Position numbers and translations under genes: made by a program
The notes under the pieces: generated by a model
Databases searched by the model: none
What the model was told of the DNA's origin: nothing
Seen by the model: the letters and a program-made list of their open reading frames with translations, nothing else
In this document: positions 1 through 64,000 of the stretch, piece by piece
Layout of the letters: each line of letters starts with the position of its first letter
Position numbering within the stretch: the first letter of the stretch is position 1
Source of the DNA: Saccharibacillus brassicae
GTDB lineage: Bacteria > Bacillota > Bacilli > Paenibacillales > Paenibacillaceae
Direction: 5' to 3'
Length of the DNA: 64,000 bases
Assembly (NCBI RefSeq): GCF_006542275.1
Contig: NZ_CP041217.1
Location: 3,147,501 to 3,211,500, forward strand

Positions 1-1
1 G

Positions 2-736
2 TCGCTGCAGCATGCCAATTCGGAGACGGGACTCGTGCAGGATCTGGCGTCGATCGGCGCGTTCTTGCATGAGCGGGGGATTTTGCTGCATGCCGACGCC
101 GTTCAATCTTTTGGGAAAATCGAACTCGACGTCGGCGAATCGGGCGTGGACGCGGTCTCGCTCTCGGCGCACAAAATTCAAGGACCCAAAGGCGTCGGCG
201 CGGCGTATATCCGTCCCGGCGTTCCGTTCGTGCCGCTGTACCCGGGTTCTTTGCACGAGAGCGGCTTCCGGCCGGGCACGGTCAACGTGCCGGGCATCGC
301 CGCGTTTGCCGCGGCGGCGGTCCATACGTGCGGGCAGCGGGAAGCGCGGACGGCGCATTACGTTCGGCTCAGGAAGCATCTGACAGAACGGTTCCGCGCC
401 TGCGGCCTGTCCGCCTATCTGGTAGCCGACCGACTGTCGGGAGAGCCGGCGAACGTGCTGCCCCATATCGCGGGATGCGCCGGCTTGGGATACGAAGGCC
501 AATATGTTATGCTGGAATGCAATCGAAAAGGCCTCTGCATTTCCACCGGAAGTGCCTGCTCTTCGGGGCACCAGGCCATTCCGGACACGCTGCTTGCGTT
601 AGGCTTGTCGGAAGGGGAAGGACGTTCCTTTTTCCGCATTTCTTTTGGCCCCGAGACGACGACGCAGCAGCTGGATCTGCTCGTTCAAACGCTGCACGAA
701 CTGGAACAGACCAAAAAAGAAGGGAGTTTCTCGTGA
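2..736 (+). CDS. nifS: Cysteine desulfurase, NifS/IscS type (5' truncated by window edge)
   Basis: PLP-dependent removal of sulfur from cysteine to feed Fe-S cluster assembly. The frame is open from base 2, so the N-terminal part lies outside the window. Visible are the PLP-lysine motif SAHKIQGPKG and, near the C-terminus, the active-site cysteine loop STGSACSSG typical of NifS-like enzymes. The gene ends 6 bp before niaR. In B. subtilis the NifS paralogue sits beside the NAD biosynthesis genes and the niacin repressor and matures the Fe-S enzyme NadA, so a role in quinolinate synthase maturation is inferred from context. The family call is firm; the NAD-specific role is inference. Confidence 0.9.
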   Translation, partial: SLQHANSETGLVQDLASIGAFLHERGILLHADAVQSFGKIELDVGESGVDAVSLSAHKIQGPKGVGAAYIRPGVPFVPLYPGSLHESGFRPGTVNVPGIAAFAAAAVHTCGQREARTAHYVRLRKHLTERFRACGLSAYLVADRLSGEPANVLPHIAGCAGLGYEGQYVMLECNRKGLCISTGSACSSGHQAIPDTLLALGLSEGEGRSFFRISFGPETTTQQLDLLVQTLHELEQTKKEGSFS

Positions 737-742
737 ATTCCT

Positions 743-1273
743 ATGGAAGAGATTAAATTGACGGGAGAGCGGCGGCGCGAAAAGCTGCTGGAATGGCTCA
801 AAGCGTCTTCGCCGCTGACCGGGAGCGAACTGGCCCGCCGGGCTTCCGTGTCCAGGCAGGTCATCGTGCAGGACATCACGCTGCTCAAAGCCAAAAACCA
901 TGCCATTCTGGCGACCAGCCAAGGCTATGTCCATGTGACGCCGAGCGACGAGCCGACAGCCCGAAGCATCATCGCCTGCCGGCACGACCGCGATCGGACG
1001 GAAGAAGAGCTGCTGCTGCTCGTCGATTACGGCGTGAGCGTCGACGATGTCATCATCGAACATCCGGTCTACGGCGAATTGACGGCGCTGATCCGGGTCG
1101 GCACGCGAAGCGAAGTCTATGAATTCATCGAAAAGATCACGTCGACCGGTGCTTCGTATTTGTCGGAACTGACGGACGGCGTTCATCTGCACACGATCTC
1201 CGCGCCCGAGCCCGGACGGATCGAAAAAGCGTGCGAAGCTTTGAGAAAAGCCGGTTTTCTGATCGAGGACTGA
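743..1273 (+). CDS. niaR: Niacin-responsive transcriptional repressor NiaR (YrxA)
   Basis: A 176-residue regulator with an N-terminal HTH_11 winged helix (about residues 8-60, including LTGSELARRASVSRQVIVQD) and a C-terminal 3H domain (about 75-170) carrying conserved histidines, for example in IIEHPVYGEL and VHLHTIS. NiaR represses NAD biosynthesis and niacin uptake genes when nicotinate is plentiful. It follows the nifS-like gene by 6 bp and is probably co-transcribed with it, the arrangement known from Bacillus nad loci. A strong terminator follows at 1365. Length matches the family. Confidence 0.9.
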   Translation: MEEIKLTGERRREKLLEWLKASSPLTGSELARRASVSRQVIVQDITLLKAKNHAILATSQGYVHVTPSDEPTARSIIACRHDRDRTEEELLLLVDYGVSVDDVIIEHPVYGELTALIRVGTRSEVYEFIEKITSTGASYLSELTDGVHLHTISAPEPGRIEKACEALRKAGFLIED

Positions 1274-1364
1274 GCTTTCCGCCGCTTGGAAGCCGGGTCC
1301 TACGAGTCGTACGGGACGGTACTTGGACGGTACGCGCGATTCGGGAGTCGTTTGTGAAAAAAAG

Positions 1365-1394
1365 CCCTGTCTCTCTTGGAGAGACGGGGATTTT
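1365..1394 (+). terminator. Rho-independent terminator after nifS-niaR
   Basis: An 11-bp stem (CCCTGTCTCTC with GAGAGACGGGG, one G-U pair), a 3-nt loop, then a short T run. It closes the nifS-niaR unit. Confidence 0.8.
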
Positions 1395-1472
1395 GGCGTG
1401 GGGATTTTTACGGGACGGTTGACGAAGGTGGAAGAGTATTTTTTATGAATTAAATTGGGTTTAAATAACTAT

Positions 1473-1500
1473 TTGATTTGAATTAGTATGCTGCTATACT
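1473..1500 (+). promoter_or_regulatory. Sigma-A promoter of the first stalk-domain gene
   Basis: TTGATT at 1473-1478 and TATACT at 1495-1500, spaced 16 bp, in an AT-rich stretch 38 bp before the ATG at 1538. Confidence 0.65.
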
Positions 1501-1537
1501 CGGTCTCATCATAGCGCAAGGAAAGGTCGGGATACGC

Positions 1538-2329
1538 ATGAAACTCAAATCGAGGCTCACCGTTCTGTTGACGATTGTGATGGTGAGTGCATTTAGTTTT
1601 GGAATCTCTTCTGCCGATGCCAGTGCAGCCGCTGTCGTGCCCGTTCACCTGAAAGTCGGAAAATATTCGATCCTCTACACCCAGCCGGCGCCGCCTTTTA
1701 TCGATCGGGCCCGAAGAGTGCAGGTTCCGCTGCGTTCGATCGAAGATTTGCTGGGCGGGAAAGTGAAGTACGACGCGGCGGCCAAAACAGCGGAGGTCGA
1801 GTGGGTCGGGCATATTTTCCGGGTCGAGATCGGTTCCCAAACGGCTCAAATCGACGGGAAAACCGTGCAAATGGACACGACGCCCGTTTTGAAAAATCAA
1901 GCGATGTTCCTGCCGCTCCGCTTCTTTCTCGATGCGACCGAAGTGAAATGGCGCTGGGACCAGGCTTCGCAGCAGTTGGTGCTTGCGGACGATCGGGTGG
2001 TGAAAGGCAAACCTTTTGAAGAATTCGATATGCACGATACGGCAAGTGTCAAAAACGAGAACGCGCTGATCATCCAATCGTATTCGATTGCAGGGAATCG
2101 CTTGACCCTAACCGCCCTCAACGTATCCGGACATACGATCCCTGCCGAAAAAGCCGATATTCAACCGCACATGCATTACAATTACGGACAATATTCTGTC
2201 GATTCCTATAATCGTCCTTCTTATCCCCCATTGAAAAAAGTGCCGGATGAAGCCACGGTCGAGAAGAAGATGGAGGTGGATATTAAAGACATGGACTATA
2301 TGATCACGGTCGGCCGGGAATTAAAATAA
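1538..2329 (+). CDS. Secreted stalk-domain (copper amine oxidase N-terminal-like) protein, copy 1
   Basis: 263 residues with a typical signal peptide (MKLKSR, a hydrophobic stretch, then cleavage near SADASA about residue 29). The middle carries the alpha/beta 'stalk' motif of copper amine oxidase N-terminal domains: VPLRSIEDLLGGKVKYD, then a second half with MFLPLRFFLDATEVKW. In Bacillota this domain occurs in many cell-surface and secreted proteins without enzymatic function, so no reaction is assigned. The C-terminal third (about 165-263) is unassigned. It is a tandem paralogue of the next gene; the two are near identical up to residue 160 and diverge afterwards. Confidence 0.8.
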   Translation: MKLKSRLTVLLTIVMVSAFSFGISSADASAAAVVPVHLKVGKYSILYTQPAPPFIDRARRVQVPLRSIEDLLGGKVKYDAAAKTAEVEWVGHIFRVEIGSQTAQIDGKTVQMDTTPVLKNQAMFLPLRFFLDATEVKWRWDQASQQLVLADDRVVKGKPFEEFDMHDTASVKNENALIIQSYSIAGNRLTLTALNVSGHTIPAEKADIQPHMHYNYGQYSVDSYNRPSYPPLKKVPDEATVEKKMEVDIKDMDYMITVGRELK

Positions 2330-2409
2330 GTGTCCTTATACGCTAGTTGGAGTAAACGGCTTATCACTTCAATTTACAGATCACGCAGAATCGAAAGGTC
2401 GGGATACGC

Positions 2410-3204
2410 ATGAAACTCAAATCGAGGATAGCCGTTCTGTTGACGATTGTGATGGTGAGCGCATTTAGTTTTGGAATCTCTTCTGCCGATGCCAGTGCAG
2501 CCGCTGTCGTGCCCGTTCACCTGAAAGTCGGGAAATATTCGATCCTGTACACCCAGCCTGCGCCGCCTTTTATCGATCAAGCCCGAAGAGTGCAGGTTCC
2601 GCTGCGTTCGATCGAAGACTTACTGGGCGGGAAAGTGAAGTACGACGCGGCGGCCAAAACGGCGGAGGTCGAGTGGGTCGGGCATACTTTCCGGGTCGAG
2701 ATCGCTTCCCAAACGGCTGTAATCGACGGGAAAACCGTGCAAATGGACACGACGCCCGTTTTGAAGAACCAAGCGATGTTCCTGCCGCTCCGCTTCTTTC
2801 TCGATGCGACCGACGTGAAATGGCGTTGGGACCAGGCTTCGCAGCAGTTGGTCCTTGCGGACGATCGGGTGGTGAAAGGGGCGCCTTTTGTAGCCTTTAT
2901 GGGGAATGATGTGGCAAGCGTCAGAGACGAACATGCGCTGGTCATTCAGTCTTATTCGACCGAAGGGGACGATATGACGATAACCGCTCTGAACGTTTCC
3001 AGTCATACGATCCCTGCGGGTAAAGCGGATATCAATATTCTGATTCATTATAAAAAAGGAGGATTTGCGATGGATCCCTATTCGCGTTCGGCTATTCCTC
3101 CACTTACGGCCGTACGCAAGGGAGATACGGTGAAGAAGAAGACGAGAGGCGGCATCGATCCGAAGGTCGATTACGTCATCACGGTCGGCCGGGAATTGAA
3201 TTAA
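2410..3204 (+). CDS. Secreted stalk-domain (copper amine oxidase N-terminal-like) protein, copy 2
   Basis: 264 residues with the same signal peptide and stalk-domain motifs as its neighbour (VPLRSIEDLLGGKVKYD and MFLPLRFFLDATDVKW). After about residue 165 the sequence differs clearly from copy 1, which suggests relaxed or diversifying selection on the C-terminal part while the stalk fold is kept. Location outside the cell is inferred from the signal peptide. Function unknown. Confidence 0.8.
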   Translation: MKLKSRIAVLLTIVMVSAFSFGISSADASAAAVVPVHLKVGKYSILYTQPAPPFIDQARRVQVPLRSIEDLLGGKVKYDAAAKTAEVEWVGHTFRVEIASQTAVIDGKTVQMDTTPVLKNQAMFLPLRFFLDATDVKWRWDQASQQLVLADDRVVKGAPFVAFMGNDVASVRDEHALVIQSYSTEGDDMTITALNVSSHTIPAGKADINILIHYKKGGFAMDPYSRSAIPPLTAVRKGDTVKKKTRGGIDPKVDYVITVGRELN

Positions 3205-3240
3205 TCGTCCTTGCAGGCAAGCCGCATCCTCTCCCCGCCA

Positions 3241-3285
3241 AACAACCCCGACCCTTCGCGCGAAGAGTCGGGGTTTGCCCTTTTC
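3241..3285 (+). terminator. Terminator after the stalk-domain pair
   Basis: The AACCCCGAC and GTCGGGGTT arms form a stem around an inner TTCGCGCGAA helix, followed by TTTGCCCTTTTC. Confidence 0.75.
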
Positions 3286-3358
3286 GGGTACAAAATGTTC
3301 GCCTGGCAGGGTATGATGAAGAGGCAGGTCCGGTTTGCTCAGATAAGGACGGTGGACA

Positions 3359-3856
3359 ATGGTCGGTTTTATTGTATGGATGATTCTTATCAATACGTCG
3401 TTTTGGCTGCTCTGCTGCCTGGGGACCGCCCATGCGGTTCGATTCCTGCCGGCTGCATGGTATCGGAAAAACGATTGGTTTTTTGCGGAACGTTCTTTTG
3501 AAAAAAAGGTTTACAAAAAAATCCGGCTCGATCGGTGGAAACACAAGCTTCCGGAAGCCGGCGGGTTATGGAAATTCCAAAAGAAAAATCTCAACGAGAA
3601 AATTACGGTAGACTATGCGGATAAATTCATTTTGGAAACGAAGTACGGAGAAGTCGGACATTTCGCCATGGCGATCCTGGGCTTTGCTTGCATAGCGGTG
3701 AATCCGCACGAATATGTAGGGATGGCTTTGATTTGCGCGGGCGTCAACGTCGTGGTCCAGATCCCGTTTTGTCTGATTCAGAGGTATAACCGGCCGCGGT
3801 TGATCCGCTTGAGAGCGCGCTTGGCACGCAAGGGAAGTGAACTCCAGGACGTATAA
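3359..3856 (+). CDS. CrtO-like (glycosyl-4,4'-diaponeurosporenoate acyltransferase family) membrane protein
   Basis: 165 residues, the same length as staphylococcal CrtO, which adds the fatty acid in staphyloxanthin synthesis. Shared family features are the N-terminal membrane segment, the FEKKVYKKIRLDRWKHKLPE stretch, a second hydrophobic region (about 105-140) and the terminal QRYNRPRLIRLRARLARKG. No crtM, crtN or other carotenoid gene lies nearby, so it may serve another acylation here. Family membership was recognised by recalled similarity; the substrate is unknown. The upstream SD (AAGGACGG) is weak. Confidence 0.65.
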   Translation: MVGFIVWMILINTSFWLLCCLGTAHAVRFLPAAWYRKNDWFFAERSFEKKVYKKIRLDRWKHKLPEAGGLWKFQKKNLNEKITVDYADKFILETKYGEVGHFAMAILGFACIAVNPHEYVGMALICAGVNVVVQIPFCLIQRYNRPRLIRLRARLARKGSELQDV

Positions 3857-3864
3857 AACGTATA

Positions 3865-3919
3865 AAAATAACCCCCAAACCGCTTCCGATTAAGAATCGG
3901 AGCAGGCTGGGGGTTATTT
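3865..3919. terminator. Bidirectional terminator between crtO-like gene and nspC
   Basis: The AAATAACCCCCA and TGGGGGTTATTT arms enclose a second perfect hairpin (TTCCGATT with AATCGGAG). A/T tracts on both sides let it stop the converging transcripts. Confidence 0.85.
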
Positions 3920-3926
3920 GGCGTTA

Positions 3927-5069
3927 TTAAGACAAGCGCGAACTGTAATCTTCGAACTTGAACTCGCGGATCACTTTGATGCCTTCCGCTTCGCTGTACG
4001 AAGCGATCGAAGGCAGGTTCACGCCGTTGAACATATGGTTCTTGACCATGGTGTAATGCGCCATGTCGCCGAAGACGAGCTTGTCGCCGACTTCGAGCGG
4101 GCGGTCGAACGAGTAGTCGCCGATGACGTCGCCGGCCAGGCAGGTCATGCCGCCGAGACGGTACGTGATCGCTTTCTCGCCCGGCATGCCCGCGCCGTCG
4201 ATGCTTGGGCGGTAAGGCATGGCCAGCACATCCGGCATATGGCATTCGGCCGACGTGTCGAGAATGGCGATGTCCATGCCGTTCTTCATCGTGTCGAGCA
4301 CGGTCGCGACCAGGTAGCCGGTATTCAGCGCGATCGCTTCGCCCGGTTCGAGGTAGACCTGCACGTCGTACTTGTCGCGCGCGAATTCGATGCAGCGGAT
4401 CAGGCGCTCGACGTCGTAGTCGGGACGCGTGATATGGTGGCCGCCGCCGAAGTTCAGCCATTTCATCTTGGAGATGACGTGGCCGAATTTCTCGTCGACG
4501 ACTTTGAGCGTGTTCTCCAGCGTATCGGAGTTCTGCTCGCACATCGTATGGAAATGCAGGCCGTCGATACCTTCGAGATCGCTCTCGTCGAAGTTCTCAA
4601 GCGTAATGCCCATACGGGAATACGGCGAACACGGATCGTACAGCGGCACTTCAAGCTCCGAATATTCCGGATTGATGCGCAGGCCCACTTCGATCTTGCG
4701 GCCCGGGTAGTTCAGCACTTTATCCTTGAACTTGCGCCATTGGGCGAACGAGTTGAACACGATGTGGTCCGTATAGCTCAGCAGCTCGTCGAACTCGCGA
4801 TCGACGTAAGCCGGCGCGTATACGTGCACTTCCTTGCCCATTTTCTCGTAGCCGAGACGCGCTTCGAACAGCGAACTGGACGTTACGCCCGCCAGATACT
4901 TCCCGACCAGGGGATACTCCGCGAACATGGAGAATCCTTTTTGGGCGAGCAGGATCTTGGCGCCGGTACGTGCCTGCACGGAGCCGAGCAGTTCAAGGTT
5001 CTTGGTGAGCAGACGCTCGTCCACGACGTAGCAGGGAGAAGGGACGGCGCTGAAATCGATATCTGTCAT
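3927..5069 (-). CDS. nspC: Carboxynorspermidine decarboxylase
   Basis: 380-residue PLP enzyme of the fold III decarboxylase group that turns carboxy(nor)spermidine into (nor)spermidine. The PLP-lysine region is AKILLAQKGFSM (about residues 38-49), the glycine-rich phosphate loop is NFGGGHHITR, the second active-site segment is LEPGEAI, and the dimer-interface cysteine region ILDTSAECHMPDV is present. It lies 20 bp downstream of the carboxynorspermidine synthase gene and shares its operon. This is the spermidine route that does not use decarboxylated SAM. Confidence 0.93.
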   Translation of the reverse strand: MTDIDFSAVPSPCYVVDERLLTKNLELLGSVQARTGAKILLAQKGFSMFAEYPLVGKYLAGVTSSSLFEARLGYEKMGKEVHVYAPAYVDREFDELLSYTDHIVFNSFAQWRKFKDKVLNYPGRKIEVGLRINPEYSELEVPLYDPCSPYSRMGITLENFDESDLEGIDGLHFHTMCEQNSDTLENTLKVVDEKFGHVISKMKWLNFGGGHHITRPDYDVERLIRCIEFARDKYDVQVYLEPGEAIALNTGYLVATVLDTMKNGMDIAILDTSAECHMPDVLAMPYRPSIDGAGMPGEKAITYRLGGMTCLAGDVIGDYSFDRPLEVGDKLVFGDMAHYTMVKNHMFNGVNLPSIASYSEAEGIKVIREFKFEDYSSRLS

Positions 5070-5089
5070 AATGGTTTTCTAAGCCCCTT

Positions 5090-6289
5090 TTAGTCCAGCA
5101 GCGTCGGCGAGAAATCCTCGACCCACGGCAGGCCCTGTTTGTTCAGTTCTTCCATGAACGGGTCCGGATCGAACTCTTCCACGTTGTAGACGCCCGGTTT
5201 TTTCCACAGGCCTTTGAGAACCATCATGGCCCCGATCATCGCCGGCACGCCGGTCGTGTAGGAGATCGCCTGCGAACCGACTTCGCGGTAGCATTCTTCG
5301 TGATCGCATACGTTGTAGACGTAGTACGTTTTCGGCTCGCCGTTTTTGGTGCCCTGGAAAATGCAGCCGATGTTCGTTTTGCCTTTCGTTCTCGGTCCGA
5401 GCGAAGCCGGGTCCGGCAGAACGGCTTTGAGGAACTGAAGCGGCGCGATTTTTTGGCCTTCGAAGTCGATCGGCTCGATCGACGTCATGCCGACGTTCTC
5501 GAGTACCTTCAGATGGTTCAGGTAGTTTTGCGAGAACGTCATCCAGAAGCGGATCTTTTTGAGGCCCGGCATGTTCTCGGCGAGCGACTCCAACTCTTCA
5601 TGATACAGAAGGTAGATGTCTTTCGGTCCGATTTCCGGCAGATCGTACACTTTTTTCTCCGTGAGCGGTTCGGTCTCGATCCACTCGCCGTTTTCCCAGT
5701 AGCGGCCCTTCGCCGTGATCTCGCGGATATTGATCTCCGGGTTGAAGTTGGTCGCGAACGGATAGCCGTGATCGCCGGCGTTGGCGTCGACGATATCGAT
5801 CTGGTGGATCTCGTCGAAGTAATGCTTCAGGGCGTAAGCGCTGAATACGCCCGTTACACCCGGGTCGAAGCCGCTGCCGAGGACCGCCGTAAGGCCGGCT
5901 TTCTCGAACTTCTCGCGGTACGCCCACTGCCATTTATATTCGAATTTCGGATTGTCGAGCGGCTCGTAGTTGGCCGTGTCGAGGTAATGCACGCCCGTCT
6001 CGAGGCAGGCATCCATGATGGTCAGATCCTGATAAGGGAGCGCCACGTTGATTACGATGTCCGGCCCGAAGCTTTTGATCAGCTCCACGACTTCTTCCGT
6101 ACGGTCGGCGTCGACCTGTGCGACCGAAATCTTCGTGCGTCCTCCGTCCAACTTGGTCTTCAAAGCTTCGCACTTCGACAGCGTGCGACTCGCGATACAA
6201 ATTTCCTCAAATACGTCAGGATTCTGGACACACTTATGCACGACAACGCTTGCTACGCCGCCCGCACCGATAATCAATGCTTTTCCCAA
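5090..6289 (-). CDS. Carboxynorspermidine synthase (saccharopine dehydrogenase family)
   Basis: About 399 residues. It condenses aspartate semialdehyde with putrescine or diaminopropane using NADPH, supplying nspC. The N-terminal Rossmann motif GKALIIGAGGVASVVVHKC is at the very start. I place the start at the TTG at 6289: it has an AAGGGGGG ribosome site 8 nt upstream and gives the normal family N-terminus. Longer ATG versions (to 6421) run into the promoter and add an unlikely hydrophobic extension. Other family segments include VINVALPYQDLTIMDACLETG and LGSGFDPGVTGVFSAYAL. Confidence 0.9.
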   Translation of the reverse strand: MGKALIIGAGGVASVVVHKCVQNPDVFEEICIASRTLSKCEALKTKLDGGRTKISVAQVDADRTEEVVELIKSFGPDIVINVALPYQDLTIMDACLETGVHYLDTANYEPLDNPKFEYKWQWAYREKFEKAGLTAVLGSGFDPGVTGVFSAYALKHYFDEIHQIDIVDANAGDHGYPFATNFNPEINIREITAKGRYWENGEWIETEPLTEKKVYDLPEIGPKDIYLLYHEELESLAENMPGLKKIRFWMTFSQNYLNHLKVLENVGMTSIEPIDFEGQKIAPLQFLKAVLPDPASLGPRTKGKTNIGCIFQGTKNGEPKTYYVYNVCDHEECYREVGSQAISYTTGVPAMIGAMMVLKGLWKKPGVYNVEEFDPDPFMEELNKQGLPWVEDFSPTLLD

Positions 6290-6383
6290 AATCAAGTCCC
6301 CCCTTAGTCCGTTTGAAAAGATAGTGTCAAGCCTGCTTGTGGCCTTCAAGAAATAAACGCTGGTTAAAAAATCAACAAGAAGG

Positions 6384-6412
6384 ATTATACAAATAATAAC
6401 GCAAAAACACAA
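6384..6412 (-). promoter_or_regulatory. Promoter of the carboxynorspermidine operon
   Basis: On the minus strand TTGTGT (6412-6407) and TATAAT (6389-6384) are separated by 17 bp. The predicted start of transcription lies about 90 nt before the TTG start at 6289, which supports that start. Confidence 0.7.
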
Positions 6413-6580
6413 GAAAAACACGAAAAAAACGGCTTTTTACCGAACCAACCCAGTATTTTAACATAGTTTTAACAGTAATCCTCCGTAATCCGTCCTATTC
6501 CTCCGTTTTGTCCGTTCAGCAGGCCATTTGGAAGCCCTATCGAAGCGCAGCGGGCCCGCAGGGGCGGAAGGGGCGTTTCT

Positions 6581-7468
6581 TCATTCCGCGGCGCGAGGCG
6601 GCGAATGCTGCTTGCGATATTGTTTGGGCGGCATGCCGCTTTCTTTTTTGAACGCTTTGGAAAAAGAGAACAGGTCCGGGTAACCGACCGAATGGGCGAT
6701 TTCCGACAGGGAGTAGGAGGTCTGCTCCAGCAGCATTTTCGCTTCGTCGAGCTTGAGCCGCTGCATGTAACGGACCGGCGTGATGCCGTAGCGCTCGTGG
6801 AATTTTTTGCTGAAATGGGTCCGTCCGACGCCCGCGTGCCGTGCCACTTCTTCGACGGTGATCCCGTCCGCGTAATGGATCTCCATATAGTCGAGCCCGC
6901 GCTGCAGCCAGGAAACGGAATTCGCTTCGCTGCCTTCGGGCGCGGCGTCGCGCTCCAGCGAAGCGAAGATGCGGTAGAACGCCGACAACCGGTCGAGATC
7001 GGACGCTTCCGCCGCGCCGCCTGCCGTTTTTTGCAGAAAAGCGATCAGGTCCGCCGCCGCTTCTTCCGCATGCAGCGCCGGCAGATGGGGACGCTGGGGC
7101 GTCAGCCCGACGCGGCGCAGCAGATCAAGCGCCATTTTGCCGTCGAACGCGAGGAAAATCTTGCGCAGCGGCGCGTCCGGGTCGGTCCAGTATTCGTGCG
7201 TCACCTGCGGAAACAGGCAGTACAGGTCGCCCGCCGCGAGCGGATACGTCCGCCCGTTCTGGACAAAAGTGCCGCGTCCGCCGAGCACCAGCAGCAGGTA
7301 ATAATAAGCGGTCGTACGCGGCCCGATATGGTAGTCCGGCTTGGCGAGGTTCGACCCGAGGCGGATCGGCCAGGCGGGCCCGGCTTTCTCGTAATCGGAC
7401 GGGGTGAACAAGTGGACGCGCAAATATTCGTTGGCGTCTTCTTTGGTGTAATCGGCATCGATCGGCAC
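6581..7468 (-). CDS. AraC-family transcriptional regulator
   Basis: 295 residues with a GTG start preceded by AAGGAG. The N-terminal part (about 30-150) is a cupin-like AraC ligand-binding domain (GRGTFVQNGRTYPLAAGDLYCLFP). The C-terminal part (about 190-290) has two helix-turn-helix motifs (VEEVARHAGVGRTHFSKKFHERYGITPVRYMQ and LSEIAHSVGYPDLFSFSKAFKKESG, each read in pieces). It is divergent from the monooxygenase and sugar-transporter operon at 7678, so control of that operon by a small-molecule ligand is the likely role. Confidence 0.88.
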   Translation of the reverse strand: MPIDADYTKEDANEYLRVHLFTPSDYEKAGPAWPIRLGSNLAKPDYHIGPRTTAYYYLLLVLGGRGTFVQNGRTYPLAAGDLYCLFPQVTHEYWTDPDAPLRKIFLAFDGKMALDLLRRVGLTPQRPHLPALHAEEAAADLIAFLQKTAGGAAEASDLDRLSAFYRIFASLERDAAPEGSEANSVSWLQRGLDYMEIHYADGITVEEVARHAGVGRTHFSKKFHERYGITPVRYMQRLKLDEAKMLLEQTSYSLSEIAHSVGYPDLFSFSKAFKKESGMPPKQYRKQHSPPRAAE

Positions 7469-7577
7469 GGGAAAGCTCCTTCCTTCAAACGTCCTGCACG
7501 CAAAATGACAAAAGTTCGGAACGGCGAAATGACATTTACTATTGCTCGGGGGCTTGCTATCATTCTATCAAAAGTAA

Positions 7578-7619
7578 TCCAACTTGTTTAGTTGGAATAT
7601 ACTCCTGCAATTTTAAATA
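7578..7619 (+). promoter_or_regulatory. Promoter with overlapping palindrome upstream of the monooxygenase operon
   Basis: A perfect inverted repeat TCCAAC-N7-GTTGGA (7578-7596) overlaps a candidate -35 TTGGAA (7592-7597), followed after 16 bp by TAAATA (7614-7619). The palindrome is a plausible operator. Its TAATCC...GGAAT outline loosely recalls CymR sulfur-control boxes, but the spacing does not clearly fit and this is only a suggestion. Confidence 0.45.
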
Positions 7620-7677
7620 CAAAAATTCAAATAAACCGAGCGCTTGGCAGGGCGGAGCGGAAAGGACGGAATCGAAC

Positions 7678-8871
7678 ATGGCAAACGGAGAACAGGAAAC
7701 GCGCGGGATCGAGTTTGGCTGGTTTTTGCCTACCGCGGGAGACGGCAAGTACGTGGGCGTGGAACCGGAACGTCCGGCGACGCTTCAGTATCTGACGGAG
7801 GTGGCGCAGACGGCCGAAGCGGCCGGGTTCGGGTTCGTGCTTATTCCGACCGGCGGCGCCTGCCTGGACGCATGGGTCGTCGGATCGGCCGTCATGAGCC
7901 GCACGACGACGCTGCGTCCGCTTGTGGCGGTGCGCCCGGGCCTCATGGCTCCGGTGCTGTCGGCGCGCATGGGCGCGGCGCTGGATCAGCTGTCCGGCGG
8001 CCGCGCGATGATCAACGTCGTCACCGGCAGTTCCGTGCAGGACCTCGAAGAACTGGGCGATCCGCTGGCGCGTTCGCACGACGAGCGTTACGAGCGGGCG
8101 GACGAATATTTGCAGGTCATGCGCCAAACGTGGGCCAACGGCGACAAGCCGCAGGCTTCGGAATTCGCGTCGGGAACGGCGGGCGGTTCGGCCAAAGAGC
8201 AAGAACCGTTCCGCGGCAAGCATTATACGTTCGAGCGGGCTTCGGGTTCGCCGCGCACGGTGCAAGACCCGCATCCGCCGTTCTATCTGGGCGGCAGTTC
8301 GGCAGGCGCCAAGCGGGTCGCGGTCCGGCACGCGGACACGTTCCTGATGTGGGGCGAGCCGCATGCCTGGATCGGGGAGCAGATCGCGGAGATCGAGAGT
8401 CTGCGGCAGCAGTACGAGCAGGAGACCGGCGAACCGCGCGAACTGCGCTACGGTATGCGCGCCCAGGTGCTCGTCCGGGACACGGAAGAAGAAGCATGGG
8501 CCGCGGCCTGGGACATTATCAGCAAAGTGTCCCCGGAAGCGATCGAGAAAGCGGAGCGCGAATTCGCCGCTACCGACGCGACCAACCAGCGGCGCCAGAA
8601 CGAACTGCGCGAGCTGTCCAAAGCGGACCGCTTCGTGGCGGGGCCGAATCTGTGGACAGGGCTGTCGGTCGTACGTTCCGGCGGCGCGATCCTGATCGTC
8701 GGCACGGCCGACCAGGTGTCGCAGCGGCTGATCGAATATGCCGAACTCGGCGTATCGACGTTTATCCTGTCCGGCTATCCGCATCTGGAAGAAGCCGAAA
8801 TCTTCGGCCGCGAAGCGCTGCCGCTGTTCAAACAAAAATGGGCCGACATTCATAAGGAGGTTGTACGATGA
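7678..8871 (+). CDS. LLM-class flavin-dependent monooxygenase, alkanesulfonate monooxygenase (SsuD)-like
   Basis: 397 residues of the bacterial luciferase-like fold. SsuD-family segments include FGWFLPTAGDGKYVG at the start, RPGLMAPVLSARMGAALDQLSGGR, NVVTGSSVQDLEELGD and PPFYLGGSSAGAKRVA. Relatives oxidise sulfonates with FMNH2 and O2, releasing sulfite. Unusually it heads an operon with a carbohydrate-type ABC transporter (overlap of 4 bp with the next gene) rather than an SsuABC transporter. That suggests a sulfonated or otherwise decorated sugar as substrate, which is inference. No flavin reductase gene is adjacent. Confidence 0.85.
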   Translation: MANGEQETRGIEFGWFLPTAGDGKYVGVEPERPATLQYLTEVAQTAEAAGFGFVLIPTGGACLDAWVVGSAVMSRTTTLRPLVAVRPGLMAPVLSARMGAALDQLSGGRAMINVVTGSSVQDLEELGDPLARSHDERYERADEYLQVMRQTWANGDKPQASEFASGTAGGSAKEQEPFRGKHYTFERASGSPRTVQDPHPPFYLGGSSAGAKRVAVRHADTFLMWGEPHAWIGEQIAEIESLRQQYEQETGEPRELRYGMRAQVLVRDTEEEAWAAAWDIISKVSPEAIEKAEREFAATDATNQRRQNELRELSKADRFVAGPNLWTGLSVVRSGGAILIVGTADQVSQRLIEYAELGVSTFILSGYPHLEEAEIFGREALPLFKQKWADIHKEVVR

Positions 8872-10139
8872 CGGGAAAATCCGGGAAAAAGCTTCGTTAC
8901 TTATTGGCATCCGGCGCACTCGCGCTGACGGCGGTCTTGTCCGCATGCGGAGGCGGCGGATCGGGTGCTTCGTCCCCGGACGGCAGCGTCACGATCAATT
9001 TCCTGCACTGGCGGGGCGAAGACGTGAAAGCGCTGGATACGCTGATCGGCAAGTTCGAAACGGCCAATCCGGGCATCAAGGTCGAAATGCAGACGCTGCC
9101 TTCGGATCAGTATCAATCGACGGCGCAGGCGAAACTGTCGGACGGCTCGGTCGGCGACGTGTTCGCCTCGTTCCCCGGCGCGCAGTTCGACGCTTTGGCC
9201 AAAGCCGGCGCTTTCACGGATCTGAGCGGCTCTGCTTTTCTGGACCATTTCAATGCCGACCTGATCGAAGCCGGACAGCAGGAAGGCAAGCAGCTCGCCG
9301 TGCCGTACCAGCTCGTCTACAACGATCCGATCTACAACGTCAAACTGTTCGAGCAGTACGGCCTGACGCCGCCGGCAGACTGGGAAGGCTTCCTGGCGCT
9401 GTGCCAGACGCTCAAGGATAACGGCATCATTCCGATCGCGTTCGCCGGCGCCGATATCGGTCCGGGGCAGTTCATGAACACGATGGTGATGAACAACGAA
9501 CCGAGCGACGACATTTTCGAGCAAGTCGAAGCGGGCGAAGCGAAGCTGACCGACGAATGGTGGGTCAAGACGCTGACGCAGATCAAGGAACTGAACGACA
9601 AAGGCTACTTCCAGCCCGACGCGCTCGGCACGAAAGACGCCGCGGCCGGAGCGCTGTTCATTCAGGAAAAAGCGGGCATGCTCGCAAGCGGCTCGTACCA
9701 GCTCGCGCAGAACGCGGCGCAAAATCCCGAACTTGAACAGGCGCTGCTCGCGCCGATCACGGTAAGCGAGAGCGAAGCCAAGTACGAAGGCGTGCATACG
9801 AGCACGTTCATGCTGGCGGTCAACAGCAAGTCGAAGCATCCCGAGGAAGCGAAGAAATTTCTCGATTATCTGAGCCAGCCGGAAGCGGCCGGCGAATATG
9901 CCAACGCGACCGGACAGAACGTGACGGTCGACGGCGTCTCGTACGACAGTCCGGAACTGAAGATCGCCGAGCAGTGGACCGGCAAGAAGACGCTGTTCCA
10001 GCCGCGCTTCACGATCAAGAACGGCGACAACCAAAAAACCGTCACGAATTCCATTCAGGCCGTGCTTGGAGGGTCCACGCCGGAGGAAGCGGCGCAGGAA
10101 GCCCAGGCGGTCATCGATCAGAACCTGAGCAAGTCCTAG
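8868..10139 (+). CDS. Sugar-type ABC transporter substrate-binding lipoprotein (CUT1)
   Basis: 423 residues. The lipoprotein signal peptide has its lipobox LSAC with Cys at residue 27, followed by GGGGSG. The rest is a type 1 solute-binding fold (INFLHWRGEDVKALDTLIG, then FETANPGIKVEM). The start is an ATG overlapping the upstream stop and has a strong AAGGAGG site. It captures the substrate outside the cell for the two permeases that follow. The ligand cannot be read from sequence; the SsuD-like partner hints at an organosulfonate or sulfosugar. Confidence 0.9.
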   Translation: MTGKSGKKLRYLLASGALALTAVLSACGGGGSGASSPDGSVTINFLHWRGEDVKALDTLIGKFETANPGIKVEMQTLPSDQYQSTAQAKLSDGSVGDVFASFPGAQFDALAKAGAFTDLSGSAFLDHFNADLIEAGQQEGKQLAVPYQLVYNDPIYNVKLFEQYGLTPPADWEGFLALCQTLKDNGIIPIAFAGADIGPGQFMNTMVMNNEPSDDIFEQVEAGEAKLTDEWWVKTLTQIKELNDKGYFQPDALGTKDAAAGALFIQEKAGMLASGSYQLAQNAAQNPELEQALLAPITVSESEAKYEGVHTSTFMLAVNSKSKHPEEAKKFLDYLSQPEAAGEYANATGQNVTVDGVSYDSPELKIAEQWTGKKTLFQPRFTIKNGDNQKTVTNSIQAVLGGSTPEEAAQEAQAVIDQNLSKS

Positions 10140-10158
10140 GCCGGGGCGAAATCCGCAG

Positions 10159-11043
10159 ATGAAAAATAACCGATTGAAGCACAAGCGTGTCCTGTGGCTG
10201 TTCCTGCTGCCGGGCACGCTGCTGTATCTCTTCCTGTTCGCGTACCCGACGCTGTCGGGGCTGTTCTATTCGTTCACCGATTGGGACAGCGTCTCGCCGT
10301 CCTACAACATGGTCGGACTCGACAACTACAAAGACAGCTTCGAGAGCCTCGTCTTCCGCAAAACGCTGCTGAACAACGTGAAGTTCATGCTCAGCGTGGT
10401 GATCGTGCAGACGGTCGTCTCGCTGGTGCTTGCGCTTCTGCTGTCCCGCAACACGCGAACGCGCGTCTTCCTGCGCGCGCTGTATTTCCTGCCGGCGATT
10501 CTGTCGTCGGTCTCGGTCGGCCTGATCTGGTCGTTCGTCTATGACCCGACGATCGGCATGCTGAATCTGGGCCTGCGCGGAGCCGGTCTGGACGGCCTGG
10601 CGCAGAACTGGATCGGCGACCGCAAGATCGCCCTGTACGCGATCGCGGCGGTACAGGTGTGGGCGCACGCCGGCCAGATGATGATCGTGTTCATCGCCGG
10701 ATTGCAGGCGATTCCGGGCGAGCTGTACGAGTCGGCTCGTATTGACGGCGGCAGCCGTTTCCAGCTGTTCCGCAAGATCACCTGGCCGCTGCTTGCGCCG
10801 TCGTCCGCGATCGTCATCGCCTACACGACGATCCAGTCGTTCAAAGCGTTTGACCTGATCTTCGTCATGACCGACGGCGGCCCGAACAACGCCACCGAAA
10901 TATTGTCGACGTATATTTATCACACCGCCTTCGGGAACTACGAGTTCGGGCTCGCTTCGGCCGGCTCCATGATCTTCCTCGTCGTGCTGGCGATTCTGAC
11001 GTATCTGCAGTTCAAAGCGCTGCGGACCGACCGGGCTTTCTAA
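10159..11043 (+). CDS. CUT1 ABC transporter permease, MalF/UgpA type
   Basis: 294 residues with six predicted membrane helices. The ATPase-contact EAA loop is ELYESARIDGGSRFQLFRKI. It lies 19 bp after the binding protein and 12 bp before the partner permease. No ATPase gene follows, so a shared sugar ATPase of the MsmX type encoded elsewhere probably drives it, as is common for this class in Bacillota. Confidence 0.92.
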   Translation: MKNNRLKHKRVLWLFLLPGTLLYLFLFAYPTLSGLFYSFTDWDSVSPSYNMVGLDNYKDSFESLVFRKTLLNNVKFMLSVVIVQTVVSLVLALLLSRNTRTRVFLRALYFLPAILSSVSVGLIWSFVYDPTIGMLNLGLRGAGLDGLAQNWIGDRKIALYAIAAVQVWAHAGQMMIVFIAGLQAIPGELYESARIDGGSRFQLFRKITWPLLAPSSAIVIAYTTIQSFKAFDLIFVMTDGGPNNATEILSTYIYHTAFGNYEFGLASAGSMIFLVVLAILTYLQFKALRTDRAF

Positions 11044-11055
11044 GGAGGGGAACCT

Positions 11056-11871
11056 ATGGCTTTCAAATGGCTCGGCCGGCTGATCATGCTGCTGTACGCG
11101 GCGGTCATTGCCGCGCCGCTGTATTTCGTAGTCATCTCGGCGTTCAAGCCGACGACGGCTTTCTTCGCCGACCCGCTCGGCTGGCCGCAGCCGCTGACGC
11201 TCGAAAATTTCCGCGCGCTGTTCGAGCAGCAGCCGATGCTGCGTTATTTCGGCAACAGCGCGCTCGTCACGCTCGGCACGGTGGCGCTCGACCTGCTGCT
11301 CGGCAGCCTGATCGCCTACGCGATCGTGCGCTTCGGCGGCCGGATCGGCGCGTTCTTCTTCGCGCTCTACGCCGCCGGCTTGATCGTGCCGACGCAGGTG
11401 AACATGCTGCCGCTTTACGCGCTCGTGCGCAAGCTCGGCTGGTCGGACCACCTGCTCGGCCTGGTGGTCGTGTCGGTGGCGCTGTTCCTGCCGCTGACGG
11501 TGTTCATGCTGACCGGCTTCATGCGCTCGCTGAGCCGCGAAGTGCTGGAAGCCGGCAGCATCGACGGCGCCAGCGAATGGCGGCTGTTCGCGCGCATCGC
11601 CATTCCGCTGTCCGCGCCCGCGCTGTCGGCCTGCGCGACGTTTCTGTTCGTCATGTCGTGGAACGATCTGCTCATGCCGCTGCTGCTGATCAACAGCAAT
11701 TCCAAGCTCACGCTGCCGCTTGCGCTCATGCAGTTCCGCGGCGAATACGTGACCAATTACACGACGCTGCTCGCCGGCGTCATCTTGTCGGCGGCGCCGA
11801 TGCTGGTGCTGTTCTTGTTCCTGCAGCGTTATTTCATCGCGGGCATGACGGCGGGAGCAATCAAAGGCTGA
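11056..11871 (+). CDS. CUT1 ABC transporter permease, MalG/UgpE type
   Basis: 271 residues with six predicted membrane helices and an EAA loop (VLEAGSIDGASEWRLFARI). It has an AAGGAGGGG ribosome site and is the last gene of the monooxygenase-transporter operon, ending before the terminator at 11982. It pairs with the preceding permease. Confidence 0.92.
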   Translation: MAFKWLGRLIMLLYAAVIAAPLYFVVISAFKPTTAFFADPLGWPQPLTLENFRALFEQQPMLRYFGNSALVTLGTVALDLLLGSLIAYAIVRFGGRIGAFFFALYAAGLIVPTQVNMLPLYALVRKLGWSDHLLGLVVVSVALFLPLTVFMLTGFMRSLSREVLEAGSIDGASEWRLFARIAIPLSAPALSACATFLFVMSWNDLLMPLLLINSNSKLTLPLALMQFRGEYVTNYTTLLAGVILSAAPMLVLFLFLQRYFIAGMTAGAIKG

Positions 11872-11981
11872 CGAGGCGAACGCCGCCGGCGTAGAACCGG
11901 GCCCGGATTCGGGTCTGGACTCGGGTCTGGAACCGAAAAAAAGGACAACCTTGATTCGTAAACAGGACAAAGAGCAAAGGG

Positions 11982-12025
11982 AAGGCCGGTTCATGACCCC
12001 GAAAGGGGCTTGGGTCGGCCTTTTT
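11982..12025 (+). terminator. Terminator of the monooxygenase-transporter operon
   Basis: The AAGGCCG and CGGCCTTTTT arms enclose an inner CCCCGAAAGGGG hairpin, followed by T5. Confidence 0.75.
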
Positions 12026-12147
12026 CCATGGGACGGACGGGCGCGGCTCGACTTCACGGTTGGCGGCTTCGTATAATAGAAGAAAACGCATAAGGGCGGA
12101 TGATGGGGTCTGCCGCTTGTCGAAAGTCGGAGAGGAGCCTAAAGGTT

Positions 12148-13254
12148 TTGGTTATTCGCATTGTCATTTCGCTGCTTGTGTACCACGGGTTTCTTTTGTA
12201 TATCGGTTGGAATTTATGGAAAGGACTTCGATCGTTTCGGCCGGATCTTCGGCGGAGGTGGCTGGTGATCTTGTCGGCGGGGCTGCTGATCGCGGCCTGG
12301 TCGATGGCTTTCCGGTTCATATTCAGCGAATATGCCTGGGCGCATTGGGTGGCGGGGATCTGGCTGATGTTCGCTTACGTCATGGTGCTCGTGCTGCCGC
12401 TGACGAACCTGGCCGTCTTGCTGCTGCGCCTCTTCACGCGTATGGACCGGCGCAAGTTGACCCGTTCGGTGACGGCCGTTGCGCTGGCTTTGACGCTATT
12501 TCTGGGCGCGTTCGGCGTGTTCAGCGCCTACAGCCCGGTCGTGCTCACGTACGACGTGAAGATCGCCAAGCCGGCGCTGGACGGGCGCAAGTCGATGAAG
12601 ATCGTCATGGCGGCGGACATGCACTTCGGAGCGCTGTCCGGGCCGGGGCATGCCAAGCGGCTGGTGCGCCTGATCAACGAAGAAGCGCCGGATCTGGTGC
12701 TGTTCCCGGGCGATCTCGTCGACGACGATATCGTCCAGTACGTCAAACAGGGCATTCCCGAAATTTTGCAGGGTATCGAAGCTCCCGTCTACGCCTCGCT
12801 CGGCAATCACGATCGGCTGGAAGCGGGCGATACGGAACTGATCGAGACGTTGGAAGGTAGCGGCATGACGCTGCTGTACGACGAGATCGTCTCCGACGGC
12901 CTGCCGGTCACCCTGATCGGACGCAAAGACCGTACCGACCCGGCCCGCCTGTCCGTCGCGGAGCTTGCGGAGCAGACCGATCCGGCGGCGCCGCTCGTGC
13001 TGCTGGACCATCAGCCGTACGAGCTGGAGCTGGCAGCCAAAGCCGGCATCGACCTGGAAGTTTCCGGCCATACGCATCGCGGCCAGATTTTCCCGGCGAA
13101 CTTCATCACGAACCGGATCTACGAGAACGACTGGGGTTACCTGCAAAAAGAAGGCATGCATTCGATCGTGACGTCCGGTTACGGCTTCTGGGGACTGCCG
13201 ATGCGCATGGGGACCCGGTCGGAGATTACGATCATTAATGTGAGCTTCGAGTAG
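12148..13254 (+). CDS. Membrane-anchored metallophosphoesterase
   Basis: About 368 residues. Three to four N-terminal membrane helices (roughly residues 5-135) are followed by a calcineurin-like phosphoesterase domain with the full metal-binding set: MAADMHFG, FPGDLVDDD, SLGNHDR and SGHTHRGQIFP. It resembles YkuE-type membrane phosphoesterases; the substrate is unknown. I favour the TTG at 12148 (AGAGGAG about 10 nt upstream) over the ATG at 12100, which sits very close to a TATAAT at 12072 and lacks a usable ribosome site. Confidence 0.85.
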   Translation: MVIRIVISLLVYHGFLLYIGWNLWKGLRSFRPDLRRRWLVILSAGLLIAAWSMAFRFIFSEYAWAHWVAGIWLMFAYVMVLVLPLTNLAVLLLRLFTRMDRRKLTRSVTAVALALTLFLGAFGVFSAYSPVVLTYDVKIAKPALDGRKSMKIVMAADMHFGALSGPGHAKRLVRLINEEAPDLVLFPGDLVDDDIVQYVKQGIPEILQGIEAPVYASLGNHDRLEAGDTELIETLEGSGMTLLYDEIVSDGLPVTLIGRKDRTDPARLSVAELAEQTDPAAPLVLLDHQPYELELAAKAGIDLEVSGHTHRGQIFPANFITNRIYENDWGYLQKEGMHSIVTSGYGFWGLPMRMGTRSEITIINVSFE

Positions 13255-13672
13255 GGGATAGAGTGGAAGCGCGCGGGGCCGCCGCCGTGAGCGGGAGCTC
13301 GGCGGATTCCGCAGCGCTGCCGCTGGCGCCTCGACGGAGCGTCTGCCGCTTGCTCGCATGCGCGCCGCGGCTTGTCGAGGGTGCAAGCTAACGAATCCGG
13401 ATAGCGCTAATCGGGAATTTTGGCCGTTTTGCGAAGGCTAAGGAATCGAAGGGGCGCTATTGCTGCGATTTGTACGCATTGGCCGCTTATAAGTTCGAAT
13501 AAGGAACCGACGATTCGTTAGATGTGAAAAAAGACCGAAAAGAGCGCAATAGCGTGATGTCGGTTCGTTAGCGGGCAGACTGCGGCCTATGGAAGACGAG
13601 CCGCAGCGCAAGCCGTACAGCGTATCCAGCAAATAGTGGGTATAGAAAAACAGGCGCAAAAAAATCCGAACG
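13255..13672. other. Intergenic region without a recognised gene
   Basis: 418 bp between the phosphoesterase and the shared terminator. It contains CTAACGAATCCGG-like and CGATTCGTTAG-like pieces (about 13389-13570) that resemble the TAACGGA/TCCGTTA palindromes at 20.2 kb. No convincing ORF with a ribosome site was seen. Confidence 0.5.
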
Positions 13673-13708
13673 AAAAAACCCGGCCTCTTCCGAGAGCCGG
13701 GCTTTTTG
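13673..13708. terminator. Bidirectional terminator downstream of mtlD
   Basis: A hairpin of CCGGCTCT/AGAGCCGG-type arms lies between A6 and T5 tracts, so it can act on mtlD transcripts (minus strand) and on any plus-strand readthrough. Confidence 0.8.
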
Positions 13709-13796
13709 TCGTCATAGGGAGCGCTGCAAGCGATGGAGCGGTCAAGGTCGTCTCTTTTACCGACTTGTAGGCTGACCGACTTGCCGGCTTATCGCC

Positions 13797-14945
13797 TTAC
13801 TTCTTCAGCGATTCGTAAGCGTCCGCAATCTTCGCGTTCTCGCCGCTGTCTTCGGTGAAGCCGGTCGCTTCGGCGATTGCGCCTTCCAAGCCGTTTTCCT
13901 CGATGGAAGCTTGGAGTTCGACGGACTGTTTGTCTTCCGGGTTGTTGTAATGGAGCGCTGCGGCGATGCCGGTCAGCAGATTGTCGATCGGCAGATCGAG
14001 GCTCAGCGCCATGCGCGCCGGGCCGCTCAGGCGGTCGTTCGGTCCGAGCTTGCGCAGCGGTTCGCGGCCGACGCGGCTGACATCGTCGTTGAGGTACGGA
14101 TTGCGGAACCGTTTCTCGATCTTGTCGATGTATTTGGCGTGTTCGCCGGCATCGAAGCCGTGTTCTTTGACCAGCGCCGCGCCGCTCTCTTCCATCGCGC
14201 CGCGTACGACCGTGCGGACGGATTCGTCTTCGATCGCTTTGTCGACCGTAGGCAGCCCTTTGAGGTAGCCCAGGTAAGCGGTGATCGCGTGGCCCGTGTT
14301 CAGGGTGTACAGCTTGCGCTGCACATAAGCGACGAGCGTATCGGTCAGCTTCATGCCTTCGATCGTCGGCACGCCGCCTTTGAACGCCGGCTCTTCGACG
14401 ATCCATTCGAAGAACGATTCCACGCCCACGTCGAGCAGGTTGTCGCCTTTGAACGGAGGCACGATCCGGTCGACGGAGCAGTTCGGGAAGCCGACATGCT
14501 CGTCCGCGTACGCTTTGGCTTCGTCGGACAAATGCGTGTAGACCTGCTCTTTGAGGTGCGAGCTTGCGCCGACCATGTTCTCGCAGGCGATGATATTCAA
14601 GAAGCCGGAGCCGGATTTGGACCGTTCTTCAAGGCCCGCAGCGATGTTGACGGCGATGAATTTGAGCACGTTCGGGCCGACGGCCGTCGTGATGATCTCG
14701 GCTTCGGCGATATGTTTGGACATGTCCGGACTGTTCGAGAGGCAGCCGGATACGCCGGTCACCGGAATCTCGCGCTTGTCGAGGTCGAGGATCTGGATCG
14801 TATAGCCGTGCTTTTCGTTCAGTTCGTTGATCATGGCTTCGTTGACGTCGGCGAAGACGAGCTCGTACCCGGCTTCGACGAGCAGGGCTCCGATAAAGCC
14901 GCGTCCGATATTGCCGGCTCCGAATTGAATCGCTTTTTTGGTCAT
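13797..14945 (-). CDS. mtlD: Mannitol-1-phosphate 5-dehydrogenase
   Basis: 382 residues. NAD-dependent oxidation of mannitol 1-phosphate to fructose 6-phosphate. The N-terminal nucleotide-binding motif is AIQFGAGNIGRGFIGALL, and the polyol dehydrogenase signature region (PNCSVDRIVPPF) and K-x5-N-x2-H-type catalytic segment (RKLYTLNTGHAITAYLGY) are present. A GGAGG site precedes the ATG. It lies downstream of mtlA with a hairpin between them. Confidence 0.95.
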   Translation of the reverse strand: MTKKAIQFGAGNIGRGFIGALLVEAGYELVFADVNEAMINELNEKHGYTIQILDLDKREIPVTGVSGCLSNSPDMSKHIAEAEIITTAVGPNVLKFIAVNIAAGLEERSKSGSGFLNIIACENMVGASSHLKEQVYTHLSDEAKAYADEHVGFPNCSVDRIVPPFKGDNLLDVGVESFFEWIVEEPAFKGGVPTIEGMKLTDTLVAYVQRKLYTLNTGHAITAYLGYLKGLPTVDKAIEDESVRTVVRGAMEESGAALVKEHGFDAGEHAKYIDKIEKRFRNPYLNDDVSRVGREPLRKLGPNDRLSGPARMALSLDLPIDNLLTGIAAALHYNNPEDKQSVELQASIEENGLEGAIAEATGFTEDSGENAKIADAYESLKK

Positions 14946-15150
14946 GGGTGATACCTCCGTGTGGGGGCTTCGAATAGCCGGTCTGTCGCTTCAGTCGGCC
15001 TATTCGAACCCGGGATATGGAAAAAGTTCTTCCGGTGAAACTCTCAAACACTTCAAAACACATCAAACCATTTTAAGGCAAAGGAAACGGCAGGACGGTA
15101 AAAGCAAAAAAAGAAAGCTTGAATTTGAAATAAACCGGCTATTAAAACCG

Positions 15151-15180
15151 AAGCCGGCAGAGGGGGCTCTCTGCCGGCTT
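15151..15180 (-). terminator. Hairpin between mtlA and mtlD
   Basis: A perfect 12-bp stem (AAGCCGGCAGAG with CTCTGCCGGCTT on the minus strand, small loop), followed on the minus strand by TCGGTTTTAAT. It could be a partial terminator that lowers mtlD expression relative to mtlA. Confidence 0.65.
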
Positions 15181-15249
15181 GCGATTCCAATAAGGACAAA
15201 GGCTGACGGTAAGGCACGCAAGCGACAAGAATCGTCCGCTAACCGAAGA

Positions 15250-17217
15250 TTACTCCGGCTGCACGCTCAGCGTGTTGTAAATATCGTTGACGTCTTTGGT
15301 CTGCGCCAGGCGGTGTACCGTCGATTCGTCCTCGATCGCTTCGGCGATCTTGGTCAGAATCTTCAGATGCTCGCCGCGCGCTCCGGCAATACCGATTACG
15401 AGATAAGCCGTGCCAGCTTCGAATTCGACGCCGTTCGGGTACTGCAGGACGACGATGCCGGAATTGTCGATCTCGTTCTTCGCGGTGCCTACGCCGTGAG
15501 GGATCGCGACGCCGTTGCCGATGTAGGTCGAGGCTACGCCTTCGCGTTCGATCATGGCATCCACGTAACCCGGCTTGACGTAACCGGATGCGGAGAGCAG
15601 GCGTCCCGCTTCGCGGATCGCTTCTTCTTTGCTGACGCTCGGCAGGCCGAGGCGAATATTTTCTTTGCGCAGGATGTCGGAGTGCACGACTGCGGAACCG
15701 GCGCCCGGCGCCGCTTTGTCCAGCGCGTTGTCGATATCCCACTGCGCGTCGGCCGTCGTTGCGGTCGTGTTGCGCTCGGCCGGCGATCCGCCTGCCTGGG
15801 AAGCTTTCAGTTCTTCGATCAGGTCGTCATAGACCGGATTGTTGATAAAGTTGTCGATCGAAACGTGATGCGCGTTCGGAGCTTTCGCTTTGGCGCGGTC
15901 GGTCAGATTCTGCTGCGTCACGACGATGTCGGCATCTCCGGGGATGTTTTCGATCGCGGTGTTCGTCACGTTGATCGGCAGACCCGCTGCTTTGACTTTT
16001 TTGCGGAAAGAAGTGGCGCCCATTGCGCTCGAACCCATGCCAGCGTCGCAGGCGAAGACGATTTTTTCGACTTTACCGTTTACGCGTACCGTTGTGCCTG
16101 CACCGGCAGTCGCGGAATTCGTGCTCTTCATCGATTTCGATGCTTCGCGCGCTTTTGCCAAATCTTCGTCGTCTGCTTTGTAGTTGCGCAGGAAGATGGC
16201 AGACAACAGGAACGATACAATTGTAGCTGCAGCTACACCTGCAAGTACGGCAAGGTGCCCGCCTTTAGGTGCTACGGCCATCAGGGCAAAGATACTGCCT
16301 GGCGCGGCTGCGGATACAAGACCGGCATCGAACAGGCCAAAAGTGAATACGCCAGCCATACCGCCCAGAATAACCGACAGTATCAGGATAGGTCTCATCA
16401 GGACGTACGGGAAGTAAATTTCATGGATACCGCCCAGGAAGTGAATGATGACAGCGCCGGGAGCGGAACTTTTAATCGAACCTTTGGCGAATACCCAGTA
16501 AGCGAGCAGGACGCCGAGACCCGGACCCGGATTGGACTCGATCAGGAAGAAGACCGATTTGCCGAGGCGTTGGGATTCTTCCAAGCCCAGCGGTGTAAAG
16601 ATACCGTGGTTGATCGCGTTGTTGAGGAACAGAATTTTGCCGGGCTCAACGAAGATCGAAACGAGCGGCAAAATGCCCCAGTTTACAATCGTTTGTACGC
16701 CGGATTCCAGGATGTTGGTGAATGCGCCGACCAGCGGTCCGATACCGTAATAGCCGCCGATGGCAAGAATAGCACCGAAAATACCGAGCGAGAAGTTATT
16801 GATCAGCATTTCGAAACCGGCTGGTATCTTGCCCTCCATGAAGCGGTCGAACTGTTTGATCAGCCATCCGGCAAGCGGACCCATAATCATGGCGCCAATA
16901 AACATTTTGACGTCGCCGGCACCGACGATCACGCCCATGGTCGCGATAGCGGCGATAACGCCGCCGCGATGATCGGCCATCATTTTACCGCCGCTATAAG
17001 CGATCAGGAGCGGAAGCAGATACTGAATCATCGGACCGATCATGGAATTGATGTTTTCGTTCGGGAAGTAACCGGCCGGAATAAACAGTGCAGTCAGAAG
17101 GCCCCAGGCGATAAATGCGCCGATGTTCGGCATGACCATCGCGCTCAGGAAACGTCCGAATTTTTGAACGCCCTGTCTGGCTCCGCCCGATTTTGCAGGC
17201 GTCGATACGCTGCTCAT
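15250..17217 (-). CDS. mtlA: PTS mannitol-specific transporter, EIICBA
   Basis: 655 residues, a full three-domain fusion. The membrane EIIC domain spans about 15-340 (including NNAINHGIFTPLG and GGIHEIYFPYVL). EIIB has its phospho-cysteine at C390 in FACDAGMGSSAMG. EIIA has its phospho-histidine at H574 in GVAIPHGVG. It imports mannitol as mannitol 1-phosphate. The ATG overlaps the mtlR stop codon by 4 bp, so regulator and transporter are translationally coupled. Confidence 0.96.
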   Translation of the reverse strand: MSSVSTPAKSGGARQGVQKFGRFLSAMVMPNIGAFIAWGLLTALFIPAGYFPNENINSMIGPMIQYLLPLLIAYSGGKMMADHRGGVIAAIATMGVIVGAGDVKMFIGAMIMGPLAGWLIKQFDRFMEGKIPAGFEMLINNFSLGIFGAILAIGGYYGIGPLVGAFTNILESGVQTIVNWGILPLVSIFVEPGKILFLNNAINHGIFTPLGLEESQRLGKSVFFLIESNPGPGLGVLLAYWVFAKGSIKSSAPGAVIIHFLGGIHEIYFPYVLMRPILILSVILGGMAGVFTFGLFDAGLVSAAAPGSIFALMAVAPKGGHLAVLAGVAAATIVSFLLSAIFLRNYKADDEDLAKAREASKSMKSTNSATAGAGTTVRVNGKVEKIVFACDAGMGSSAMGATSFRKKVKAAGLPINVTNTAIENIPGDADIVVTQQNLTDRAKAKAPNAHHVSIDNFINNPVYDDLIEELKASQAGGSPAERNTTATTADAQWDIDNALDKAAPGAGSAVVHSDILRKENIRLGLPSVSKEEAIREAGRLLSASGYVKPGYVDAMIEREGVASTYIGNGVAIPHGVGTAKNEIDNSGIVVLQYPNGVEFEAGTAYLVIGIAGARGEHLKILTKIAEAIEDESTVHRLAQTKDVNDIYNTLSVQPE

Positions 17218-19337
17218 AATTGTTCAACCTCCAATGTGTATTGTTCGATTTTTCTTGCATACAGTTCGCGCATCATGTCGGCGATCTCGCCGCGGAGCAG
17301 TTCCGGCTCGGCCGAAGCGAGCCGGGCGGCGAAGCCGGGCTTGTCGATCAGCGATTTGCTGATCTCCCCGGCCGCCTGGAGGTAGGACTTGCCGCTGCTT
17401 TTCGGCGCGAGCAGCAGGAGGGCCGCTTTGAGCGTAATCGGCTTGTCTTCCGATTCGGCGTCGATGCCTGCCGGGAAGCGGAAGATGCCGAGCGTCAGCC
17501 GCCCGATCACTTCGGAGCGGCAGTGCAGCAGGATCAGTCCGTCCTGCGACAGCACCGTCTCGCCGAGCCGCTCGCGCTCGTGCAGTTCGCGTTCGAGCAC
17601 GTCCGCGTCGGCGGCGCTTTCGGTAAAGCGTTCCGCGATGGCGGCGATCAGCTCGCCGACGCTGCGGGAAGCGAAGCCGTCGGCGATATCGACATGCTTC
17701 ATGAGATCGAGAATGCCATCGAGCGTCCGGCGGTGTTCTTCGAGCGTGCCGACGAGGTCGGCCTGCACGTTATGCCGCGGCTTTTTCTTGACGAACGACC
17801 GCTGCTGCTCGTTCACAAAGCGCCGGATGTTCTCGACGTCATGGAACGAGAGCAGAACCGACACGCGGACGACCGGAGTGTCCGTCTCGACGTCCACCGT
17901 CGAGACGATGAAGTCGGCTTCGTCGTTCTCGGCCGCTTCCGAAGCGGAAGCGAGGCCAATCAGGTTGAACGACGGAAACTCTTTGCGTACCCGGGCCATC
18001 AGCAGCCCGGAAGTACCCATGCCGCTTGCGCAGGCGATCAGCACTTTCGGGGACGGGCGTTCGGCCCGGGCGTATTCGCTCATGGCGCCGATATGCATCG
18101 CGATGTAGCCGACTTCGGAATCCGGCACTTCCCGGTCGACGTAATCGGCGAGCAGCCGCGAACATTTGGCCGCGATCGCGAATACGTCTTCGTACTGTTC
18201 CCGAATCTGCCGGAGCAGCGGATTGCGGATGTCCAGTCCGAGCCGGAGCCGTTCGACGGCAGGCCCGAGATGGTGGACGAAGCCGGCAAACAACTTGCTG
18301 CTGCCTTTGAGTTCGTAGCCGAACTCCGCTTCGGCGGCTTTGAGCATATTGCGTGCAAGCCGGACGAGGTCGAAGCTGACGTAGTCGTAATAATTGTCGC
18401 GTTCGCTGTCGGGGCGCGTCTCGGCTCCCTTCAGGTGCATCGTGATGTAGCCGACTTCGTCTTCGGGAATGTCGATGCCGAGCATCTCTTCCAGCCGGTC
18501 GGCCAGCCGCTGCGCCTGCCCGAATTCGGGCAGGTTCCGCAGGCCGTCCAGCACGCGCGCTTCGATCACGATGCGCTGCCCGGAACGGATACGCTGGAGC
18601 GCCAGCGCCAGATGAACCGCCAGTCCGATATAGGCGCTGTCCGTCAGCTTCAGGTCGAGGCTTTGTTCCAGCTCTTCGACCATCCGCTGGAGCTGGAGGG
18701 CGCCTTCTTCGTCGATCAGGTTCAGCAGGCGGCTGCGGATATGGGCGCGGACCCGTTCCGGGTCGGCCGCAGGGTCCGCGGGCAATTCGCTCAGCAGCCC
18801 GGCCACCTGGTCTTCGGCGATACTTTCGTAGACCAGCTGGATCAGGGCGGAGCGGATCGCGTTCTCGCTGCCTTCCACGTAGACGCCGTATCCCGGTTTG
18901 CGGATCAGGCGGAGACCGAACGGTTCCAGCCAATGTTCCGCGCGGTCGAGATCGGCGCTCAGCGTGCTTTCGGTCACTTTGAACTGTGAAGCAAAACTGT
19001 ACGATTTGACAGGTTCGGCCGCGAGCAGCAGCTCGCTGATCAGGAAGTAATGCCGTTCGTCCTTGCTGTAATCCCTGACCGGACCTGCCGCGCTCAGTTC
19101 TTCTATGAGGGCGTCCAGCTGGGGAGGAGCGGCTTCCAGTCTGACTCCGGCGCCCGGTTTGCGGATCAAGGAAGCTCCTCTTGCCGAGAGCCAGTGTTCC
19201 ACGCCGGGAAGTTCGCGTTTGATCGTTCTTTCGCTGACGTCCAATTCATCCGACAGATCCCGTACCGTAACGAACCCTTCCCGTGAAGCGAGAAGACGCT
19301 TCAGGATCGGCAGTAGTCGCCCGGTCGGTTTGTCCAC
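17214..19337 (-). CDS. mtlR: Mannitol operon activator MtlR (PRD-containing, BglG-type)
   Basis: 707 residues with a GTG start and AAAGGAGG. Order: N-terminal HTH domains (about 10-170, including VRDLSDELDVSERTIKREL), two PTS regulation domains with conserved histidines (about 180-400), an EIIB-like domain with Cys in IACASGMGTSGLL, and a C-terminal EIIA-like domain (about 560-700). Phosphorylation by the PTS tunes activation of mtl genes. Here it is the first gene of the mtlR-mtlA-mtlD transcript and carries a cre site upstream. Confidence 0.94.
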   Translation of the reverse strand: MDKPTGRLLPILKRLLASREGFVTVRDLSDELDVSERTIKRELPGVEHWLSARGASLIRKPGAGVRLEAAPPQLDALIEELSAAGPVRDYSKDERHYFLISELLLAAEPVKSYSFASQFKVTESTLSADLDRAEHWLEPFGLRLIRKPGYGVYVEGSENAIRSALIQLVYESIAEDQVAGLLSELPADPAADPERVRAHIRSRLLNLIDEEGALQLQRMVEELEQSLDLKLTDSAYIGLAVHLALALQRIRSGQRIVIEARVLDGLRNLPEFGQAQRLADRLEEMLGIDIPEDEVGYITMHLKGAETRPDSERDNYYDYVSFDLVRLARNMLKAAEAEFGYELKGSSKLFAGFVHHLGPAVERLRLGLDIRNPLLRQIREQYEDVFAIAAKCSRLLADYVDREVPDSEVGYIAMHIGAMSEYARAERPSPKVLIACASGMGTSGLLMARVRKEFPSFNLIGLASASEAAENDEADFIVSTVDVETDTPVVRVSVLLSFHDVENIRRFVNEQQRSFVKKKPRHNVQADLVGTLEEHRRTLDGILDLMKHVDIADGFASRSVGELIAAIAERFTESAADADVLERELHERERLGETVLSQDGLILLHCRSEVIGRLTLGIFRFPAGIDAESEDKPITLKAALLLLAPKSSGKSYLQAAGEISKSLIDKPGFAARLASAEPELLRGEIADMMRELYARKIEQYTLEVEQL

Positions 19338-19367
19338 GCGGATTCCTCCTTTTGCACACCCTCTTTT

Positions 19368-19382
19368 TTGAAAACGGTATCA
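19368..19382 (-). promoter_or_regulatory. CcpA cre site upstream of mtlR
   Basis: TTGAAAACGGTATCA matches the consensus WTGNAANCGNWNNCW at every position. It lies 31 bp before the mtlR start, where bound CcpA would block expression, as expected for carbon catabolite repression of mannitol use. Confidence 0.7.
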
Positions 19383-19790
19383 TTTCCCCCGTAACAGGGA
19401 GGAGACGAATCGCCGCGATAAAAGCCACAGGCTGCAAGATCTCGTCTTCTAATCAAATTTTAAGCACCCCGCTTCGGATTGGCAAAGGAAAGATGCCGGA
19501 ATTTGTCCCGAATCAACCAGTGACAAAGCCGAACAACGGCGGGCCATCCCTTTACCGGACAAAAGAATTCCATTCCATTATTACTCAAAGCAGCAGGAAA
19601 TCAATCAGTTTCCGGGTGAAAACGTGCATGTTTTTTCATGGCTTTCAACCTACTTAATGTTTTGATATATGTATGAGATGGATTTTGATGGGATTCAAGA
19701 AGATGAGTATGAAAAAAGGCCCGCTCTTGCTTCGCTTGCGATACTCGGGTATCGCGGCGGCTTTTTGCGTTTTTGCTAAGGAGGGGAAAG
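19383..19790. other. Intergenic region between mtlR and a truncated gene
   Basis: 408 bp. It should contain the mtlR promoter (minus strand), but I could not fix convincing -35 and -10 boxes. No gene was recognised. Confidence 0.4.
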
Positions 19791-20078
19791 ATGGCGGGCG
19801 ATTTCGAAAAGATCTATGCGACTTGGTTGGCGATGCAGATCGAAGGCGAAAAAGGCTTTCGGCGGCGGGAACTTCTGCAAAAGGGACCGGGACACGGTAC
19901 GATCGAATTTTTACGGCACATTTGGTTTCCGACGGTAGGGCATCTGGACGATCTGCATGCGGAATGGGAAGTGCGCGATGATCATGGCGGTTACCGTTAC
20001 GTCGATTTGGCTTATCGGCGCGGTGGAGCCAAAAGACGGGACGGCAAAGCGGCAAAATTGAGCGGCACGGAATTCTAG
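19791..20078 (+). pseudogene. Short ORF resembling a truncated Paenibacillus endonuclease-like gene
   Basis: 95 residues from an ATG with a very good AAGGAGGGG site. The start (MAGDFEKIYATWLAMQI) and the HLHAEWEVRDDHGGYRYVDLAY-type stretch (read in pieces) resemble the N-terminal half of a nuclease-fold protein common in Paenibacillus genomes. In those relatives, as I recall them, the domain continues well past this point. Here it ends in a basic, non-conserved tail and a stop, just before a repeat-rich region. I read it as a 5' remnant; a short functional gene is possible. Confidence 0.4.
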
Positions 20079-20196
20079 CGGATCGAGGCGACGCTTAGCG
20101 GCCGATTTGGAACGCTTGAGCATTCTAACGGATTCAGATGACGCTTAGAAGGGAATACGGTTTGTTTTTGGCGGAAAAAGAGGGCAAAAAAGCGGC

Positions 20197-20268
20197 TAAC
20201 GGAACTAAAATCCGTTAAAAGGCGCGAAAGGGTTGATTCGGCGCTCTAACGGACATACAATCCGTTAG
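20197..20268. repeat. Two TAACGGA-N7-TCCGTTA palindromes
   Basis: TAACGGA-ACTAAAA-TCCGTTA at 20197-20217 and CTAACGGA-CATACAA-TCCGTTAG at 20246-20268. They have the same arms and the same 7-nt loop length with different loop sequences. Related partial copies lie at about 20130-20147 and 13389-13570, which suggests a dispersed palindromic intergenic repeat family. Confidence 0.7.
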
Positions 20269-20270
20269 CC

Positions 20271-20420
20271 GAGCCGAGCCGAGCCGAGCCGAGCCGAGCC
20301 GAGCCGAGCCGAGCCGAGCCGAGCCGAGCCGAGCCGAGCCGAGCCGAGCCGAGCCGAGCCGAGCCGAGCCGAGCCGAGCCGAGCCGAGCCGAGCCGAGCC
20401 GAGCCGAGCCGAGCCGAGCC
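20271..20420. repeat. Pentanucleotide microsatellite (GAGCC)30
   Basis: Thirty uninterrupted, identical GAGCC units (150 bp), beginning directly at the end of the TCCGTTAGCC palindrome arm and ending at GGGGGAGTGG. Because the unit is 5 bp, every reading frame gives a 5-residue repeat (Ala-Arg-Leu-Gly-Ser on the minus strand). ORFs drawn through it are therefore not evidence of a gene. Confidence 0.97.
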
Positions 20421-20540
20421 GGGGGAGTGGCCTGGTTTGCCGGCGAACTGCCATTCTTGGCAGCAGCCTTGGTTCTGCCCTGGTCTTCGCCCTTGTCTTC
20501 GTCCGGCGAGAAGCTTGCCTGCCTCACTAAATGTGGATCA

Positions 20541-20690
20541 AAAGTCAGCATTTCGTCAGTAAAAAGCGCCCAGGGAGCGAAAAGCTGACCAAAAGTCAGC
20601 AATCTGCCGCATTTAGGCTGTCCAATAGCTGTTTTGGCCTAAATTGCTGACCGCAAGTCAACATTGTGCCAAAAAAAGCCGCATCCAAAG
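20541..20690. repeat. Degenerate GCTGAC/GTCAGC inverted repeats
   Basis: Repeated pieces such as GCTGACCAAAAGTCAGC (about 20582-20598), TTGCTGACCGCAAGTCAACA (about 20644-20663) and AAAGTCAGCATTTCGTCAG (about 20543-20561) resemble the stem of the GH65 terminator just beside them. They look like decayed copies of one hairpin. No gene was seen between 20421 and 20983. Confidence 0.55.
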
Positions 20691-20691
20691 A

Positions 20692-20718
20692 AAAAAGCTG
20701 ACCTCAGGTCAGCTTTTT
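20692..20718 (-). terminator. Terminator of the GH65 gene
   Basis: A perfect 12-bp palindrome AAAAAGCTGACC-TCA-GGTCAGCTTTTT, active on either strand, about 270 bp after the GH65 stop codon on the minus strand. Confidence 0.75.
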
Positions 20719-20983
20719 CTTGGATTCGACTCCGCAGCCGCCGCCAATGCGGCCGAGCGTACTCAGCCGCCTCTCCGGCTTCCGCCGTTCGCGCCCGCGT
20801 GCACTATCACCGCAGCCCGGCTTCCGCCGTTCGCGGCGCTCTCTCGCGCAGCCCGCGCGAGCTATCACTGCAGCCCGGCTTCCGCCGGCCGCGCCCTCAC
20901 GCATCTCGCGCGCGCCATCGCCGCACGCGCCATCGCCGCACGCGCCATCGCCGCACGCGCCATCACCGCAGCCCGGCCGCAGC

Positions 20984-23347
20984 CTACTCCGCCGCCTCCC
21001 CGGCTTCCGCCGCCTGCGGAGCGCCTTCGTGCGGGTCGCGCTCGCCGGAGACGCTGTCGCCTGCGGCAAGGTCGAGCTCGCGGCCGTACAGCGTCAGCGA
21101 AGCCGCCGCCGGGCCTTCGTTGCGCACGGTCGTGCGGCCGCCGGCCACGGTCACCTGCAGCCGCGCGCCGCGGAAGCCGACCTTGAACGACAGCGACGTC
21201 CAGCTGTCTGGGCTGAACGGGTTCAGGATCAGGCGTCCGCCGAGGACGCGCAGACCGCCGAAGCCGTGAACGACGGACATCCACGTGCCGGCCATGCTCG
21301 TCGTGTGGCAGCCGTCTTCGGTGTCGTTGTTGTAGTTGTCGAGGTCGAGCCGCGATGTGCGCAGGTACATCTCGTACGCTTTTTCCGTATAGCCGAGTTC
21401 GCTCGCCAGAATCGCGTGCACGCACGGCGACAGCGAGGACTCGTGTACCGTGATCGGTTCGTAGAAGTCGAAGTTGCGGCGCTTCGTCTCCAGGTCGTAC
21501 CGGTCGCCGAGGAAGAACAGCCCCTGCAGCACGTCCGCCTGCTTGATGTAGCACGAGCGTAGGATGCGGTCCCACGACCAGTTCTGGTTGATCGGCAGAT
21601 GGGCGGGATCGAGCTGCGCCACCGGCAGGATGTCTTTGTCCAGGAAGCCGTCCTGCTGAAGGAACACGCCGGTCTCCGGATCTTCGGCCAGCAGCATGCG
21701 CGCCGCGATGTCTTTCCATTTGGACGTTTCTTCGTCCTTCAGGCCGATTCGCTCCGCCACGGCGGCAAACGCTTCCGGCTGCTCGTGCTTCAGCTTGTTG
21801 GCGACCTGAAGCGTGTATTCCAGCGTCCAGGCGGCCATCCGGTTCGTGTACCAGTTGTTGTTGACGTTGTTCTCGTATTCGTTCGGGCCGGTGACGCCGA
21901 GAATCAGGTAAGCGCCGCGGCGCTCGGAATAGTTCACCCGCTCTTCCCAGAAGCGCGACAGTTCGGCCAGCACTTCGAAGCCGTATTCGCCGAGGTAGGC
22001 GAAATCGCCGGTGTATTCGACATAGTTGTGGATGGCGTAGGCGATCGCGCCGTTGCGGTGAATTTCTTCGAACGTGATCTCCCACTCGTTGTGGCATTCT
22101 TCGCCGTTCATCGTCACCATCGGATACAGCGCGCCTTTGGCAAAGCCCAGCTTGGCCGCGTTTTCTTTCGCTTTTTCCAGATGCTTGTAACGGTAGATCA
22201 GCAGGTTGCGCGCGACGTTCTGATCGGCGGTGCTCAGATAGAACGGCAGGCAGTACGCTTCGGTATCCCAGTAGGTGCTGCCGCCGTATTTTTCGCCCGT
22301 AAAGCCTTTGGGTCCGATGTTCAGCCGGTCGTCTTCGCCCGTGTACGTCTGGTGCAGCTGGAAAATATTGAACCGGATCGCCTGCTGCGCGGTCTCGTCG
22401 CCTTCGATGGCAACATCGCCGTCGCGCCATTTCTCCGCCCACGCTTCGCGCTGGCCGTCCAGCAGGGCGTCGAAGCCGCGCTCCAGCGCTTCGTTTGCCA
22501 GCTGCCGCGCCGTGTCGCCGAGCGCTTCCGGCTCGTAATCGCGCGAAGTGACGTTGGCGACGTATTTGCTGAGCGTGATCGTCTGATCCGCTTCGGCCCG
22601 CAGCGACAGCGAGAGGCCCGCGAACTTGTCCCGCTTATGCGTCTCGGCTTCCACGTGGAACTCCTGGTTCGGGTCGCCGGTCGCCGCCAGCTCGTACACC
22701 ATATGCGACGCGACGCGGAAATCCAGCTTTTTGGTGCGCACTTCGACGCAGGCATGATCGACGGCCGCGTGCTGCGACACCGTATCCCAAAACTTTTCCT
22801 CGTAATTGGAATCTTTGTTCGCGACGTCGGCGTCGAGATACGGGGTCAGCTTGAGCTGCGCCGGCTCGCCGAGCGGAGTGACCGAGTAGCGGATCGCGCC
22901 GATCTCTTTGAACGGCACGCTCACGAAGCGCAGCGATTCGACGCGTACCTTCCGGCCGCTCGGAAGCACGGCCGTGAACGAGCGGCTCAGCGTCCCTTCG
23001 CGCATATCGAGCGTCCGCACGAAATCTTCCGCCGAAGCCGTCGACAGATCCAGCGTTTCGCCGTCGACTTCCACGTCGATGCCGATCCAGTTGACGGAGT
23101 TCAGCACTTTGGCGAAGTATTCGGGATACCCGTTTTTCCACCAGCCGACCCGCGTCTTGTCCGGATAATACACGCCCGCCATGTAGCTGCCCTGCAGCGA
23201 AGGCCCGCCATAAGCTTCTTCGAAGTTCGCCCGCTGCCCCATGTAGCCGTTGCCGATGCTGAATACACTTTCGGATACCTCGTTGAGCTGCGGGTCGAAG
23301 CCTTCTTCGACAATCTGCCATGCGTTGACTTTCAGGTACGGTCTCAT
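20984..23347 (-). CDS. Glycoside hydrolase family 65 disaccharide phosphorylase (maltose/kojibiose/nigerose type)
   Basis: 787 residues, the usual GH65 length. An N-terminal beta-sandwich (about 1-270) is followed by an (alpha/alpha)6 barrel. The general-acid region TGPNEYENNVNNNWYTNR places the likely catalytic Glu near residue 490, matching maltose phosphorylase. GEECHNEWEITFEEIHR and CHTTSMAGTW are further family segments. The enzyme phosphorolyses an alpha-linked glucose disaccharide to beta-glucose 1-phosphate and glucose. Linkage specificity cannot be settled by eye. It follows the LacI-type gene and is probably controlled by it. Confidence 0.88.
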   Translation of the reverse strand: MRPYLKVNAWQIVEEGFDPQLNEVSESVFSIGNGYMGQRANFEEAYGGPSLQGSYMAGVYYPDKTRVGWWKNGYPEYFAKVLNSVNWIGIDVEVDGETLDLSTASAEDFVRTLDMREGTLSRSFTAVLPSGRKVRVESLRFVSVPFKEIGAIRYSVTPLGEPAQLKLTPYLDADVANKDSNYEEKFWDTVSQHAAVDHACVEVRTKKLDFRVASHMVYELAATGDPNQEFHVEAETHKRDKFAGLSLSLRAEADQTITLSKYVANVTSRDYEPEALGDTARQLANEALERGFDALLDGQREAWAEKWRDGDVAIEGDETAQQAIRFNIFQLHQTYTGEDDRLNIGPKGFTGEKYGGSTYWDTEAYCLPFYLSTADQNVARNLLIYRYKHLEKAKENAAKLGFAKGALYPMVTMNGEECHNEWEITFEEIHRNGAIAYAIHNYVEYTGDFAYLGEYGFEVLAELSRFWEERVNYSERRGAYLILGVTGPNEYENNVNNNWYTNRMAAWTLEYTLQVANKLKHEQPEAFAAVAERIGLKDEETSKWKDIAARMLLAEDPETGVFLQQDGFLDKDILPVAQLDPAHLPINQNWSWDRILRSCYIKQADVLQGLFFLGDRYDLETKRRNFDFYEPITVHESSLSPCVHAILASELGYTEKAYEMYLRTSRLDLDNYNNDTEDGCHTTSMAGTWMSVVHGFGGLRVLGGRLILNPFSPDSWTSLSFKVGFRGARLQVTVAGGRTTVRNEGPAAASLTLYGRELDLAAGDSVSGERDPHEGAPQAAEAGEAAE

Positions 23348-23404
23348 CGCTGGATCTCTCCTCGTTTAGGTAATGTTGAAGCCGGGTGAAGCGGATACAT
23401 TTAT

Positions 23405-23475
23405 GTGAAAAAAAAGCCGGAAAACGGCCGCGCACGCAGGGGGAAGGTGGGAAAAGCGAACGGCCCGGCTTTTTG
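23405..23475 (-). terminator. Long hairpin between the LacI-type gene and GH65
   Basis: On the minus strand CAAAAAGCCGG and CCGGCTTTTTTTT flank a 46-nt interior with further GC pairing, ending in a T8 run. It would separate regulator and phosphorylase transcripts, at least in part. Confidence 0.6.
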
Positions 23476-23477
23476 TG

Positions 23478-23487
23478 CAAACGTTTG
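23478..23487. promoter_or_regulatory. LacI-family operator candidate CAAACGTTTG
   Basis: A perfect 10-bp palindrome with the central CG typical of LacI/GalR-family operators, between the regulator's stop codon and the GH65 start. It is the obvious candidate binding site for the adjacent regulator. Confidence 0.5.
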
Positions 23488-23526
23488 AACTGCACGGCAG
23501 GGAAAGGCGGCGCAGAGCCGCGAACC

Positions 23527-24552
23527 TCAGTCGGCGCGGCCCGAGGACTGCCGAACGATCAGGCGGTGCGGCACGATCTGCCGCTTGGGCGCCTGTTCGT
23601 CCGCCGCAGGCTGCACGGCCGCGATCAGGCTGCCGGAAGCGGCGCGGCCCAGCTCGTAGATGCCGATATCGACGCTGCTGATCGGCGGGTTCGCAAGCTC
23701 CGCGAGCGCCAGGTTGTTGAAGCTGACGAGGCTTAGATCCTGCGGCACGCGCAGGTTCAGCTCCGGCAGACCGCGCAGCACGCCGAGTGCCACGAAGTCG
23801 TCGACGACGAGCAGCGCGCTCGGGCGCTCGTCCAGGCGCATGAGCAGCGACATGGCACGCACGCCGCTGTCCTGCAGGAATTCGCCTTCGACGATCCATT
23901 CGCCCCGCACCGGAAGGCCCGCTTCCGCAAGCGCCCGGCGATAGCCTTCCAGCCGGTCGGCGGACACGACGAGTTCCGGCGGGCCGCCGACGAAGCCGAT
24001 CCGCGTATGGCCGAGCGCGATCAGGTGGTTCGCCGCGTCGTAAGCGGCGCGGACGTTGTCGGTATCGACCGAGCGGACGTCCGGATACTGCGGGCTGCGT
24101 CCGACGAGCACGAACGGGAAGTCCCGTTCGCGCAGGAATTCCACGACCGGGTCGTCGCGCCGGGAATACAGCAGGATGACGCCGTCGACGCGCCGGCCGT
24201 TGACCAGGCGCGCGACCGCTTCGATCTCTTCGGTGGCGCTTGCGCCCGGGCTGATCAGTACGTCATACCCGTCATGGGCCGCCTGGGCGACGATGCCGCG
24301 GATCAACTCCATGAAAAACAAATTCAGGAACAGCTCTTCCGCCGGCTTGGGCAGCACGACGCACAGGCTGCGGGTCGTGCGGGAGACGAGGCTTTTGGCC
24401 ATCAGGTTCGGATGGTAGCCCATCTCCTGCATGATCTCGCGCACTTTGCGGGCCGTGGCGGCGCTGATGCGCGGATGATTGGAGAGTACCCGGGACACGG
24501 TGGAAGGCGAGACGCCGGCCTCTCGGGCGACGTCCTTGATAGTGACGGGCAA
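23527..24552 (-). CDS. LacI-family transcriptional regulator
   Basis: 341 residues from a TTG start with AAGGAGGGG 7 nt upstream, giving the classic LacI opening PVTIKDVAREAGVSPSTVSRV. An upstream ATG at 24624 would add 24 non-family residues. The HTH and hinge helix (about 1-60) are followed by a periplasmic-binding-like effector domain. The gene precedes the GH65 phosphorylase on the same strand, so it probably represses it until an alpha-glucobiose is present. Confidence 0.9.
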   Translation of the reverse strand: MPVTIKDVAREAGVSPSTVSRVLSNHPRISAATARKVREIMQEMGYHPNLMAKSLVSRTTRSLCVVLPKPAEELFLNLFFMELIRGIVAQAAHDGYDVLISPGASATEEIEAVARLVNGRRVDGVILLYSRRDDPVVEFLRERDFPFVLVGRSPQYPDVRSVDTDNVRAAYDAANHLIALGHTRIGFVGGPPELVVSADRLEGYRRALAEAGLPVRGEWIVEGEFLQDSGVRAMSLLMRLDERPSALLVVDDFVALGVLRGLPELNLRVPQDLSLVSFNNLALAELANPPISSVDIGIYELGRAASGSLIAAVQPAADEQAPKRQIVPHRLIVRQSSGRAD

Positions 24553-24785
24553 ACGGGCCCCTCCTTTTTCGATGACGTAGGACTGCGCCTCTCCGCTTGG
24601 GAAGGCGCTCTCTTTCGTCTTCATATTAGTTCAAACCGATAAGCTTGTAAACGAAACCTTTTTGGCTGCGAACACGGGCATGCGGCCAAAAGAGCCCGGC
24701 TCGGGAACAACGCCGACGCCAAAAAGCCCGCGCACGCCCGAATGGGGCGGCGCGGGCCGCGGTCTAGCGCAGGAACAGGGAAGCT

Positions 24786-26240
24786 TCAGGAGAAGGGACG
24801 CCTGGGACGCCCCGATCTGGCGAATACGAACCGGCTTCGTCCTTCGGCTTTGGCTTGGTAGAGCGCTTCGTCGGCGCGGCCGATCAGGTCGTGCGCGCTC
24901 GTGTTCTCGCCGGGGTACAGCGTGCAGCCCCCAATACTGATCGTGATCTGGTCGGAGACGGCGGAGTAGCGGTGCGGGATCGAGAGCGAGCGTACGCTTT
25001 CGAGCATCAGTTCGGCGATCTGCTGCGCTTCCTGCTCGCTGTGGCCCGGCAGGATGATCGCGAACTCTTCGCCGCCGTAGCGGGCGGTGAAGCCGAAATG
25101 GGCCAGCGCTTCGGATTCGAGCTTGGGCGCGACGGTGCGCAGCACCATGTCTCCGCCGAGATGGCCGTAGTTGTCGTTGTACGCTTTGAAAAAGTCGATA
25201 TCGATCATCAGCAGCGACAAATGTTCTTTTTGCCGCTGGGGAGCGTTCAGTTCCTGCCGCAGCACTTCGTCGAACTTGCGCCGGTTGGCGATACGGGTGA
25301 GGGCGTCGATGCCGGCCAGCTCTTTGAGCTGTTCGTTCGCTTCCTCCAGGGCGCACTTCGATTCTTCGAGTTCTTCATGCTGGCGGGTGAGGCGAAGAAA
25401 CAGTTTGTTGACCTCGCTGACGATCGACAGCAGCACGACGGTCGACGCGATCAGCGAATCGACGCGCGATCCGTACCAGCCCAGCGTGTAGCGTTCGCCG
25501 GCCGCAAGGCTCAGCGTAATGCCGAGCAGAAAAGCCAGCACGGCGACGCTCAGCCAGACGCGCAGCACGCCGCGTTCCTTGTACGGAAAGATCGAGAAGA
25601 CGAAAGCGAGCGCGCAGAACGCCCAGACGACCGGCCCGATGCCGGAATCGATCAGCCTGCGGTAGCTGCCGCCTTCGACCAGCACGGGCAGCAGTCCCTG
25701 TCCCGCCGTCGCGAGCACCAGCAGCAGCAGGGCGACAGTCAGCACGATGCCTGTTGCGGCCAGCAAATAACGCGGCAGCAGACGCATCGGAAGAACCGGA
25801 AGCTTCGCGCGCAGCGACCAGAAAAAAGCGAGAATGCCGATCGGGAACAGCGTATGCCAGAATCCCCAGAGCCACGAAGCGGTCTGCGGTCCCGAAGCGA
25901 GAAAGCCCGAAGCCGGCAGCATATCGGTCAGCGCAAGCAGATAACACAAGCTGAGCAGGCCGGTGAGCAGGAACGTGCAGGCCAGCAGCAGCAGCGGCAC
26001 GATCCGCGACACGCGGAACTGGTTGAACAGGATAAAGGCCGTCAAAATATCGCCCATGATTCCCCACGCGCTGAGCACCGGAAAAAACGAGGCCATAACG
26101 GGCAGGCGCACTTGGGCGAAAAAGAGCGCTGCCGCCGTAAAGGAAACCATGATCAGCGACAAAGCGAGCGCAACCCGCCGCTGACGCGGACTGATATGGA
26201 AAAGCTGATCCTGCGAGTCCCTGTAAAATAAAATGTTCAA
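24786..26240 (-). CDS. Membrane diguanylate cyclase (GGDEF domain)
   Basis: About 484 residues. I choose the TTG at 26240, which follows GGAAGG by 7 nt and begins (M)NILFYRDSQ; the ATG at 26384 has no ribosome site. Eight or so hydrophobic helices form a MASE-like membrane sensor (about 25-290), then a short coiled coil (EELEESKCALEEANEQLKEL) and a GGDEF domain with the intact signature RYGGEEFAIILPG. It should make cyclic-di-GMP. The signal sensed is unknown. Confidence 0.88.
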   Translation of the reverse strand: MNILFYRDSQDQLFHISPRQRRVALALSLIMVSFTAAALFFAQVRLPVMASFFPVLSAWGIMGDILTAFILFNQFRVSRIVPLLLLACTFLLTGLLSLCYLLALTDMLPASGFLASGPQTASWLWGFWHTLFPIGILAFFWSLRAKLPVLPMRLLPRYLLAATGIVLTVALLLLVLATAGQGLLPVLVEGGSYRRLIDSGIGPVVWAFCALAFVFSIFPYKERGVLRVWLSVAVLAFLLGITLSLAAGERYTLGWYGSRVDSLIASTVVLLSIVSEVNKLFLRLTRQHEELEESKCALEEANEQLKELAGIDALTRIANRRKFDEVLRQELNAPQRQKEHLSLLMIDIDFFKAYNDNYGHLGGDMVLRTVAPKLESEALAHFGFTARYGGEEFAIILPGHSEQEAQQIAELMLESVRSLSIPHRYSAVSDQITISIGGCTLYPGENTSAHDLIGRADEALYQAKAEGRSRFVFARSGRPRRPFS

Positions 26241-26494
26241 GAAGAGCCTTCCTTTCCCGAAATAAGCGTGGACCGCGCAAAAAAACGGCCTTTGGCGCAT
26301 ACATGTCCTGATGATGTTAAAGGTACGGGATTTTTTCACCGGGAGCAATGAGAAAAAGGGACGAATATAAAGGCATGACGCCAAATAATTCCCAAAATTT
26401 GTAGGAAGAGCGGCGGAAACCGCCGAATGCCGCTGTCAAACGCAAAAAAAAGCGTACAACCGGAAAGTCGCCGCCTCGAAACCGCCAAACAAAA
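26241..26494. other. Intergenic region upstream of the diguanylate cyclase
   Basis: About 250 bp between the cyclase start and the terminator of the OYE-type gene. It should hold the cyclase promoter (minus strand). No convincing gene was seen; the short ORFs here lack ribosome sites. Confidence 0.4.
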
Positions 26495-26530
26495 GAACCC
26501 CGTTCCCGCCGGGCGGCGGGGACGAGGTTC
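26495..26530 (-). terminator. Terminator of the OYE-type oxidoreductase gene
   Basis: The GAACCCCG and GAGGTTC arms enclose CCCGCCGGGCGGCGGG. On the minus strand it is followed by TTCTTTTGTTTGG. Confidence 0.65.
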
Positions 26531-26646
26531 GTGATCAGTCTGGCTATATGGAAGCGCCGGCACGCGGCGTAAACGATTGTCGGTTCGAGAATCTCGAACC
26601 GCACGCTCTTTGTCCGCCTCTGGAGAATGCCGTCGTTATTGTTCGG

Positions 26647-27780
26647 TTACTCGGCCGTTTCGGCTTCGACGACCGGGAACCAGCCCGGCAGGCCGATGAT
26701 CATGCCCCACAGATTGTCCGGCACGACCAGACGGTCCTGATCGGCGGCAGTCAGCGTCAACGCGATGTCGGCTTCCTGGCCGGCTTCGACTTTTTGTACC
26801 CAATCCGGTTCCACGATCAGTTCGCGTCCGAGCGCGACCATGGCCGCGCCAAGCTCGATCGCTTCGACGGCCTGTTCCGGCGTATGGATCGAACCGACGC
26901 CGATCACCGGCGTGCCGGTTGCGGCTTCGACGATCTGTTCCAGACGTGTCCGGTTCAGGTCGCCGCCGCGGCGCGGCTTGGAGTTGTATTCCATCAGCGA
27001 TACGTGCAGGTAGCTGAGATGTTTGCCGCCCAGCGCTTTGAGCAGCGCGAACGTGTGGTCCATCGTCAAGCCGTCTTCTTCCGGCTCTTCCGGCGAGAAG
27101 CGGTAGCCGATGATGAAAGGTTCTTTGGTTGCGGCTGCGGCCGCACGCTGCACTTCGTCGACGACGGCCAGCGGGAACGTCAGGCGGGCTTCGACGCTGC
27201 CGCCCCATTTGTCTTCGCGGCGGTTGGACCAGCCGGAGAAGAACTGCTGGATCAGGTAGCCGTTGGCGCCGTGGATCTCCACGCCGTCGAAGCCTGCGCG
27301 GATCGCAAGCTCGGTCGCGCGGCCGAAGTCCAGTACGATCGATTCGATCTCTTCATGCGTCAGTTCGCGGGACATCGAACCGTCTTTCAGTTCGATCGCG
27401 CTCGGGCCGACGACGTCGCCTTCAGGCACGAGGGCGCGGGGGCCTTGAATACCGGCATGGAAAATTTGCAGGACGGATTTGGCTCCGCCTTTTTTGAGCG
27501 TCGAAGCGAGCTGGGTCAGGCCCGGCAGGTTCGATTCGCCGAAAGCGGCGAATTGGTTCTGGAAGCCGATACCGCCCGGCATAACGTGGGCAACGGCGGT
27601 TACGGCCAGTCCCAGCTTGTTGATGCGGCGCTCGTAGTAGCTCAGCTCGGCGTCGGACACGCTCAGGTCCGGGTTGGACGAAGAGTGGGTCATCGGAGCG
27701 AGCACGATACGGTTTTGCAGCTTGATGCCGTCGTGCAGTTCCACGCTGTCGAACAGCTTGGCGAATTTGGCGTTGGTCAT
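26647..27780 (-). CDS. Old yellow enzyme-type NADH:flavin oxidoreductase
   Basis: 377 residues, an (alpha/beta)8 FMN enzyme. Family segments are LQNRIVLAPMTHSSSNPD at the start, QIFHAGIQGPRA, the substrate-binding region DGVEIHGANGYLIQQFFSGW with SNRREDKWGG, and the phosphate loop around VGSIHTPEQAVEAIELGAAMVALGR (read in pieces). It reduces activated alkenes or related electrophiles with NAD(P)H; the physiological substrate is unknown. It is a single-gene unit with a very good promoter. Confidence 0.9.
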   Translation of the reverse strand: MTNAKFAKLFDSVELHDGIKLQNRIVLAPMTHSSSNPDLSVSDAELSYYERRINKLGLAVTAVAHVMPGGIGFQNQFAAFGESNLPGLTQLASTLKKGGAKSVLQIFHAGIQGPRALVPEGDVVGPSAIELKDGSMSRELTHEEIESIVLDFGRATELAIRAGFDGVEIHGANGYLIQQFFSGWSNRREDKWGGSVEARLTFPLAVVDEVQRAAAAATKEPFIIGYRFSPEEPEEDGLTMDHTFALLKALGGKHLSYLHVSLMEYNSKPRRGGDLNRTRLEQIVEAATGTPVIGVGSIHTPEQAVEAIELGAAMVALGRELIVEPDWVQKVEAGQEADIALTLTAADQDRLVVPDNLWGMIIGLPGWFPVVEAETAE

Positions 27781-27836
27781 AGGGGAAGTTCCTCCTCATA
27801 GTCGATGATGCACGTTTATTAAAAACACATAAGTAT

Positions 27837-27865
27837 ATTATAGTAAGAAGATAAGCGTATTTCAA
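27837..27865 (-). promoter_or_regulatory. Strong sigma-A promoter of the OYE-type gene
   Basis: On the minus strand TTGAAA (27865-27860) and TATAAT (27842-27837) lie exactly 17 bp apart, about 60 nt before the ATG at 27780. Confidence 0.85.
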
Positions 27866-28228
27866 CGTTTCGGAGAAAAATATTTTTTATTATTTAATCG
27901 TGTAAAATTTAAATCAAAATAAAGCGGTTTTTCGATCTTGAGAAGCGTTCGTGTTTCCAGTTGAGCCAACCTTTCCCTTCGAAAATCGTTCACGATCGTC
28001 GACCAACCGTTCAAGAGCAGGGCCGAAAGGGTTTCCGTGTAATATCGGCTTCTTTTCTTGTTCGGATTTCCTTTTTAAAAAGAAGACGGTCGGACGACCT
28101 CATCATTCCGGCAAAAAACGGGTAAAAGCAGGCAGGATGTTTTGCGGAACGAGCGATTTGGGTATCCAACTTACATAGCTTGTCACTTTGTACGATGCTT
28201 CGGGATCATGAAGCTTTTTTATATGATT

Positions 28229-28295
28229 CATTAAAATTTTTAATGCTCAGGCATGGTCAAGGGTTAATGGGTCATGTAAAATGAATTAAAAATTC
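28229..28295 (+). promoter_or_regulatory. Promoter and palindromes upstream of the glutamine-type transporter
   Basis: TGGTCA (28254-28259), 17 bp, then an extended TG-T-AAAAT -10 (28277-28282). A perfect palindrome CATTAAAATTTTTAATG (28229-28245) lies just upstream and GAATTAAAAATTC (28283-28295) just downstream of the -10. Both are candidate operator half-sites for nitrogen or amino-acid control. The rest of the 27781-28325 gap holds no recognised gene. Confidence 0.5.
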
Positions 28296-28325
28296 AAAAG
28301 CCGCGTACAGCGACTGGAGGAACCT

Positions 28326-29798
28326 ATGCGTATACAGAAAAAAGTGACGGGGTTTTTGGTTTTATTGGTATTCTTTTTCTCATTCATGGGAAGTTTGGTG
28401 CCGTCGGCCCAGGCCGCGGAAGCGAACAAAACGTACACCATCGCGACGGATACGACTTTTCCGCCGTTCGAGTATCAAGACGCAAGCGGCAATTACGTAG
28501 GGATCGACCTGGATTTGCTTAAAGCGATCGCCGAGGATCAGGGCTTCAAGTACCGCCTGCAGCCTCTTGGGTTCAACGCGGCGGTTCAGGCGCTTCAGTC
28601 CGGCAACGTGGACGGCGTCATCGCCGGCATGAGCATCACGGACGAGCGCAAGCAGACGTTCGATTTCTCGGATTCGTATTTCGAATCGGGTCCGATCATG
28701 GGCGTCGATGCCAAGAACACGGCGATCATGTCCTATGAAGACCTGCGCGGACTGCGCGTAGCGGTCAAGACCGGTACGGAAGGCGCGACTTTCGCCGAAT
28801 CGATCAAAGACCAGTACGGGTTCAGCATCGTGACGTTCGACGACTCGCCCCAACTGATCGAGGAAGTCAAAGCGGGCGGTTCGGCTGCCTACTTCGAAGA
28901 CTATCCGGTCGTCGCTTACGGGATCGCCCAGGGCAACGGCATGAAGATGCCTCTGCCCAAAGAAAAAGGCGGTTCGTACGGCTTTGCCGTCAACAAAGGG
29001 CAAGATGCCGAACTGCTCAAGATGTTCAATACCGGATTGGCCAATCTCAAAGAGAGCGGCAAGTACAACGAGATCGTAGCCGGTTACCTGGGCGAGTCGT
29101 TTGCGTCCGAAGGCGGCGAAATCGAAATTGCCGCGACCGAGCAGATGAGCGGCTTCGAGTTGATCGGCGCTTCGATGCCCGCTTTCCTCAAAGGAATGGG
29201 GCTCACGCTGTATTACACGATCGTGTCGCTGTTCTTCGCCTTCATTCTGGGCCTGATCTTCGGTTCCATGAAAGTCGGTCACAACAAACTGCTGCGCGGG
29301 GTCGCCACGGTGTTCGTCGATATTTTCCGCGGCATCCCGCTGTTGATTCTGGCCTTCTTCATCTACTTCGCGATTCCGCAGGCACTCGGCTTCACGATGC
29401 CGATCTGGACAGCCGCGATTCTGGCCTTGTCGCTTAATGCGGGAGCTTACGTGACCGAGATCATTCGCGGCGGCATTCAGTCGATCGACAAAGGCCAGAT
29501 GGAAGCGGCCCGTTCGCTCGGCGTGCCTTACCGCACCGCGATGCGCAAAATCATTATGCCGCAGGCGGTCAAAGTCATGATTCCGTCCTTCATCAATCAG
29601 ATGGTAATCACGCTCAAAGACACGTCGATCATGTCCATTATCGGTCTGGTCGAACTGACCCAATCGGGTAAATTGGTCGTCGCGAGTACGTATCGGTCGT
29701 TCGAAGTCTGGTTGACCATCGGTATCATGTACCTGATCGTCATCACCATTCTTACGAAGATTGCGGATCGTCTCGAAAGGAGAGTAAGCCGTGGATAA
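28326..29798 (+). CDS. Polar amino acid ABC transporter, fused substrate-binding protein and permease
   Basis: 490 residues. Signal peptide (about 1-30), then a family 3 solute-binding domain (about 35-265, beginning [18 protein letters not shown]), then a membrane permease domain (about 280-485) with the amino-acid type loop [22 protein letters not shown] (read in pieces). Binding protein and permease are fused, as in GlnP-type systems of Gram-positive bacteria. Glutamine or another polar amino acid is the likely cargo. The ATPase gene overlaps its end by 8 bp. Confidence 0.93.
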
Positions 29799-30519
29799 GA
29801 TCAAAGTGACCGGCCTCAAGAAAAGCTTTGGCAGCAACGAAGTGCTCAAAGGCATCGATATGGAAGTGCGCGAAGGCGAAGTGGTGTGTGTCATCGGCCC
29901 TTCCGGTTCCGGCAAAAGCACGTTCCTGCGCTGTCTCAACCTGTTGGAAGAGATCAACGGAGGCAAAGTGATCGTCGACGATCACGACCTCAGCGACAAA
30001 AGCTCGGATATCAACAAAATCCGTGAAAATATTGGCATGGTATTCCAGCATTTCAATCTGTTCCCGCATATGAGCGTCATGCAGAACATCATGTTCGCGC
30101 CGACCGAGCTCAAAAAGCAGAGCAAAGAAGAAGCGCGCAAACAGGCATTGACCCTGCTGGACCGCGTCGGCTTGTCCGACAAGGCGGACGCTTATCCGGC
30201 GTCCTTGTCGGGTGGGCAGAAGCAGCGCGTGGCGATTGCCCGGGCGCTCGCGATGAACCCGGACGTCATGCTGTTCGACGAACCGACTTCCGCGCTTGAC
30301 CCGGAAATGGTCGGCGAAGTGCTCGGCGTCATGCAGGATCTGGCGCGCGAAGGCATGACGATGGTCATCGTCACGCACGAAATGGGCTTTGCCCGCGAAG
30401 TGGGCAACCGCGTCATCTTCATGGACGGCGGCTACATCGTGGAAGAAGGCACGCCGGAAGAAGTGTTCGGCAATCCGAAGCACGAGCGGACGATCAGTTT
30501 TCTGGAGAAGGTGCTGTAA
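29791..30519 (+). CDS. Polar amino acid ABC transporter ATP-binding protein (GlnQ type)
   Basis: 242 residues, GTG start with AAAGGAGAG. Walker [11 protein letters not shown]-loop [11 protein letters not shown], signature [15 protein letters not shown], Walker [15 protein letters not shown] and the switch histidine VTHEMGFA are all intact. It powers the fused transporter encoded just upstream. Confidence 0.95.
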
Positions 30520-30556
30520 CCGCCCGCCCGTCTTCCGCAGCCGTTCGGCTTATGCC

Positions 30557-30592
30557 AAAAAGGACGATCCGTTATCGGATCGTCCTTTTTTT
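30557..30592 (+). terminator. Terminator of the glutamine-type transporter operon
   Basis: AAAGGACGATCCG-TTAT-CGGATCGTCCTTT hairpin followed by a T7 run. Confidence 0.9.
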
Positions 30593-30666
30593 GTGTGCGT
30601 GATTTGCTGTAGAGGCTGGAGGCTTGGGCCTCGAAGCGGGCCGCCGTCGCCGGGCCGGGGCTGCCT

Positions 30667-31389
30667 TTATCCCGATTTCCGGGGCTTCGCCTTATACCGT
30701 TTGCCCTGCGGATGCCGGCCGTCGAGGCGGGACTTTTTGCGCAGGCGGCGATAAAGGAAGCGGATCAGGTTCATCGACCAGTCGGGCATCGGGAAAGCGC
30801 GTTTGGGCATGAGCGGCTTATATAGCTTGAAATACGCTTTTTTGAGGTCTTTCCACATGATGCACGGGCCTTCCTGCAAAAAGTCGGAGATGTCCACGAC
30901 CAGGCCGCGGCCGTCTTTGAGCATGACGTTTTTGCCGTGCACGTCTTTGGGATTAAGGCCGCGCGAGCGCGCGTAGTCCAGCGCTTTGTCGACGTCGCGG
31001 ACCGCTTTCTCCGGAATTCGGGTACCGTCGCGCAGGCAGTTATAGAATGTCTTGCCTTCGAGCTTCTTGAGGACGAGGTAGCCATGTTCGCCGTGCACGT
31101 CCGCCGCGTACAGCGTCGAATAAGCGGGGTGCTGCCCCAGCTTCTCGTATACGTCGCATTCTTCCTGCCAGCCAGGGCGGCCCGGCGCATAGATCTTGAC
31201 GACTTTGCCGGGCAGCATCGGGTGTTCGAAGACGGCCGCGTAATTGCCCGCTCCAAGCACCGTCCAACCCGAAGGCGCATGGTGCACCACGACCGGATTA
31301 AAAGGATCGACGCTCTCCAGACGCACATCCGGCAGCAGGGTATCTTCAATCAGGCGGATCGAGGGTTCTTGCTCGCCGCTGTAGATCAT
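30667..31389 (-). CDS. Protein kinase-like protein
   Basis: About 240 residues from the ATG at 31389 (GGAG 8 nt upstream); the GTG at 31398 overlaps the ribosome site. A compact kinase fold is visible: a glycine-containing loop LGAGNYAAVF, the ATP-binding lysine in KVVKIY, the catalytic-loop-like NPKDVHGKNVML and the metal-binding VVDISDF in place of DFG. The C-terminus is very basic. The HxD motif is changed to DVHGKN, as in small bacterial RIO/Kae1-like kinases. Whether it phosphorylates protein or a small molecule is unknown. Confidence 0.65.
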   Translation of the reverse strand: MIYSGEQEPSIRLIEDTLLPDVRLESVDPFNPVVVHHAPSGWTVLGAGNYAAVFEHPMLPGKVVKIYAPGRPGWQEECDVYEKLGQHPAYSTLYAADVHGEHGYLVLKKLEGKTFYNCLRDGTRIPEKAVRDVDKALDYARSRGLNPKDVHGKNVMLKDGRGLVVDISDFLQEGPCIMWKDLKKAYFKLYKPLMPKRAFPMPDWSMNLIRFLYRRLRKKSRLDGRHPQGKRYKAKPRKSG

Positions 31390-31567
31390 AACGTTCACTC
31401 CTTGAAGGAAATGGCGATGACGCCCGCCTGGCGTTTTTTCCTATCATAGTCCCCCGGACGGTCGGTGGCAACGGTCTTGAGACCGAGGAGACCGGGCCGC
31501 GAATGGATTTTTCGAAAAGCGTTTGGTAGATTAGAGAAGACACGACACAGACTAGGGGACTTGGCGA

Positions 31568-32074
31568 ATGAACATCGAACATGTGGAGATCAGGAAAGCC
31601 CGAAGCGCCGACCGAGAACTGTTCGAACGGCTGTGGCAGTTGTATTTGTACGATTTTAGCGAATTTACCGGCATGAGCGTTCGCCCCGACGGGACGTACC
31701 CTTATTTCGCGGAGTTCGAGCTGTATTGGAAAAAGTGGGGCGGCAACTGCGCGTACCTCATTCTCGCGGACGGGCAAATTGCGGGCTTCGCGATGGTCCA
31801 CGAATTTTGGGAGAACGAAGCGGCTTACCTGGCGCAGTTCTTCGTGATGCGCAAATACCGCCGCACGGGCGTCGGCAGCCGCGCTGCCCGGCTCGTGTTC
31901 GAGACGAAGGCCGGCCGCTGGGGGCTGCACCAACTGGCGAACAATATTCCGGCCCAGCGTTTCTGGGACCGGGTGATCTTCGATCTGACCGGCGCGCCTG
32001 CGCTGATCGAGCAGATGGAAGAAGACCGGCGGTTCCAGCTGTTCGAGCTGAAGCCGGGCCGCGAACCCAATTGA
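31568..32074 (+). CDS. GNAT-family N-acetyltransferase
   Basis: 168 residues of the GCN5-related fold: beta strand AYLILADGQIAGFAMV, then AAYLAQFFVMRKYRRTGVGSRAARLVFE (read in pieces) with the acetyl-CoA pyrophosphate loop RKYRRTGVGS, and the late segment NIPAQRFWDRV. A monocistronic gene ended by a strong terminator. The acetyl acceptor cannot be told from sequence. Confidence 0.88.
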   Translation: MNIEHVEIRKARSADRELFERLWQLYLYDFSEFTGMSVRPDGTYPYFAEFELYWKKWGGNCAYLILADGQIAGFAMVHEFWENEAAYLAQFFVMRKYRRTGVGSRAARLVFETKAGRWGLHQLANNIPAQRFWDRVIFDLTGAPALIEQMEEDRRFQLFELKPGREPN

Positions 32075-32081
32075 ACAAGCA

Positions 32082-32120
32082 AAAGACCCGGGCCGTTTCG
32101 GCGCCGGGTCTTTCGTTTGT
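32082..32120. terminator. Bidirectional terminator between the acetyltransferase and the GH13 gene
   Basis: AAAGACCCGG and CCGGGTCTTT arms around a 12-nt loop, with T-rich flank on the plus strand and A/T-rich flank on the other. Confidence 0.75.
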
Positions 32121-32181
32121 TCCATGCCTAAACGTCGCGTTCGGGCATGACGCGGGCCGCCAAGGCCGCCCGCTCCGTTCG

Positions 32182-33954
32182 TTACTGCGCCCGCAGCACC
32201 GTATAACCGTAGGCCGGCAGTTCGATCGTCAGCTTGCCGCTGTTCGCGTCCAGGCTGCCTTCCGACTGCGACTCGGTATCGGCGCCGCCCGCGTACAGCA
32301 CGCTCCACGCTGCGGCTTCGCTTGCGTCCACTTCAATGCTCTGCGCCGATTCCGACGCATTGAGAGCGACGACGAACGTGCCCGCGTCGTCCTGCCGGCG
32401 GTACGCGATCGCGCGGCCGCCTTCTTCGGCGTGCAGCACGTCGAAGCTGCCGGTGCGCAGCGCGCTGTGCTCCAGACGCAGGGCGATCATCTTGCGGTAG
32501 AACGCGTGCAGGTCCAGATCCTGCTTCGACGTCTCCCACTCCATGCATTTGCGGCAGTCCGGGTCCGCGCCGCCGTCGATACCGATCTCGCTGCCGTAGT
32601 AGACGCACGGCGTGCCGGGATACGTCATCTGAATGGCGACGGACAGCTTGAGCTTGTTTTTGTCTCCGCCGGCTACCGTCAGCATGCGCTCCGTGTCATG
32701 GCTGTCGAGCAGGTTGAACGCGGCCTGGCTGACCGGCAGCGGATAGCGCGCCAGCTGCGTCGCGAGCGAATGGGAGAATTTGAGCGCGTCCGTCTGACCG
32801 AGCGCAACGAAGTTTCGAACCGCGTACGTAAACGGATAGTTCATCGCGGAGTCGAACTGGTCGCCCTGCAGCCACGGCGTCGCTTCGTGCCACAGTTCGC
32901 CCAGAATGTACGCTTCCGGATTGGCTTCCTTGACGACGCTGCGGAATTCGCGCCAGAACTTGTGGTCCACTTCGTCCGCCACGTCGAGCCGCCAGCCGTC
33001 GAAGCCGATCTCGCCGATCCAGTAGCGGGCCGCTTCGAGCAGATACTTTTTGACTTCCGGGTGGCCCGTGTTGAACTTCGGCATGTTCGGCTCGAAGCTG
33101 AACGTCTCGTACGTCGGGATGCCGTCCTTGACGTCGATCGGGAATTCGCGGACGTGGAACCAGTCTTTGTACTGCGATTGTTCGCCTTTTTCCTTCACGT
33201 CGACGAACGGCTTGAACGTTTTGCCCGAATGGTTGAACACGGCGTCGAGCAGCACGCGGATACCGCGGCCGTGGCATTCCGCAATCAGCTTCTTCAGCGT
33301 GTCGATATCGCCGAAATGCGGATCGAGCTGCATATAGTCTTCGGTATCGTATTTGTGGTTGCTCGGCGCTTTGAAGATCGGGGTAAAATAGATCGCGTTG
33401 ACGCCGAGATCCGCGATGTAGTCCAGATGTTGGCGCACGCCTTCCAGGTCGCCGCCGAAGAAGCTGTCCACTTCCGGCTTGCCGCCCCACGGCTGCACGT
33501 TCTCCGGATCGCGGGATTTGTCGCCGTTCGCGAAACGCTCGGGGAAGATCTGGTAAAAGACAGCGTTTTTGGCCCAGTCCGGCGTTTGCAAAATGTCTTC
33601 CGGATTGATGTAGGCGATCTCGTAGAAATCGTCGGACGTCTCGCGCTCCGTATGGTGGAAGCCGTCTTCGTTCATCCAGACTTGTTGCGTTCCGCTTTCC
33701 AGCCGGAAACCGTATTTGAGACGGCGATAAGGCGGCTTGATCTCGCATTCCCAATAATCGAACAGAGCGTCGGACGCAAATAGGCGCATGGACGTCTCTT
33801 CGCGGGTACGGTCCCACGCATATTTGTCTCCGCCGATCACGAATACGCGCTCCACGTCTTTTTTCTTCGTGCGAATCCGCAGGTGGATCGTCTCGTTGTC
33901 CACAGTATAGGCCCAGTTCAGCTTCGGCCGGTGCTCAATCGCTTCAAGCAGCAT
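32182..33954 (-). CDS. GH13 neopullulanase/cyclomaltodextrinase-type enzyme
   Basis: 590 residues from the ATG at 33954, which has AAGGGGG 7 nt upstream; earlier ATGs lack this. An N-terminal CBM34-like domain (about 1-125) marks the neopullulanase, cyclomaltodextrinase and maltogenic amylase group. The four GH13 regions are present: LDAVFNHSG, GWRLDVADEV (nucleophile Asp), LGELWHEA (acid Glu) and NLLDSHDTERM. No signal peptide, so it is intracellular and degrades imported cyclodextrins or maltodextrins. The product fits metabolically with the GH65 phosphorylase 9 kb away. Confidence 0.92.
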   Translation of the reverse strand: MLLEAIEHRPKLNWAYTVDNETIHLRIRTKKKDVERVFVIGGDKYAWDRTREETSMRLFASDALFDYWECEIKPPYRRLKYGFRLESGTQQVWMNEDGFHHTERETSDDFYEIAYINPEDILQTPDWAKNAVFYQIFPERFANGDKSRDPENVQPWGGKPEVDSFFGGDLEGVRQHLDYIADLGVNAIYFTPIFKAPSNHKYDTEDYMQLDPHFGDIDTLKKLIAECHGRGIRVLLDAVFNHSGKTFKPFVDVKEKGEQSQYKDWFHVREFPIDVKDGIPTYETFSFEPNMPKFNTGHPEVKKYLLEAARYWIGEIGFDGWRLDVADEVDHKFWREFRSVVKEANPEAYILGELWHEATPWLQGDQFDSAMNYPFTYAVRNFVALGQTDALKFSHSLATQLARYPLPVSQAAFNLLDSHDTERMLTVAGGDKNKLKLSVAIQMTYPGTPCVYYGSEIGIDGGADPDCRKCMEWETSKQDLDLHAFYRKMIALRLEHSALRTGSFDVLHAEEGGRAIAYRRQDDAGTFVVALNASESAQSIEVDASEAAAWSVLYAGGADTESQSEGSLDANSGKLTIELPAYGYTVLRAQ

Positions 33955-34075
33955 CGGTTTTCCCCCTTGAGTGTTGGAATGGTGGCGTTCGGTAAACCTT
34001 TTTCGGTCCTGGACCGACAAGATTGGTATACCCGCGAACGGGGAAGCGAGAAACAGACAAAAAGTGGGCAGCGGC

Positions 34076-34118
34076 AAAAACGGCCTTTTACCGGGGTTCT
34101 GTCCGGGAAAAGGCCGTT
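34076..34118 (-). terminator. Terminator downstream of the 34.2-kb zinc-ribbon gene
   Basis: The AACGGCCTTTT and AAAAGGCCGTT arms enclose a 17-nt loop; on the minus strand a T5 run follows. Confidence 0.7.
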
Positions 34119-34161
34119 GATAAAAGTTGGGAAAAAGTTCCACGTGAAGCATCCTCTTCGG

Positions 34162-34548
34162 TCAGAGCGGCATCAGGTCGCGATTTTTGGCCGATTTGCG
34201 GCATTCTTTGCAGAGGCCGACCAGGCTGCCGTAATCGTCGACGTAGAAGCCGACCGGACCGTTCTTCTTGTGGCAGCGGGAACACGCCTGCGGCCGGGCT
34301 TCCGGGCTTTTGGGAACAAAAGCGCGGACCTCCCCGCCCGCGACCGAACGTTTGGGCTTGCAAAGATCCGCTTCGACGGGCTTGGCCGGAACGGACACGG
34401 TTTTGAGCTTGCGGCGGCGGGCGGCGGCGAGATCGACGATATTGCCGGAAGACCGGCGGCGGCTGCGCGCGGAGCGCAGCAGCAGGCCGGTGACGCTGCC
34501 GGCGAGCAGGGCGGCTCCAAGCATCCAAAAGACGGCGACAGGAATCAT
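34162..34548 (-). CDS. Small membrane-anchored protein with a C-terminal CxxC-CxxC zinc-ribbon-like motif
   Basis: 128 residues from the ATG at 34548 (GGAGGG 8 nt upstream). One N-terminal membrane helix (MIPVAVFWMLGAALLAGSV), a basic linker, then a C-terminal motif ACSRCHKKNGPVGFY...LCKECRK with two CxxC pairs that could bind zinc. No family was recognised. It stands alone, with a terminator downstream. Confidence 0.65.
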   Translation of the reverse strand: MIPVAVFWMLGAALLAGSVTGLLLRSARSRRRSSGNIVDLAAARRRKLKTVSVPAKPVEADLCKPKRSVAGGEVRAFVPKSPEARPQACSRCHKKNGPVGFYVDDYGSLVGLCKECRKSAKNRDLMPL

Positions 34549-34816
34549 GGCGGGTTCCCTCCTCAATGATGGATGGTCAGGCTATAGGGTTCAGGGAATA
34601 AGGCGGCGAGATGAAGCGGAAGCGGGCGTCATAAACAATACTCTTCATTACCCCTGCGCAAGGCGGGCAGAAACGGGCTTTTTTACCAAAAAACAGATTA
34701 TGGAAAAAGCGCGAATGTGCCTGAATACGCAAATGCTGGTATCATGGACGCAGGACGGACGCCGGCGGCGGAATGCGCGCGGCGGCCCAAGCGATCGAAG
34801 GGGGAGGACTTGAGAA

Positions 34817-35494
34817 GTGACCAAAAAAACGGTGCTGTATATCGAAGACGAACGGCAGATCGGCGAGTGGGTCGTGCGCAATCTGGAAGAACGGGGCTAC
34901 GGCGTCGTCTGGCTCGAAAGCGGGGACGGGGCGTCCGCCGCCGCGGGAGACTGCGACGCGGCGGTGCTGGACATCATGCTGCCCGGCCTGGACGGATTCA
35001 CGGTCGGCCAGCGGCTCAAGCGCGATCATCCGTCGCTGCCGGTCATGATGCTGTCGGCGCGGACGTCGATCGACGACAAACTTGAGGCGCTGCGTTTTGC
35101 CGACGATTATCTGACCAAGCCGTTTCATCCGGACGAATTGGCCGCCCGCATCGAAGTGATGCTGCGCCGCAGCGCGCCGGCCGAGCCGGAAGCGAGAGCG
35201 ATCGGGCATCTGCTCGTATACGAACGCGAGAGCCGGATCGTCGACGCGCAGAGCGGTGAAGAGATCGCGCTGACCGGCAAGCAGTTTCATATCTTCATGT
35301 ATTTCCTGCGCCATCTCGGCCAGATTCTGACGAAGGAACAGATCTACGAAGCGGTATGGGGCGAACCGTATCTCGACGGAGACAAGACGCTGATGGTCCA
35401 TATCCGGTATTTGCGCGAGAAAATCGAAATCGATCCCGGCAGTCCGGCGATCGTCGAGACGGTCCGGGGCATCGGTTACCGGGTGAGAGGATGA
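34817..35494 (+). CDS. OmpR/PhoB-family response regulator
   Basis: 225 residues. The receiver domain has its phospho-acceptor in DAAVLDIMLPGLDG, and the switch and lysine segment is DYLTKPFHPDELAAR. The C-terminal winged helix (about 125-222) includes LTGKQFHIFMYFLRHLGQIL and VRGIGYRVRG. GTG start with a GGGAGG site about 12 nt away. It overlaps the histidine kinase gene by 4 bp and the pair lies directly upstream of an ABC-2 exporter, a typical antibiotic-sensing layout. Confidence 0.93.
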   Translation: MTKKTVLYIEDERQIGEWVVRNLEERGYGVVWLESGDGASAAAGDCDAAVLDIMLPGLDGFTVGQRLKRDHPSLPVMMLSARTSIDDKLEALRFADDYLTKPFHPDELAARIEVMLRRSAPAEPEARAIGHLLVYERESRIVDAQSGEEIALTGKQFHIFMYFLRHLGQILTKEQIYEAVWGEPYLDGDKTLMVHIRYLREKIEIDPGSPAIVETVRGIGYRVRG

Positions 35495-37023
35495 AAAGGC
35501 GCCACCAATCGGGCATGAAATTCCGCGACTCGCTGATGGCCCGCTACCTGATGCTGATCGGGTTCGCCGTTTTTTTGCTGCCGATCATTCTCATCTTCGT
35601 CACGCTGCTCTATCTCGGCTACACGTATCTGATCTGGCAGCCCCGCGCGGCGGAGATCGATCCCAAGAAAAACGTATCGACCTGGGCTCTGGAGAGCGAT
35701 TGGCACGAACTGGCCGCCGGGCTGGACGGAGCCGGCGCCGCCGAGATCGTCGAAGCGATGCGCAAATTCCGCGCCGCCAATCCGCTCGTGTCGGTCGTCG
35801 CGACGGACGGGCAAGGCCGGACGATTGTGACCGATCCGCCGCAGCCGGACATTCCCGAAGTGTGGACGCCCGGCTGGACAGCCGAGTTCATGAAGCGTTC
35901 GACGGGCGTTAACGCGCCCGATTTTACCGTGGTCGCTTTTGTTGGGGAGCAGGAAGACGGCCTGAGCGACGCACGGCAAGGCATACTGGCCGCCCGTGTC
36001 TCCCGGGAGTGGACGGCTTCGTCCGTGCCCGACCAGAACGCCCGGCTGCCGCAGATCGTGGCGATCTCGCTGTTCGTGCTGCTGCTCGTGCTGTTCGCGG
36101 TGCTGTCCTGGACGTTCTTCTACCGGATTCGCAGGCGGCTCGTCCGGCTGCAGGCCGCGATGACGTCCTACGACGGCGACGGCATGCCGATCCCGATCGG
36201 CCCCGATCCCCAGCATGACGAGATCGCGGCGCTCGGCGGCACGTTCGACGAGATGGTGTCCAAGCTGCGGGCGGGCCGCGAACGCGAACGCGAAGAAGAA
36301 GAACTGCGCAAGAAGCTGATCGCCAACCTGTCTCACGATCTGCGTACTCCGCTGACCGTCATTCGCAGCCATGCGTATTCGCTCGAAGCCGAGCCGCTCG
36401 GCGAACGCGGGCGCGAATCGCTGGCGCTGATGGAGCGCAAGCTGGACGATCTCGGCGGATTGATCGACAATCTGCTGTCGTACACGCTGATCGCCGCCGG
36501 GCGCTATCCGATGCGGATGGAAGACGCGGACGTGCTGCGTATCGTGCGCACGGCCGCCGCGCAGTGGTATCCGGTGTTCGAGAAGGAAGGCATGGAAGTC
36601 GATGCCGACCTGCCGGACGAAGCGCTGGTCTGGCGCGTCGACCGGGAATGGTTTGTCCGCATTCTGGATAACCTGTTCCAGAACGCGGTGCGCCATGCGA
36701 AGGAAGGGCGCTATGTCGGCTTGGCGCTCGGCGCGGAAGGCCAAGGCGGGCGGCGCCCGCTGCTGGTGCGCGACAAAGGCCCGGGGCTGCCGGGGCCGGC
36801 GGGCGCGGGGAGCGAAGCCTCGGCCGAGATCAGCCGGCCGCTTGAATCGGAAGCGCCGCCGCGCCGCAACCCCGCCGAAGGAGCGGGGATCGGCTTGTCG
36901 ATCGTGGAGCTGATGATCCGCGAGATGGGGATGGACTGGAGCATCGAGAGCGGCGCAGGCGGCACGGTGATCGCGATTTGGCCGCCCGGCGCGGCGGGCG
37001 ATTCGGCCCGGAGCGACGGCTGA
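35491..37023 (+). CDS. Sensor histidine kinase
   Basis: 510 residues from the ATG at 35491, which overlaps the regulator's stop (ATGA). Two membrane helices (about 17-45 and 185-210) flank an extracellular sensor of about 140 residues. Then come a HAMP-like linker, the H-box NLSHDLRTPLTVIRSHAYSLE, the N-box LDNLFQNAVRHAKEG, and G-boxes VRDKGPGLPG and GAGIGLSIVELM. The signal is unknown; the neighbouring ABC exporter suggests a membrane-active compound. Confidence 0.92.
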   Translation: MKRRHQSGMKFRDSLMARYLMLIGFAVFLLPIILIFVTLLYLGYTYLIWQPRAAEIDPKKNVSTWALESDWHELAAGLDGAGAAEIVEAMRKFRAANPLVSVVATDGQGRTIVTDPPQPDIPEVWTPGWTAEFMKRSTGVNAPDFTVVAFVGEQEDGLSDARQGILAARVSREWTASSVPDQNARLPQIVAISLFVLLLVLFAVLSWTFFYRIRRRLVRLQAAMTSYDGDGMPIPIGPDPQHDEIAALGGTFDEMVSKLRAGREREREEEELRKKLIANLSHDLRTPLTVIRSHAYSLEAEPLGERGRESLALMERKLDDLGGLIDNLLSYTLIAAGRYPMRMEDADVLRIVRTAAAQWYPVFEKEGMEVDADLPDEALVWRVDREWFVRILDNLFQNAVRHAKEGRYVGLALGAEGQGGRRPLLVRDKGPGLPGPAGAGSEASAEISRPLESEAPPRRNPAEGAGIGLSIVELMIREMGMDWSIESGAGGTVIAIWPPGAAGDSARSDG

Positions 37024-37127
37024 CGGAGCGCAGATCCGGATGGCGGAGCAGAGCGGACCACTTTTTTGCAGGCGCAGGCTGTGTCTTCCCTATACACAGT
37101 GTTTCGCCTCTATATACACACCTCCAA

Positions 37128-37171
37128 GCGCTTGGCGCGCCCGGTTCGATAACGGCGCCCAAGCGTTTTTT
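37128..37171 (+). terminator. Terminator of the two-component operon
   Basis: CGCTTGGCGC and GCGCCCAAGCG arms, an interior loop, then T7-T8. Confidence 0.75.
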
Positions 37172-37273
37172 TGCGACGTCTACTGTCCGCAAGAACGTTG
37201 ATGCGGCGCGGTTTGTGCCGCTTGACAAACCTGCCGTTTCTCTGGCGGGCTTGTTCTTTTTTCGCAAAAAGAT

Positions 37274-37334
37274 TTGACAGCAGGAACGCCTCCGTAATAT
37301 AGTGTGCATATAGACATATACAGTAATCACTGTA
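37274..37334 (+). promoter_or_regulatory. Promoter and operator-like palindrome of the first ABC-2 exporter operon
   Basis: A consensus TTGACA (37274-37279), 18 bp, then TATAGT (37298-37303). Just downstream lies the perfect palindrome TACAGT-AATC-ACTGTA (37319-37334), placed where a repressor would block elongation. No ComA-like boxes are seen here, unlike the second exporter copy. Confidence 0.65.
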
Positions 37335-37419
37335 CATACACACCCCGCCGCCGCAGCGCGAAACGAATCAGCGGCGAAACTTATCGAATCTATCGAACAG
37401 AATGAAGGGAGCGATCAAG

Positions 37420-38316
37420 ATGACACTTTCGATCAAACATTTGGGCAAACGGTACGGGGACAAGGTCGTGGTAGACGACGTTTCGCTGACGGTGCGAGCC
37501 GGCGAAGCGTTCGGGCTGCTGGGAGGCAACGGCGCGGGCAAGACGACGACGATCCGTTCGGTGCTGGGACTGCTGGCGCACGAAGAAGGCGAAGTGCTCT
37601 GGAACGGCAGGCCGTTTCTGGCGAACCGCCCGAGCGTCGGCTACCTGCCGGAAGAACGCGGGCTGTATCCGAAGGAAACGGTCAGCGAACAGCTTGTCTA
37701 CCTGGCCCGCCTGGAAGGAATGAAGAAGCAGGCGGCGCACAAAGCGCTGAGAAGCTGGCTGGAGCGTCTCGGCATCGGCGAACATGAGCACAAGCGGGTC
37801 GAACAGCTGTCCAAAGGCAATCAGCAGAAAGTCCAGATCATCTCGGCGCTCATTCACGATCCCGAGCTGGTTATTCTGGACGAACCGTTCAGCGGACTCG
37901 ATCCGGTGAATTCGGACATGCTGGCCTCGGTGGTCAAAGAGCAGATCGCGGCGGGCAAAGCGCTGGTCTTCTCCAGCCATCAGATGATGCAGGTCGAACA
38001 GTTCTGCGAGAATATCGCGATTATGAAAAAAGGCCGCATGCAGATCGGGGGCAAGCTTGCGGAGATCAAGCGCTCTTACGGACGCAGCAATCTGATTCTG
38101 CGAAGCGAAGCGGATCTGATGCCGTTTTTGGAAACGCGCGGCCTGACGGACATTCGCCGGGATGCGCAGGAATGGACGCTCAAGGTGAACAATGAAGCGC
38201 AGGCACACGAACTGATGCGCGAACTCGGGCAGGCGGGCGTGCCGATGCTCAAGTTCGAACTGAAGGAACCGTCGCTGCATGAAATCTTTATTGAAAAGGT
38301 AGGGGAAGCGGTATGA
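37420..38316 (+). CDS. ABC transporter ATP-binding protein, copy 1 (NatA/YhaQ-like)
   Basis: 298 residues from the ATG at 37420 (AAGGGAG upstream), the start that matches the paralogue at 56510. Walker A GGNGAGKTTT, signature LSKGNQQKVQ, Walker B LVILDEPFSGLDP and switch SSHQMMQ are intact. The C-terminal extension ends EPSLHEIFIEKVGEAV. It pairs with the downstream ABC-2 permease (4-bp overlap). Roughly four in five residues match the copy at 56510 by eye. Confidence 0.93.
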   Translation: MTLSIKHLGKRYGDKVVVDDVSLTVRAGEAFGLLGGNGAGKTTTIRSVLGLLAHEEGEVLWNGRPFLANRPSVGYLPEERGLYPKETVSEQLVYLARLEGMKKQAAHKALRSWLERLGIGEHEHKRVEQLSKGNQQKVQIISALIHDPELVILDEPFSGLDPVNSDMLASVVKEQIAAGKALVFSSHQMMQVEQFCENIAIMKKGRMQIGGKLAEIKRSYGRSNLILRSEADLMPFLETRGLTDIRRDAQEWTLKVNNEAQAHELMRELGQAGVPMLKFELKEPSLHEIFIEKVGEAV

Positions 38317-39611
38317 GATCATTCGGAATCGTATTCGGCTATTCGTTCAAGGAACGGATTCGTTCCAAATCGTTTTTGTGGATGACGGTGCTGCTTGTCG
38401 CGCTGATCGCGGCGATCGTGCTTATTCCGAGACTCACGGGCGGAGGAACATCGACGCAAGGAACGGTTGCGGTCGTCAATACCACCTCGCTGCCGATCGA
38501 TGCGGAGGGACTGGGAACTTCCGTATCTCCGTTGTATGAATGGAAGATGGTGCCGGAGAGCGAACAGGCCGAACAAGCGAAATTGTTGCAAAATGAAGAA
38601 CTGTCCGCGATCGTCGCGATTGCGCCGGCTGCCGAAGCGTCAGCGGCTCCGCAAATCACGTTGTCGGTGAACCGTCAGGAAGATGTTGCGTTCGCGCCGA
38701 ATCTATCGGCTTACGTGGAGCGGTTGAACGTGAAAGAAAGCGTCGAAGAGCTCGGACTTTCTGCGGAACAGGCGGCTTCGGTTACGGCCCGGCCTTCCTT
38801 GGAACTGAACGAGTTGAACGCCGGAGGCAAGTCGTTCACACAGACTTATATGCCGGTCTATGCGCTGCTTACCCTGATGTTCTTCATGATCTATCTGTTC
38901 GCGGGCAACGTTGCCACTTCGGTCTCGGTCGAAAAAGGCTCGCGCATTCAAGAAATTCTCATTACGAAAGTCAGACCCGGTCAACTGCTGGCAGGCAAGG
39001 TATTCGGCGTCGGCGCAGCGGGAATTCTCCAGTTTGCCATTATCGCGGGCTTCGGCGTGCTGTTGATGAGTTTCGGCGGAACGGGAGAAGCGCTGTCGAT
39101 CGGCAACTTGTCTATCGATCTATCGATTCTGGGCGGCCAAACTCTGGTTGTTGCGGCTGCACTATTCATCCTCGGCTACTTCTTCTATGCGACGTTGTTT
39201 GCGGCGGCAGGTTCGATGGTCAGCCGGAGCGAAGAGTTGAATCAGGCGATGCTGCCGGTGTCGATGCTGCTTATGGCGTGCTTTATCGTCTCCTTGATGA
39301 TATTGGCGAACCCCAACGGAACATTAGCTGTCGTTTCTTCCTATATTCCGTTCTTGACGCCGATGGTTCTGATAACCCGCGTAGGCGCAGGAGAACCGGC
39401 TTTGCTGGAAATCGTGTTTCCGATGGTGATCCTGGTCGTATCGACGCTGTTGGTCGGTTGGCTGTCGGGCAAAGTTTACCGTAACGGCGTGCTGCTCTAC
39501 GGACAGAAGCCTTCCATGGGCATGATGTTTAAAATGCTCGGCTCCGCAGGAAACAAAGCTTCCCGAGCCAAGATCGCGACATCCGAAGGCCAAGCCAAAC
39601 ACGCGGTTTAA
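38313..39611 (+). CDS. ABC-2 type permease, copy 1 (NatB/YhaP-like)
   Basis: 432 residues. One N-terminal membrane helix, a large extracytoplasmic domain (about 45-175), then five or six helices (about 180-400) containing GNVATSVSVEKGSRIQEIL. The family exports sodium, peptides or membrane-active compounds. Same length as, and strongly similar to, the permease at 57403. Its place directly before the RiPP cluster and the duplicate after it suggest self-protection or export, which is inference. Confidence 0.9.
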   Translation: MRSFGIVFGYSFKERIRSKSFLWMTVLLVALIAAIVLIPRLTGGGTSTQGTVAVVNTTSLPIDAEGLGTSVSPLYEWKMVPESEQAEQAKLLQNEELSAIVAIAPAAEASAAPQITLSVNRQEDVAFAPNLSAYVERLNVKESVEELGLSAEQAASVTARPSLELNELNAGGKSFTQTYMPVYALLTLMFFMIYLFAGNVATSVSVEKGSRIQEILITKVRPGQLLAGKVFGVGAAGILQFAIIAGFGVLLMSFGGTGEALSIGNLSIDLSILGGQTLVVAAALFILGYFFYATLFAAAGSMVSRSEELNQAMLPVSMLLMACFIVSLMILANPNGTLAVVSSYIPFLTPMVLITRVGAGEPALLEIVFPMVILVVSTLLVGWLSGKVYRNGVLLYGQKPSMGMMFKMLGSAGNKASRAKIATSEGQAKHAV

Positions 39612-39681
39612 TGAACAGCAACGATGCAGCAAGGGGAATGAGGTTGAAGAATTGCAAGTCCCTTTATATAGGAGGAAAAGA

Positions 39682-39906
39682 GTGCGGCTTATGTTCAGAA
39701 AAGTGTTTCCGTTGTGTATCGGAGCGGCTGTCGGCGCGCTGGCTGCTACCGTCGCCGCTGCGGCTCAAAGCCCGTGCTTTCATAGAAAGAACGGAAAAGG
39801 CCGCTCGCGAGTACGTGCAGTCGGTTCGTGCCCTGGACAGCGTCCGCCTTCTTACGGGGGCGTTGATTGCGTGGGAAGAGTGCCGCATGGCGCAAGCATG
39901 AACTAG
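39682..39906 (+). CDS. Small membrane-protein ORF after ABC-2 operon 1 (possibly frameshifted)
   Basis: A GTG at 39682 lies 5 nt after AGGAGG and opens MRLMFRKVFPLCIGAAVGAL, one membrane helix. The opening resembles the small protein after the second exporter (MLRKFVPLLLGAVIGLLVG). Beyond the helix this frame becomes basic and low quality. Another frame gives a more protein-like helical tail (LKARAFIERTEKAAREYVQ), so the gene may be broken by a frameshift. Function unknown. Confidence 0.35.
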   Translation: MRLMFRKVFPLCIGAAVGALAATVAAAAQSPCFHRKNGKGRSRVRAVGSCPGQRPPSYGGVDCVGRVPHGASMN

Positions 39907-39922
39907 ACTTACCGACAGTTTG

Positions 39923-39952
39923 AAGACGACCGCATATACGGTCGTCTTTTTG
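39923..39952 (+). terminator. Terminator before the RiPP cluster
   Basis: AAGACGACCG-CATATA-CGGTCGTCTT with a T5 tail. It closes the first exporter operon, so the RiPP operon needs its own promoter. Confidence 0.88.
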
Positions 39953-40033
39953 TTTTGAACTTCTATCCGTATCCCGCATGGAGGTGTGGTTCGTCTCTTC
40001 GCTCCGACCGCGATTCCGAACGCTACATCAAAC

Positions 40034-40141
40034 TTGCGGAGCCGCGCAAAGACCGCAAAGACAGGCTCAAGTCAGCGCAATGCGTTTGTGGGAAAACCTT
40101 ACATTCTTTTCGGTGAAATCCTTTTGAAACGGGTTTATGAT
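40034..40141 (+). promoter_or_regulatory. ComA-type promoter of the RiPP operon
   Basis: TTGCGGAGCCGCGCAA (40034-40049) matches the ComA box TTGCGG-N4-CCGCAA at 11 of 12 defined positions, and another CCGCAA half-site follows at 40053. TTGTGGGAA begins at 40086, exactly 50 nt before the -10 TATGAT (40136-40141), which continues as GAAATCAAGC. The 50-nt spacing and the GAAATCAAGC block also occur at the comX promoter and at the promoter of the second exporter. Transcription start would be about 105 nt before the TTG at 40254. Confidence 0.7.
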
Positions 40142-40253
40142 GAAATCAAGCAAAAGGAACACAGACACGCCGCACCGAAAAAGAACGCCGCCGAGCAAGT
40201 CGCAGCGCTCCGGTGAGGACGAATCAAAGCCGATGGTTAAGGAGGCGAAGCAG

Positions 40254-42653
40254 TTGTACGGTTTCACTTACGGAGATGGCATTACGCTCATTCATTTTAA
40301 AGCTCAGTCTTCTAGACTGTACACAGCCGGCGACAGCTTGAACTGTCGATACATAAGAGCCCATTTCAAAAGCCGTGGCGGCAACGCTGCGCAGTACATC
40401 GAAGCCAGCTTGGGGACACTTCAGGATTGCGCCGAAGAGATCGAATCGTTCGGAAGCGCCATTGTCGCACTCGAAGTCGAACCGCAGACCTACTCGCTTT
40501 GCCGGGGGCTATGCAGAACGCTGAAGCGATTGGACCCCGACATCCGAATCATCTGGTTTGGAGAATGGGTCGGAAAGCTTCGGGATATGGATCCGGCAGA
40601 TGCAGGCGCGGATGCTTTCATTATGGCAGGACCCGAAAGCCTCCTGTGGAGACTGTCCGAGTCGGACAAAGAAAGCTGGCGAAGCGAATCGGATTTGAAG
40701 CTTGCCGGCGAGGTTTATATCGAAGAAATGCACCAAGAAGCCTTTTCGTATACGGAAGCCGAAATCGAAGAAGACCTGTATCTGCTGGATCGCTTAAGCT
40801 CGCCGGAAGCAGCCAAAGGTCCAGGATGTACGGTTCGTTGGGCCGACCTTCAAGGCGAAATTTCGAAAAGCAAAGGACTTCGACGGTATTCCGCAAGCCG
40901 ATTCGCCCGGGAGCTTCAGCAAGAAGCGAATCGCGGAGACGGCTCGCCGATAGTCGTAGAAGGCTTTGAGCTTGAACAATCGCCGCAACGACTTCTTCAA
41001 GGGCTTGACGTTTTGCGGGAGTATGCGACCGATTCGGGGTTCGAGATTGCTTTGAGTTCCGAGCAGTTGGGTTGGATCGAACCTGAACGTTTGGCAGCCT
41101 TGAATATCGCAGTGCTTGAACTCATAGTGACGGATTCCGATGCTTTCCGTTCACCCGAGACAAGAAATCGACTGACACATTGGAAAACATGCAGGGCCAA
41201 TGTAAGGCTTCGAATCAAACTCGACGAAAAAAGCGTCTTATCCGGACAAGAAACAGCGCCTGCGCTCCGGGATTGGCTGAATGCCGGTTTGATCGGGCAG
41301 GGAGACTTGACCATTCGCGTGAACGGTCCGGAAAAAACGAAGCTTGACGCTGAAACGGCAGAGCTTTTATCGGTTTGTACAGGCGGCAGCGATCCGGCCT
41401 TGCTGAACGGTTATCTCGCATTCAAAACGGGTCAGTATCCGCCGCAAGTACTCGGAAGCGGAGTGAAGCACATCGCGGTGTCCGAAGAGCATGTAGCAGG
41501 TCTTGCGAGATTGGAGCCGGATCAGCTGATGGGAATCAACAGCGCCTTCATTTTAAACGAAAACTCAGTTTGCAAATCGGAAAAGGGAGAAAAATATATC
41601 GATATTGAGGGAGTCGTGAAGCAAACCCGAGAATGGTACAGGCCTATCGATCATGAGTTAGAACAGCAGCGGCAGTATGTGCCTCACGTCCATGCGGAGA
41701 TTCGAAATGCCGCTGACGGAATGACGCGTTTGGAGATGAGCGAATTTGATTTCGGATCTCCGGTTGAGATCGGACTGAGGAATTATCGGGAAGCTTCCGA
41801 GCCGGCCGATAAGGAGAATGCGAACGGACGAGGTTTGGAGATTTTGCAGCTTGCCCAACCCGCCGATCTGGATGCTTTCATGGAAGACGTAGAAGCTTTC
41901 GAACGAGAAGGCCGATTCGTTCGAGGCTATCAGGTACAAGGGTATGTCGCGGACAGTTGTCGATGGTCAGCTGCCGGACAATGCCCGATCAAGCAGCTTC
42001 CGCGCCTGTACACGGAAGCCGACGGTGAAGTTTCCGGCTGCGGAGGGTGCTCCGCCATCGGCCGAATCGGAGATTCTTATGACGCGCTGCAGCGCGAAGC
42101 GGCAGCAATTTCCACTCGCGAACAACTGCTGCGCGGCTGCGACGGCTGTGAAATCCGCGATACCTGCTCCAAATGCACGTTTTTGCCGGGGTATATGACC
42201 CGAGACCAATACTGTGATCTTCGCAAGCGTCATGTACTGCTGCACCGTTATATGCAGGTCGCGCAACTGCTTAAAGGACTGCGTCAATATACGGCGGTAT
42301 TCCGTGATATTGATATCCGCGAAATCGGAGTATCCCTGCGAACCTGCACGCATGTGCTGCCCGCGTCCTATGCAAGCGAAGGCGACGCATGGGTACCGGA
42401 TCATCTGTTTGTTCTGTTCGTCGGCGGTCAACCGCTGCTTTACCAGGCAAATGGAGGGAAACTGCTGAAACTGAGTCCTCTGATGGCTTTGGTGCTAGAA
42501 GCGGGGATCAAAGGATTGTCCGAAATGTCGCTCAGACGAGCGATTTCCGAAGTATTCAAGGCCGACGAAGCACAAGCCGAAACGGCAGCGCGTCAGGTTG
42601 GTCTCAAGCTGGACGAAATGGGCATCTTGTCCGCTTCGCGCAGAGCTTCTTAA
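40254..42653 (+). CDS. Degenerate B12-radical SAM/SPASM-like protein with PqqD-like C-terminus (RiPP maturation, pseudo-enzyme)
   Basis: 799 residues from the TTG at 40254, which has a perfect AAGGAGG 8 nt upstream; the ATG at 40137 overlaps the -10 box. Numbering is from that TTG. About 1-150 resembles a cobalamin-binding domain (RYIRAHFKSRGG, then PDIRIIWFGEW). About 190-480 follows a radical SAM barrel, but the CxxxCxxC cluster motif reads C192-TVR-W196-AD-L199, followed by KGLRRYSASRFAREL as in true enzymes. A Cys-rich SPASM-like region holds C569, C577, C596, C599, C629, C632, C638, C641 and C654. The last ~85 residues resemble a PqqD/RRE fold (LLYQANGGKLLKLSPLMALV). I infer a catalytically dead scaffold or leader-binding protein; the domain assignment rests on pattern, not on a search. 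Confidence 0.6.
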   Translation: MYGFTYGDGITLIHFKAQSSRLYTAGDSLNCRYIRAHFKSRGGNAAQYIEASLGTLQDCAEEIESFGSAIVALEVEPQTYSLCRGLCRTLKRLDPDIRIIWFGEWVGKLRDMDPADAGADAFIMAGPESLLWRLSESDKESWRSESDLKLAGEVYIEEMHQEAFSYTEAEIEEDLYLLDRLSSPEAAKGPGCTVRWADLQGEISKSKGLRRYSASRFARELQQEANRGDGSPIVVEGFELEQSPQRLLQGLDVLREYATDSGFEIALSSEQLGWIEPERLAALNIAVLELIVTDSDAFRSPETRNRLTHWKTCRANVRLRIKLDEKSVLSGQETAPALRDWLNAGLIGQGDLTIRVNGPEKTKLDAETAELLSVCTGGSDPALLNGYLAFKTGQYPPQVLGSGVKHIAVSEEHVAGLARLEPDQLMGINSAFILNENSVCKSEKGEKYIDIEGVVKQTREWYRPIDHELEQQRQYVPHVHAEIRNAADGMTRLEMSEFDFGSPVEIGLRNYREASEPADKENANGRGLEILQLAQPADLDAFMEDVEAFEREGRFVRGYQVQGYVADSCRWSAAGQCPIKQLPRLYTEADGEVSGCGGCSAIGRIGDSYDALQREAAAISTREQLLRGCDGCEIRDTCSKCTFLPGYMTRDQYCDLRKRHVLLHRYMQVAQLLKGLRQYTAVFRDIDIREIGVSLRTCTHVLPASYASEGDAWVPDHLFVLFVGGQPLLYQANGGKLLKLSPLMALVLEAGIKGLSEMSLRRAISEVFKADEAQAETAARQVGLKLDEMGILSASRRAS

Positions 42654-42678
42654 AGCAAAAGATAAAGGAGAATCGGTT

Positions 42679-43998
42679 ATGTCTACGATGCAAAATGTGC
42701 AAAGGGCGGTCTATCCGCTGATCCACCCGCTAAAAAACGTTCAGCTGGGCGAATCGTTCACTTCTCTGCTTGAAGGATCGGGCATCTATGTTCGGGACGA
42801 GAACGGAAAGCCTTATATTGACGGAATCAGCGGCCTATGGAATGTATCGCTCGGGTACGGACATTCCGGCATTCGGCAGGCGATCATCGAACAACTCGAC
42901 CGGATTCCGTTCGTGAACCTGGTCGATCAGACCAATCCGACCACGGTCAAATTCGCGCAAGAGCTGTTGGCACTGACGCCGGAGCGTCTGTCCCGGGCGA
43001 TTTACACCTGCACCGGTTCGGAATCGGCCGAGTTGGCGATCAAGCTGATACGCAAATACCAGAGCCTGCGTGGTCTGGAGCAAAAGCAGAATATCGTGGC
43101 GCTGAGCATTTCCTACCACGGCACATATTACGGAGCGATGAGCGCAAGCGGGATCGATAGGGAGATTTCCCAGGGCTACGGTCCGAAAGTACCGGGCTTC
43201 CTGTTCCACGATACGCCGCTTAGCAGCCTGGGACGAGGCAGCGAAGACGAAGAACTGCGTGCGATTGAAGAGTTGTTTGAACGTGAAGGAGACCGTATTG
43301 CCGGAATGATTGTTGAGCCGATTATCGGCTCGGGCGGAACAATTCCTCTGCCGGATTCGTTTTTGCGAAAAATTCGGGAACTGTGCGACTTGCATGGCGC
43401 ACTCCTTGCTTTTGACGAAGTAGCCACGGGAATGGGCAGAACAGGCCGAATGTTCGCATTCGAATACAGCGGTGCCGTACCGGATATCCTTTGTTTATCC
43501 AAAGGCATTAACAGCGGATATTTGCCGCTTGGAGCAGTTCTGTTCAGTGAAGCGATCTACCGTGAATTCGCGGTTGCCAATCTGCATATTGAGCATTTGT
43601 CCACACAAAATGGCAATCCTATTGCCTGCTCAGCTGGATTGGCGACGATCGAAGCCTTAAACCAACCGGGCATGCTGGAGCATGTTTCCGAGATGGGAGA
43701 ATTGCTGCGCGAACTTTTGAACGAAGAGCTTGCGGATTGCCCGGTCTTTTTGGAAACACGCGGCAAAGGCTTGATGACAGGGGTTGCACTGCAAGATGAT
43801 CTGGTGGGCGGCGTTTGCATGGAGGCCGAGCGTCTTTCCGCCCTGGTCAACCGGCTGAAGCAGCGGGGATTAATCGTGTATCCGTTCTACACGCCGGGCG
43901 TCACAACAGGATTCCATCTCTATCCTCCATTCGTCATTTCCGCTCAGGAAGTATCGAAGATCGTCGCTATTATCAAAAAAACGCTGGGAGGCAGGTGA
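42679..43998 (+). CDS. Class III PLP aminotransferase (daptide MpaD-like)
   Basis: 439 residues from the ATG at 42679 (AAAGGAG upstream). Class III aminotransferase features: GLWNVSLGYGHSGIRQAI, TCTGSESAELAIKLIRKY, FDEVATGMGRTGRMFAFE and the PLP lysine K275 in CLSKGINSGYLPLGA. In daptide pathways an enzyme of this class aminates the ketone made by oxidative decarboxylation of the C-terminal Thr. The neighbouring Thr-ending precursors, methyltransferase and dehydrogenase support that role, by inference. Confidence 0.82.
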   Translation: MSTMQNVQRAVYPLIHPLKNVQLGESFTSLLEGSGIYVRDENGKPYIDGISGLWNVSLGYGHSGIRQAIIEQLDRIPFVNLVDQTNPTTVKFAQELLALTPERLSRAIYTCTGSESAELAIKLIRKYQSLRGLEQKQNIVALSISYHGTYYGAMSASGIDREISQGYGPKVPGFLFHDTPLSSLGRGSEDEELRAIEELFEREGDRIAGMIVEPIIGSGGTIPLPDSFLRKIRELCDLHGALLAFDEVATGMGRTGRMFAFEYSGAVPDILCLSKGINSGYLPLGAVLFSEAIYREFAVANLHIEHLSTQNGNPIACSAGLATIEALNQPGMLEHVSEMGELLRELLNEELADCPVFLETRGKGLMTGVALQDDLVGGVCMEAERLSALVNRLKQRGLIVYPFYTPGVTTGFHLYPPFVISAQEVSKIVAIIKKTLGGR

Positions 43999-44003
43999 GA
44001 AGT

Positions 44004-44102
44004 ATGCAGCGTGGCTATTCGTTTGATCCTTTGAAAGAAACGACGCTTTTTGGCGGCGAATATCCCGGCGATGAGCCGCTTAACGCAACGGTATTGTTCT
44101 AA
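44004..44102 (+). CDS. Small ORF between aminotransferase and precursor array
   Basis: 32 residues (MQRGYSFDPLKETTLFGGEY, then PGDEPLNATVLF) starting 5 bp after the aminotransferase stop, with GGAGG about 12 nt and AGGTGAG about 4 nt upstream. It lacks the [AT]PG junction and the terminal Thr of the precursors, so it is not an obvious daptide precursor. It could be another peptide substrate, for example for the YcaO system, or a small accessory protein. No family recognised. Confidence 0.4.
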   Translation: MQRGYSFDPLKETTLFGGEYPGDEPLNATVLF

Positions 44103-44161
44103 TCCCTTTCCGGATATCCAAGAGCCTTAAAAGAGTTTACTTTGTGAAGGAGGTGAGAAAT

Positions 44162-44284
44162 ATGGAAAAAGCTTGGAGCGTAGAAGCCGAAGAGCTGGAA
44201 GCTGTCACGGCGCCGACAGGCGGCATGTACATAGGCGGACCGATCATAGGCGTGGTTGTCGGCGGATTGATCTCCCTTACCTAA
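44162..44284 (+). CDS. RiPP precursor peptide 1 (daptide-like, ends in Thr)
   Basis: 40 residues with a strong AAGGAGGTG site. Acidic leader (EAEELEAV) ending in TAP, then a hydrophobic Gly/Ile/Val core ending ISLT. It is the most divergent of the eight precursors and the only one with Met, Tyr and Pro in the core. A C-terminal Thr and a membrane-helix-like core are the hallmarks of daptide precursors. Confidence 0.8.
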   Translation: MEKAWSVEAEELEAVTAPTGGMYIGGPIIGVVVGGLISLT

Positions 44285-44305
44285 TATTCGAGGAGGAATG
44301 TGAAA

Positions 44306-44443
44306 ATGAAAGAACTGCAAGCACTGGATCTGGAACTGTTGGAAAACGTGGAAGCGCCGGGCAATGCGAGAGATTTCGTAACAGGCGTAGCAGCCGGAGT
44401 CGGCGTAGTCGCAGCCGGTGCCGCATTGGTTGCCTTCACGTAA
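44306..44443 (+). CDS. RiPP precursor peptide 2 (daptide-like, type A)
   Basis: 45 residues with GAGGAGG upstream. Leader with LELLENVEAP, core starting GNARDFVTGV and continuing as an Ala/Gly/Val helix to LVAFT. Near-identical to the peptides at 44862 and 45474; together they form type A. This copy begins MKELQALD where the others begin MNEQQ. Confidence 0.85.
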   Translation: MKELQALDLELLENVEAPGNARDFVTGVAAGVGVVAAGAALVAFT

Positions 44444-44509
44444 GCGAATTTTGAACAACCAAATACCGAATCACCCAATAAATCCATACGAAAAAAGGAG
44501 CGATTGAAC

Positions 44510-44635
44510 ATGGAACAAGCAAACAATCTGAATGTTGAGGAACTGGAAATGATGGACACGCCGGGTTGGGCAGAGATTGCTACAGGATTCGCGGCAGGCG
44601 TAGCGGTGGGCGGCGTAATCGTCGCATTGACGTAA
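44510..44635 (+). CDS. RiPP precursor peptide 3 (daptide-like, type B)
   Basis: 41 residues with AAAAGGAG upstream. Leader with NVEELEMMDTP, core GWAEIATGFAAGVAVGG to VIVALT. Protein identical to the copy at 45066. The core opening G-W after the TP junction recalls known daptide precursors. Confidence 0.85.
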   Translation: MEQANNLNVEELEMMDTPGWAEIATGFAAGVAVGGVIVALT

Positions 44636-44687
44636 GCTAAGCAAAAACCGAATCAAAACCAAAACTAAAATCGAGGAGCGATTAATC

Positions 44688-44813
44688 ATGGAAAACATGC
44701 TGAATGTACAACTGGAAGAACTGGAAGAAGTAGCGGCACCGGGAGACGGAGCGTTTATCGGCGGAGTAGTTGTCGGTGTTATTGTCGGCGGCGGTCTGAT
44801 CGCTTTCACGTAA
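44688..44813 (+). CDS. RiPP precursor peptide 4 (daptide-like, type C)
   Basis: 41 residues with GAGGAG upstream. Leader with QLEELEEVAAP, core GDGAFIGGVVVGVIVGGG to LIAFT. The only Ser, Thr or Cys in this core is the terminal Thr, which matters for what the YcaO system can act on. Protein identical to the copy at 45244. Confidence 0.85.
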   Translation: MENMLNVQLEELEEVAAPGDGAFIGGVVVGVIVGGGLIAFT

Positions 44814-44861
44814 AATCTTTTTCAAAATCCCAAAACCAAACCCATTAGGAGGAATATGAAA

Positions 44862-44999
44862 ATGAACGAACAACAAGCACTGGATCTGGAACTGCTGGAA
44901 AACGTGGAAGCGCCGGGCAATGCGAGAGATTTCGTAACAGGCGTAGCAGCCGGAGTCGGCGTAGTCGCAGCCGGTGCCGCATTGGTTGCCTTCACGTAA
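44862..44999 (+). CDS. RiPP precursor peptide 5 (daptide-like, type A)
   Basis: 45 residues with TAGGAGGA upstream. Same core as the peptide at 44306, differing only in the first residues (MNEQQALD). It begins exactly 556 bp after that copy, as part of a duplicated three-gene block. Confidence 0.85.
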   Translation: MNEQQALDLELLENVEAPGNARDFVTGVAAGVGVVAAGAALVAFT

Positions 45000-45065
45000 G
45001 CGAATTTTGAACAACCAAATACCGAATCACCCAATAAATCCATACGAAAAAAGGAGCGATTGAAC

Positions 45066-45191
45066 ATGGAACAAGCAAACAATCTGAATGTTGAGGAACT
45101 GGAAATGATGGACACGCCGGGTTGGGCAGAGATTGCTACAGGATTCGCGGCAGGCGTAGCGGTGGGCGGCGTAATCGTCGCATTGACGTAA
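45066..45191 (+). CDS. RiPP precursor peptide 6 (daptide-like, type B)
   Basis: 41 residues with AAAAGGAG upstream. Identical protein to the peptide at 44510, 556 bp downstream of it. Flanking non-coding sequence is also nearly identical, so the duplication is recent. Confidence 0.85.
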   Translation: MEQANNLNVEELEMMDTPGWAEIATGFAAGVAVGGVIVALT

Positions 45192-45243
45192 GCTAAGCAA
45201 AAACTGAATCAAAACCAAAACTAAAATCGAGGAGCGATTAATT

Positions 45244-45369
45244 ATGGAAAACATGCTGAATGTACAACTGGAAGAACTGGAAGAAGTAGCGGCACCGGGA
45301 GACGGAGCGTTTATCGGCGGAGTAGTTGTAGGCGTCATCGTGGGCGGCGGTCTGATCGCTTTTACGTAA
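45244..45369 (+). CDS. RiPP precursor peptide 7 (daptide-like, type C)
   Basis: 41 residues with GAGGAG upstream. Identical protein to the peptide at 44688, 556 bp downstream, with a few silent changes near the 3' end (for example GTAGGCGTCATCGTG instead of GTCGGTGTTATTGTC). Confidence 0.85.
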   Translation: MENMLNVQLEELEEVAAPGDGAFIGGVVVGVIVGGGLIAFT

Positions 45370-45473
45370 AGAGTATTTTTGCTAAACGCAAAGCGCAGCA
45401 GAAGTACTCTGAATCTGAAAACTGGTAACTTCAAATCCTGAAAATCAAACCCAATTCTAGGAGGAATATAAAA

Positions 45474-45611
45474 ATGAACGAACAGCAAGCGGTGGATCTG
45501 GAACTGTTGGAAAACGTGGAAGCACCGGGTAACGCCCAGGACTTCATTACAGGGGTAGCGACAGGCGTAGGCGTAGTTGCGGCAGGAGCGGCACTGGTTG
45601 CTTTTACTTGA
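45474..45611 (+). CDS. RiPP precursor peptide 8 (daptide-like, type A variant)
   Basis: 45 residues with TAGGAGGA upstream. Type A with changes QDFITG for RDFVTG and ATGVG for AAGVG; it ends LVAFT with a TGA stop where the other seven use TAA. Probably the first gene of a third block, now diverged. After it the 127-bp gap to the protease gene holds imperfect hairpins (ATAAGC with GCTTAT; CCGCTGAAGCGG) that might lower downstream transcription. Confidence 0.85.
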   Translation: MNEQQAVDLELLENVEAPGNAQDFITGVATGVGVVAAGAALVAFT

Positions 45612-45738
45612 AAAATAAGCTTGGCATGACATGATCGGGACATAGGGGGCTTATTCCGCTGAAGCGGCAGCCGCAAAGGCGGAAGGCCCCGTTCCTTACG
45701 AACCACGTATCTATTCTGGGAAACGAAGGTGATGAACA

Positions 45739-46881
45739 TTGACTCAAGCAGCAGAAGTTGTTGAATTTCATGAGACTGAAAATAATTCTTTTATGATTAA
45801 ACATAAATTGTTGAACAAATACATCAAAGTAGGCCGACGGGAAGCGGATTATCTGAAGCTGCTGATCAGCCATCCGGAAGACAGCGAACGAGAGCGTCTT
45901 TATCAAGGCGAATTAACGGAAAAAGAGCGGCGGTATTTGATGGAAAAGTTCGAGGAATGGGGATTTCTTCAAACGGAAGCCGAAGAAATGCCGGCGAAAA
46001 AACGGGATATGACGCTGATCAAGCTTTTCCGCTTCAATCCGAACCGCTGGTTGGAAAAAAATCTTTATATCATTCGAATCCTGCTGCATCCGGTAGCGGT
46101 TGCTGCCTACGGACTGCTGATGCTCGGAGCGCTCTATATGATGATGTCCGATCCCGATTTGGTCAACCGTATTTCTCTGAACGGAATCGGAATCAAAGAA
46201 GGGTTGATCCTGTATCTGATGATGATCGCAACGACGGCTTTTCACGAGATGTCCCATGCCGCCGTATGCAAAAAGTACGGAGGAAGCGTTCCTGAAACCG
46301 GCGTGATGCTGTTTTATTTCGGGCCTGCCATGTTCTGCGACGTCAGCTCGACCTATTTGTTCAAAAAGAAGCGTCATAAATTGGCTGTTCTGTTCGCCGG
46401 CATTTACAGCCAGTGGATGATGACCGCTATATCGGCTATCACGTTCTATGGTTTGCTGCAAGCCGGAATCGAAGCGCCTCTGTTGCTGTACTACTCTATC
46501 GCCAACTTGGGGATGAGTTTGCTCAATCTGATTCCTCTGGTAAAGCTCGACGGTTATTGGATGCTCTGCCATTCGCTCGGCATCGTCAATTTGAGGCAAA
46601 AAGCATTCCGTGCCGTGTTCAGCAAAATCCTGCCCCGTTCGAAGCGGAAAGACGGCATGAAAGCTAATGCGGAACGACCTTTCGAGAAAAGAGTACTGCT
46701 GCTTTACGGCATTGCCGCCGCAGCTTTTACTCCGCTCTTCTGGGGCTGGGGCATCTATCAGCTGATTGATCGGTTGCAGCCTTATCTCGGAATGTTCGCC
46801 TACGCCGCGGCATCGATCTTGCTGATCATGTTGGCCGTGCATGCGATGAAGTTCTGGAGAACGCTTAGAGAAACCGTTTAA
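45739..46881 (+). CDS. Intramembrane M50-type metalloprotease (daptide MpaP-like)
   Basis: 380 residues from a TTG start (GAAGGTGAT upstream). An N-terminal soluble domain (about 1-95, perhaps winged-helix or PqqD-like) is followed by several membrane helices. The zinc-binding motif is H169-E-x-x-H173 in TAFHEMSHAAVCKKYGG, and the third ligand motif is LNLIPLVKLDGYW with D271, the site-2 protease pattern. Such proteases accompany daptide clusters and are thought to release the leader within the membrane. Placed directly after the precursor genes. Confidence 0.85.
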   Translation: MTQAAEVVEFHETENNSFMIKHKLLNKYIKVGRREADYLKLLISHPEDSERERLYQGELTEKERRYLMEKFEEWGFLQTEAEEMPAKKRDMTLIKLFRFNPNRWLEKNLYIIRILLHPVAVAAYGLLMLGALYMMMSDPDLVNRISLNGIGIKEGLILYLMMIATTAFHEMSHAAVCKKYGGSVPETGVMLFYFGPAMFCDVSSTYLFKKKRHKLAVLFAGIYSQWMMTAISAITFYGLLQAGIEAPLLLYYSIANLGMSLLNLIPLVKLDGYWMLCHSLGIVNLRQKAFRAVFSKILPRSKRKDGMKANAERPFEKRVLLLYGIAAAAFTPLFWGWGIYQLIDRLQPYLGMFAYAAASILLIMLAVHAMKFWRTLRETV

Positions 46882-46925
46882 GTCGGATAAAAGGACGATA
46901 GAAGTACGAGTGAGGAGGGACTGCG

Positions 46926-47780
46926 ATGAACCGGGATGAGGCACAAATGCTGTCGAAACCGACCGAAGATGCAAGGGATCGGTTATTATCCGCTAAAGGC
47001 GATCAGCTTGTTCAAAGCCATAGAAACCTGGCCGGAAAAAGGGTTCTTGTAACAGGTGCGGGAAGAGGAATCGGAGCCAAGGTAGCTGAAAGCTTCGCCA
47101 GAGAAGGAGCGGCGATCGTCATGACCGAAATTCCGACCGAAATGGAACGGCTGGAAGCGGTGGCTCAAGAGTTGGGAAAATCGTACGGACAAGAAACCAA
47201 AAGCCTGATGCTTGATATTCGCAGCGGCGAATCGATAGCAGAGTGCGCAGCCGCGCTCAAGCAGGACGGACTGGCGATCGACTATTTGGTTAACAATGCC
47301 GGCGTCAACATGCTCGTGCCGGCATTGGAGGTTACGCCGCAGCAATGGGATCTGATCGCGGACGTCAACTTGAAAGGTACGTTTTTCCTGACCCAACAGA
47401 TTGCCAAAAGCATGGTGAAACGAAGAAGCGGCTCGATCGTCATGCTTGCTTCCCAACACGGCGTGGTGGCCAACGAGAATCGCGCGCCGTATTGCGCCAG
47501 CAAAGCGGGATTGATTCATCTCACCAAAGCTTTGGCGCTGGAATGGGCCAAGTACGGAATTCGCGTCAATGCGGTTTCGCCGACTTTCGTCGCTACCGAA
47601 GCCAATCGCGAACATGTGGAAGATCCGAGATTCCGCCGAATGAGCCTGCCGAAAATTCCGCTGCGCAAACTTGCCGTACCTTCGGATATTGCGGAAGCCG
47701 TGCTGTTTTTGGCTTCGGATCAAGCGGGTATGATCACCGGACATAATCTGATTGTGGACGGCGGCTGGACGGTCGCCTAA
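46926..47780 (+). CDS. SDR-family dehydrogenase of the RiPP cluster
   Basis: 284 residues with GGAGGG before the ATG. NAD(P)-binding TGAGRGIG at residues 43-50, NNAGVN, and the catalytic Y189-xxx-K193 in PYCASKAG. An N-terminal extension of about 35 residues precedes the fold. In known daptide pathways a dehydrogenase oxidatively decarboxylates the C-terminal Thr; an SDR in that position would be a different enzyme family from the alcohol dehydrogenase-type MpaB as I recall it. Assignment of that step to this gene is inference. Confidence 0.82.
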   Translation: MNRDEAQMLSKPTEDARDRLLSAKGDQLVQSHRNLAGKRVLVTGAGRGIGAKVAESFAREGAAIVMTEIPTEMERLEAVAQELGKSYGQETKSLMLDIRSGESIAECAAALKQDGLAIDYLVNNAGVNMLVPALEVTPQQWDLIADVNLKGTFFLTQQIAKSMVKRRSGSIVMLASQHGVVANENRAPYCASKAGLIHLTKALALEWAKYGIRVNAVSPTFVATEANREHVEDPRFRRMSLPKIPLRKLAVPSDIAEAVLFLASDQAGMITGHNLIVDGGWTVA

Positions 47781-47823
47781 CGGACGGATTTCGATAAGAC
47801 CGACAAGAAAAGGGGAGAGGATT

Positions 47824-48645
47824 ATGTATTTCGGAATTTTCAAAGAGCTGCGCAGCCTGAACCTGCCGCACAGTCATGATATGGACTTGTATGAAGGTTA
47901 TTACTCGGAGTTCTACGAAGCGTTGACGGATCGGACCGAGTACGACATTGAATTGCTGGCCGAGCAAGCCGAACGGGTTCGCGGTCAAGGACGGATTTTG
48001 GAGCTGGCTTGCGGTGCCGGACGCGTGTTGATCCAACTGGCCCGGCGCGGACATTCGACGCTCGGCTTGGATCTGTCGCCGGATATGCTGGCCTTGTACC
48101 GCCGGAAAAGCGTTAGGCTGCCGGAAAATGTTCGTGGCCGTATCGAAGTCGGACAAGCGGACATGACTTCGTTCGTACAAGCAGAAAAGTTTCCGCTGAT
48201 CGTGTTGTCGGCCACAAGCGTCAGCCTGCTGCCGGATATGGCTTCGGTAGAAAGAATGCTGGAAACGGTATACGCGCATCTGGAGGAAGGCGGGCGTTTC
48301 GTGTTCGACTATGTCTACGAGAACAGCGAGCACAACCGCGAAATGCGCGACGGCAAAGTGGACGGCGTTACGATCGATCTCGGTCCCGATCATAAGCAAT
48401 TCGTATTGATGGGCGAGCACGAAGAGCACGACTCGCGCAAAGCCGTTATGAACTTTTACGCGGAAGTGGTACAAGGCGGAAGCACGCGCCGTTACTTCGG
48501 CTCCACGTCCAAAAGCTTTTTCCCGGAAGCGCAAATTCTGGACTGCGTGAATCGATCTTCCTTGAAGCTGATCGAGACGCATACTTATCCCGCGGATCAG
48601 GCCCCTGTGCGCTGCCTTGTGCTTGAGAAAGGAAAGGTGAGCTGA
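47824..48645 (+). CDS. SAM-dependent methyltransferase (daptide MpaM-like)
   Basis: 273 residues from the ATG at 47824 (GGGGAGAGG upstream). Class I methyltransferase with motif I ILELACGAGRVLIQLARRG (about 59-77), the acidic end of beta-2 in LGLDLSPDML and motif III RFVFDYVYE. In daptides a methyltransferase dimethylates the new C-terminal amine. Its stop overlaps the next start (TGATG), so it is coupled to the E1-like gene. Confidence 0.82.
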   Translation: MYFGIFKELRSLNLPHSHDMDLYEGYYSEFYEALTDRTEYDIELLAEQAERVRGQGRILELACGAGRVLIQLARRGHSTLGLDLSPDMLALYRRKSVRLPENVRGRIEVGQADMTSFVQAEKFPLIVLSATSVSLLPDMASVERMLETVYAHLEEGGRFVFDYVYENSEHNREMRDGKVDGVTIDLGPDHKQFVLMGEHEEHDSRKAVMNFYAEVVQGGSTRRYFGSTSKSFFPEAQILDCVNRSSLKLIETHTYPADQAPVRCLVLEKGKVS

Positions 48646-49226
48646 TGGGCGAATATTGGATTCTTCACGCGGAAGAAGACCGGGCGAAAGCCGAGAAGAT
48701 CGGCGGTATGCTTCAAATCGCCGGACTGCCGGTTCGATGGACGGAGTCCCCAGACGAAGTACGGGAAGTGCCTGAATTGGTGATCGCGATCGGCAGCGAG
48801 GAACGACTTTTGGCCTGGAACGAGATCGCGCATCGCCAAGGGTTCAATTGGCTGCCGGTGCGTTTCAATCGCCTTGGAGGCAGTTTGGGTCCGCTGGTCA
48901 TTCCCGGAGTTACCGCTTGCCGGGAATGCTTGAAGCAGCGCATGGCGTCTTTGTCCAGCCCCGAGTTTCCGGAGGCGGGAGCCGGGTTCGAATTGTCTTG
49001 GCAGATTTTTGCCGGCATCGTCGCGCTTGAAGTTGCGAAGTGGTCATCCCGGCACAAAAGCAGCTTCGCGCCGTTGACGCTCGGGCATCTGTTGGAATTC
49101 GATGCGTTCCATATCGAAGGCGAGTTGTCGGCGGTACATCGCGTTCCGACCTGCAGCGTATGCGGCGTGCGTCGATCGGCTTCGCTGGCCGCGCAGCCGT
49201 GGACGGAAGCGGCGGTGCTCGCATGA
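48645..49226 (+). CDS. E1-like partner protein of the YcaO cyclodehydratase (short form)
   Basis: 193 residues. It resembles the C-terminal part of TOMM/azole-type cyclodehydratase C-proteins: IPGVTACRECLKQRMASL supplies one CxxC-like pair and PTCSVCGVR the other, together a likely structural zinc site. It is much shorter than full E1-like proteins and shows no clear leader-binding domain, so leader recognition may come from another protein in the cluster. Overlaps the YcaO gene by 4 bp. Confidence 0.65.
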   Translation: MGEYWILHAEEDRAKAEKIGGMLQIAGLPVRWTESPDEVREVPELVIAIGSEERLLAWNEIAHRQGFNWLPVRFNRLGGSLGPLVIPGVTACRECLKQRMASLSSPEFPEAGAGFELSWQIFAGIVALEVAKWSSRHKSSFAPLTLGHLLEFDAFHIEGELSAVHRVPTCSVCGVRRSASLAAQPWTEAAVLA

Positions 49227-50566
49227 GCCGTCAACTGATTCGCAGATCTTCGTCCGTCGGAGCGAATGCCGGCGTGCCGAAAGCATTGGCCGCAACGCTA
49301 GGCGGTCGGGGCGGGATCGTGAAAGGCTTGATAAATGTGAATTCCGACGCGGAAGATCCCGAGCTTTTTTTGAGTCTGGCCATTCCGGGCAATCCCAAAA
49401 GCTTCGTTCCGGGCCAGGAAGGGTTGATCGACTTTTTTGCGAGCGGCATGGGACGCACGCCGGAAGAAGCAAATACATCTGCTGTTGCGGAAGCGGTCGA
49501 ACGCTATTGCGCGTCTTACGTGCAGCCCGACCGGACGATCTTCGCTTCGTGGCAGGAGTTGGGTGCCAACGCGCTGCACCCGAGCGAACTTCCGCTGTTC
49601 ACGAAAGAGCAGCACGCCAAGTCGGGGTTTCCGTACCGTCCGTTCACGGAGGACAGCCGTATAGGATGGTTCGAGGCTTACAGCCTGACCCGAAGAAGGA
49701 ACGTATACGTTCCGGCTGCGCTGACCTGGGACTCTTACCGGCCGATCGCTCCGAACGAAGACGCGATTTGCTTCGGTCTTATGACGGGCTCTGCGGCCGG
49801 CTCGACCTTGGAACAAGCCATGCTCGGCGGGCTGCTGGAAATCATCGAACGGGATTCGTTCATGATCATGTGGTATAACCGTTTGCAGATGCCGGGTATC
49901 GACTTGAACGGCTCCGCGCTGTTGGAACCGTTCGGAGCGCTGATGGACAAGCGGCGTTTCCGGCTTGATTTGGTGGATACGACTTCGGATATCGGCGTGC
50001 CTTCCGTCTTCGGCCTGCTGCATACCCGCGACGGAAAAGTCTCGTTCGGCGGTGCGGCCCGCAGTACGCTTGAGGAGGCCGCCGCCAAGACGCTGATGGA
50101 GATCAGCCAGCTGTATATGGGCAACAAAGCGCAGATTTACGCCTCGGGACTTCCCGAGCTGCAAGCGGATCAGATCGTCGATTACGGTCTGCGGCTGCCT
50201 TATTACGAGCAGCCCAATGCGATGCGCGAGCTTGATTTCGCCTGCGGGGCACCCAAAACGCGAAAGCTCGCCGCGAACCCGATCGACGTCAAAATGTCCA
50301 ATGCCGAGCAGTTGAAGCAGGTGCTTGATCGGCTTGCGGCACGCGGACTGGAAGCGATCTGCGCGGACATTACGACCGAAGACGCGAGAGCGCTCGGGCT
50401 GCATGTCGTCAAAATGATCGTACCCGGAAGCGTGCAGCTTCCGCGAAGCGAGCATGAACGCCTGGTCGGAAGCCGCCGCATTTTCGATGTTCCGGTCGAG
50501 ATGGGGTACCGCACGTTCCCGATCGCGCCGACGGACTTGAATGCGGCGCCGCACCCTTTTCCCTGA
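49223..50566 (+). CDS. YcaO-domain cyclodehydratase
   Basis: 447 residues from the ATG at 49223 that overlaps the upstream stop. The ATP/Mg-binding YcaO signature is GSTLEQAMLGGLLEIIERDSF (about 192-212, read in pieces), preceded by EEANTSAVAEAVERYCA. The protein ends PHPFP, the PxPxP tail that is typical of azoline-forming YcaO proteins. With the E1-like protein it should cyclise Cys, Ser or Thr side chains onto the backbone. The cluster's precursors have no Cys, so the true substrate is open. Confidence 0.88.
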   Translation: MSRQLIRRSSSVGANAGVPKALAATLGGRGGIVKGLINVNSDAEDPELFLSLAIPGNPKSFVPGQEGLIDFFASGMGRTPEEANTSAVAEAVERYCASYVQPDRTIFASWQELGANALHPSELPLFTKEQHAKSGFPYRPFTEDSRIGWFEAYSLTRRRNVYVPAALTWDSYRPIAPNEDAICFGLMTGSAAGSTLEQAMLGGLLEIIERDSFMIMWYNRLQMPGIDLNGSALLEPFGALMDKRRFRLDLVDTTSDIGVPSVFGLLHTRDGKVSFGGAARSTLEEAAAKTLMEISQLYMGNKAQIYASGLPELQADQIVDYGLRLPYYEQPNAMRELDFACGAPKTRKLAANPIDVKMSNAEQLKQVLDRLAARGLEAICADITTEDARALGLHVVKMIVPGSVQLPRSEHERLVGSRRIFDVPVEMGYRTFPIAPTDLNAAPHPFP

Positions 50567-50580
50567 AAGGAGAATGCTTG

Positions 50581-51312
50581 ATGAGTCTTAAATTTAACGA
50601 TTGGAGATCCGAACGTGAATTGGATGAAGAACGTCTCTCGCTGACCTACCATGCCGGTTCCGCTCACCACCCCGAATTGGACATATTGATGAGATCTCGG
50701 ATGAAAATGCTTGGCAACCTGTTTCGGCACCTGGACGGTCAGGCTTCGTCGGACAAACGTTATTTCGGTTCGTCGACGATTCCGTCGAGCGAAGCGGACA
50801 TCCCGCCGAATCTGAAGCAATGGTTAGACGCTTATGTCCGAACCTGGATGTTCCATTCCGAAGCTCCTTTCGAGGATTTGCGCGTACTGGAGCAAGCTGC
50901 CGGATTCAAGCCCGATCAGTCGGAGCTGTACATGGTTTGCCGGAACGAAGAAGGAAAGCACGTTTGCTATCATATCGAGGAGCAAGGGCGGGGATTGAAG
51001 TGCTGCGGCCGGCCTTGGAATATTTCGTTGGAAGATGCTTTTCCGCCGGGACTGCTGAGCGGCTCGCCGCGGGCGATCTGGTTCGTCGCCGCCAATTTGC
51101 ATCGTTCGCATAAGCTGCTCGGCGAACGGGGCTACCGTTATAGTCTGCTGGAAGCAGGGCGAATCGCGAAACAAGTGCAGAGCTGCGCGCCTCAAGCAAC
51201 AGATACGGCTCCGATTGCCACGTTTTATGACGACAGAGTGAATGAATGGCTGGGATTGGACGGGATTTACGAAGTTGCGCTCGCGGCAGTCGTTCTGTAC
51301 GACAAACCGTAA
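50581..51312 (+). CDS. SagB/ThcOx-type FMN-dependent dehydrogenase
   Basis: 243 residues from the ATG at 50581 (AAGGAG 8 nt upstream). The C-terminal half matches the nitroreductase-like SagB fold: GYRYSLLEAGRIAKQVQ, ATFYDDRVNEWLGLDGIYE and ALAAVVL. The N-terminal 90 residues are less typical. SagB enzymes oxidise azolines to azoles after YcaO action. Last gene of the RiPP operon before a terminator. Confidence 0.78.
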   Translation: MSLKFNDWRSERELDEERLSLTYHAGSAHHPELDILMRSRMKMLGNLFRHLDGQASSDKRYFGSSTIPSSEADIPPNLKQWLDAYVRTWMFHSEAPFEDLRVLEQAAGFKPDQSELYMVCRNEEGKHVCYHIEEQGRGLKCCGRPWNISLEDAFPPGLLSGSPRAIWFVAANLHRSHKLLGERGYRYSLLEAGRIAKQVQSCAPQATDTAPIATFYDDRVNEWLGLDGIYEVALAAVVLYDKP

Positions 51313-51332
51313 CCGCATATGAATCATGCAGA

Positions 51333-51361
51333 AGATCTTTCCGAACGGAAAGGTCTTTTTT
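51333..51361 (+). terminator. Terminator of the RiPP operon
   Basis: AGATCTTTCC-GAAC-GGAAAGGTCT stem with one G-U pair and a T6 tail. It separates the biosynthetic genes from comQ. Confidence 0.8.
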
Positions 51362-51397
51362 GCGTATTCAGGGGATATGAAGATTGGTGTTTCTCTG

Positions 51398-51426
51398 TTG
51401 GAATAAAGAGGGTTTGGAAGTAGAAT
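51398..51426 (+). promoter_or_regulatory. Promoter of comQ
   Basis: TTGGAA (51398-51403), 17 bp, TAGAAT (51421-51426), 57 bp before the comQ start. No TTGCGG boxes are present here. Confidence 0.6.
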
Positions 51427-51482
51427 AGAGGATAGGAATAAATCTAATCCTAATCAGTATTCGATAAGGAGAGAAACCTACG

Positions 51483-52400
51483 TTGAATTGGAATGAAGCG
51501 ATTAAGCAAACGTTGATGCAAGGGATCGAACAAGGATTCAACCAGGCCGAACTTCGGGAAATGGCAGCGGAATGCGCGGCGTACAAGCTGTCGGAAAAAG
51601 CGCTTTTCGGCAATCTTACTATGCTCCACTATCAAATGTACGGCGGAGAGGGTGACGGGATTTTGCAAGCGGCGGCTGCCGTCGAAGCATTGGTACTGTC
51701 TTTGGACATGATCGACGATCTGCAGGACGGAGATAATGAAGTGGCTCCGTGGAGCAAATTCCGAAGCGATCTTACCTTGAATATCGCGCTCGGATTTTCG
51801 TTTTTGGCTCAGCAGATGCTGCTGCAAGCTCCTTTTCCGTCCGAACGCAAATATGAAGCGGCTGCGCTGCTCAATGCTCAATTGCTTACGACCGTAAGCG
51901 GACAAATGATCGATCTTTTGAATGCCGTTTATACGGAAGAACAGTATATGGAGATGATTTCGGGTAAATCGGCTTCCTTGCTTGTACTGGCGGTTCAACT
52001 GGGTACGTTGCTCGGTTGCGGGGAAACCAAGACCGAAAGTGCGGAATTTGCTCTTCAACTGGGGATAGCGGCTCAGATCAAGAACGATATCAAAGATATT
52101 ACGAATCATGAAGGCAAAAATGATTTTTGGAACCGTAAGCGTACGCTTCCGGTTTTGATGCTGCTGAATTATTTGGAAGGTGAAGATCATTGGGCAAAGG
52201 AGTATTTTGAAGGGAAATTAAGCTATGATGAAGTCCAAACCAAAGCAGCCGAATTTGAGGAGGCACTTGAACAATCCGGTGCGCTCGCCTATGCTTCGGT
52301 AAGAATGCGTATCGCTTATTATCGTTGTCTGGACGTGATCGAATCGTTACCCGTGCAATCTGAATTCAAGCAGATATTGGACCAGACCATTCGCGTGTGA
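51483..52400 (+). CDS. comQ: ComQ isoprenyl transferase (pheromone maturation)
   Basis: 305 residues, TTG start with AAGGAGAG. Polyprenyl synthase fold with the first Asp-rich motif D75-MID78-D79-LQD82 and a second NDIKD segment, plus the FWNRKRTLPVLMLL region. ComQ attaches a farnesyl or geranyl group to a Trp of ComX and releases the mature pheromone. The comX gene follows at 52644, then comP and comA, the classic order. Family identity is well supported by both sequence and context. Confidence 0.88.
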   Translation: MNWNEAIKQTLMQGIEQGFNQAELREMAAECAAYKLSEKALFGNLTMLHYQMYGGEGDGILQAAAAVEALVLSLDMIDDLQDGDNEVAPWSKFRSDLTLNIALGFSFLAQQMLLQAPFPSERKYEAAALLNAQLLTTVSGQMIDLLNAVYTEEQYMEMISGKSASLLVLAVQLGTLLGCGETKTESAEFALQLGIAAQIKNDIKDITNHEGKNDFWNRKRTLPVLMLLNYLEGEDHWAKEYFEGKLSYDEVQTKAAEFEEALEQSGALAYASVRMRIAYYRCLDVIESLPVQSEFKQILDQTIRV

Positions 52401-52430
52401 AAGTCTTTTTTTGCATGTCCGCAGCCCGCT

Positions 52431-52517
52431 TTGCGTTCCCGCAAAAACACCGCAAAAACAATTGCGGGAATTGTCGCGGCGGTTGTCGTTTCCCGAACTT
52501 CTTGGTGCTGGTATAGT
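52431..52517 (+). promoter_or_regulatory. ComA-type promoter of comXPA
   Basis: Boxes TTGCGTTCCCGCAA (52431-52444), CCGCAA (52450-52455) and TTGCGGGAATT (from 52462). The -10 TATAGT (52512-52517, extended as TGGTATAGT) lies 50 nt after the start of the last box and continues GAAATCAAGCC. GGTTGTCGTTT between them is shared with the promoter at 56.3 kb. It implies positive feedback of ComA on its own signalling genes. Confidence 0.7.
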
Positions 52518-52643
52518 GAAATCAAGCCAAACGCCGGAACCACTATCCAGAATCTTCTCGCTTCCGATCGCCGGTTAAGCTGACAGCTCCAGGCAGATGC
52601 ACTGCCGGCTGCATCCATCCCAACTTACGGAGGTTGATCGGAA

Positions 52644-52829
52644 ATGTTGAAAGAAGCGATAGCGATGCTTATGCAAAACAAGAATGCTTGGGTCGAATTC
52701 CAATCGGGACAACTACAGTTTGTCGGGCTTGGAGCAATGGAGCAGCGGGCATTGAAAGAAGTGTTCCAAGAAGGCAAAAACGACAAGGTCTTAAAAAACG
52801 CCAGCCTAGCAGCTTGGGGAGTCGTATAG
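52644..52829 (+). CDS. comX: ComX pheromone precursor
   Basis: 61 residues with GGAGG about 10 nt before the ATG. Like ComX it is a short, Lys/Glu-rich prepeptide (MLKEAIAMLMQNKNAWVE at the start) with a single Trp near the C-terminus, W58, in LAAWGVV. That Trp, followed by Gly, is the expected isoprenylation site. It lies between comQ and comP, which makes the call secure despite the low sequence conservation usual for ComX. Confidence 0.88.
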   Translation: MLKEAIAMLMQNKNAWVEFQSGQLQFVGLGAMEQRALKEVFQEGKNDKVLKNASLAAWGVV

Positions 52830-52854
52830 ATTTCTGTAGGAAATGGAGGATTCC

Positions 52855-55185
52855 ATGTTAAGAAGATGGAAGTGGCCGATTGCCTTATTCATATACATAA
52901 TTATTGTTTTTCAATATTTTTATACCGTTGCGTCAAGTCCAAACATATTTGTTGACGTATTTCGCGAGCTGGATGGTTCCTATCACGTAACATCGATTGG
53001 AGAAGGCGGATGGGGAGAGAAGTACCTCGAAGTCGGTAATCGAATCGCAGCAGTCAATGGTCAAGATCCTTCAGAAAATTATATCGTTGGACGTTACAGC
53101 GAGCTTGAAAGGGTTAAATCGCTCGATATCGTGAATACTCAAGGTGAAAGCCGTCATTATGAATTGGAGCGGCCTCCGTTGTCGGAGACGCTTCAATTTA
53201 TCGGGGTGCCCTTAGCCGCTTCGGTTTTATTTTTAATTTTTGCGGCTGTGCTTTGGAAATACGGACGACTGGACCCTTCCGCTTTTATGCTGGCGCTCTT
53301 TTTCCTGTTTACGGGAGCGGCTTATATCGGCGGGTATACGACTCATAAACTCGAGCCTGTCGGCGATTTGTTATTCCGTTTTCTGTTTTTGATGGTTCCC
53401 GTTGTTTTTATCCATTTCATGAATATGTATTTGAAAAGATTCAACGAATGCTTATTATCTTCTAAATGGATGATTTTCTTTTATGCTTGCTTAAGTTTTG
53501 AGCTTGCCTTACTTTGTATTCGATCATTTGTTAAACTTGAAATTTTGGCTTGGACATCGCCGCTATTCACGCTCTTTTTTGCGATTCCGAACGTCATCGC
53601 CATCATTCAACTGATACGAAAATACAGAAAACATCGAAAAGGCGACCTGGACTCCTTGTTCAAACTGACTTTGATCACGCATATTCTGGCTTTTTCGCCG
53701 TTTATCGTCTTATACAGCCTCCCTCTGTTAATCGGAGCTCCGATCATTTCCGTCGGAACCGCAACAGCCTTTTTATTGGTACTGCCGCTGGCTTACATGT
53801 ATATGCTGATGACCCGTCGGATTTTCGACGTAAATTTCGTATTAAACCGATTTATCTATCATGCTTCGGTGGCCGTATTGCCTTCGGCGATCATGGCGCT
53901 GCTCGGCATGTGGATCGTTCGCAGCGAAGGCCCCAGCGGAATCGGCATAACGAGGATGTTCCTGATTTTTTATCTGGTGCTGGTCATGTTATTGTTCGTC
54001 AAAGAAGCTTTGGACCGCAAACTTCGGCAAGGGAAAGGCGGAACGAGCCTGGATGGGAATTTCGAGCGATTTTCCCACAATATCGCGCGCGTGATGAAGC
54101 GGGCCGATTTGGAACGGGCGCTCGAACAGGAGATCAAGGAAAGCATTCGCATCCCTGCGCTGCAATTTTTCGATTGGGACGCTTCGGTGAATGAAGTATC
54201 GATCGAAAAAATGACGACTGCGGAACGACGCGAGATTGCCGAAGCGCTCCGACGCAAAAACGAGCAGCTCGTTCCCGGTTCGCTGACGATGCTTTCGCGC
54301 GGCGCCTGTCTGGTGATCGGCCGCCGCGGAGATCAAGCATATCTGCTCTGGCTGGACGACAAAGCGGATCATACCCGGTACAACCCCGACGAACGCAATC
54401 GACTGATCACGCTCGCCAACTATAGCGCGATCGTGTTCGAGAATCTTTATCTGGTCGAAGGACTGATCGGCAGTCTGGAAGCGGAAATGAAGAAGCATGG
54501 CGAGACGCCGGGCTGGGTGCTGCGCCTGATCTTTAATCTTTCGGAGAACGAACGAAGACGGCTTGCTTCCGACCTGCACGACTCCGCGCTTCAGGACCAG
54601 ATCATTTGGCTGCGCCGCTTGGAGACCGCGATCGTAGATTACGAGATGAGCGGCTTGCTGAAAGCCGAGCTGGATCGGATCAAAGAAGGGTTGTTGGACG
54701 TTATTCATCAGATTCGGGAGACTTGCAACGAGCTTCGTCCGCCGCTCTTGATAGAGATGGGACTGGAACAGTCGCTTGAACAGCTGTTCACTGAAGCCCA
54801 GATGAGAGCCGATTATATCGTTGATTTTCAGGCCAACAATATAGGCGGTGTCCTCGACGACGAGCAGACGCTGGCGATTTACCGGATTACCCAGGAATTG
54901 CTGCGCAATGCGGATAAGCACGCGGATGCTTCGAAAGTGGAAATCTCCATGTTCGCCGACGAAGAAGCATTTTATTATCGCTATCGGGACGACGGGGTGG
55001 GCATGAATGAAGCAGACGCGGCGGACTCATTCAGCCATATGGGACTTGCCGGCATGAAAGAAAGAGTCCGAAGCTTCGAAGGAACGTTCGACTGGCATTC
55101 GCAACCGGGAGCCGGCATGGAAACGGAGATTATTATCCCGCTTAAGCCGCGTTCTGATTTTTCATATAAGGAGGCCGTTCAATGA
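52855..55185 (+). CDS. comP: ComP sensor histidine kinase
   Basis: 776 residues from the ATG at 52855 (GGAGG 5 nt upstream); the ATG at 52843 precedes that site. A first membrane helix, an extracellular PDZ-like domain (about 30-110, DGSYHVTSIGEGG), then a run of about eight membrane helices (about 115-390). The cytoplasmic part carries a HisKA_3 H-box NERRRLASDLHDSALQDQ with H575, the ATPase N-box TQELLRNADKHAD and the G-box DDGVGMNEAD. It senses mature ComX and phosphorylates ComA. Overlaps comA by 4 bp. Confidence 0.92.
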   Translation: MLRRWKWPIALFIYIIIVFQYFYTVASSPNIFVDVFRELDGSYHVTSIGEGGWGEKYLEVGNRIAAVNGQDPSENYIVGRYSELERVKSLDIVNTQGESRHYELERPPLSETLQFIGVPLAASVLFLIFAAVLWKYGRLDPSAFMLALFFLFTGAAYIGGYTTHKLEPVGDLLFRFLFLMVPVVFIHFMNMYLKRFNECLLSSKWMIFFYACLSFELALLCIRSFVKLEILAWTSPLFTLFFAIPNVIAIIQLIRKYRKHRKGDLDSLFKLTLITHILAFSPFIVLYSLPLLIGAPIISVGTATAFLLVLPLAYMYMLMTRRIFDVNFVLNRFIYHASVAVLPSAIMALLGMWIVRSEGPSGIGITRMFLIFYLVLVMLLFVKEALDRKLRQGKGGTSLDGNFERFSHNIARVMKRADLERALEQEIKESIRIPALQFFDWDASVNEVSIEKMTTAERREIAEALRRKNEQLVPGSLTMLSRGACLVIGRRGDQAYLLWLDDKADHTRYNPDERNRLITLANYSAIVFENLYLVEGLIGSLEAEMKKHGETPGWVLRLIFNLSENERRRLASDLHDSALQDQIIWLRRLETAIVDYEMSGLLKAELDRIKEGLLDVIHQIRETCNELRPPLLIEMGLEQSLEQLFTEAQMRADYIVDFQANNIGGVLDDEQTLAIYRITQELLRNADKHADASKVEISMFADEEAFYYRYRDDGVGMNEADAADSFSHMGLAGMKERVRSFEGTFDWHSQPGAGMETEIIIPLKPRSDFSYKEAVQ

Positions 55186-55838
55186 TTAAAATTTTGCTGG
55201 TCGACGACCACCCTTCCGTAGGGGAAGGAACCAAGCTGCTGTTGGAGCAGGACCCCGAAGTTCGCGTGACCTCGCTGTCTTTGCCGATGGAAGCGTTAGA
55301 GCTGCTGCAAACGGAAGAATTCGATATTTTGCTTTTCGATCTGAATATGCCGGGTATCAGCGGACTGGAGCTGACGAAGCGGGTCGTGACCGCGCAGCCG
55401 GACAGCCGGGTGCTGATCTATACCGGATACGACATCAGTCCGCACTTTAATGTGCTGATCGATTCCGGCGTCTCGGGCTTCGTCAGCAAGACTGCCAGCC
55501 GGGAGCAGCTGCTTACGGCGATCCGGTGCGTAATGCGCGACGAGGCCGTGATTCCCGTGCAGCTGCTTCGCCAGCTTCGGCGCAGCGATATTCGCGTCTC
55601 TACGCGGGAAGACAACACGCTCGAAACGGTCTCGATCAACGAACGCGAGCAGGAGATTTTGCAGGAAGTCGCCAGCGGACGAAGCAACAAAGACATTGCC
55701 GCCAAGCTGCTGATGAGCCAGCGTACCGTCGAATACAGCTTAACGCGCGTGTTCGAAAAGCTCGGCGTGCGTTCGCGTTCCGAAGCGATCGCCGAAGCGA
55801 GACGAATCGGACTATTGTCCGAGAATACGATTTTTTAG
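55182..55838 (+). CDS. comA: ComA response regulator
   Basis: 218 residues. Receiver domain with phospho-acceptor D53 in LLFDLNMPGISG and a C-terminal LuxR-type HTH (INEREQEILQEVASGRSNK, then SQRTVEYSLTRVFEKLGVRS), closely matching B. subtilis ComA in the VEYSL recognition region. That region's similarity supports use of TTGCGG/CCGCAA boxes, which indeed occur at three nearby promoters. AAGGAGG ribosome site. Confidence 0.93.
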   Translation: MIKILLVDDHPSVGEGTKLLLEQDPEVRVTSLSLPMEALELLQTEEFDILLFDLNMPGISGLELTKRVVTAQPDSRVLIYTGYDISPHFNVLIDSGVSGFVSKTASREQLLTAIRCVMRDEAVIPVQLLRQLRRSDIRVSTREDNTLETVSINEREQEILQEVASGRSNKDIAAKLLMSQRTVEYSLTRVFEKLGVRSRSEAIAEARRIGLLSENTIF

Positions 55839-56240
55839 TGTTACGGTAACTTGGGACAAGTCACCATCGGCTTACCTCAGACGAGCATAATCTTGCGCTT
55901 GCGAAGCGCTGCGAGCACGTTGAACCCGTCTCGATAGGAGACGGGTTCAACGCGTCGAGAAAGTCCAACGTAGCCGGAAGCGAGAAAATTCTGCTAAACA
56001 TTCAATCTTTTTCTCGATTTCAACACGCGATCGGAACGGAATTTTTCTCGGAGTCTTCTCGCTTCCCGTACTCACGTGACTTTTTCGACAGCCTAGTAGC
56101 TTGACCGAATCAAATCTGAGGTTTGCGTTCATCGGAAACACGCACGGTTCAAGCGGGTTTTCGAGGGGCGTAAACTAGCATCGCCGAGAACGAAAATTCA
56201 GCACAATCTACGTCCATTGAGGTTTGAAGACACGCCTTAG
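55839..56240. other. Non-coding region after comA, possible mobile-element remnant
   Basis: No convincing gene. It holds a perfect 15-bp stem with 5-nt loop (55918-55952, CGTTGAACCCGTCTC arm) lacking a T tail, and GACTTTTTCGACAGCC (about 56079-56094), which resembles sequence at the ends of some transposase genes. The minus strand gives a short basic ORF (55947-56141) without a ribosome site. I suspect a decayed insertion sequence. Confidence 0.35.
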
Positions 56241-56269
56241 CCCCATCTCCTATCGAGGCGGGGTTTTTG
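56241..56269 (+). terminator. Terminator upstream of the second exporter operon
   Basis: CCCCATCTC-CTATC-GAGGCGGGG (one mismatch, one G-U pair) followed by T5. It would isolate the exporter from comA readthrough. Confidence 0.65.
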
Positions 56270-56309
56270 TCCTGTTTTCAAAAGTGCGTACCTACCGAAA
56301 AACAGTCTT

Positions 56310-56394
56310 TGCGGACCGCAAAAGAAAGAACGGCGATTTGCGGGAATTACGGAGTCGGTTGTCGTTTTCTCCTCGAAAATAGGCTGGTATAGTG
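56310..56394 (+). promoter_or_regulatory. ComA-type promoter of the second ABC-2 exporter operon
   Basis: A perfect palindrome TTGCGG-A-CCGCAA (56310-56322), TTGCGGGAATT from 56339, and TGGTATAGT with the -10 at 56389-56394, again 50 nt after 56339. GGTTGTCGTTT, GCTGGTATAGTGAAATC and AAGCCAA are shared with the comX promoter. Confidence 0.7.
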
Positions 56395-56509
56395 AAATCA
56401 AGCCAAGAGGCGCCGTACTTGTTCAGCAGTTTTTCTCACTTAAATAGTCGGTTTACGTACATCTGATCAAGACAAGATATCAGTTATCATTTCGGAAGGA
56501 GCGAGTAAA

Positions 56510-57406
56510 GTGACACTTTCAATCAATCAATTGGGCAAGCAATACGGAGGCCATTACGTGGTCGACAATGTAACGTTAGAGGTTAAAGCCGGAGAAGCGT
56601 TCGGGCTGCTTGGCGGAAACGGGGCAGGCAAGACGACGACGATTCGTTCGGTGCTGGGACTTCTCGAATATGACCGGGGCGAGGTACTCTGGAACGGCAA
56701 GTCGTTTCTGGAAAATCGTCCGAGCATCGGCTATCTGCCGGAAGAGCGAGGATTGTATCCGAAAGAAACGGTGAGCGAGCAGCTTACATATCTGGCCCGT
56801 CTGGAGGGAATGAAGAAAGGCGAAGCGCAGAAGGCTCTTAAGGGTTGGTTGGAACGTCTCGGCATTGCGGAGCATGAGCATAAGCGGGTCGAGCAGCTGT
56901 CGAAAGGCAATCAGCAGAAGGTGCAAATCATTTCGGCGCTGATTCATGACCCTGAACTGGTGATTCTGGATGAGCCGTTCAGCGGACTTGATCCGGTCAA
57001 TGCGGATATGCTGGCCTCGGTAGTCAAGGAGCAGATTGAACTCGGGAAAGCTGTGGTTTTCTGCAGTCACCAGATGATGCAGGTCGAGCAGTTTTGCGAA
57101 AACATCTGCATTATGAAAAAAGGGCAGATGCGACTGAACGGAAGCTTGTCCGATATCAAAAGTTCATACGGTCGCAACAATCTCATTCTGCGAAGCGACG
57201 CGGATCTGACGCCTTTCCTTGAAGAAAAGGGGTTGTCGGATATCCGTCGCAATGCGCAAGAATGGACAATCAAGGTGCAGGGAGAACAGCAAGCCCATGC
57301 GCTGATGCGCGAACTCGGTCAGTCCGGGATACCGATGCTCAAGTTCGAACTCAAGGAACCTTCGCTGCATGAAATCTTTATTGAAAAGGTGGGAGAAGCG
57401 GTATGA
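56510..57406 (+). CDS. ABC transporter ATP-binding protein, copy 2 (NatA/YhaQ-like)
   Basis: 298 residues, GTG start with GGAAGGAGCG upstream. Walker A GGNGAGKTTT, signature LSKGNQQKVQ and Walker B LVILDEPFSGLDP are all intact. Strongly similar to the ATPase at 37420 along its full length. It lies downstream of the ComA-type promoter, so it should be induced with the RiPP; export of or immunity to the peptide is the likely role (inference). Confidence 0.93.
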   Translation: MTLSINQLGKQYGGHYVVDNVTLEVKAGEAFGLLGGNGAGKTTTIRSVLGLLEYDRGEVLWNGKSFLENRPSIGYLPEERGLYPKETVSEQLTYLARLEGMKKGEAQKALKGWLERLGIAEHEHKRVEQLSKGNQQKVQIISALIHDPELVILDEPFSGLDPVNADMLASVVKEQIELGKAVVFCSHQMMQVEQFCENICIMKKGQMRLNGSLSDIKSSYGRNNLILRSDADLTPFLEEKGLSDIRRNAQEWTIKVQGEQQAHALMRELGQSGIPMLKFELKEPSLHEIFIEKVGEAV

Positions 57407-58701
57407 AACCATTCGGAATTATATTCGGACATTCGTTCAAGGGGCGCGTCCGCTCCAAGTCCTTCACATGGATGACCTTATTGTTGGTAGCTGTCATTGC
57501 AGCGATCGTGGTAGTCCCGAAATTCCTTGGCGGTCAAGCGCTGACGCAGGGTACGGTTGCTGTTGTTAACAACTCGTCGCTGCCGGTTCAAGCCGACGAG
57601 CTGGCCTCGACCGTCTCGCCGATCTATGAATGGGACATGGTGCAGCAGAGTGAACTTGCGGCTCAACAAAAGCTGCTGCAAAGCGAAGATTTAGCCGCGA
57701 TCGTTGTTATTGAACGAAGCGCGGACGCTGCTGCGGCTCCGCAAATCACATTGTCGGTCAATCGGCAGGATGATGTGACTTTTGCATCGAATCTGTCGGC
57801 CTACGTGGAGCGTCTGAACGTGAGCGACCGCGTGGAATCACTGGGATTAACGACTGAGCAGGCGACTGCGTTAACGGTACAGCCGATTTTTGAATTGAAC
57901 GAGCTGAATGCCGGAGCCAAGTCGTTGACCGAGACCTATCTGCCGATTTATGCGTTGTTGATGCTGATGTTCTTCATGATCTATTTGTTCGCCGGAAATG
58001 TCGCAACTTCGGTCTCCGTGGAAAAAGGCTCGCGCATTCAAGAAATTCTGATTACGAAAGTCAGTCCCGTACAGCTGTTGGCAGGAAAAGTATTGGGCGT
58101 AGGGCTGGCGGGTATCCTGCAGTTTGCGATCGTTCTCGGCTCGGGTGCTCTATTGCTGACATTCAGCGGGACGGGCGAAAGCCTATCGCTGGCCGGACTA
58201 TCCTTCGACTTATCGGTGTTTAATGGGAAAATGATCGTTGTGGCTGCTCTGATGTTCGTACTGGGTTACTTCTTCTATTCGACTTTGTTTGCGGCAGCCG
58301 GTTCGATTGTCAGCCGCAGCGAAGAAGTCAGTCAAGCGATCATGCCGGTTTCTATGGTACTGATGGCCGGATATTTTCTCGCGATGATCGTGCTTAGCAA
58401 TCCGGATGGAATCTTGGCAGTCGTCTCCTCATACATTCCGTTCTTCACGCCGATGGTTCTGCTGGCCCGGGTGGGTGCTGGCGAACCCGCGCTAATAGAG
58501 ATTGCGTTGCCGATCGTGATTCTCGCCGCATCGACGGTGCTGGTTGGTCTGTTATCGGCCAAAATCTATCGCGGCGGCGTGCTGCTGTACGGACAAAAGC
58601 CTTCGATGGTGACGATGCTCAAGATGCTGGGTTCCACAGAGAAGAAAGCTTCCCGTTCGCAGTCCGGAGCACCCGCTCCCGGCGCGAAAGACGCCGCTTA
58701 A
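57403..58701 (+). CDS. ABC-2 type permease, copy 2 (NatB/YhaP-like)
   Basis: 432 residues, the same length as copy 1 at 38313. One N-terminal helix, an extracytoplasmic domain, then five or six membrane helices, with GNVATSVSVEKGSRIQEIL conserved exactly. The extracytoplasmic domain differs most between the copies, which may reflect different cargo. Overlaps the ATPase gene by 4 bp. Confidence 0.9.
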   Translation: MKPFGIIFGHSFKGRVRSKSFTWMTLLLVAVIAAIVVVPKFLGGQALTQGTVAVVNNSSLPVQADELASTVSPIYEWDMVQQSELAAQQKLLQSEDLAAIVVIERSADAAAAPQITLSVNRQDDVTFASNLSAYVERLNVSDRVESLGLTTEQATALTVQPIFELNELNAGAKSLTETYLPIYALLMLMFFMIYLFAGNVATSVSVEKGSRIQEILITKVSPVQLLAGKVLGVGLAGILQFAIVLGSGALLLTFSGTGESLSLAGLSFDLSVFNGKMIVVAALMFVLGYFFYSTLFAAAGSIVSRSEEVSQAIMPVSMVLMAGYFLAMIVLSNPDGILAVVSSYIPFFTPMVLLARVGAGEPALIEIALPIVILAASTVLVGLLSAKIYRGGVLLYGQKPSMVTMLKMLGSTEKKASRSQSGAPAPGAKDAA

Positions 58702-58806
58702 GCCGGAGTTATCCGCTTGTCGTTTCGTTCGCTCCCAAGTGTATACCGTTGGAATCCGCTTCGAATCGCTCGGCTGCACATTCCGAATGCCAAAGAGGAG
58801 TCGATT

Positions 58807-59061
58807 ATGCTTAGAAAATTCGTACCGCTGCTGCTCGGAGCCGTTATCGGCCTGCTTGTCGGTTGGCGGGAGGTCCGCTTGTTCGAAGAGGGAAGCGGAG
58901 AGATCAAAGCGATACGCGGCGCCGCCGGAGCTTTCGGTGCCTGGACGCCGGTAATCGTGCTGGCGGCCGATCCGGGCGCAGGGTATCGTCAGTCCTTCCG
59001 GTCCGGCATGCAGTCTGCTCGCAGGATGGACCGTGCTGATCCAGGGCGAGCGCATGGATGA
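58807..59061 (+). CDS. Small membrane-protein ORF after ABC-2 operon 2 (possibly frameshifted)
   Basis: 84 residues with AGAGGAG 6 nt before the ATG. It opens MLRKFVPLLLGAVIGLLVGW, one membrane helix, like the ORF after the first exporter. After about residue 55 the frame turns low quality, while the +1 frame continues as a protein-like tail (SLLAGWTVLIQGERMDEDK), so a frameshift is possible. Position after both exporter copies suggests an accessory subunit. Function unknown. Confidence 0.4.
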   Translation: MLRKFVPLLLGAVIGLLVGWREVRLFEEGSGEIKAIRGAAGAFGAWTPVIVLAADPGAGYRQSFRSGMQSARRMDRADPGRAHG

Positions 59062-59230
59062 AGACAAGCTTACATTTTTGCGAAAAGAGAGCTCGCTCTG
59101 CCTGTAGGAGGTTGCCGGAAGGCAGACGAAACCGGCGGTGCAGGCCTGGAGCTGAATGATCTGTACCTGCTGTACGAAGAACAGCAGCTCCGCCGAGGCG
59201 GGCTGCTGAACAATGAAGGAGGAATCTGAT

Positions 59231-59425
59231 ATGTATGAATACAAATTCGTCAAAGTGGAACTCAGCAGCTTCAAACGGGACCCGAAAGAGCCCTACCACG
59301 ACATCGTGCATCAGTATGCGGCGGAGGGCTGGAGATTGAATCAGATCTTCGCCCCGGCGATCTCGGGTTACGGTATCGCGACGTTCTACGAGCTGATCTT
59401 CGAACGGTTCGTGCCGGAAGCGTAA
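59231..59425 (+). CDS. DUF4177 domain protein
   Basis: 64 residues from the ATG at 59231 (AAGGAGGAA upstream). It matches the small DUF4177 fold: [14 protein letters not shown] at the start, [16 protein letters not shown] in the middle and FYELIFERF at the end. Function of the family is unknown. It follows the small ORF at 58807 on the same strand. Confidence 0.8.
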
Positions 59426-59500
59426 GCAAGGGAACGCGCGGGCTTTGATCGAGGTCATCGGGGCTATTGAAGTCGTTGCAGCGTAAGTCTTCTCCCGCGC

Positions 59501-59857
59501 CTACGCTTCGGCCAATGTGCGGTAAGACGCGATCTTGAACGTCAGCATCTCGTCCGCGTCCTGAAGCGTCTGCATCTGCGCCCGAATGGAGCGCTGGTGC
59601 TCGGCCAGCAGGTTTAGGCGGTCGCCCGCCGTCTGTTCGCCTTCGATCACGAGGGAAGCGTACTTCTTGATCGAAGCGATCGGCATCCGCGTTTCCTTGA
59701 GCTTGATGACGAACTGCAGCCATTTGATATGCGATTCGTCGTACCTTCTGTCGCCTCCGGCATCCCGGAGCGGACGAACGATTTCTTCTTTTTCATAATA
59801 CCGGAGCGTATGCGCGCTGATACCGAGCAGTTCCGCCGTTTCGCCGATCGTGTACAT
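59501..59857 (-). CDS. MerR-family transcriptional regulator
   Basis: 118 residues from the ATG at 59857 (GGAGGG upstream). N-terminal winged HTH (MYTIGETAELLGISAHTLRY, then YEKEEIVRPLRDAGGDRRY), followed by a dimerising coiled coil (about 75-110). It has no cysteine cluster, so it is not a metal sensor of the classic type. It is divergent from the SDR gene at 59972, whose promoter has the MerR-type 19-bp spacer. Confidence 0.9.
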   Translation of the reverse strand: MYTIGETAELLGISAHTLRYYEKEEIVRPLRDAGGDRRYDESHIKWLQFVIKLKETRMPIASIKKYASLVIEGEQTAGDRLNLLAEHQRSIRAQMQTLQDADEMLTFKIASYRTLAEA

Positions 59858-59883
59858 GTCCGAACCCTCCCTGGAAATTAAAC

Positions 59884-59914
59884 TTGACTTAGAGTTAGCT
59901 CTAATCACTATAAT
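59884..59914 (+). promoter_or_regulatory. MerR-type promoter and operator of the SDR gene
   Basis: TTGACT (59884-59889), a 19-bp spacer, TATAAT (59909-59914). The dyad TTAGAG-TTAG-CTCTAA (59889-59904) sits inside the spacer. An over-long spacer with a central dyad is the standard target of MerR activators. Confidence 0.85.
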
Positions 59915-59971
59915 CAACGCATAGCCCGATCGCAAGACCCAAATTCGATCGGAGCCCCAGGAGGAATATCC

Positions 59972-60745
59972 ATGAAGTATACGGTCATTACCGGCGCCAG
60001 TTCGGGCATCGGGTACGAAGCGGCGCTGGCGTTTGCGGCCCGCGGCAAAAACCTGATTCTGGCGGCGCGCCGCACGGAAGAGTTGGAGCGGCTCAAAGCG
60101 CAGGTCGCGGAGATCGATGCCGGTCTCGACGTCGTGATTCGTACTGTGGACTTGTCCGTCTCGGCCAACGTGCACGAATTTTACGGGAGCCTGGCCGATT
60201 ATTCGATCGAGACGTGGATCAACAACGCCGGTTTCGGCAATTTTGCGTCCGTCGGAGAGCAGCAGCTGCCCAAGATCGAGCAGATGATCCATCTCAATAT
60301 CGAAGCGCTGACGATTCTGTCTTCTCTGTACGTACGCGATTATGCGGAACAAGAAGGCACGCAGATCCTCAACATTTCGTCCGGCGGCGGCTATACGATC
60401 GTGGCCGACGCGGTAACCTACTGCGCGACCAAGTTCTACGTCAGCGCTTTTACCGAAGGACTCGCCCAGGAGTTAAAAGGCAAAAACCTGCCGATGCGCG
60501 CCAAAGTGCTCGCTCCCGCCGCGACAGAGACCGAATTCGCCAAACGTTCTTTTGACGTCGACGAATTCGAATATGCGGGCCGGGTCGCCAAGTTCCATAC
60601 CGGAGCGCAGATGGCCGGCTTCCTGCTCGACCTGTACGACAGCGAGCACACAGTCGGCATCGTGAACGGCGCGACGTACGATTTCGAACTGAAAGATCCG
60701 ATCTACCCGTACGCCGGCCGAAGCCAGACCGGAAGCCGGGATTAA
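59972..60745 (+). CDS. SDR-family oxidoreductase controlled by MerR-type regulator
   Basis: 257 residues with CAGGAGGA upstream. NAD(P)-binding ITGASSGIGYEAALAFAARG at the start, NNAGFG, catalytic Ser in LNISSGGGY and the Y-xxx-K in VTYCATKFYVSAF. Belongs to the DltE/YqjQ-like short-chain dehydrogenases. Substrate unknown; induction through the divergent MerR gene suggests a stress or xenobiotic role, which is inference. Confidence 0.88.
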   Translation: MKYTVITGASSGIGYEAALAFAARGKNLILAARRTEELERLKAQVAEIDAGLDVVIRTVDLSVSANVHEFYGSLADYSIETWINNAGFGNFASVGEQQLPKIEQMIHLNIEALTILSSLYVRDYAEQEGTQILNISSGGGYTIVADAVTYCATKFYVSAFTEGLAQELKGKNLPMRAKVLAPAATETEFAKRSFDVDEFEYAGRVAKFHTGAQMAGFLLDLYDSEHTVGIVNGATYDFELKDPIYPYAGRSQTGSRD

Positions 60746-60841
60746 GCGTTCGGGAGCGAAAGCCTTCTATATGAAGCAAACGGTCGAAGCGAGAGATTGA
60801 AGCAAACGAAGACGCGAAAAGACGGATCGAAAAGACAGATC

Positions 60842-60888
60842 AAAACAGCCGCAGGCCCTTTTGAGGGGATGCGGCTGTTTGTTTTTTT
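60842..60888 (+). terminator. Terminator of the SDR gene
   Basis: AAACAGCCGCA and TGCGGCTGTTT arms with an inner CCC/GGG-type pairing, then GT7. Confidence 0.88.
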
Positions 60889-60975
60889 AAACGAAATTTA
60901 AACTTGGGCCACTCCTTCCTTTAACCTGGCGTCTCTATCATAAGAAGCAACGATAACGAACAAGAGGTGAGGGAC

Positions 60976-61962
60976 ATGACACAAATGATGATCGAGACCC
61001 GGAACTTGACCAAAAAATATCGGGGGACCCGGGCGGTGGACGCGCTTAATCTGGCGATCCCGCAGGGCGAAATTTACGGCTTTCTCGGACCGAACGGAGC
61101 GGGCAAGACGACGACGATCCGCATGCTGCTCGGCCTGATCAAGCCCGACAGCGGCATCGTGCAGCTGTTCGGGCAGGACCTGAAGCGCGACCGGATCAAA
61201 ATTTTGCGCCGCGTCGGTTCGCTCGTCGAGTATCCGTCGTATTACGGCCACCTGAACGCGGTCGAGAATCTGGAGACGCTCCGCCATATTCTGAACGTGC
61301 CGCGAAGCCGGATCGACGAAGTGCTCGGTACGGTCGGCCTGACCAAGGACGCCAAACGTGCCGTCAAAGGCTATTCGCTCGGCATGAAGCAGCGTCTGGG
61401 CATCGCGGCGGCGCTGCTCGGCAGCCCGGAACTGCTCATTCTCGACGAGCCGACGAACGGGCTGGACCCGTCGGGCATTTTGGAAATTCGCGAGTTGATC
61501 AAAAAAATGCCGAAAGAGCAGGGCATTACGGTGCTCGTCTCCAGCCACCTGCTGAGCGAAATCGAGCAGATGGCGAGCAGCGTCGGCATCGTCAATCAGG
61601 GCCGCATGATTTTCCAGGACAGCATGCCGAACCTGCAGCGCAAAGCGGGCAGCGAGATCCATATCGCCCTGTCCGACGCAGAAGCGGGCATGATTACGGC
61701 GCGCGAGCAGGGCTGCTTCCCGCGGCTCGATCAGGGCAAGCTCGTGTTCAAGGGTATCGACAACGGACAGATCGCCCGGCTCGTATCCGCGCTGGTTGAC
61801 GCCCGCCACAGCATCTACCGGGTGGAAGAACGCCGCAAGTCGCTGGAAGACCTGTTCCTGACGATGACCGGCAGCGGAACTTCGGAAGCGGAAGTGTCCG
61901 AACTTCAGGCAGCCACCGGTGCTCCGAGAGCGGCCGGCCTGCGCAAGGAGGCGGCGCAATGA
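60976..61962 (+). CDS. ABC transporter ATP-binding protein, bacitracin/lantibiotic immunity type
   Basis: About 328 residues from the ATG at 60976 (AGAGGTGAGG upstream). Walker A GPNGAGKTTT, signature SLGMKQRLGIAAALL, Walker B LLILDEPTNGLDPSG and switch SSHLLSE, followed by a C-terminal extension typical of BcrA-like ATPases. First gene of a three-gene transporter operon; the next start overlaps its stop. Confidence 0.92.
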   Translation: MTQMMIETRNLTKKYRGTRAVDALNLAIPQGEIYGFLGPNGAGKTTTIRMLLGLIKPDSGIVQLFGQDLKRDRIKILRRVGSLVEYPSYYGHLNAVENLETLRHILNVPRSRIDEVLGTVGLTKDAKRAVKGYSLGMKQRLGIAAALLGSPELLILDEPTNGLDPSGILEIRELIKKMPKEQGITVLVSSHLLSEIEQMASSVGIVNQGRMIFQDSMPNLQRKAGSEIHIALSDAEAGMITAREQGCFPRLDQGKLVFKGIDNGQIARLVSALVDARHSIYRVEERRKSLEDLFLTMTGSGTSEAEVSELQAATGAPRAAGLRKEAAQ

Positions 61963-62675
61963 TCGGCAAACTGCTGAGAGCCGACCTGCTCAAGACGCGC
62001 CGGACCGGCATCTGGTGGGTCGTCCTGATCGGACCCGTCGGCCTGGCGGCGATGCAGATGCTCAACTTCGGCCTGCGCTACGATTATCTCGTAGGGGACA
62101 TCTACGCGGCCGATCCGTGGGCCGGCCTGCTGAACGAGACGGGCCTGTTCGTACCGATCGCGATCTATCTGGCGATGACGCTGCTTATGTCGATGATCGC
62201 AAACGTCGAGAACCGGCAGAACGCCTGGAAGCAGGTGCTGGCGCTGCCGGTGCGCCGCTCCGAAGTGTTCGCGGCGAAGTTTCTCTGCTGCATGGTGCAG
62301 CTGCTCGCGGCCTGCGTGCTGCTGGCCGGTTCGGTCGCGGCCGTCGGTCTGATCCTGAAGCTCAACGGACCGGTCCCGCTGCTCGACCTGTTGAAGTTTG
62401 GCGTCTATCCGCTGCTCGCCGCGCTGCCGATGCTCGGTTTCATGCTCTGGATGACGCTAACCGTGCGCAATCAGGCGATTCCCATCTCGATCGGCATCGC
62501 CGCCTCGCTCGTCTCCGTGTTCGGTCTGGCAATGAGCGAAGCGGTTCCGATCGCCTGGCCGGCCGCCGTGCTCCAAGGCCAGGAAGTGCCGCTGTTCATC
62601 GGGCTGGGCGTCGGCGTGTTCGCCGTATTGTACCTGCTGGGCTCGATGCATTTTTCGAGAAAGGACGTGGCTTGA
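61959..62675 (+). CDS. ABC-2 permease subunit, MutE/EpiE-like lantibiotic immunity type
   Basis: 238 residues with six predicted membrane helices. The opening LLRADLLKTRRTGIWWVV and the loop ENRQNAWKQVLALPVRRSEVF are typical of MutE/EpiE-like immunity permeases. AAGGAGG site within the upstream gene. Works with the second permease that follows 1 bp later. Confidence 0.88.
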   Translation: MIGKLLRADLLKTRRTGIWWVVLIGPVGLAAMQMLNFGLRYDYLVGDIYAADPWAGLLNETGLFVPIAIYLAMTLLMSMIANVENRQNAWKQVLALPVRRSEVFAAKFLCCMVQLLAACVLLAGSVAAVGLILKLNGPVPLLDLLKFGVYPLLAALPMLGFMLWMTLTVRNQAIPISIGIAASLVSVFGLAMSEAVPIAWPAAVLQGQEVPLFIGLGVGVFAVLYLLGSMHFSRKDVA

Positions 62676-62676
62676 T

Positions 62677-63417
62677 ATGGCAACCTGGATTTCGGCGCTG
62701 CGCAGCGAACGGATCAAGCTTGGCCGCTCGCAGATCATGCTGCTGGCGATCATCGATCCGATTCTGTGTGCAGGGATCGGCCTGCTCTCAAGCGTCGATA
62801 ACAATGCGGACGGCTGGCTCGCCCTGCTGCTCGTCATGACGATGCTGCACGCGATGCTACTGCTGCCGATGATGGCGGGGATCTTCTCGGCTTTTGTCTG
62901 CCGCTACGAACATGCGGGCGGCGGCTGGAAGCAGATTTTGTCGCTGCCCGTCTCGCGCAGCGCGCTGTACCTGTCCAAGCTGCTGGTCGTGGCGGGCGTG
63001 CTGGCGATCAGCCAGCTGCTGTTCTTCGCCGCGGTGCTGGGCGTCGGCCTGCTCAAAGGGTTCGATCTCTCGTACGTGCCGTGGGGCGAATTCGCGCAGC
63101 GGGCGGTGTTGGGCTTCGTGGCGTGCCTGCCGCTTGTCGCGCTGCAGCTGTTCGTGTCCACGATGTGGACCAGCTTCGCCGCTCCGCTCGTGTTGAACAT
63201 GATGTTCACCGTACCCAATATCCTGATCTCGAACTCGGCGACCTACGGCCCGTATTACCCGTGGGCGCAGCCGATGCTGGTCATGATGGAGGCGGGCGGC
63301 GGCTACGATTTCGGCGCGTTCGCGACGCCGACGCAAACGCTGCTGCTGACGATCGGAGGAAGTTTCGCGCTGTTTCTGGCTGTCGGGCTCGTCTATTTCA
63401 ACCGCAAGCCGGTCTGA
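62677..63417 (+). CDS. ABC-2 permease subunit, MutG/EpiG-like lantibiotic immunity type
   Basis: 246 residues with six predicted membrane helices; opening ALRSERIKLGRSQIMLL and the loop EHAGGGWKQILSLPVSRSALY parallel the partner subunit. Two different permeases plus one ATPase is the LanFEG-like immunity layout. No lantibiotic genes are nearby, so it may give resistance to foreign or own cluster peptides. Confidence 0.88.
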   Translation: MATWISALRSERIKLGRSQIMLLAIIDPILCAGIGLLSSVDNNADGWLALLLVMTMLHAMLLLPMMAGIFSAFVCRYEHAGGGWKQILSLPVSRSALYLSKLLVVAGVLAISQLLFFAAVLGVGLLKGFDLSYVPWGEFAQRAVLGFVACLPLVALQLFVSTMWTSFAAPLVLNMMFTVPNILISNSATYGPYYPWAQPMLVMMEAGGGYDFGAFATPTQTLLLTIGGSFALFLAVGLVYFNRKPV

Positions 63418-63554
63418 ACAAGAGCGGCGAACGGGCGGAGCAATCCGCGACCGGAATAAAAAAACGAAAAAATTTGCTGTTCGCTGTTAAGGTTTTGTCC
63501 CGAAATGACGTTGATATAGAAAAAGGAAAACGTACCCAGGAGGTTATATCGATC

Positions 63555-63929
63555 ATGTTCAAAAGAAAGCTTGCTCCGGCGGCGCTGGCCGTCGCGATCG
63601 CGTTCTCCCTGACGGGAGCCGTCTCTTCGACCCATGCGGCCGCGCCGGTGCTCCCTGCCGGACCTTCGGCCGCGTCCGTGGAGTCCGACGTGCTGGTCGG
63701 CGAACTGGCATCCTCAGCGTCCGCAAGCCCGGCCCGCGCGCAGGAGACGTTGAACCGCGAACTCGCCGTGTCGGCGGATGCGCTCGAACGTCTGCAGCCG
63801 GAAGCGGCCTCGCTTGCCGACGGCAAAGGGCTGGTCGTGTTCTGCGTATCGATGGCCCTGTCGCTGGCGCTGATGTTCGGCGTGTTCGGTCTGTCGAACC
63901 TGAGAAAAAACGGCCGCCGGAGCCGCTGA
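63555..63929 (+). CDS. Small secreted or membrane-anchored protein
   Basis: 124 residues with CAGGAGG before the ATG. Signal peptide (MFKRKLAPAALAVAIAFSL, cleavage near THAAA at about 28), a Ser/Ala/Glu-rich middle and one C-terminal membrane helix (VVFCVSMALSLALMFGVFG) followed by a basic tail RKNGRRSR. It might be an immunity accessory protein given the transporter upstream. No family recognised. Confidence 0.65.
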   Translation: MFKRKLAPAALAVAIAFSLTGAVSSTHAAAPVLPAGPSAASVESDVLVGELASSASASPARAQETLNRELAVSADALERLQPEAASLADGKGLVVFCVSMALSLALMFGVFGLSNLRKNGRRSR

Positions 63930-63979
63930 GCCCGCTTCGGGCGGAGACGGGACCGACCCGAAAGCGGCATAACGAAAAC

Positions 63980-64000
63980 CCTTGCGACTCCGTCGCAAGG
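63980..64000 (+). terminator. Terminator hairpin at window end (partial)
   Basis: Perfect CCTTGCGAC-TCC-GTCGCAAGG stem ending at the last base. Any T tail lies outside the window. Confidence 0.55.

Follow-up and report, generated by a model that had tools for sequence, protein, structure and literature searches.

A YcaO-bearing daptide cluster of Saccharibacillus brassicae with predicted C-terminal imidazoline products

A stretch of 64,000 nucleotides from Saccharibacillus brassicae (the window) raises the question of what peptides are made when a daptide gene set shares its operon with the genes of an azole-type heterocyclase. We found a tight single operon at 40137-51312 in which the daptide set, consisting of eight Thr-ending precursors, DapB, DapD, DapP, the short-chain dehydrogenase (SDR) DapC and DapM, is joined to a trio of E1-like, YcaO and SagB-like genes. 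DapM and the E1-like gene overlap by 1 base and the E1-like and YcaO genes by 4, while 14 bases separate YcaO from the SagB-like gene. This spacing, together with NCBIfam and Pfam matches, confirmed an earlier note on this DNA that had placed a daptide set and a TOMM-type set in one operon, and every gene it named was found in its place. The features of the locus are the following.

37402-38316, + strand: ABC transporter ATPase; with the permease, a probable export/immunity pair in its own operon
38313-39611, + strand: ABC transporter permease, partner of the ATPase at 37402-38316
40137..42653, + strand: DapB, degenerate cobalamin-radical-SAM-like, with a Cys-rich SPASM-like region and a C-terminal RRE (749-838)
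42679..43998, + strand: DapD, class III aminotransferase (NF041821, 521 bits, cut-off 450)
44004..44102, + strand: putative 32-codon ORF, conserved in S. sacchari and S. endophyticus; no NCBIfam match
44162..44284, + strand: precursor A1, core TGGMYIGGPIIGVVVGGLISLT on the assumption of cleavage after AP
44306..44443, + strand: precursor A2, core GNARDFVTGVAAGVGVVAAGAALVAFT
44510..44635, + strand: precursor A3, core GWAEIATGFAAGVAVGGVIVALT (NF041808, 38.9 bits, cut-off 25)
44688..44813, + strand: precursor A4, core GDGAFIGGVVVGVIVGGGLIAFT, internal Cys/Ser/Thr absent (NF041808, 38.6 bits)
44862..44999, + strand: precursor A5, core as in A2 (NF041808, 44.1 bits)
45066..45191, + strand: precursor A6, same as A3
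45244..45369, + strand: precursor A7, same as A4
45474..45611, + strand: precursor A8, core GNAQDFITGVATGVGVVAAGAALVAFT
45739..46881, + strand: DapP, intramembrane metalloprotease, predicted to remove the leader (NF041824, 438 bits, cut-off 300)
46926..47780, + strand: DapC, SDR, putative oxidative decarboxylase partner of DapB (PF13561, 2.1e-64)
47824..48645, + strand: DapM, N-methyltransferase (NF041820, 212 bits, cut-off 175)
48645..49226, + strand: short E1-like partner, cyclodehydratase C-protein type (TIGR03882, 43.6 bits, cut-off 36.9)
49223..50566, + strand: YcaO cyclodehydratase with PHPFP tail (TIGR03604, 302 bits, cut-off 219; PF02624, 245 bits)
50581..51312, + strand: SagB-like protein, dehydrogenase fold, degenerate flavin motifs
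51483..52400, + strand: ComQ-like isoprenyl transferase (PF00348, 4.8e-20), adjoined by a ComX-like ORF
52644..52829, + strand: ComX-like pheromone precursor (61 codons) whose Trp lies four residues from the C-terminus
52843-55185, + strand: ComP-like histidine kinase (PF02518, PF07730)
55182-55838, + strand: LuxR-type response regulator (NCBIfam response regulator matches)

DapB reached 45.6 bits against NF041823 (cut-off 150), and fold comparison supports both its identity and its RRE. Its residues 44-396 adopt a fold nearest to cobalamin-dependent radical SAM enzymes, and none of 11 homologues carries CxxxCxxC, so that the inactive-looking radical SAM protein noticed earlier now appears to be a defunct protein of the cobalamin-radical-SAM type that carries an RRE. 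DapC gave a generic SDR match (PF13561/PF00106), and according to a 2023 survey PF13561 stands at the place of DapC in Bacillota daptides (PMC10036551). Both proteins expected of a TOMM set, E1-like and YcaO, exceeded their cut-offs (TIGR03882, TIGR03604); the SagB-like protein scored 26.7 bits against TIGR03605, below the cut-off of 78.4, and it is by fold comparison, in which it keeps the nitroreductase/SagB dehydrogenase fold, that its assignment is supported.

The earlier note had named homologous clusters in which the two gene sets are never linked as evidence that would count against it. A search of 394 Paenibacillaceae genomes gave 12 daptide clusters, the window's own included, and the trio was present in all 12, so that this condition did not refute the note. 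Since the same gene set and order, excepting the position of the ABC pair, recur in the 11 further genomes (in one of them, L037, the contig starts downstream of DapB and DapD), the gene set is not a chance association. At seven loci (L032, L033, L036, L038-L041) homologues of the ABC pair (65-68% and 44-48% identical) lie within the dap operon itself, with DapP on one side and the SDR on the other; in the window a terminator-like hairpin (39922-39949) lies 3' of the pair, and promoter- and terminator-like sites in the locus were not commoner than in shuffled sequences. When 398 genomes were drawn from the class to find daptides beyond the Paenibacillaceae, two matched, that of the window and another from its own family, and the comparison set is therefore without the Bacillus and Staphylococcus daptides; a plasmid search returned no DapB. 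Two loci, L059 and L062, were rejected as TOMM sets free of daptide genes, as L062 retains an N-terminal DapM fragment; both are read as relics, L059 by its similarity to L062 alone. Another 46 loci (L064-L109; L064, L065 and L075 also inspected by eye) were rejected as daptides, the one pattern match (L105) being not daptide-like and having no dap set.

All eight precursor ORFs, whose starts were chosen by eye, end in Thr, as had been noted before. Four of the eight were submitted to NCBIfam profile search, where A3, A4 and A5 exceeded the NF041808 cut-off of 25 (38.6-44.1 bits) and A1, with a query one codon short, gave 13.4 bits to NF041806 (cut-off 40). Across the 12 clusters, an ELE-type leader ending in AP, a hydrophobic core and a C-terminal Thr were shared by 73/73 precursors, a count that is partly so by construction because C-terminal Thr and AP/TP served as search criteria. 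Every one of the 43 distinct cores ends in Phe/Leu-Thr, and Phe/Leu fill 27 of 516 places in the preceding twelve positions; this residue could serve DapB/DapC instead of YcaO. In Actinomycetes the penultimate residue does not split cleanly between daptides with DapY (Leu/Val/Ile) and those without it (Ala/Ile/Val/Leu), and it was rejected as a sign of YcaO there.

The same cores bear on the chemistry of the trio. Cys-, Ser- or Thr-rich cores, also expected of TOMM sets, were not found: Cys is absent from all 43 distinct cores, the 1009 core residues (last Thr excluded) include no Cys, 38 Thr and 20 Ser, and 12 of the 43 have no internal Cys/Ser/Thr at all. At least one internal Ser/Thr is present in 31/43, and the commonest such position is occupied in 9/43. 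With neither Cys nor a shared internal Ser/Thr position, a Cys/Ser/Thr-dependent YcaO has no common substrate. The earlier note had proposed a dual modification, in which an amine-capped C-terminus, which we also predict, would be accompanied by internal methyloxazolines/oxazolines on Ser/Thr of some cores. Although the E1-like/YcaO pair is of the TruD/LynD heterocyclase type and the 31 cores with internal Ser/Thr would offer sites, related cores exchange the very residue in question (for example FVT/FVE and IAT/VGI), and two of the eight window precursors have no internal site; given the lack of Cys and of a common position as well, we regard this reading as rather unlikely.

The YcaO itself is well conserved. 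Among 12 sequences, the window's included, mean column identity is 73% and the PHPFP end, the PxPxP tail already pointed out by the earlier note, is found in 12/12. Its nearest solved structures are the TruD/MusD/LynD heterocyclases (TruD 4e-44), and the E1-like protein aligns to the E1-like domain of the same enzymes, without their first ~110 residues. By score the window YcaO is distant from two Streptomyces DapYs (54 and 42 bits) and closer to a Lactiplantibacillus TOMM YcaO (195 bits). In the free tree the actinobacterial DapYs stand apart from the window YcaO group, and a joint clade was not rejected (AU p 0.288); this distance weakens a function assigned by analogy with DapY. Micrococcin-type TclIJN was rejected as the source of the trio, as the L117 YcaO (TclJ) gave 79 bits against the 195 of Lactiplantibacillus. 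Two degenerate-looking operon proteins might suggest that the trio does not function, or works on a different substrate, leaving plain Dmp daptides (M-17), but the conservation of the YcaO, its presence in 12/12 clusters and its being the sole PF02624 match in its own genome make this quite improbable.

The RRSxR-type and PSxG motifs of SagB dehydrogenases bind FMN. We found the RRSxR-type motif in 0/14 SagB-like homologues, and PSxG is missing at the aligned place in all seven members aligned with controls. Six members scored 25-47 bits against TIGR03605, three control SagBs 119-184. With the same patterns, nine dehydrogenase-type controls showed neither motif in three cases and one motif in three (for two of the nine, both from L117, the dehydrogenase gene was guessed), and motif loss is no proof of lost flavin or activity. 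Our initial idea, an active SagB that would aromatise the imidazoline into a C-terminal dimethylimidazole (M-51), was set back by the degenerate motifs; elsewhere in the genome, two SagB-type genes not linked to the cluster do keep both (RRTCRRF/RRSYRNF and PSPGG), and we now think it unlikely. The most likely role of the SagB-like protein is that of a structural partner without oxidising activity, and the ring would then stay an imidazoline. The azole rings that the earlier note had considered possible are less likely for the same loss of dehydrogenase-like motifs and for the lack of Cys and of shared internal Ser/Thr in the cores.

What, then, could the YcaO do? In 2025 a daptide YcaO was reported to form an imidazoline from the C-terminal diamine; DapY works only once the diamine has formed, yields Miz/Diz, and in the published case the ring followed Leu-Thr (PMC12338566). 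We favour, with modest confidence, that the locus is a YcaO-bearing Bacillota daptide cluster making C-terminal imidazolines with the SagB-like protein as scaffold, and read it as a Paenibacillaceae variant that would employ a YcaO of another lineage. The products would be short, helical peptides in which a positively charged amine replaces the acidic C-terminus, probably followed by ring closure. DapB, binding the leader through its RRE, and the SDR DapC would turn the C-terminal Thr into an aminoacetone by oxidation and decarboxylation, which DapD would transaminate to a diamine and DapM would methylate once. The E1-like protein and YcaO would use ATP for a ring closure between the N-methyl-amine and the carbonyl of the Phe/Leu in front of the former Thr, giving a C-terminal dimethylimidazoline, and some peptides may stay as the dimethylamine. 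DapP would take off the leader and the ABC pair export the peptide. By position, Pfam matches and the Trp rule (ComX length and Trp rule: PMC4008528), the adjacent comQ, comX with C-terminal Trp, comP and comA form a putative ComQXPA locus, which probably ties production to cell density; no NCBIfam model matched the ComX-like ORF. A ComQ-like gene lies downstream in 11 of the 12 clusters.

A wider scenario is conceivable, if doubtful: that a TruD-like E1/YcaO was recruited to daptides in Paenibacillaceae, independently of DapY, for turning diamine into imidazoline, its dehydrogenase becoming a non-catalytic partner, and that DapB, which partners the decarboxylation in all daptides, derives from a cobalamin-radical-SAM/SPASM peptide maturase with a lost cluster, the Bacilli form being a halfway stage and the short actinobacterial form, poor in Cys, a remnant. 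Daptide imidazoline-capping would then have arisen with two different YcaO lineages, and the operon would offer a native case of a YcaO and E1-like partner acting at the extreme peptide end and a test case for the retention of dead enzymes as scaffolds, here a SagB lacking its motifs and a radical SAM protein lacking its cluster.

Among known systems, the DapY daptides of Thermobifida fusca and Streptomyces azureus (PMC12338566/PMC12670281) share with this locus the core pathway, multiple Thr-ending precursors and a PxPxP-tailed YcaO. Their DapC is of PF00465 where an SDR is found here, and neither an E1-like nor a SagB gene was detected in 12 distinct actinobacterial DapY loci (one 3.7 kb long). 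The Bacillota clusters of PMC10036551 also have an SDR for PF00465 and many precursors; Paenibacillus is mentioned nowhere in the main text of that survey. TruD/LynD cyanobactin heterocyclases and TOMM sets (C, D, B) likewise have an E1-like protein, a YcaO and a protein of dehydrogenase fold encoded together in a single operon, but here the E1-like protein is without the N-terminal region, the cores are without Cys and the dehydrogenase motifs are lost. DapB 44-396 shares its fold with the cobalamin-dependent radical SAM enzymes TokK, OxsB and TsrM, and differs from them in the absence of CxxxCxxC in 11/11. The earlier note did not know the combination of the two sets, which is nonetheless already in print: the 2023 class survey names YcaOs and TIGR03605 azoline dehydrogenases in daptide clusters (PMC10036551), and the 2025 work describes the pairing of daptide and YcaO (PMC12338566). 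What the present locus adds is the E1-like partner and two dead-looking enzyme relatives.

By gene content and order, the daptide set and a set of E1-like, YcaO and SagB-like genes lie within one operon, as the earlier note had claimed, in a window covering 3147501-3211500 of a 5.62-Mb genome in a single contig. The relevant features, in window positions, are:

39922-39949, terminator-like hairpin between an upstream ABC transporter operon and the daptide operon
40137-51312, daptide operon: in order, DapB (a degenerate cobalamin-radical-SAM-like protein), aminotransferase DapD, a 32-codon ORF, eight precursors (A1-A8), protease DapP, a short-chain dehydrogenase, methyltransferase DapM, E1-like, YcaO and SagB-like
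51483-55838, locus of ComQXPA-like quorum-sensing type, immediately downstream of this operon: ComQ-like prenyltransferase, a 61-codon ORF, histidine kinase and response regulator

Since DapM and the E1-like gene overlap by 1 base, the E1-like gene and YcaO overlap by 4 bases, and a 14-base gap separates YcaO from SagB, coupled translation is suggested. Terminator-like sites were no more frequent in the region than in shuffles. Precursors A2-A4 and A5-A7 (44306-45369) repeat each other nearly letter for letter, suggesting that a block of three genes was duplicated recently. The 32-codon ORF between DapD and the precursors (44004-44102, MQRGYSFDPLKETTLFGGEYPGDEPLNATVLF) is without a family match and is retained in S. 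sacchari and S. endophyticus; between DapD and the first precursor, the fetched loci L033, L036 and also L032 carry short hydrophobic ORFs rich in Pro, for instance MAIWPLPFPKLPIPLPFPIDPIILF, that two genomes have in common and that lack a daptide leader. A Cys-rich ORF of 96 codons (39611-39901), overlapping the end of a permease gene, gave no match in an NCBIfam search.

DapD, DapP, DapM, E1-like and YcaO scored above their NCBIfam cut-offs and DapB and SagB-like below; among the four of eight precursors searched, A3, A4 and A5 passed the daptide precursor family and A1 missed it. The E1-like family aligned with TruD (residues 128-326), MusD and LynD over their E1-like domain, leaving the N-terminal part of TruD unmatched, and so no RRE was seen in the E1-like protein. 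TruD was also the best solved relative of the YcaO family (4e-44, 428/453 profile positions), and the closest named relatives of the window YcaO are those of S. sacchari (94% identical), S. endophyticus (93%) and S. kuerlensis (81%), which makes Saccharibacillus the most likely genus. At another site of the genome that contains the window (L160 6210-8551, G000:C1:4436209-4438550), two adjoining full-length SagB-type genes with canonical motifs stand beside an MFS transporter, with YcaO absent there.

The daptide protease model scored above cut-off in 11 of 394 Paenibacillaceae genomes, the window's own counted, and at E 0.001 it matched 111 of the 394, mostly weakly. Twenty stretches were fetched from family genomes, and the 11 over cut-off together with G251 (295.9 bits, just below) made a set of 12 clusters, every one of which contained E1-like, YcaO and SagB-like genes; the contig of L037 starts downstream of DapB and DapD. 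The remaining nine stretches comprise eight without such a set and one broken cluster (L048, genome G291), in which fragments of DapB, DapP and ABC remain beside genes for the SagB-like and ComQ-like proteins, the kinase and the regulator, with no YcaO match. A scan of named genomes, which relied on two peptide patterns and whose counts are therefore no census, gave 58 loci; the 12 at or above 50% identity were all from Saccharibacillus or Paenibacillus, and dap genes accompanied 10 of these, the two without (L059 and L062) being taken for relics.

The ComQ-like gene was found in 11 of the 12 clusters, window counted, and is absent from L042. The 61-codon ORF ends in SLAAWGVV, agreeing in length and Trp place with the ComX rule given in PMC4008528. 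Elsewhere ComX-like ends vary, the near-terminal Trp being retained where found. We infer that this locus may control the daptide operon.

Across 73 precursors from the 12 clusters (43 distinct cores, cut by assumption after the leader AP or TP), 1009 core residues, final Thr excluded, held no Cys. Twelve of the 43 cores, the shared A4/A7 core among them, lack internal Cys, Ser and Thr altogether, and the most frequent internal Ser/Thr position is occupied in 9 of 43. Phe precedes the final Thr in 22 of the 43 cores and Leu in the other 21, and these two make up 27 of 516 residues at the twelve positions ahead of this penultimate one, counts that include near-copies and are hence non-independent. 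Because Cys is absent, no internal Ser/Thr position is common and the Phe/Leu-Thr end is invariant, the cores fit a YcaO that would act at this end and not in the core interior.

The joining of daptide and YcaO/dehydrogenase genes, a combination not known to the author of the earlier note, is not new, as PMC10036551 and PMC12338566 already have it in print. The former names models for YcaO and for azoline dehydrogenase as common matches in daptide clusters and mentions major subgroups carrying YcaOs and radical SAM enzymes. The latter places daptide YcaOs mostly in one group, annotates other YcaOs as azoline-forming and thiopeptide-linked, and shows that DapY, the actinobacterial daptide YcaO, requires a diamine and yields methyl- or dimethylimidazoline; the word "imidazole" is absent from its main text. 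The titles and abstract openings of papers listed in literature searches gave no Paenibacillus daptide with the E1-like/YcaO/SagB-like trio, and the Paenibacillaceae form, with its E1-like partner, motif-less SagB and dead-looking radical-SAM DapB, is a variant for which we found no description.

In a YcaO tree, actinobacterial DapY rows (n=10, support 99/100) stood apart from Bacilli rows (n=9, 85/80). A single Streptomyces YcaO grouped with the actinobacterial rows, a placement that carries a long-branch warning; one clade of both daptide groups was not rejected (AU p 0.288). One actinobacterial locus (L151, genome G807) has aminotransferase and MpaC-like matches, under the daptide cut-off, close to YcaO- and SagB-like pieces and is perhaps of a thiopeptide-like subgroup. 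Among 12 distinct actinobacterial DapY loci, of which L154 spans only 3.7 kb and some others are cut by contig ends, neither E1-like nor SagB was detected at E 1e-4. We favour separate recruitment of YcaO in the two daptide groups as the likelier reading.
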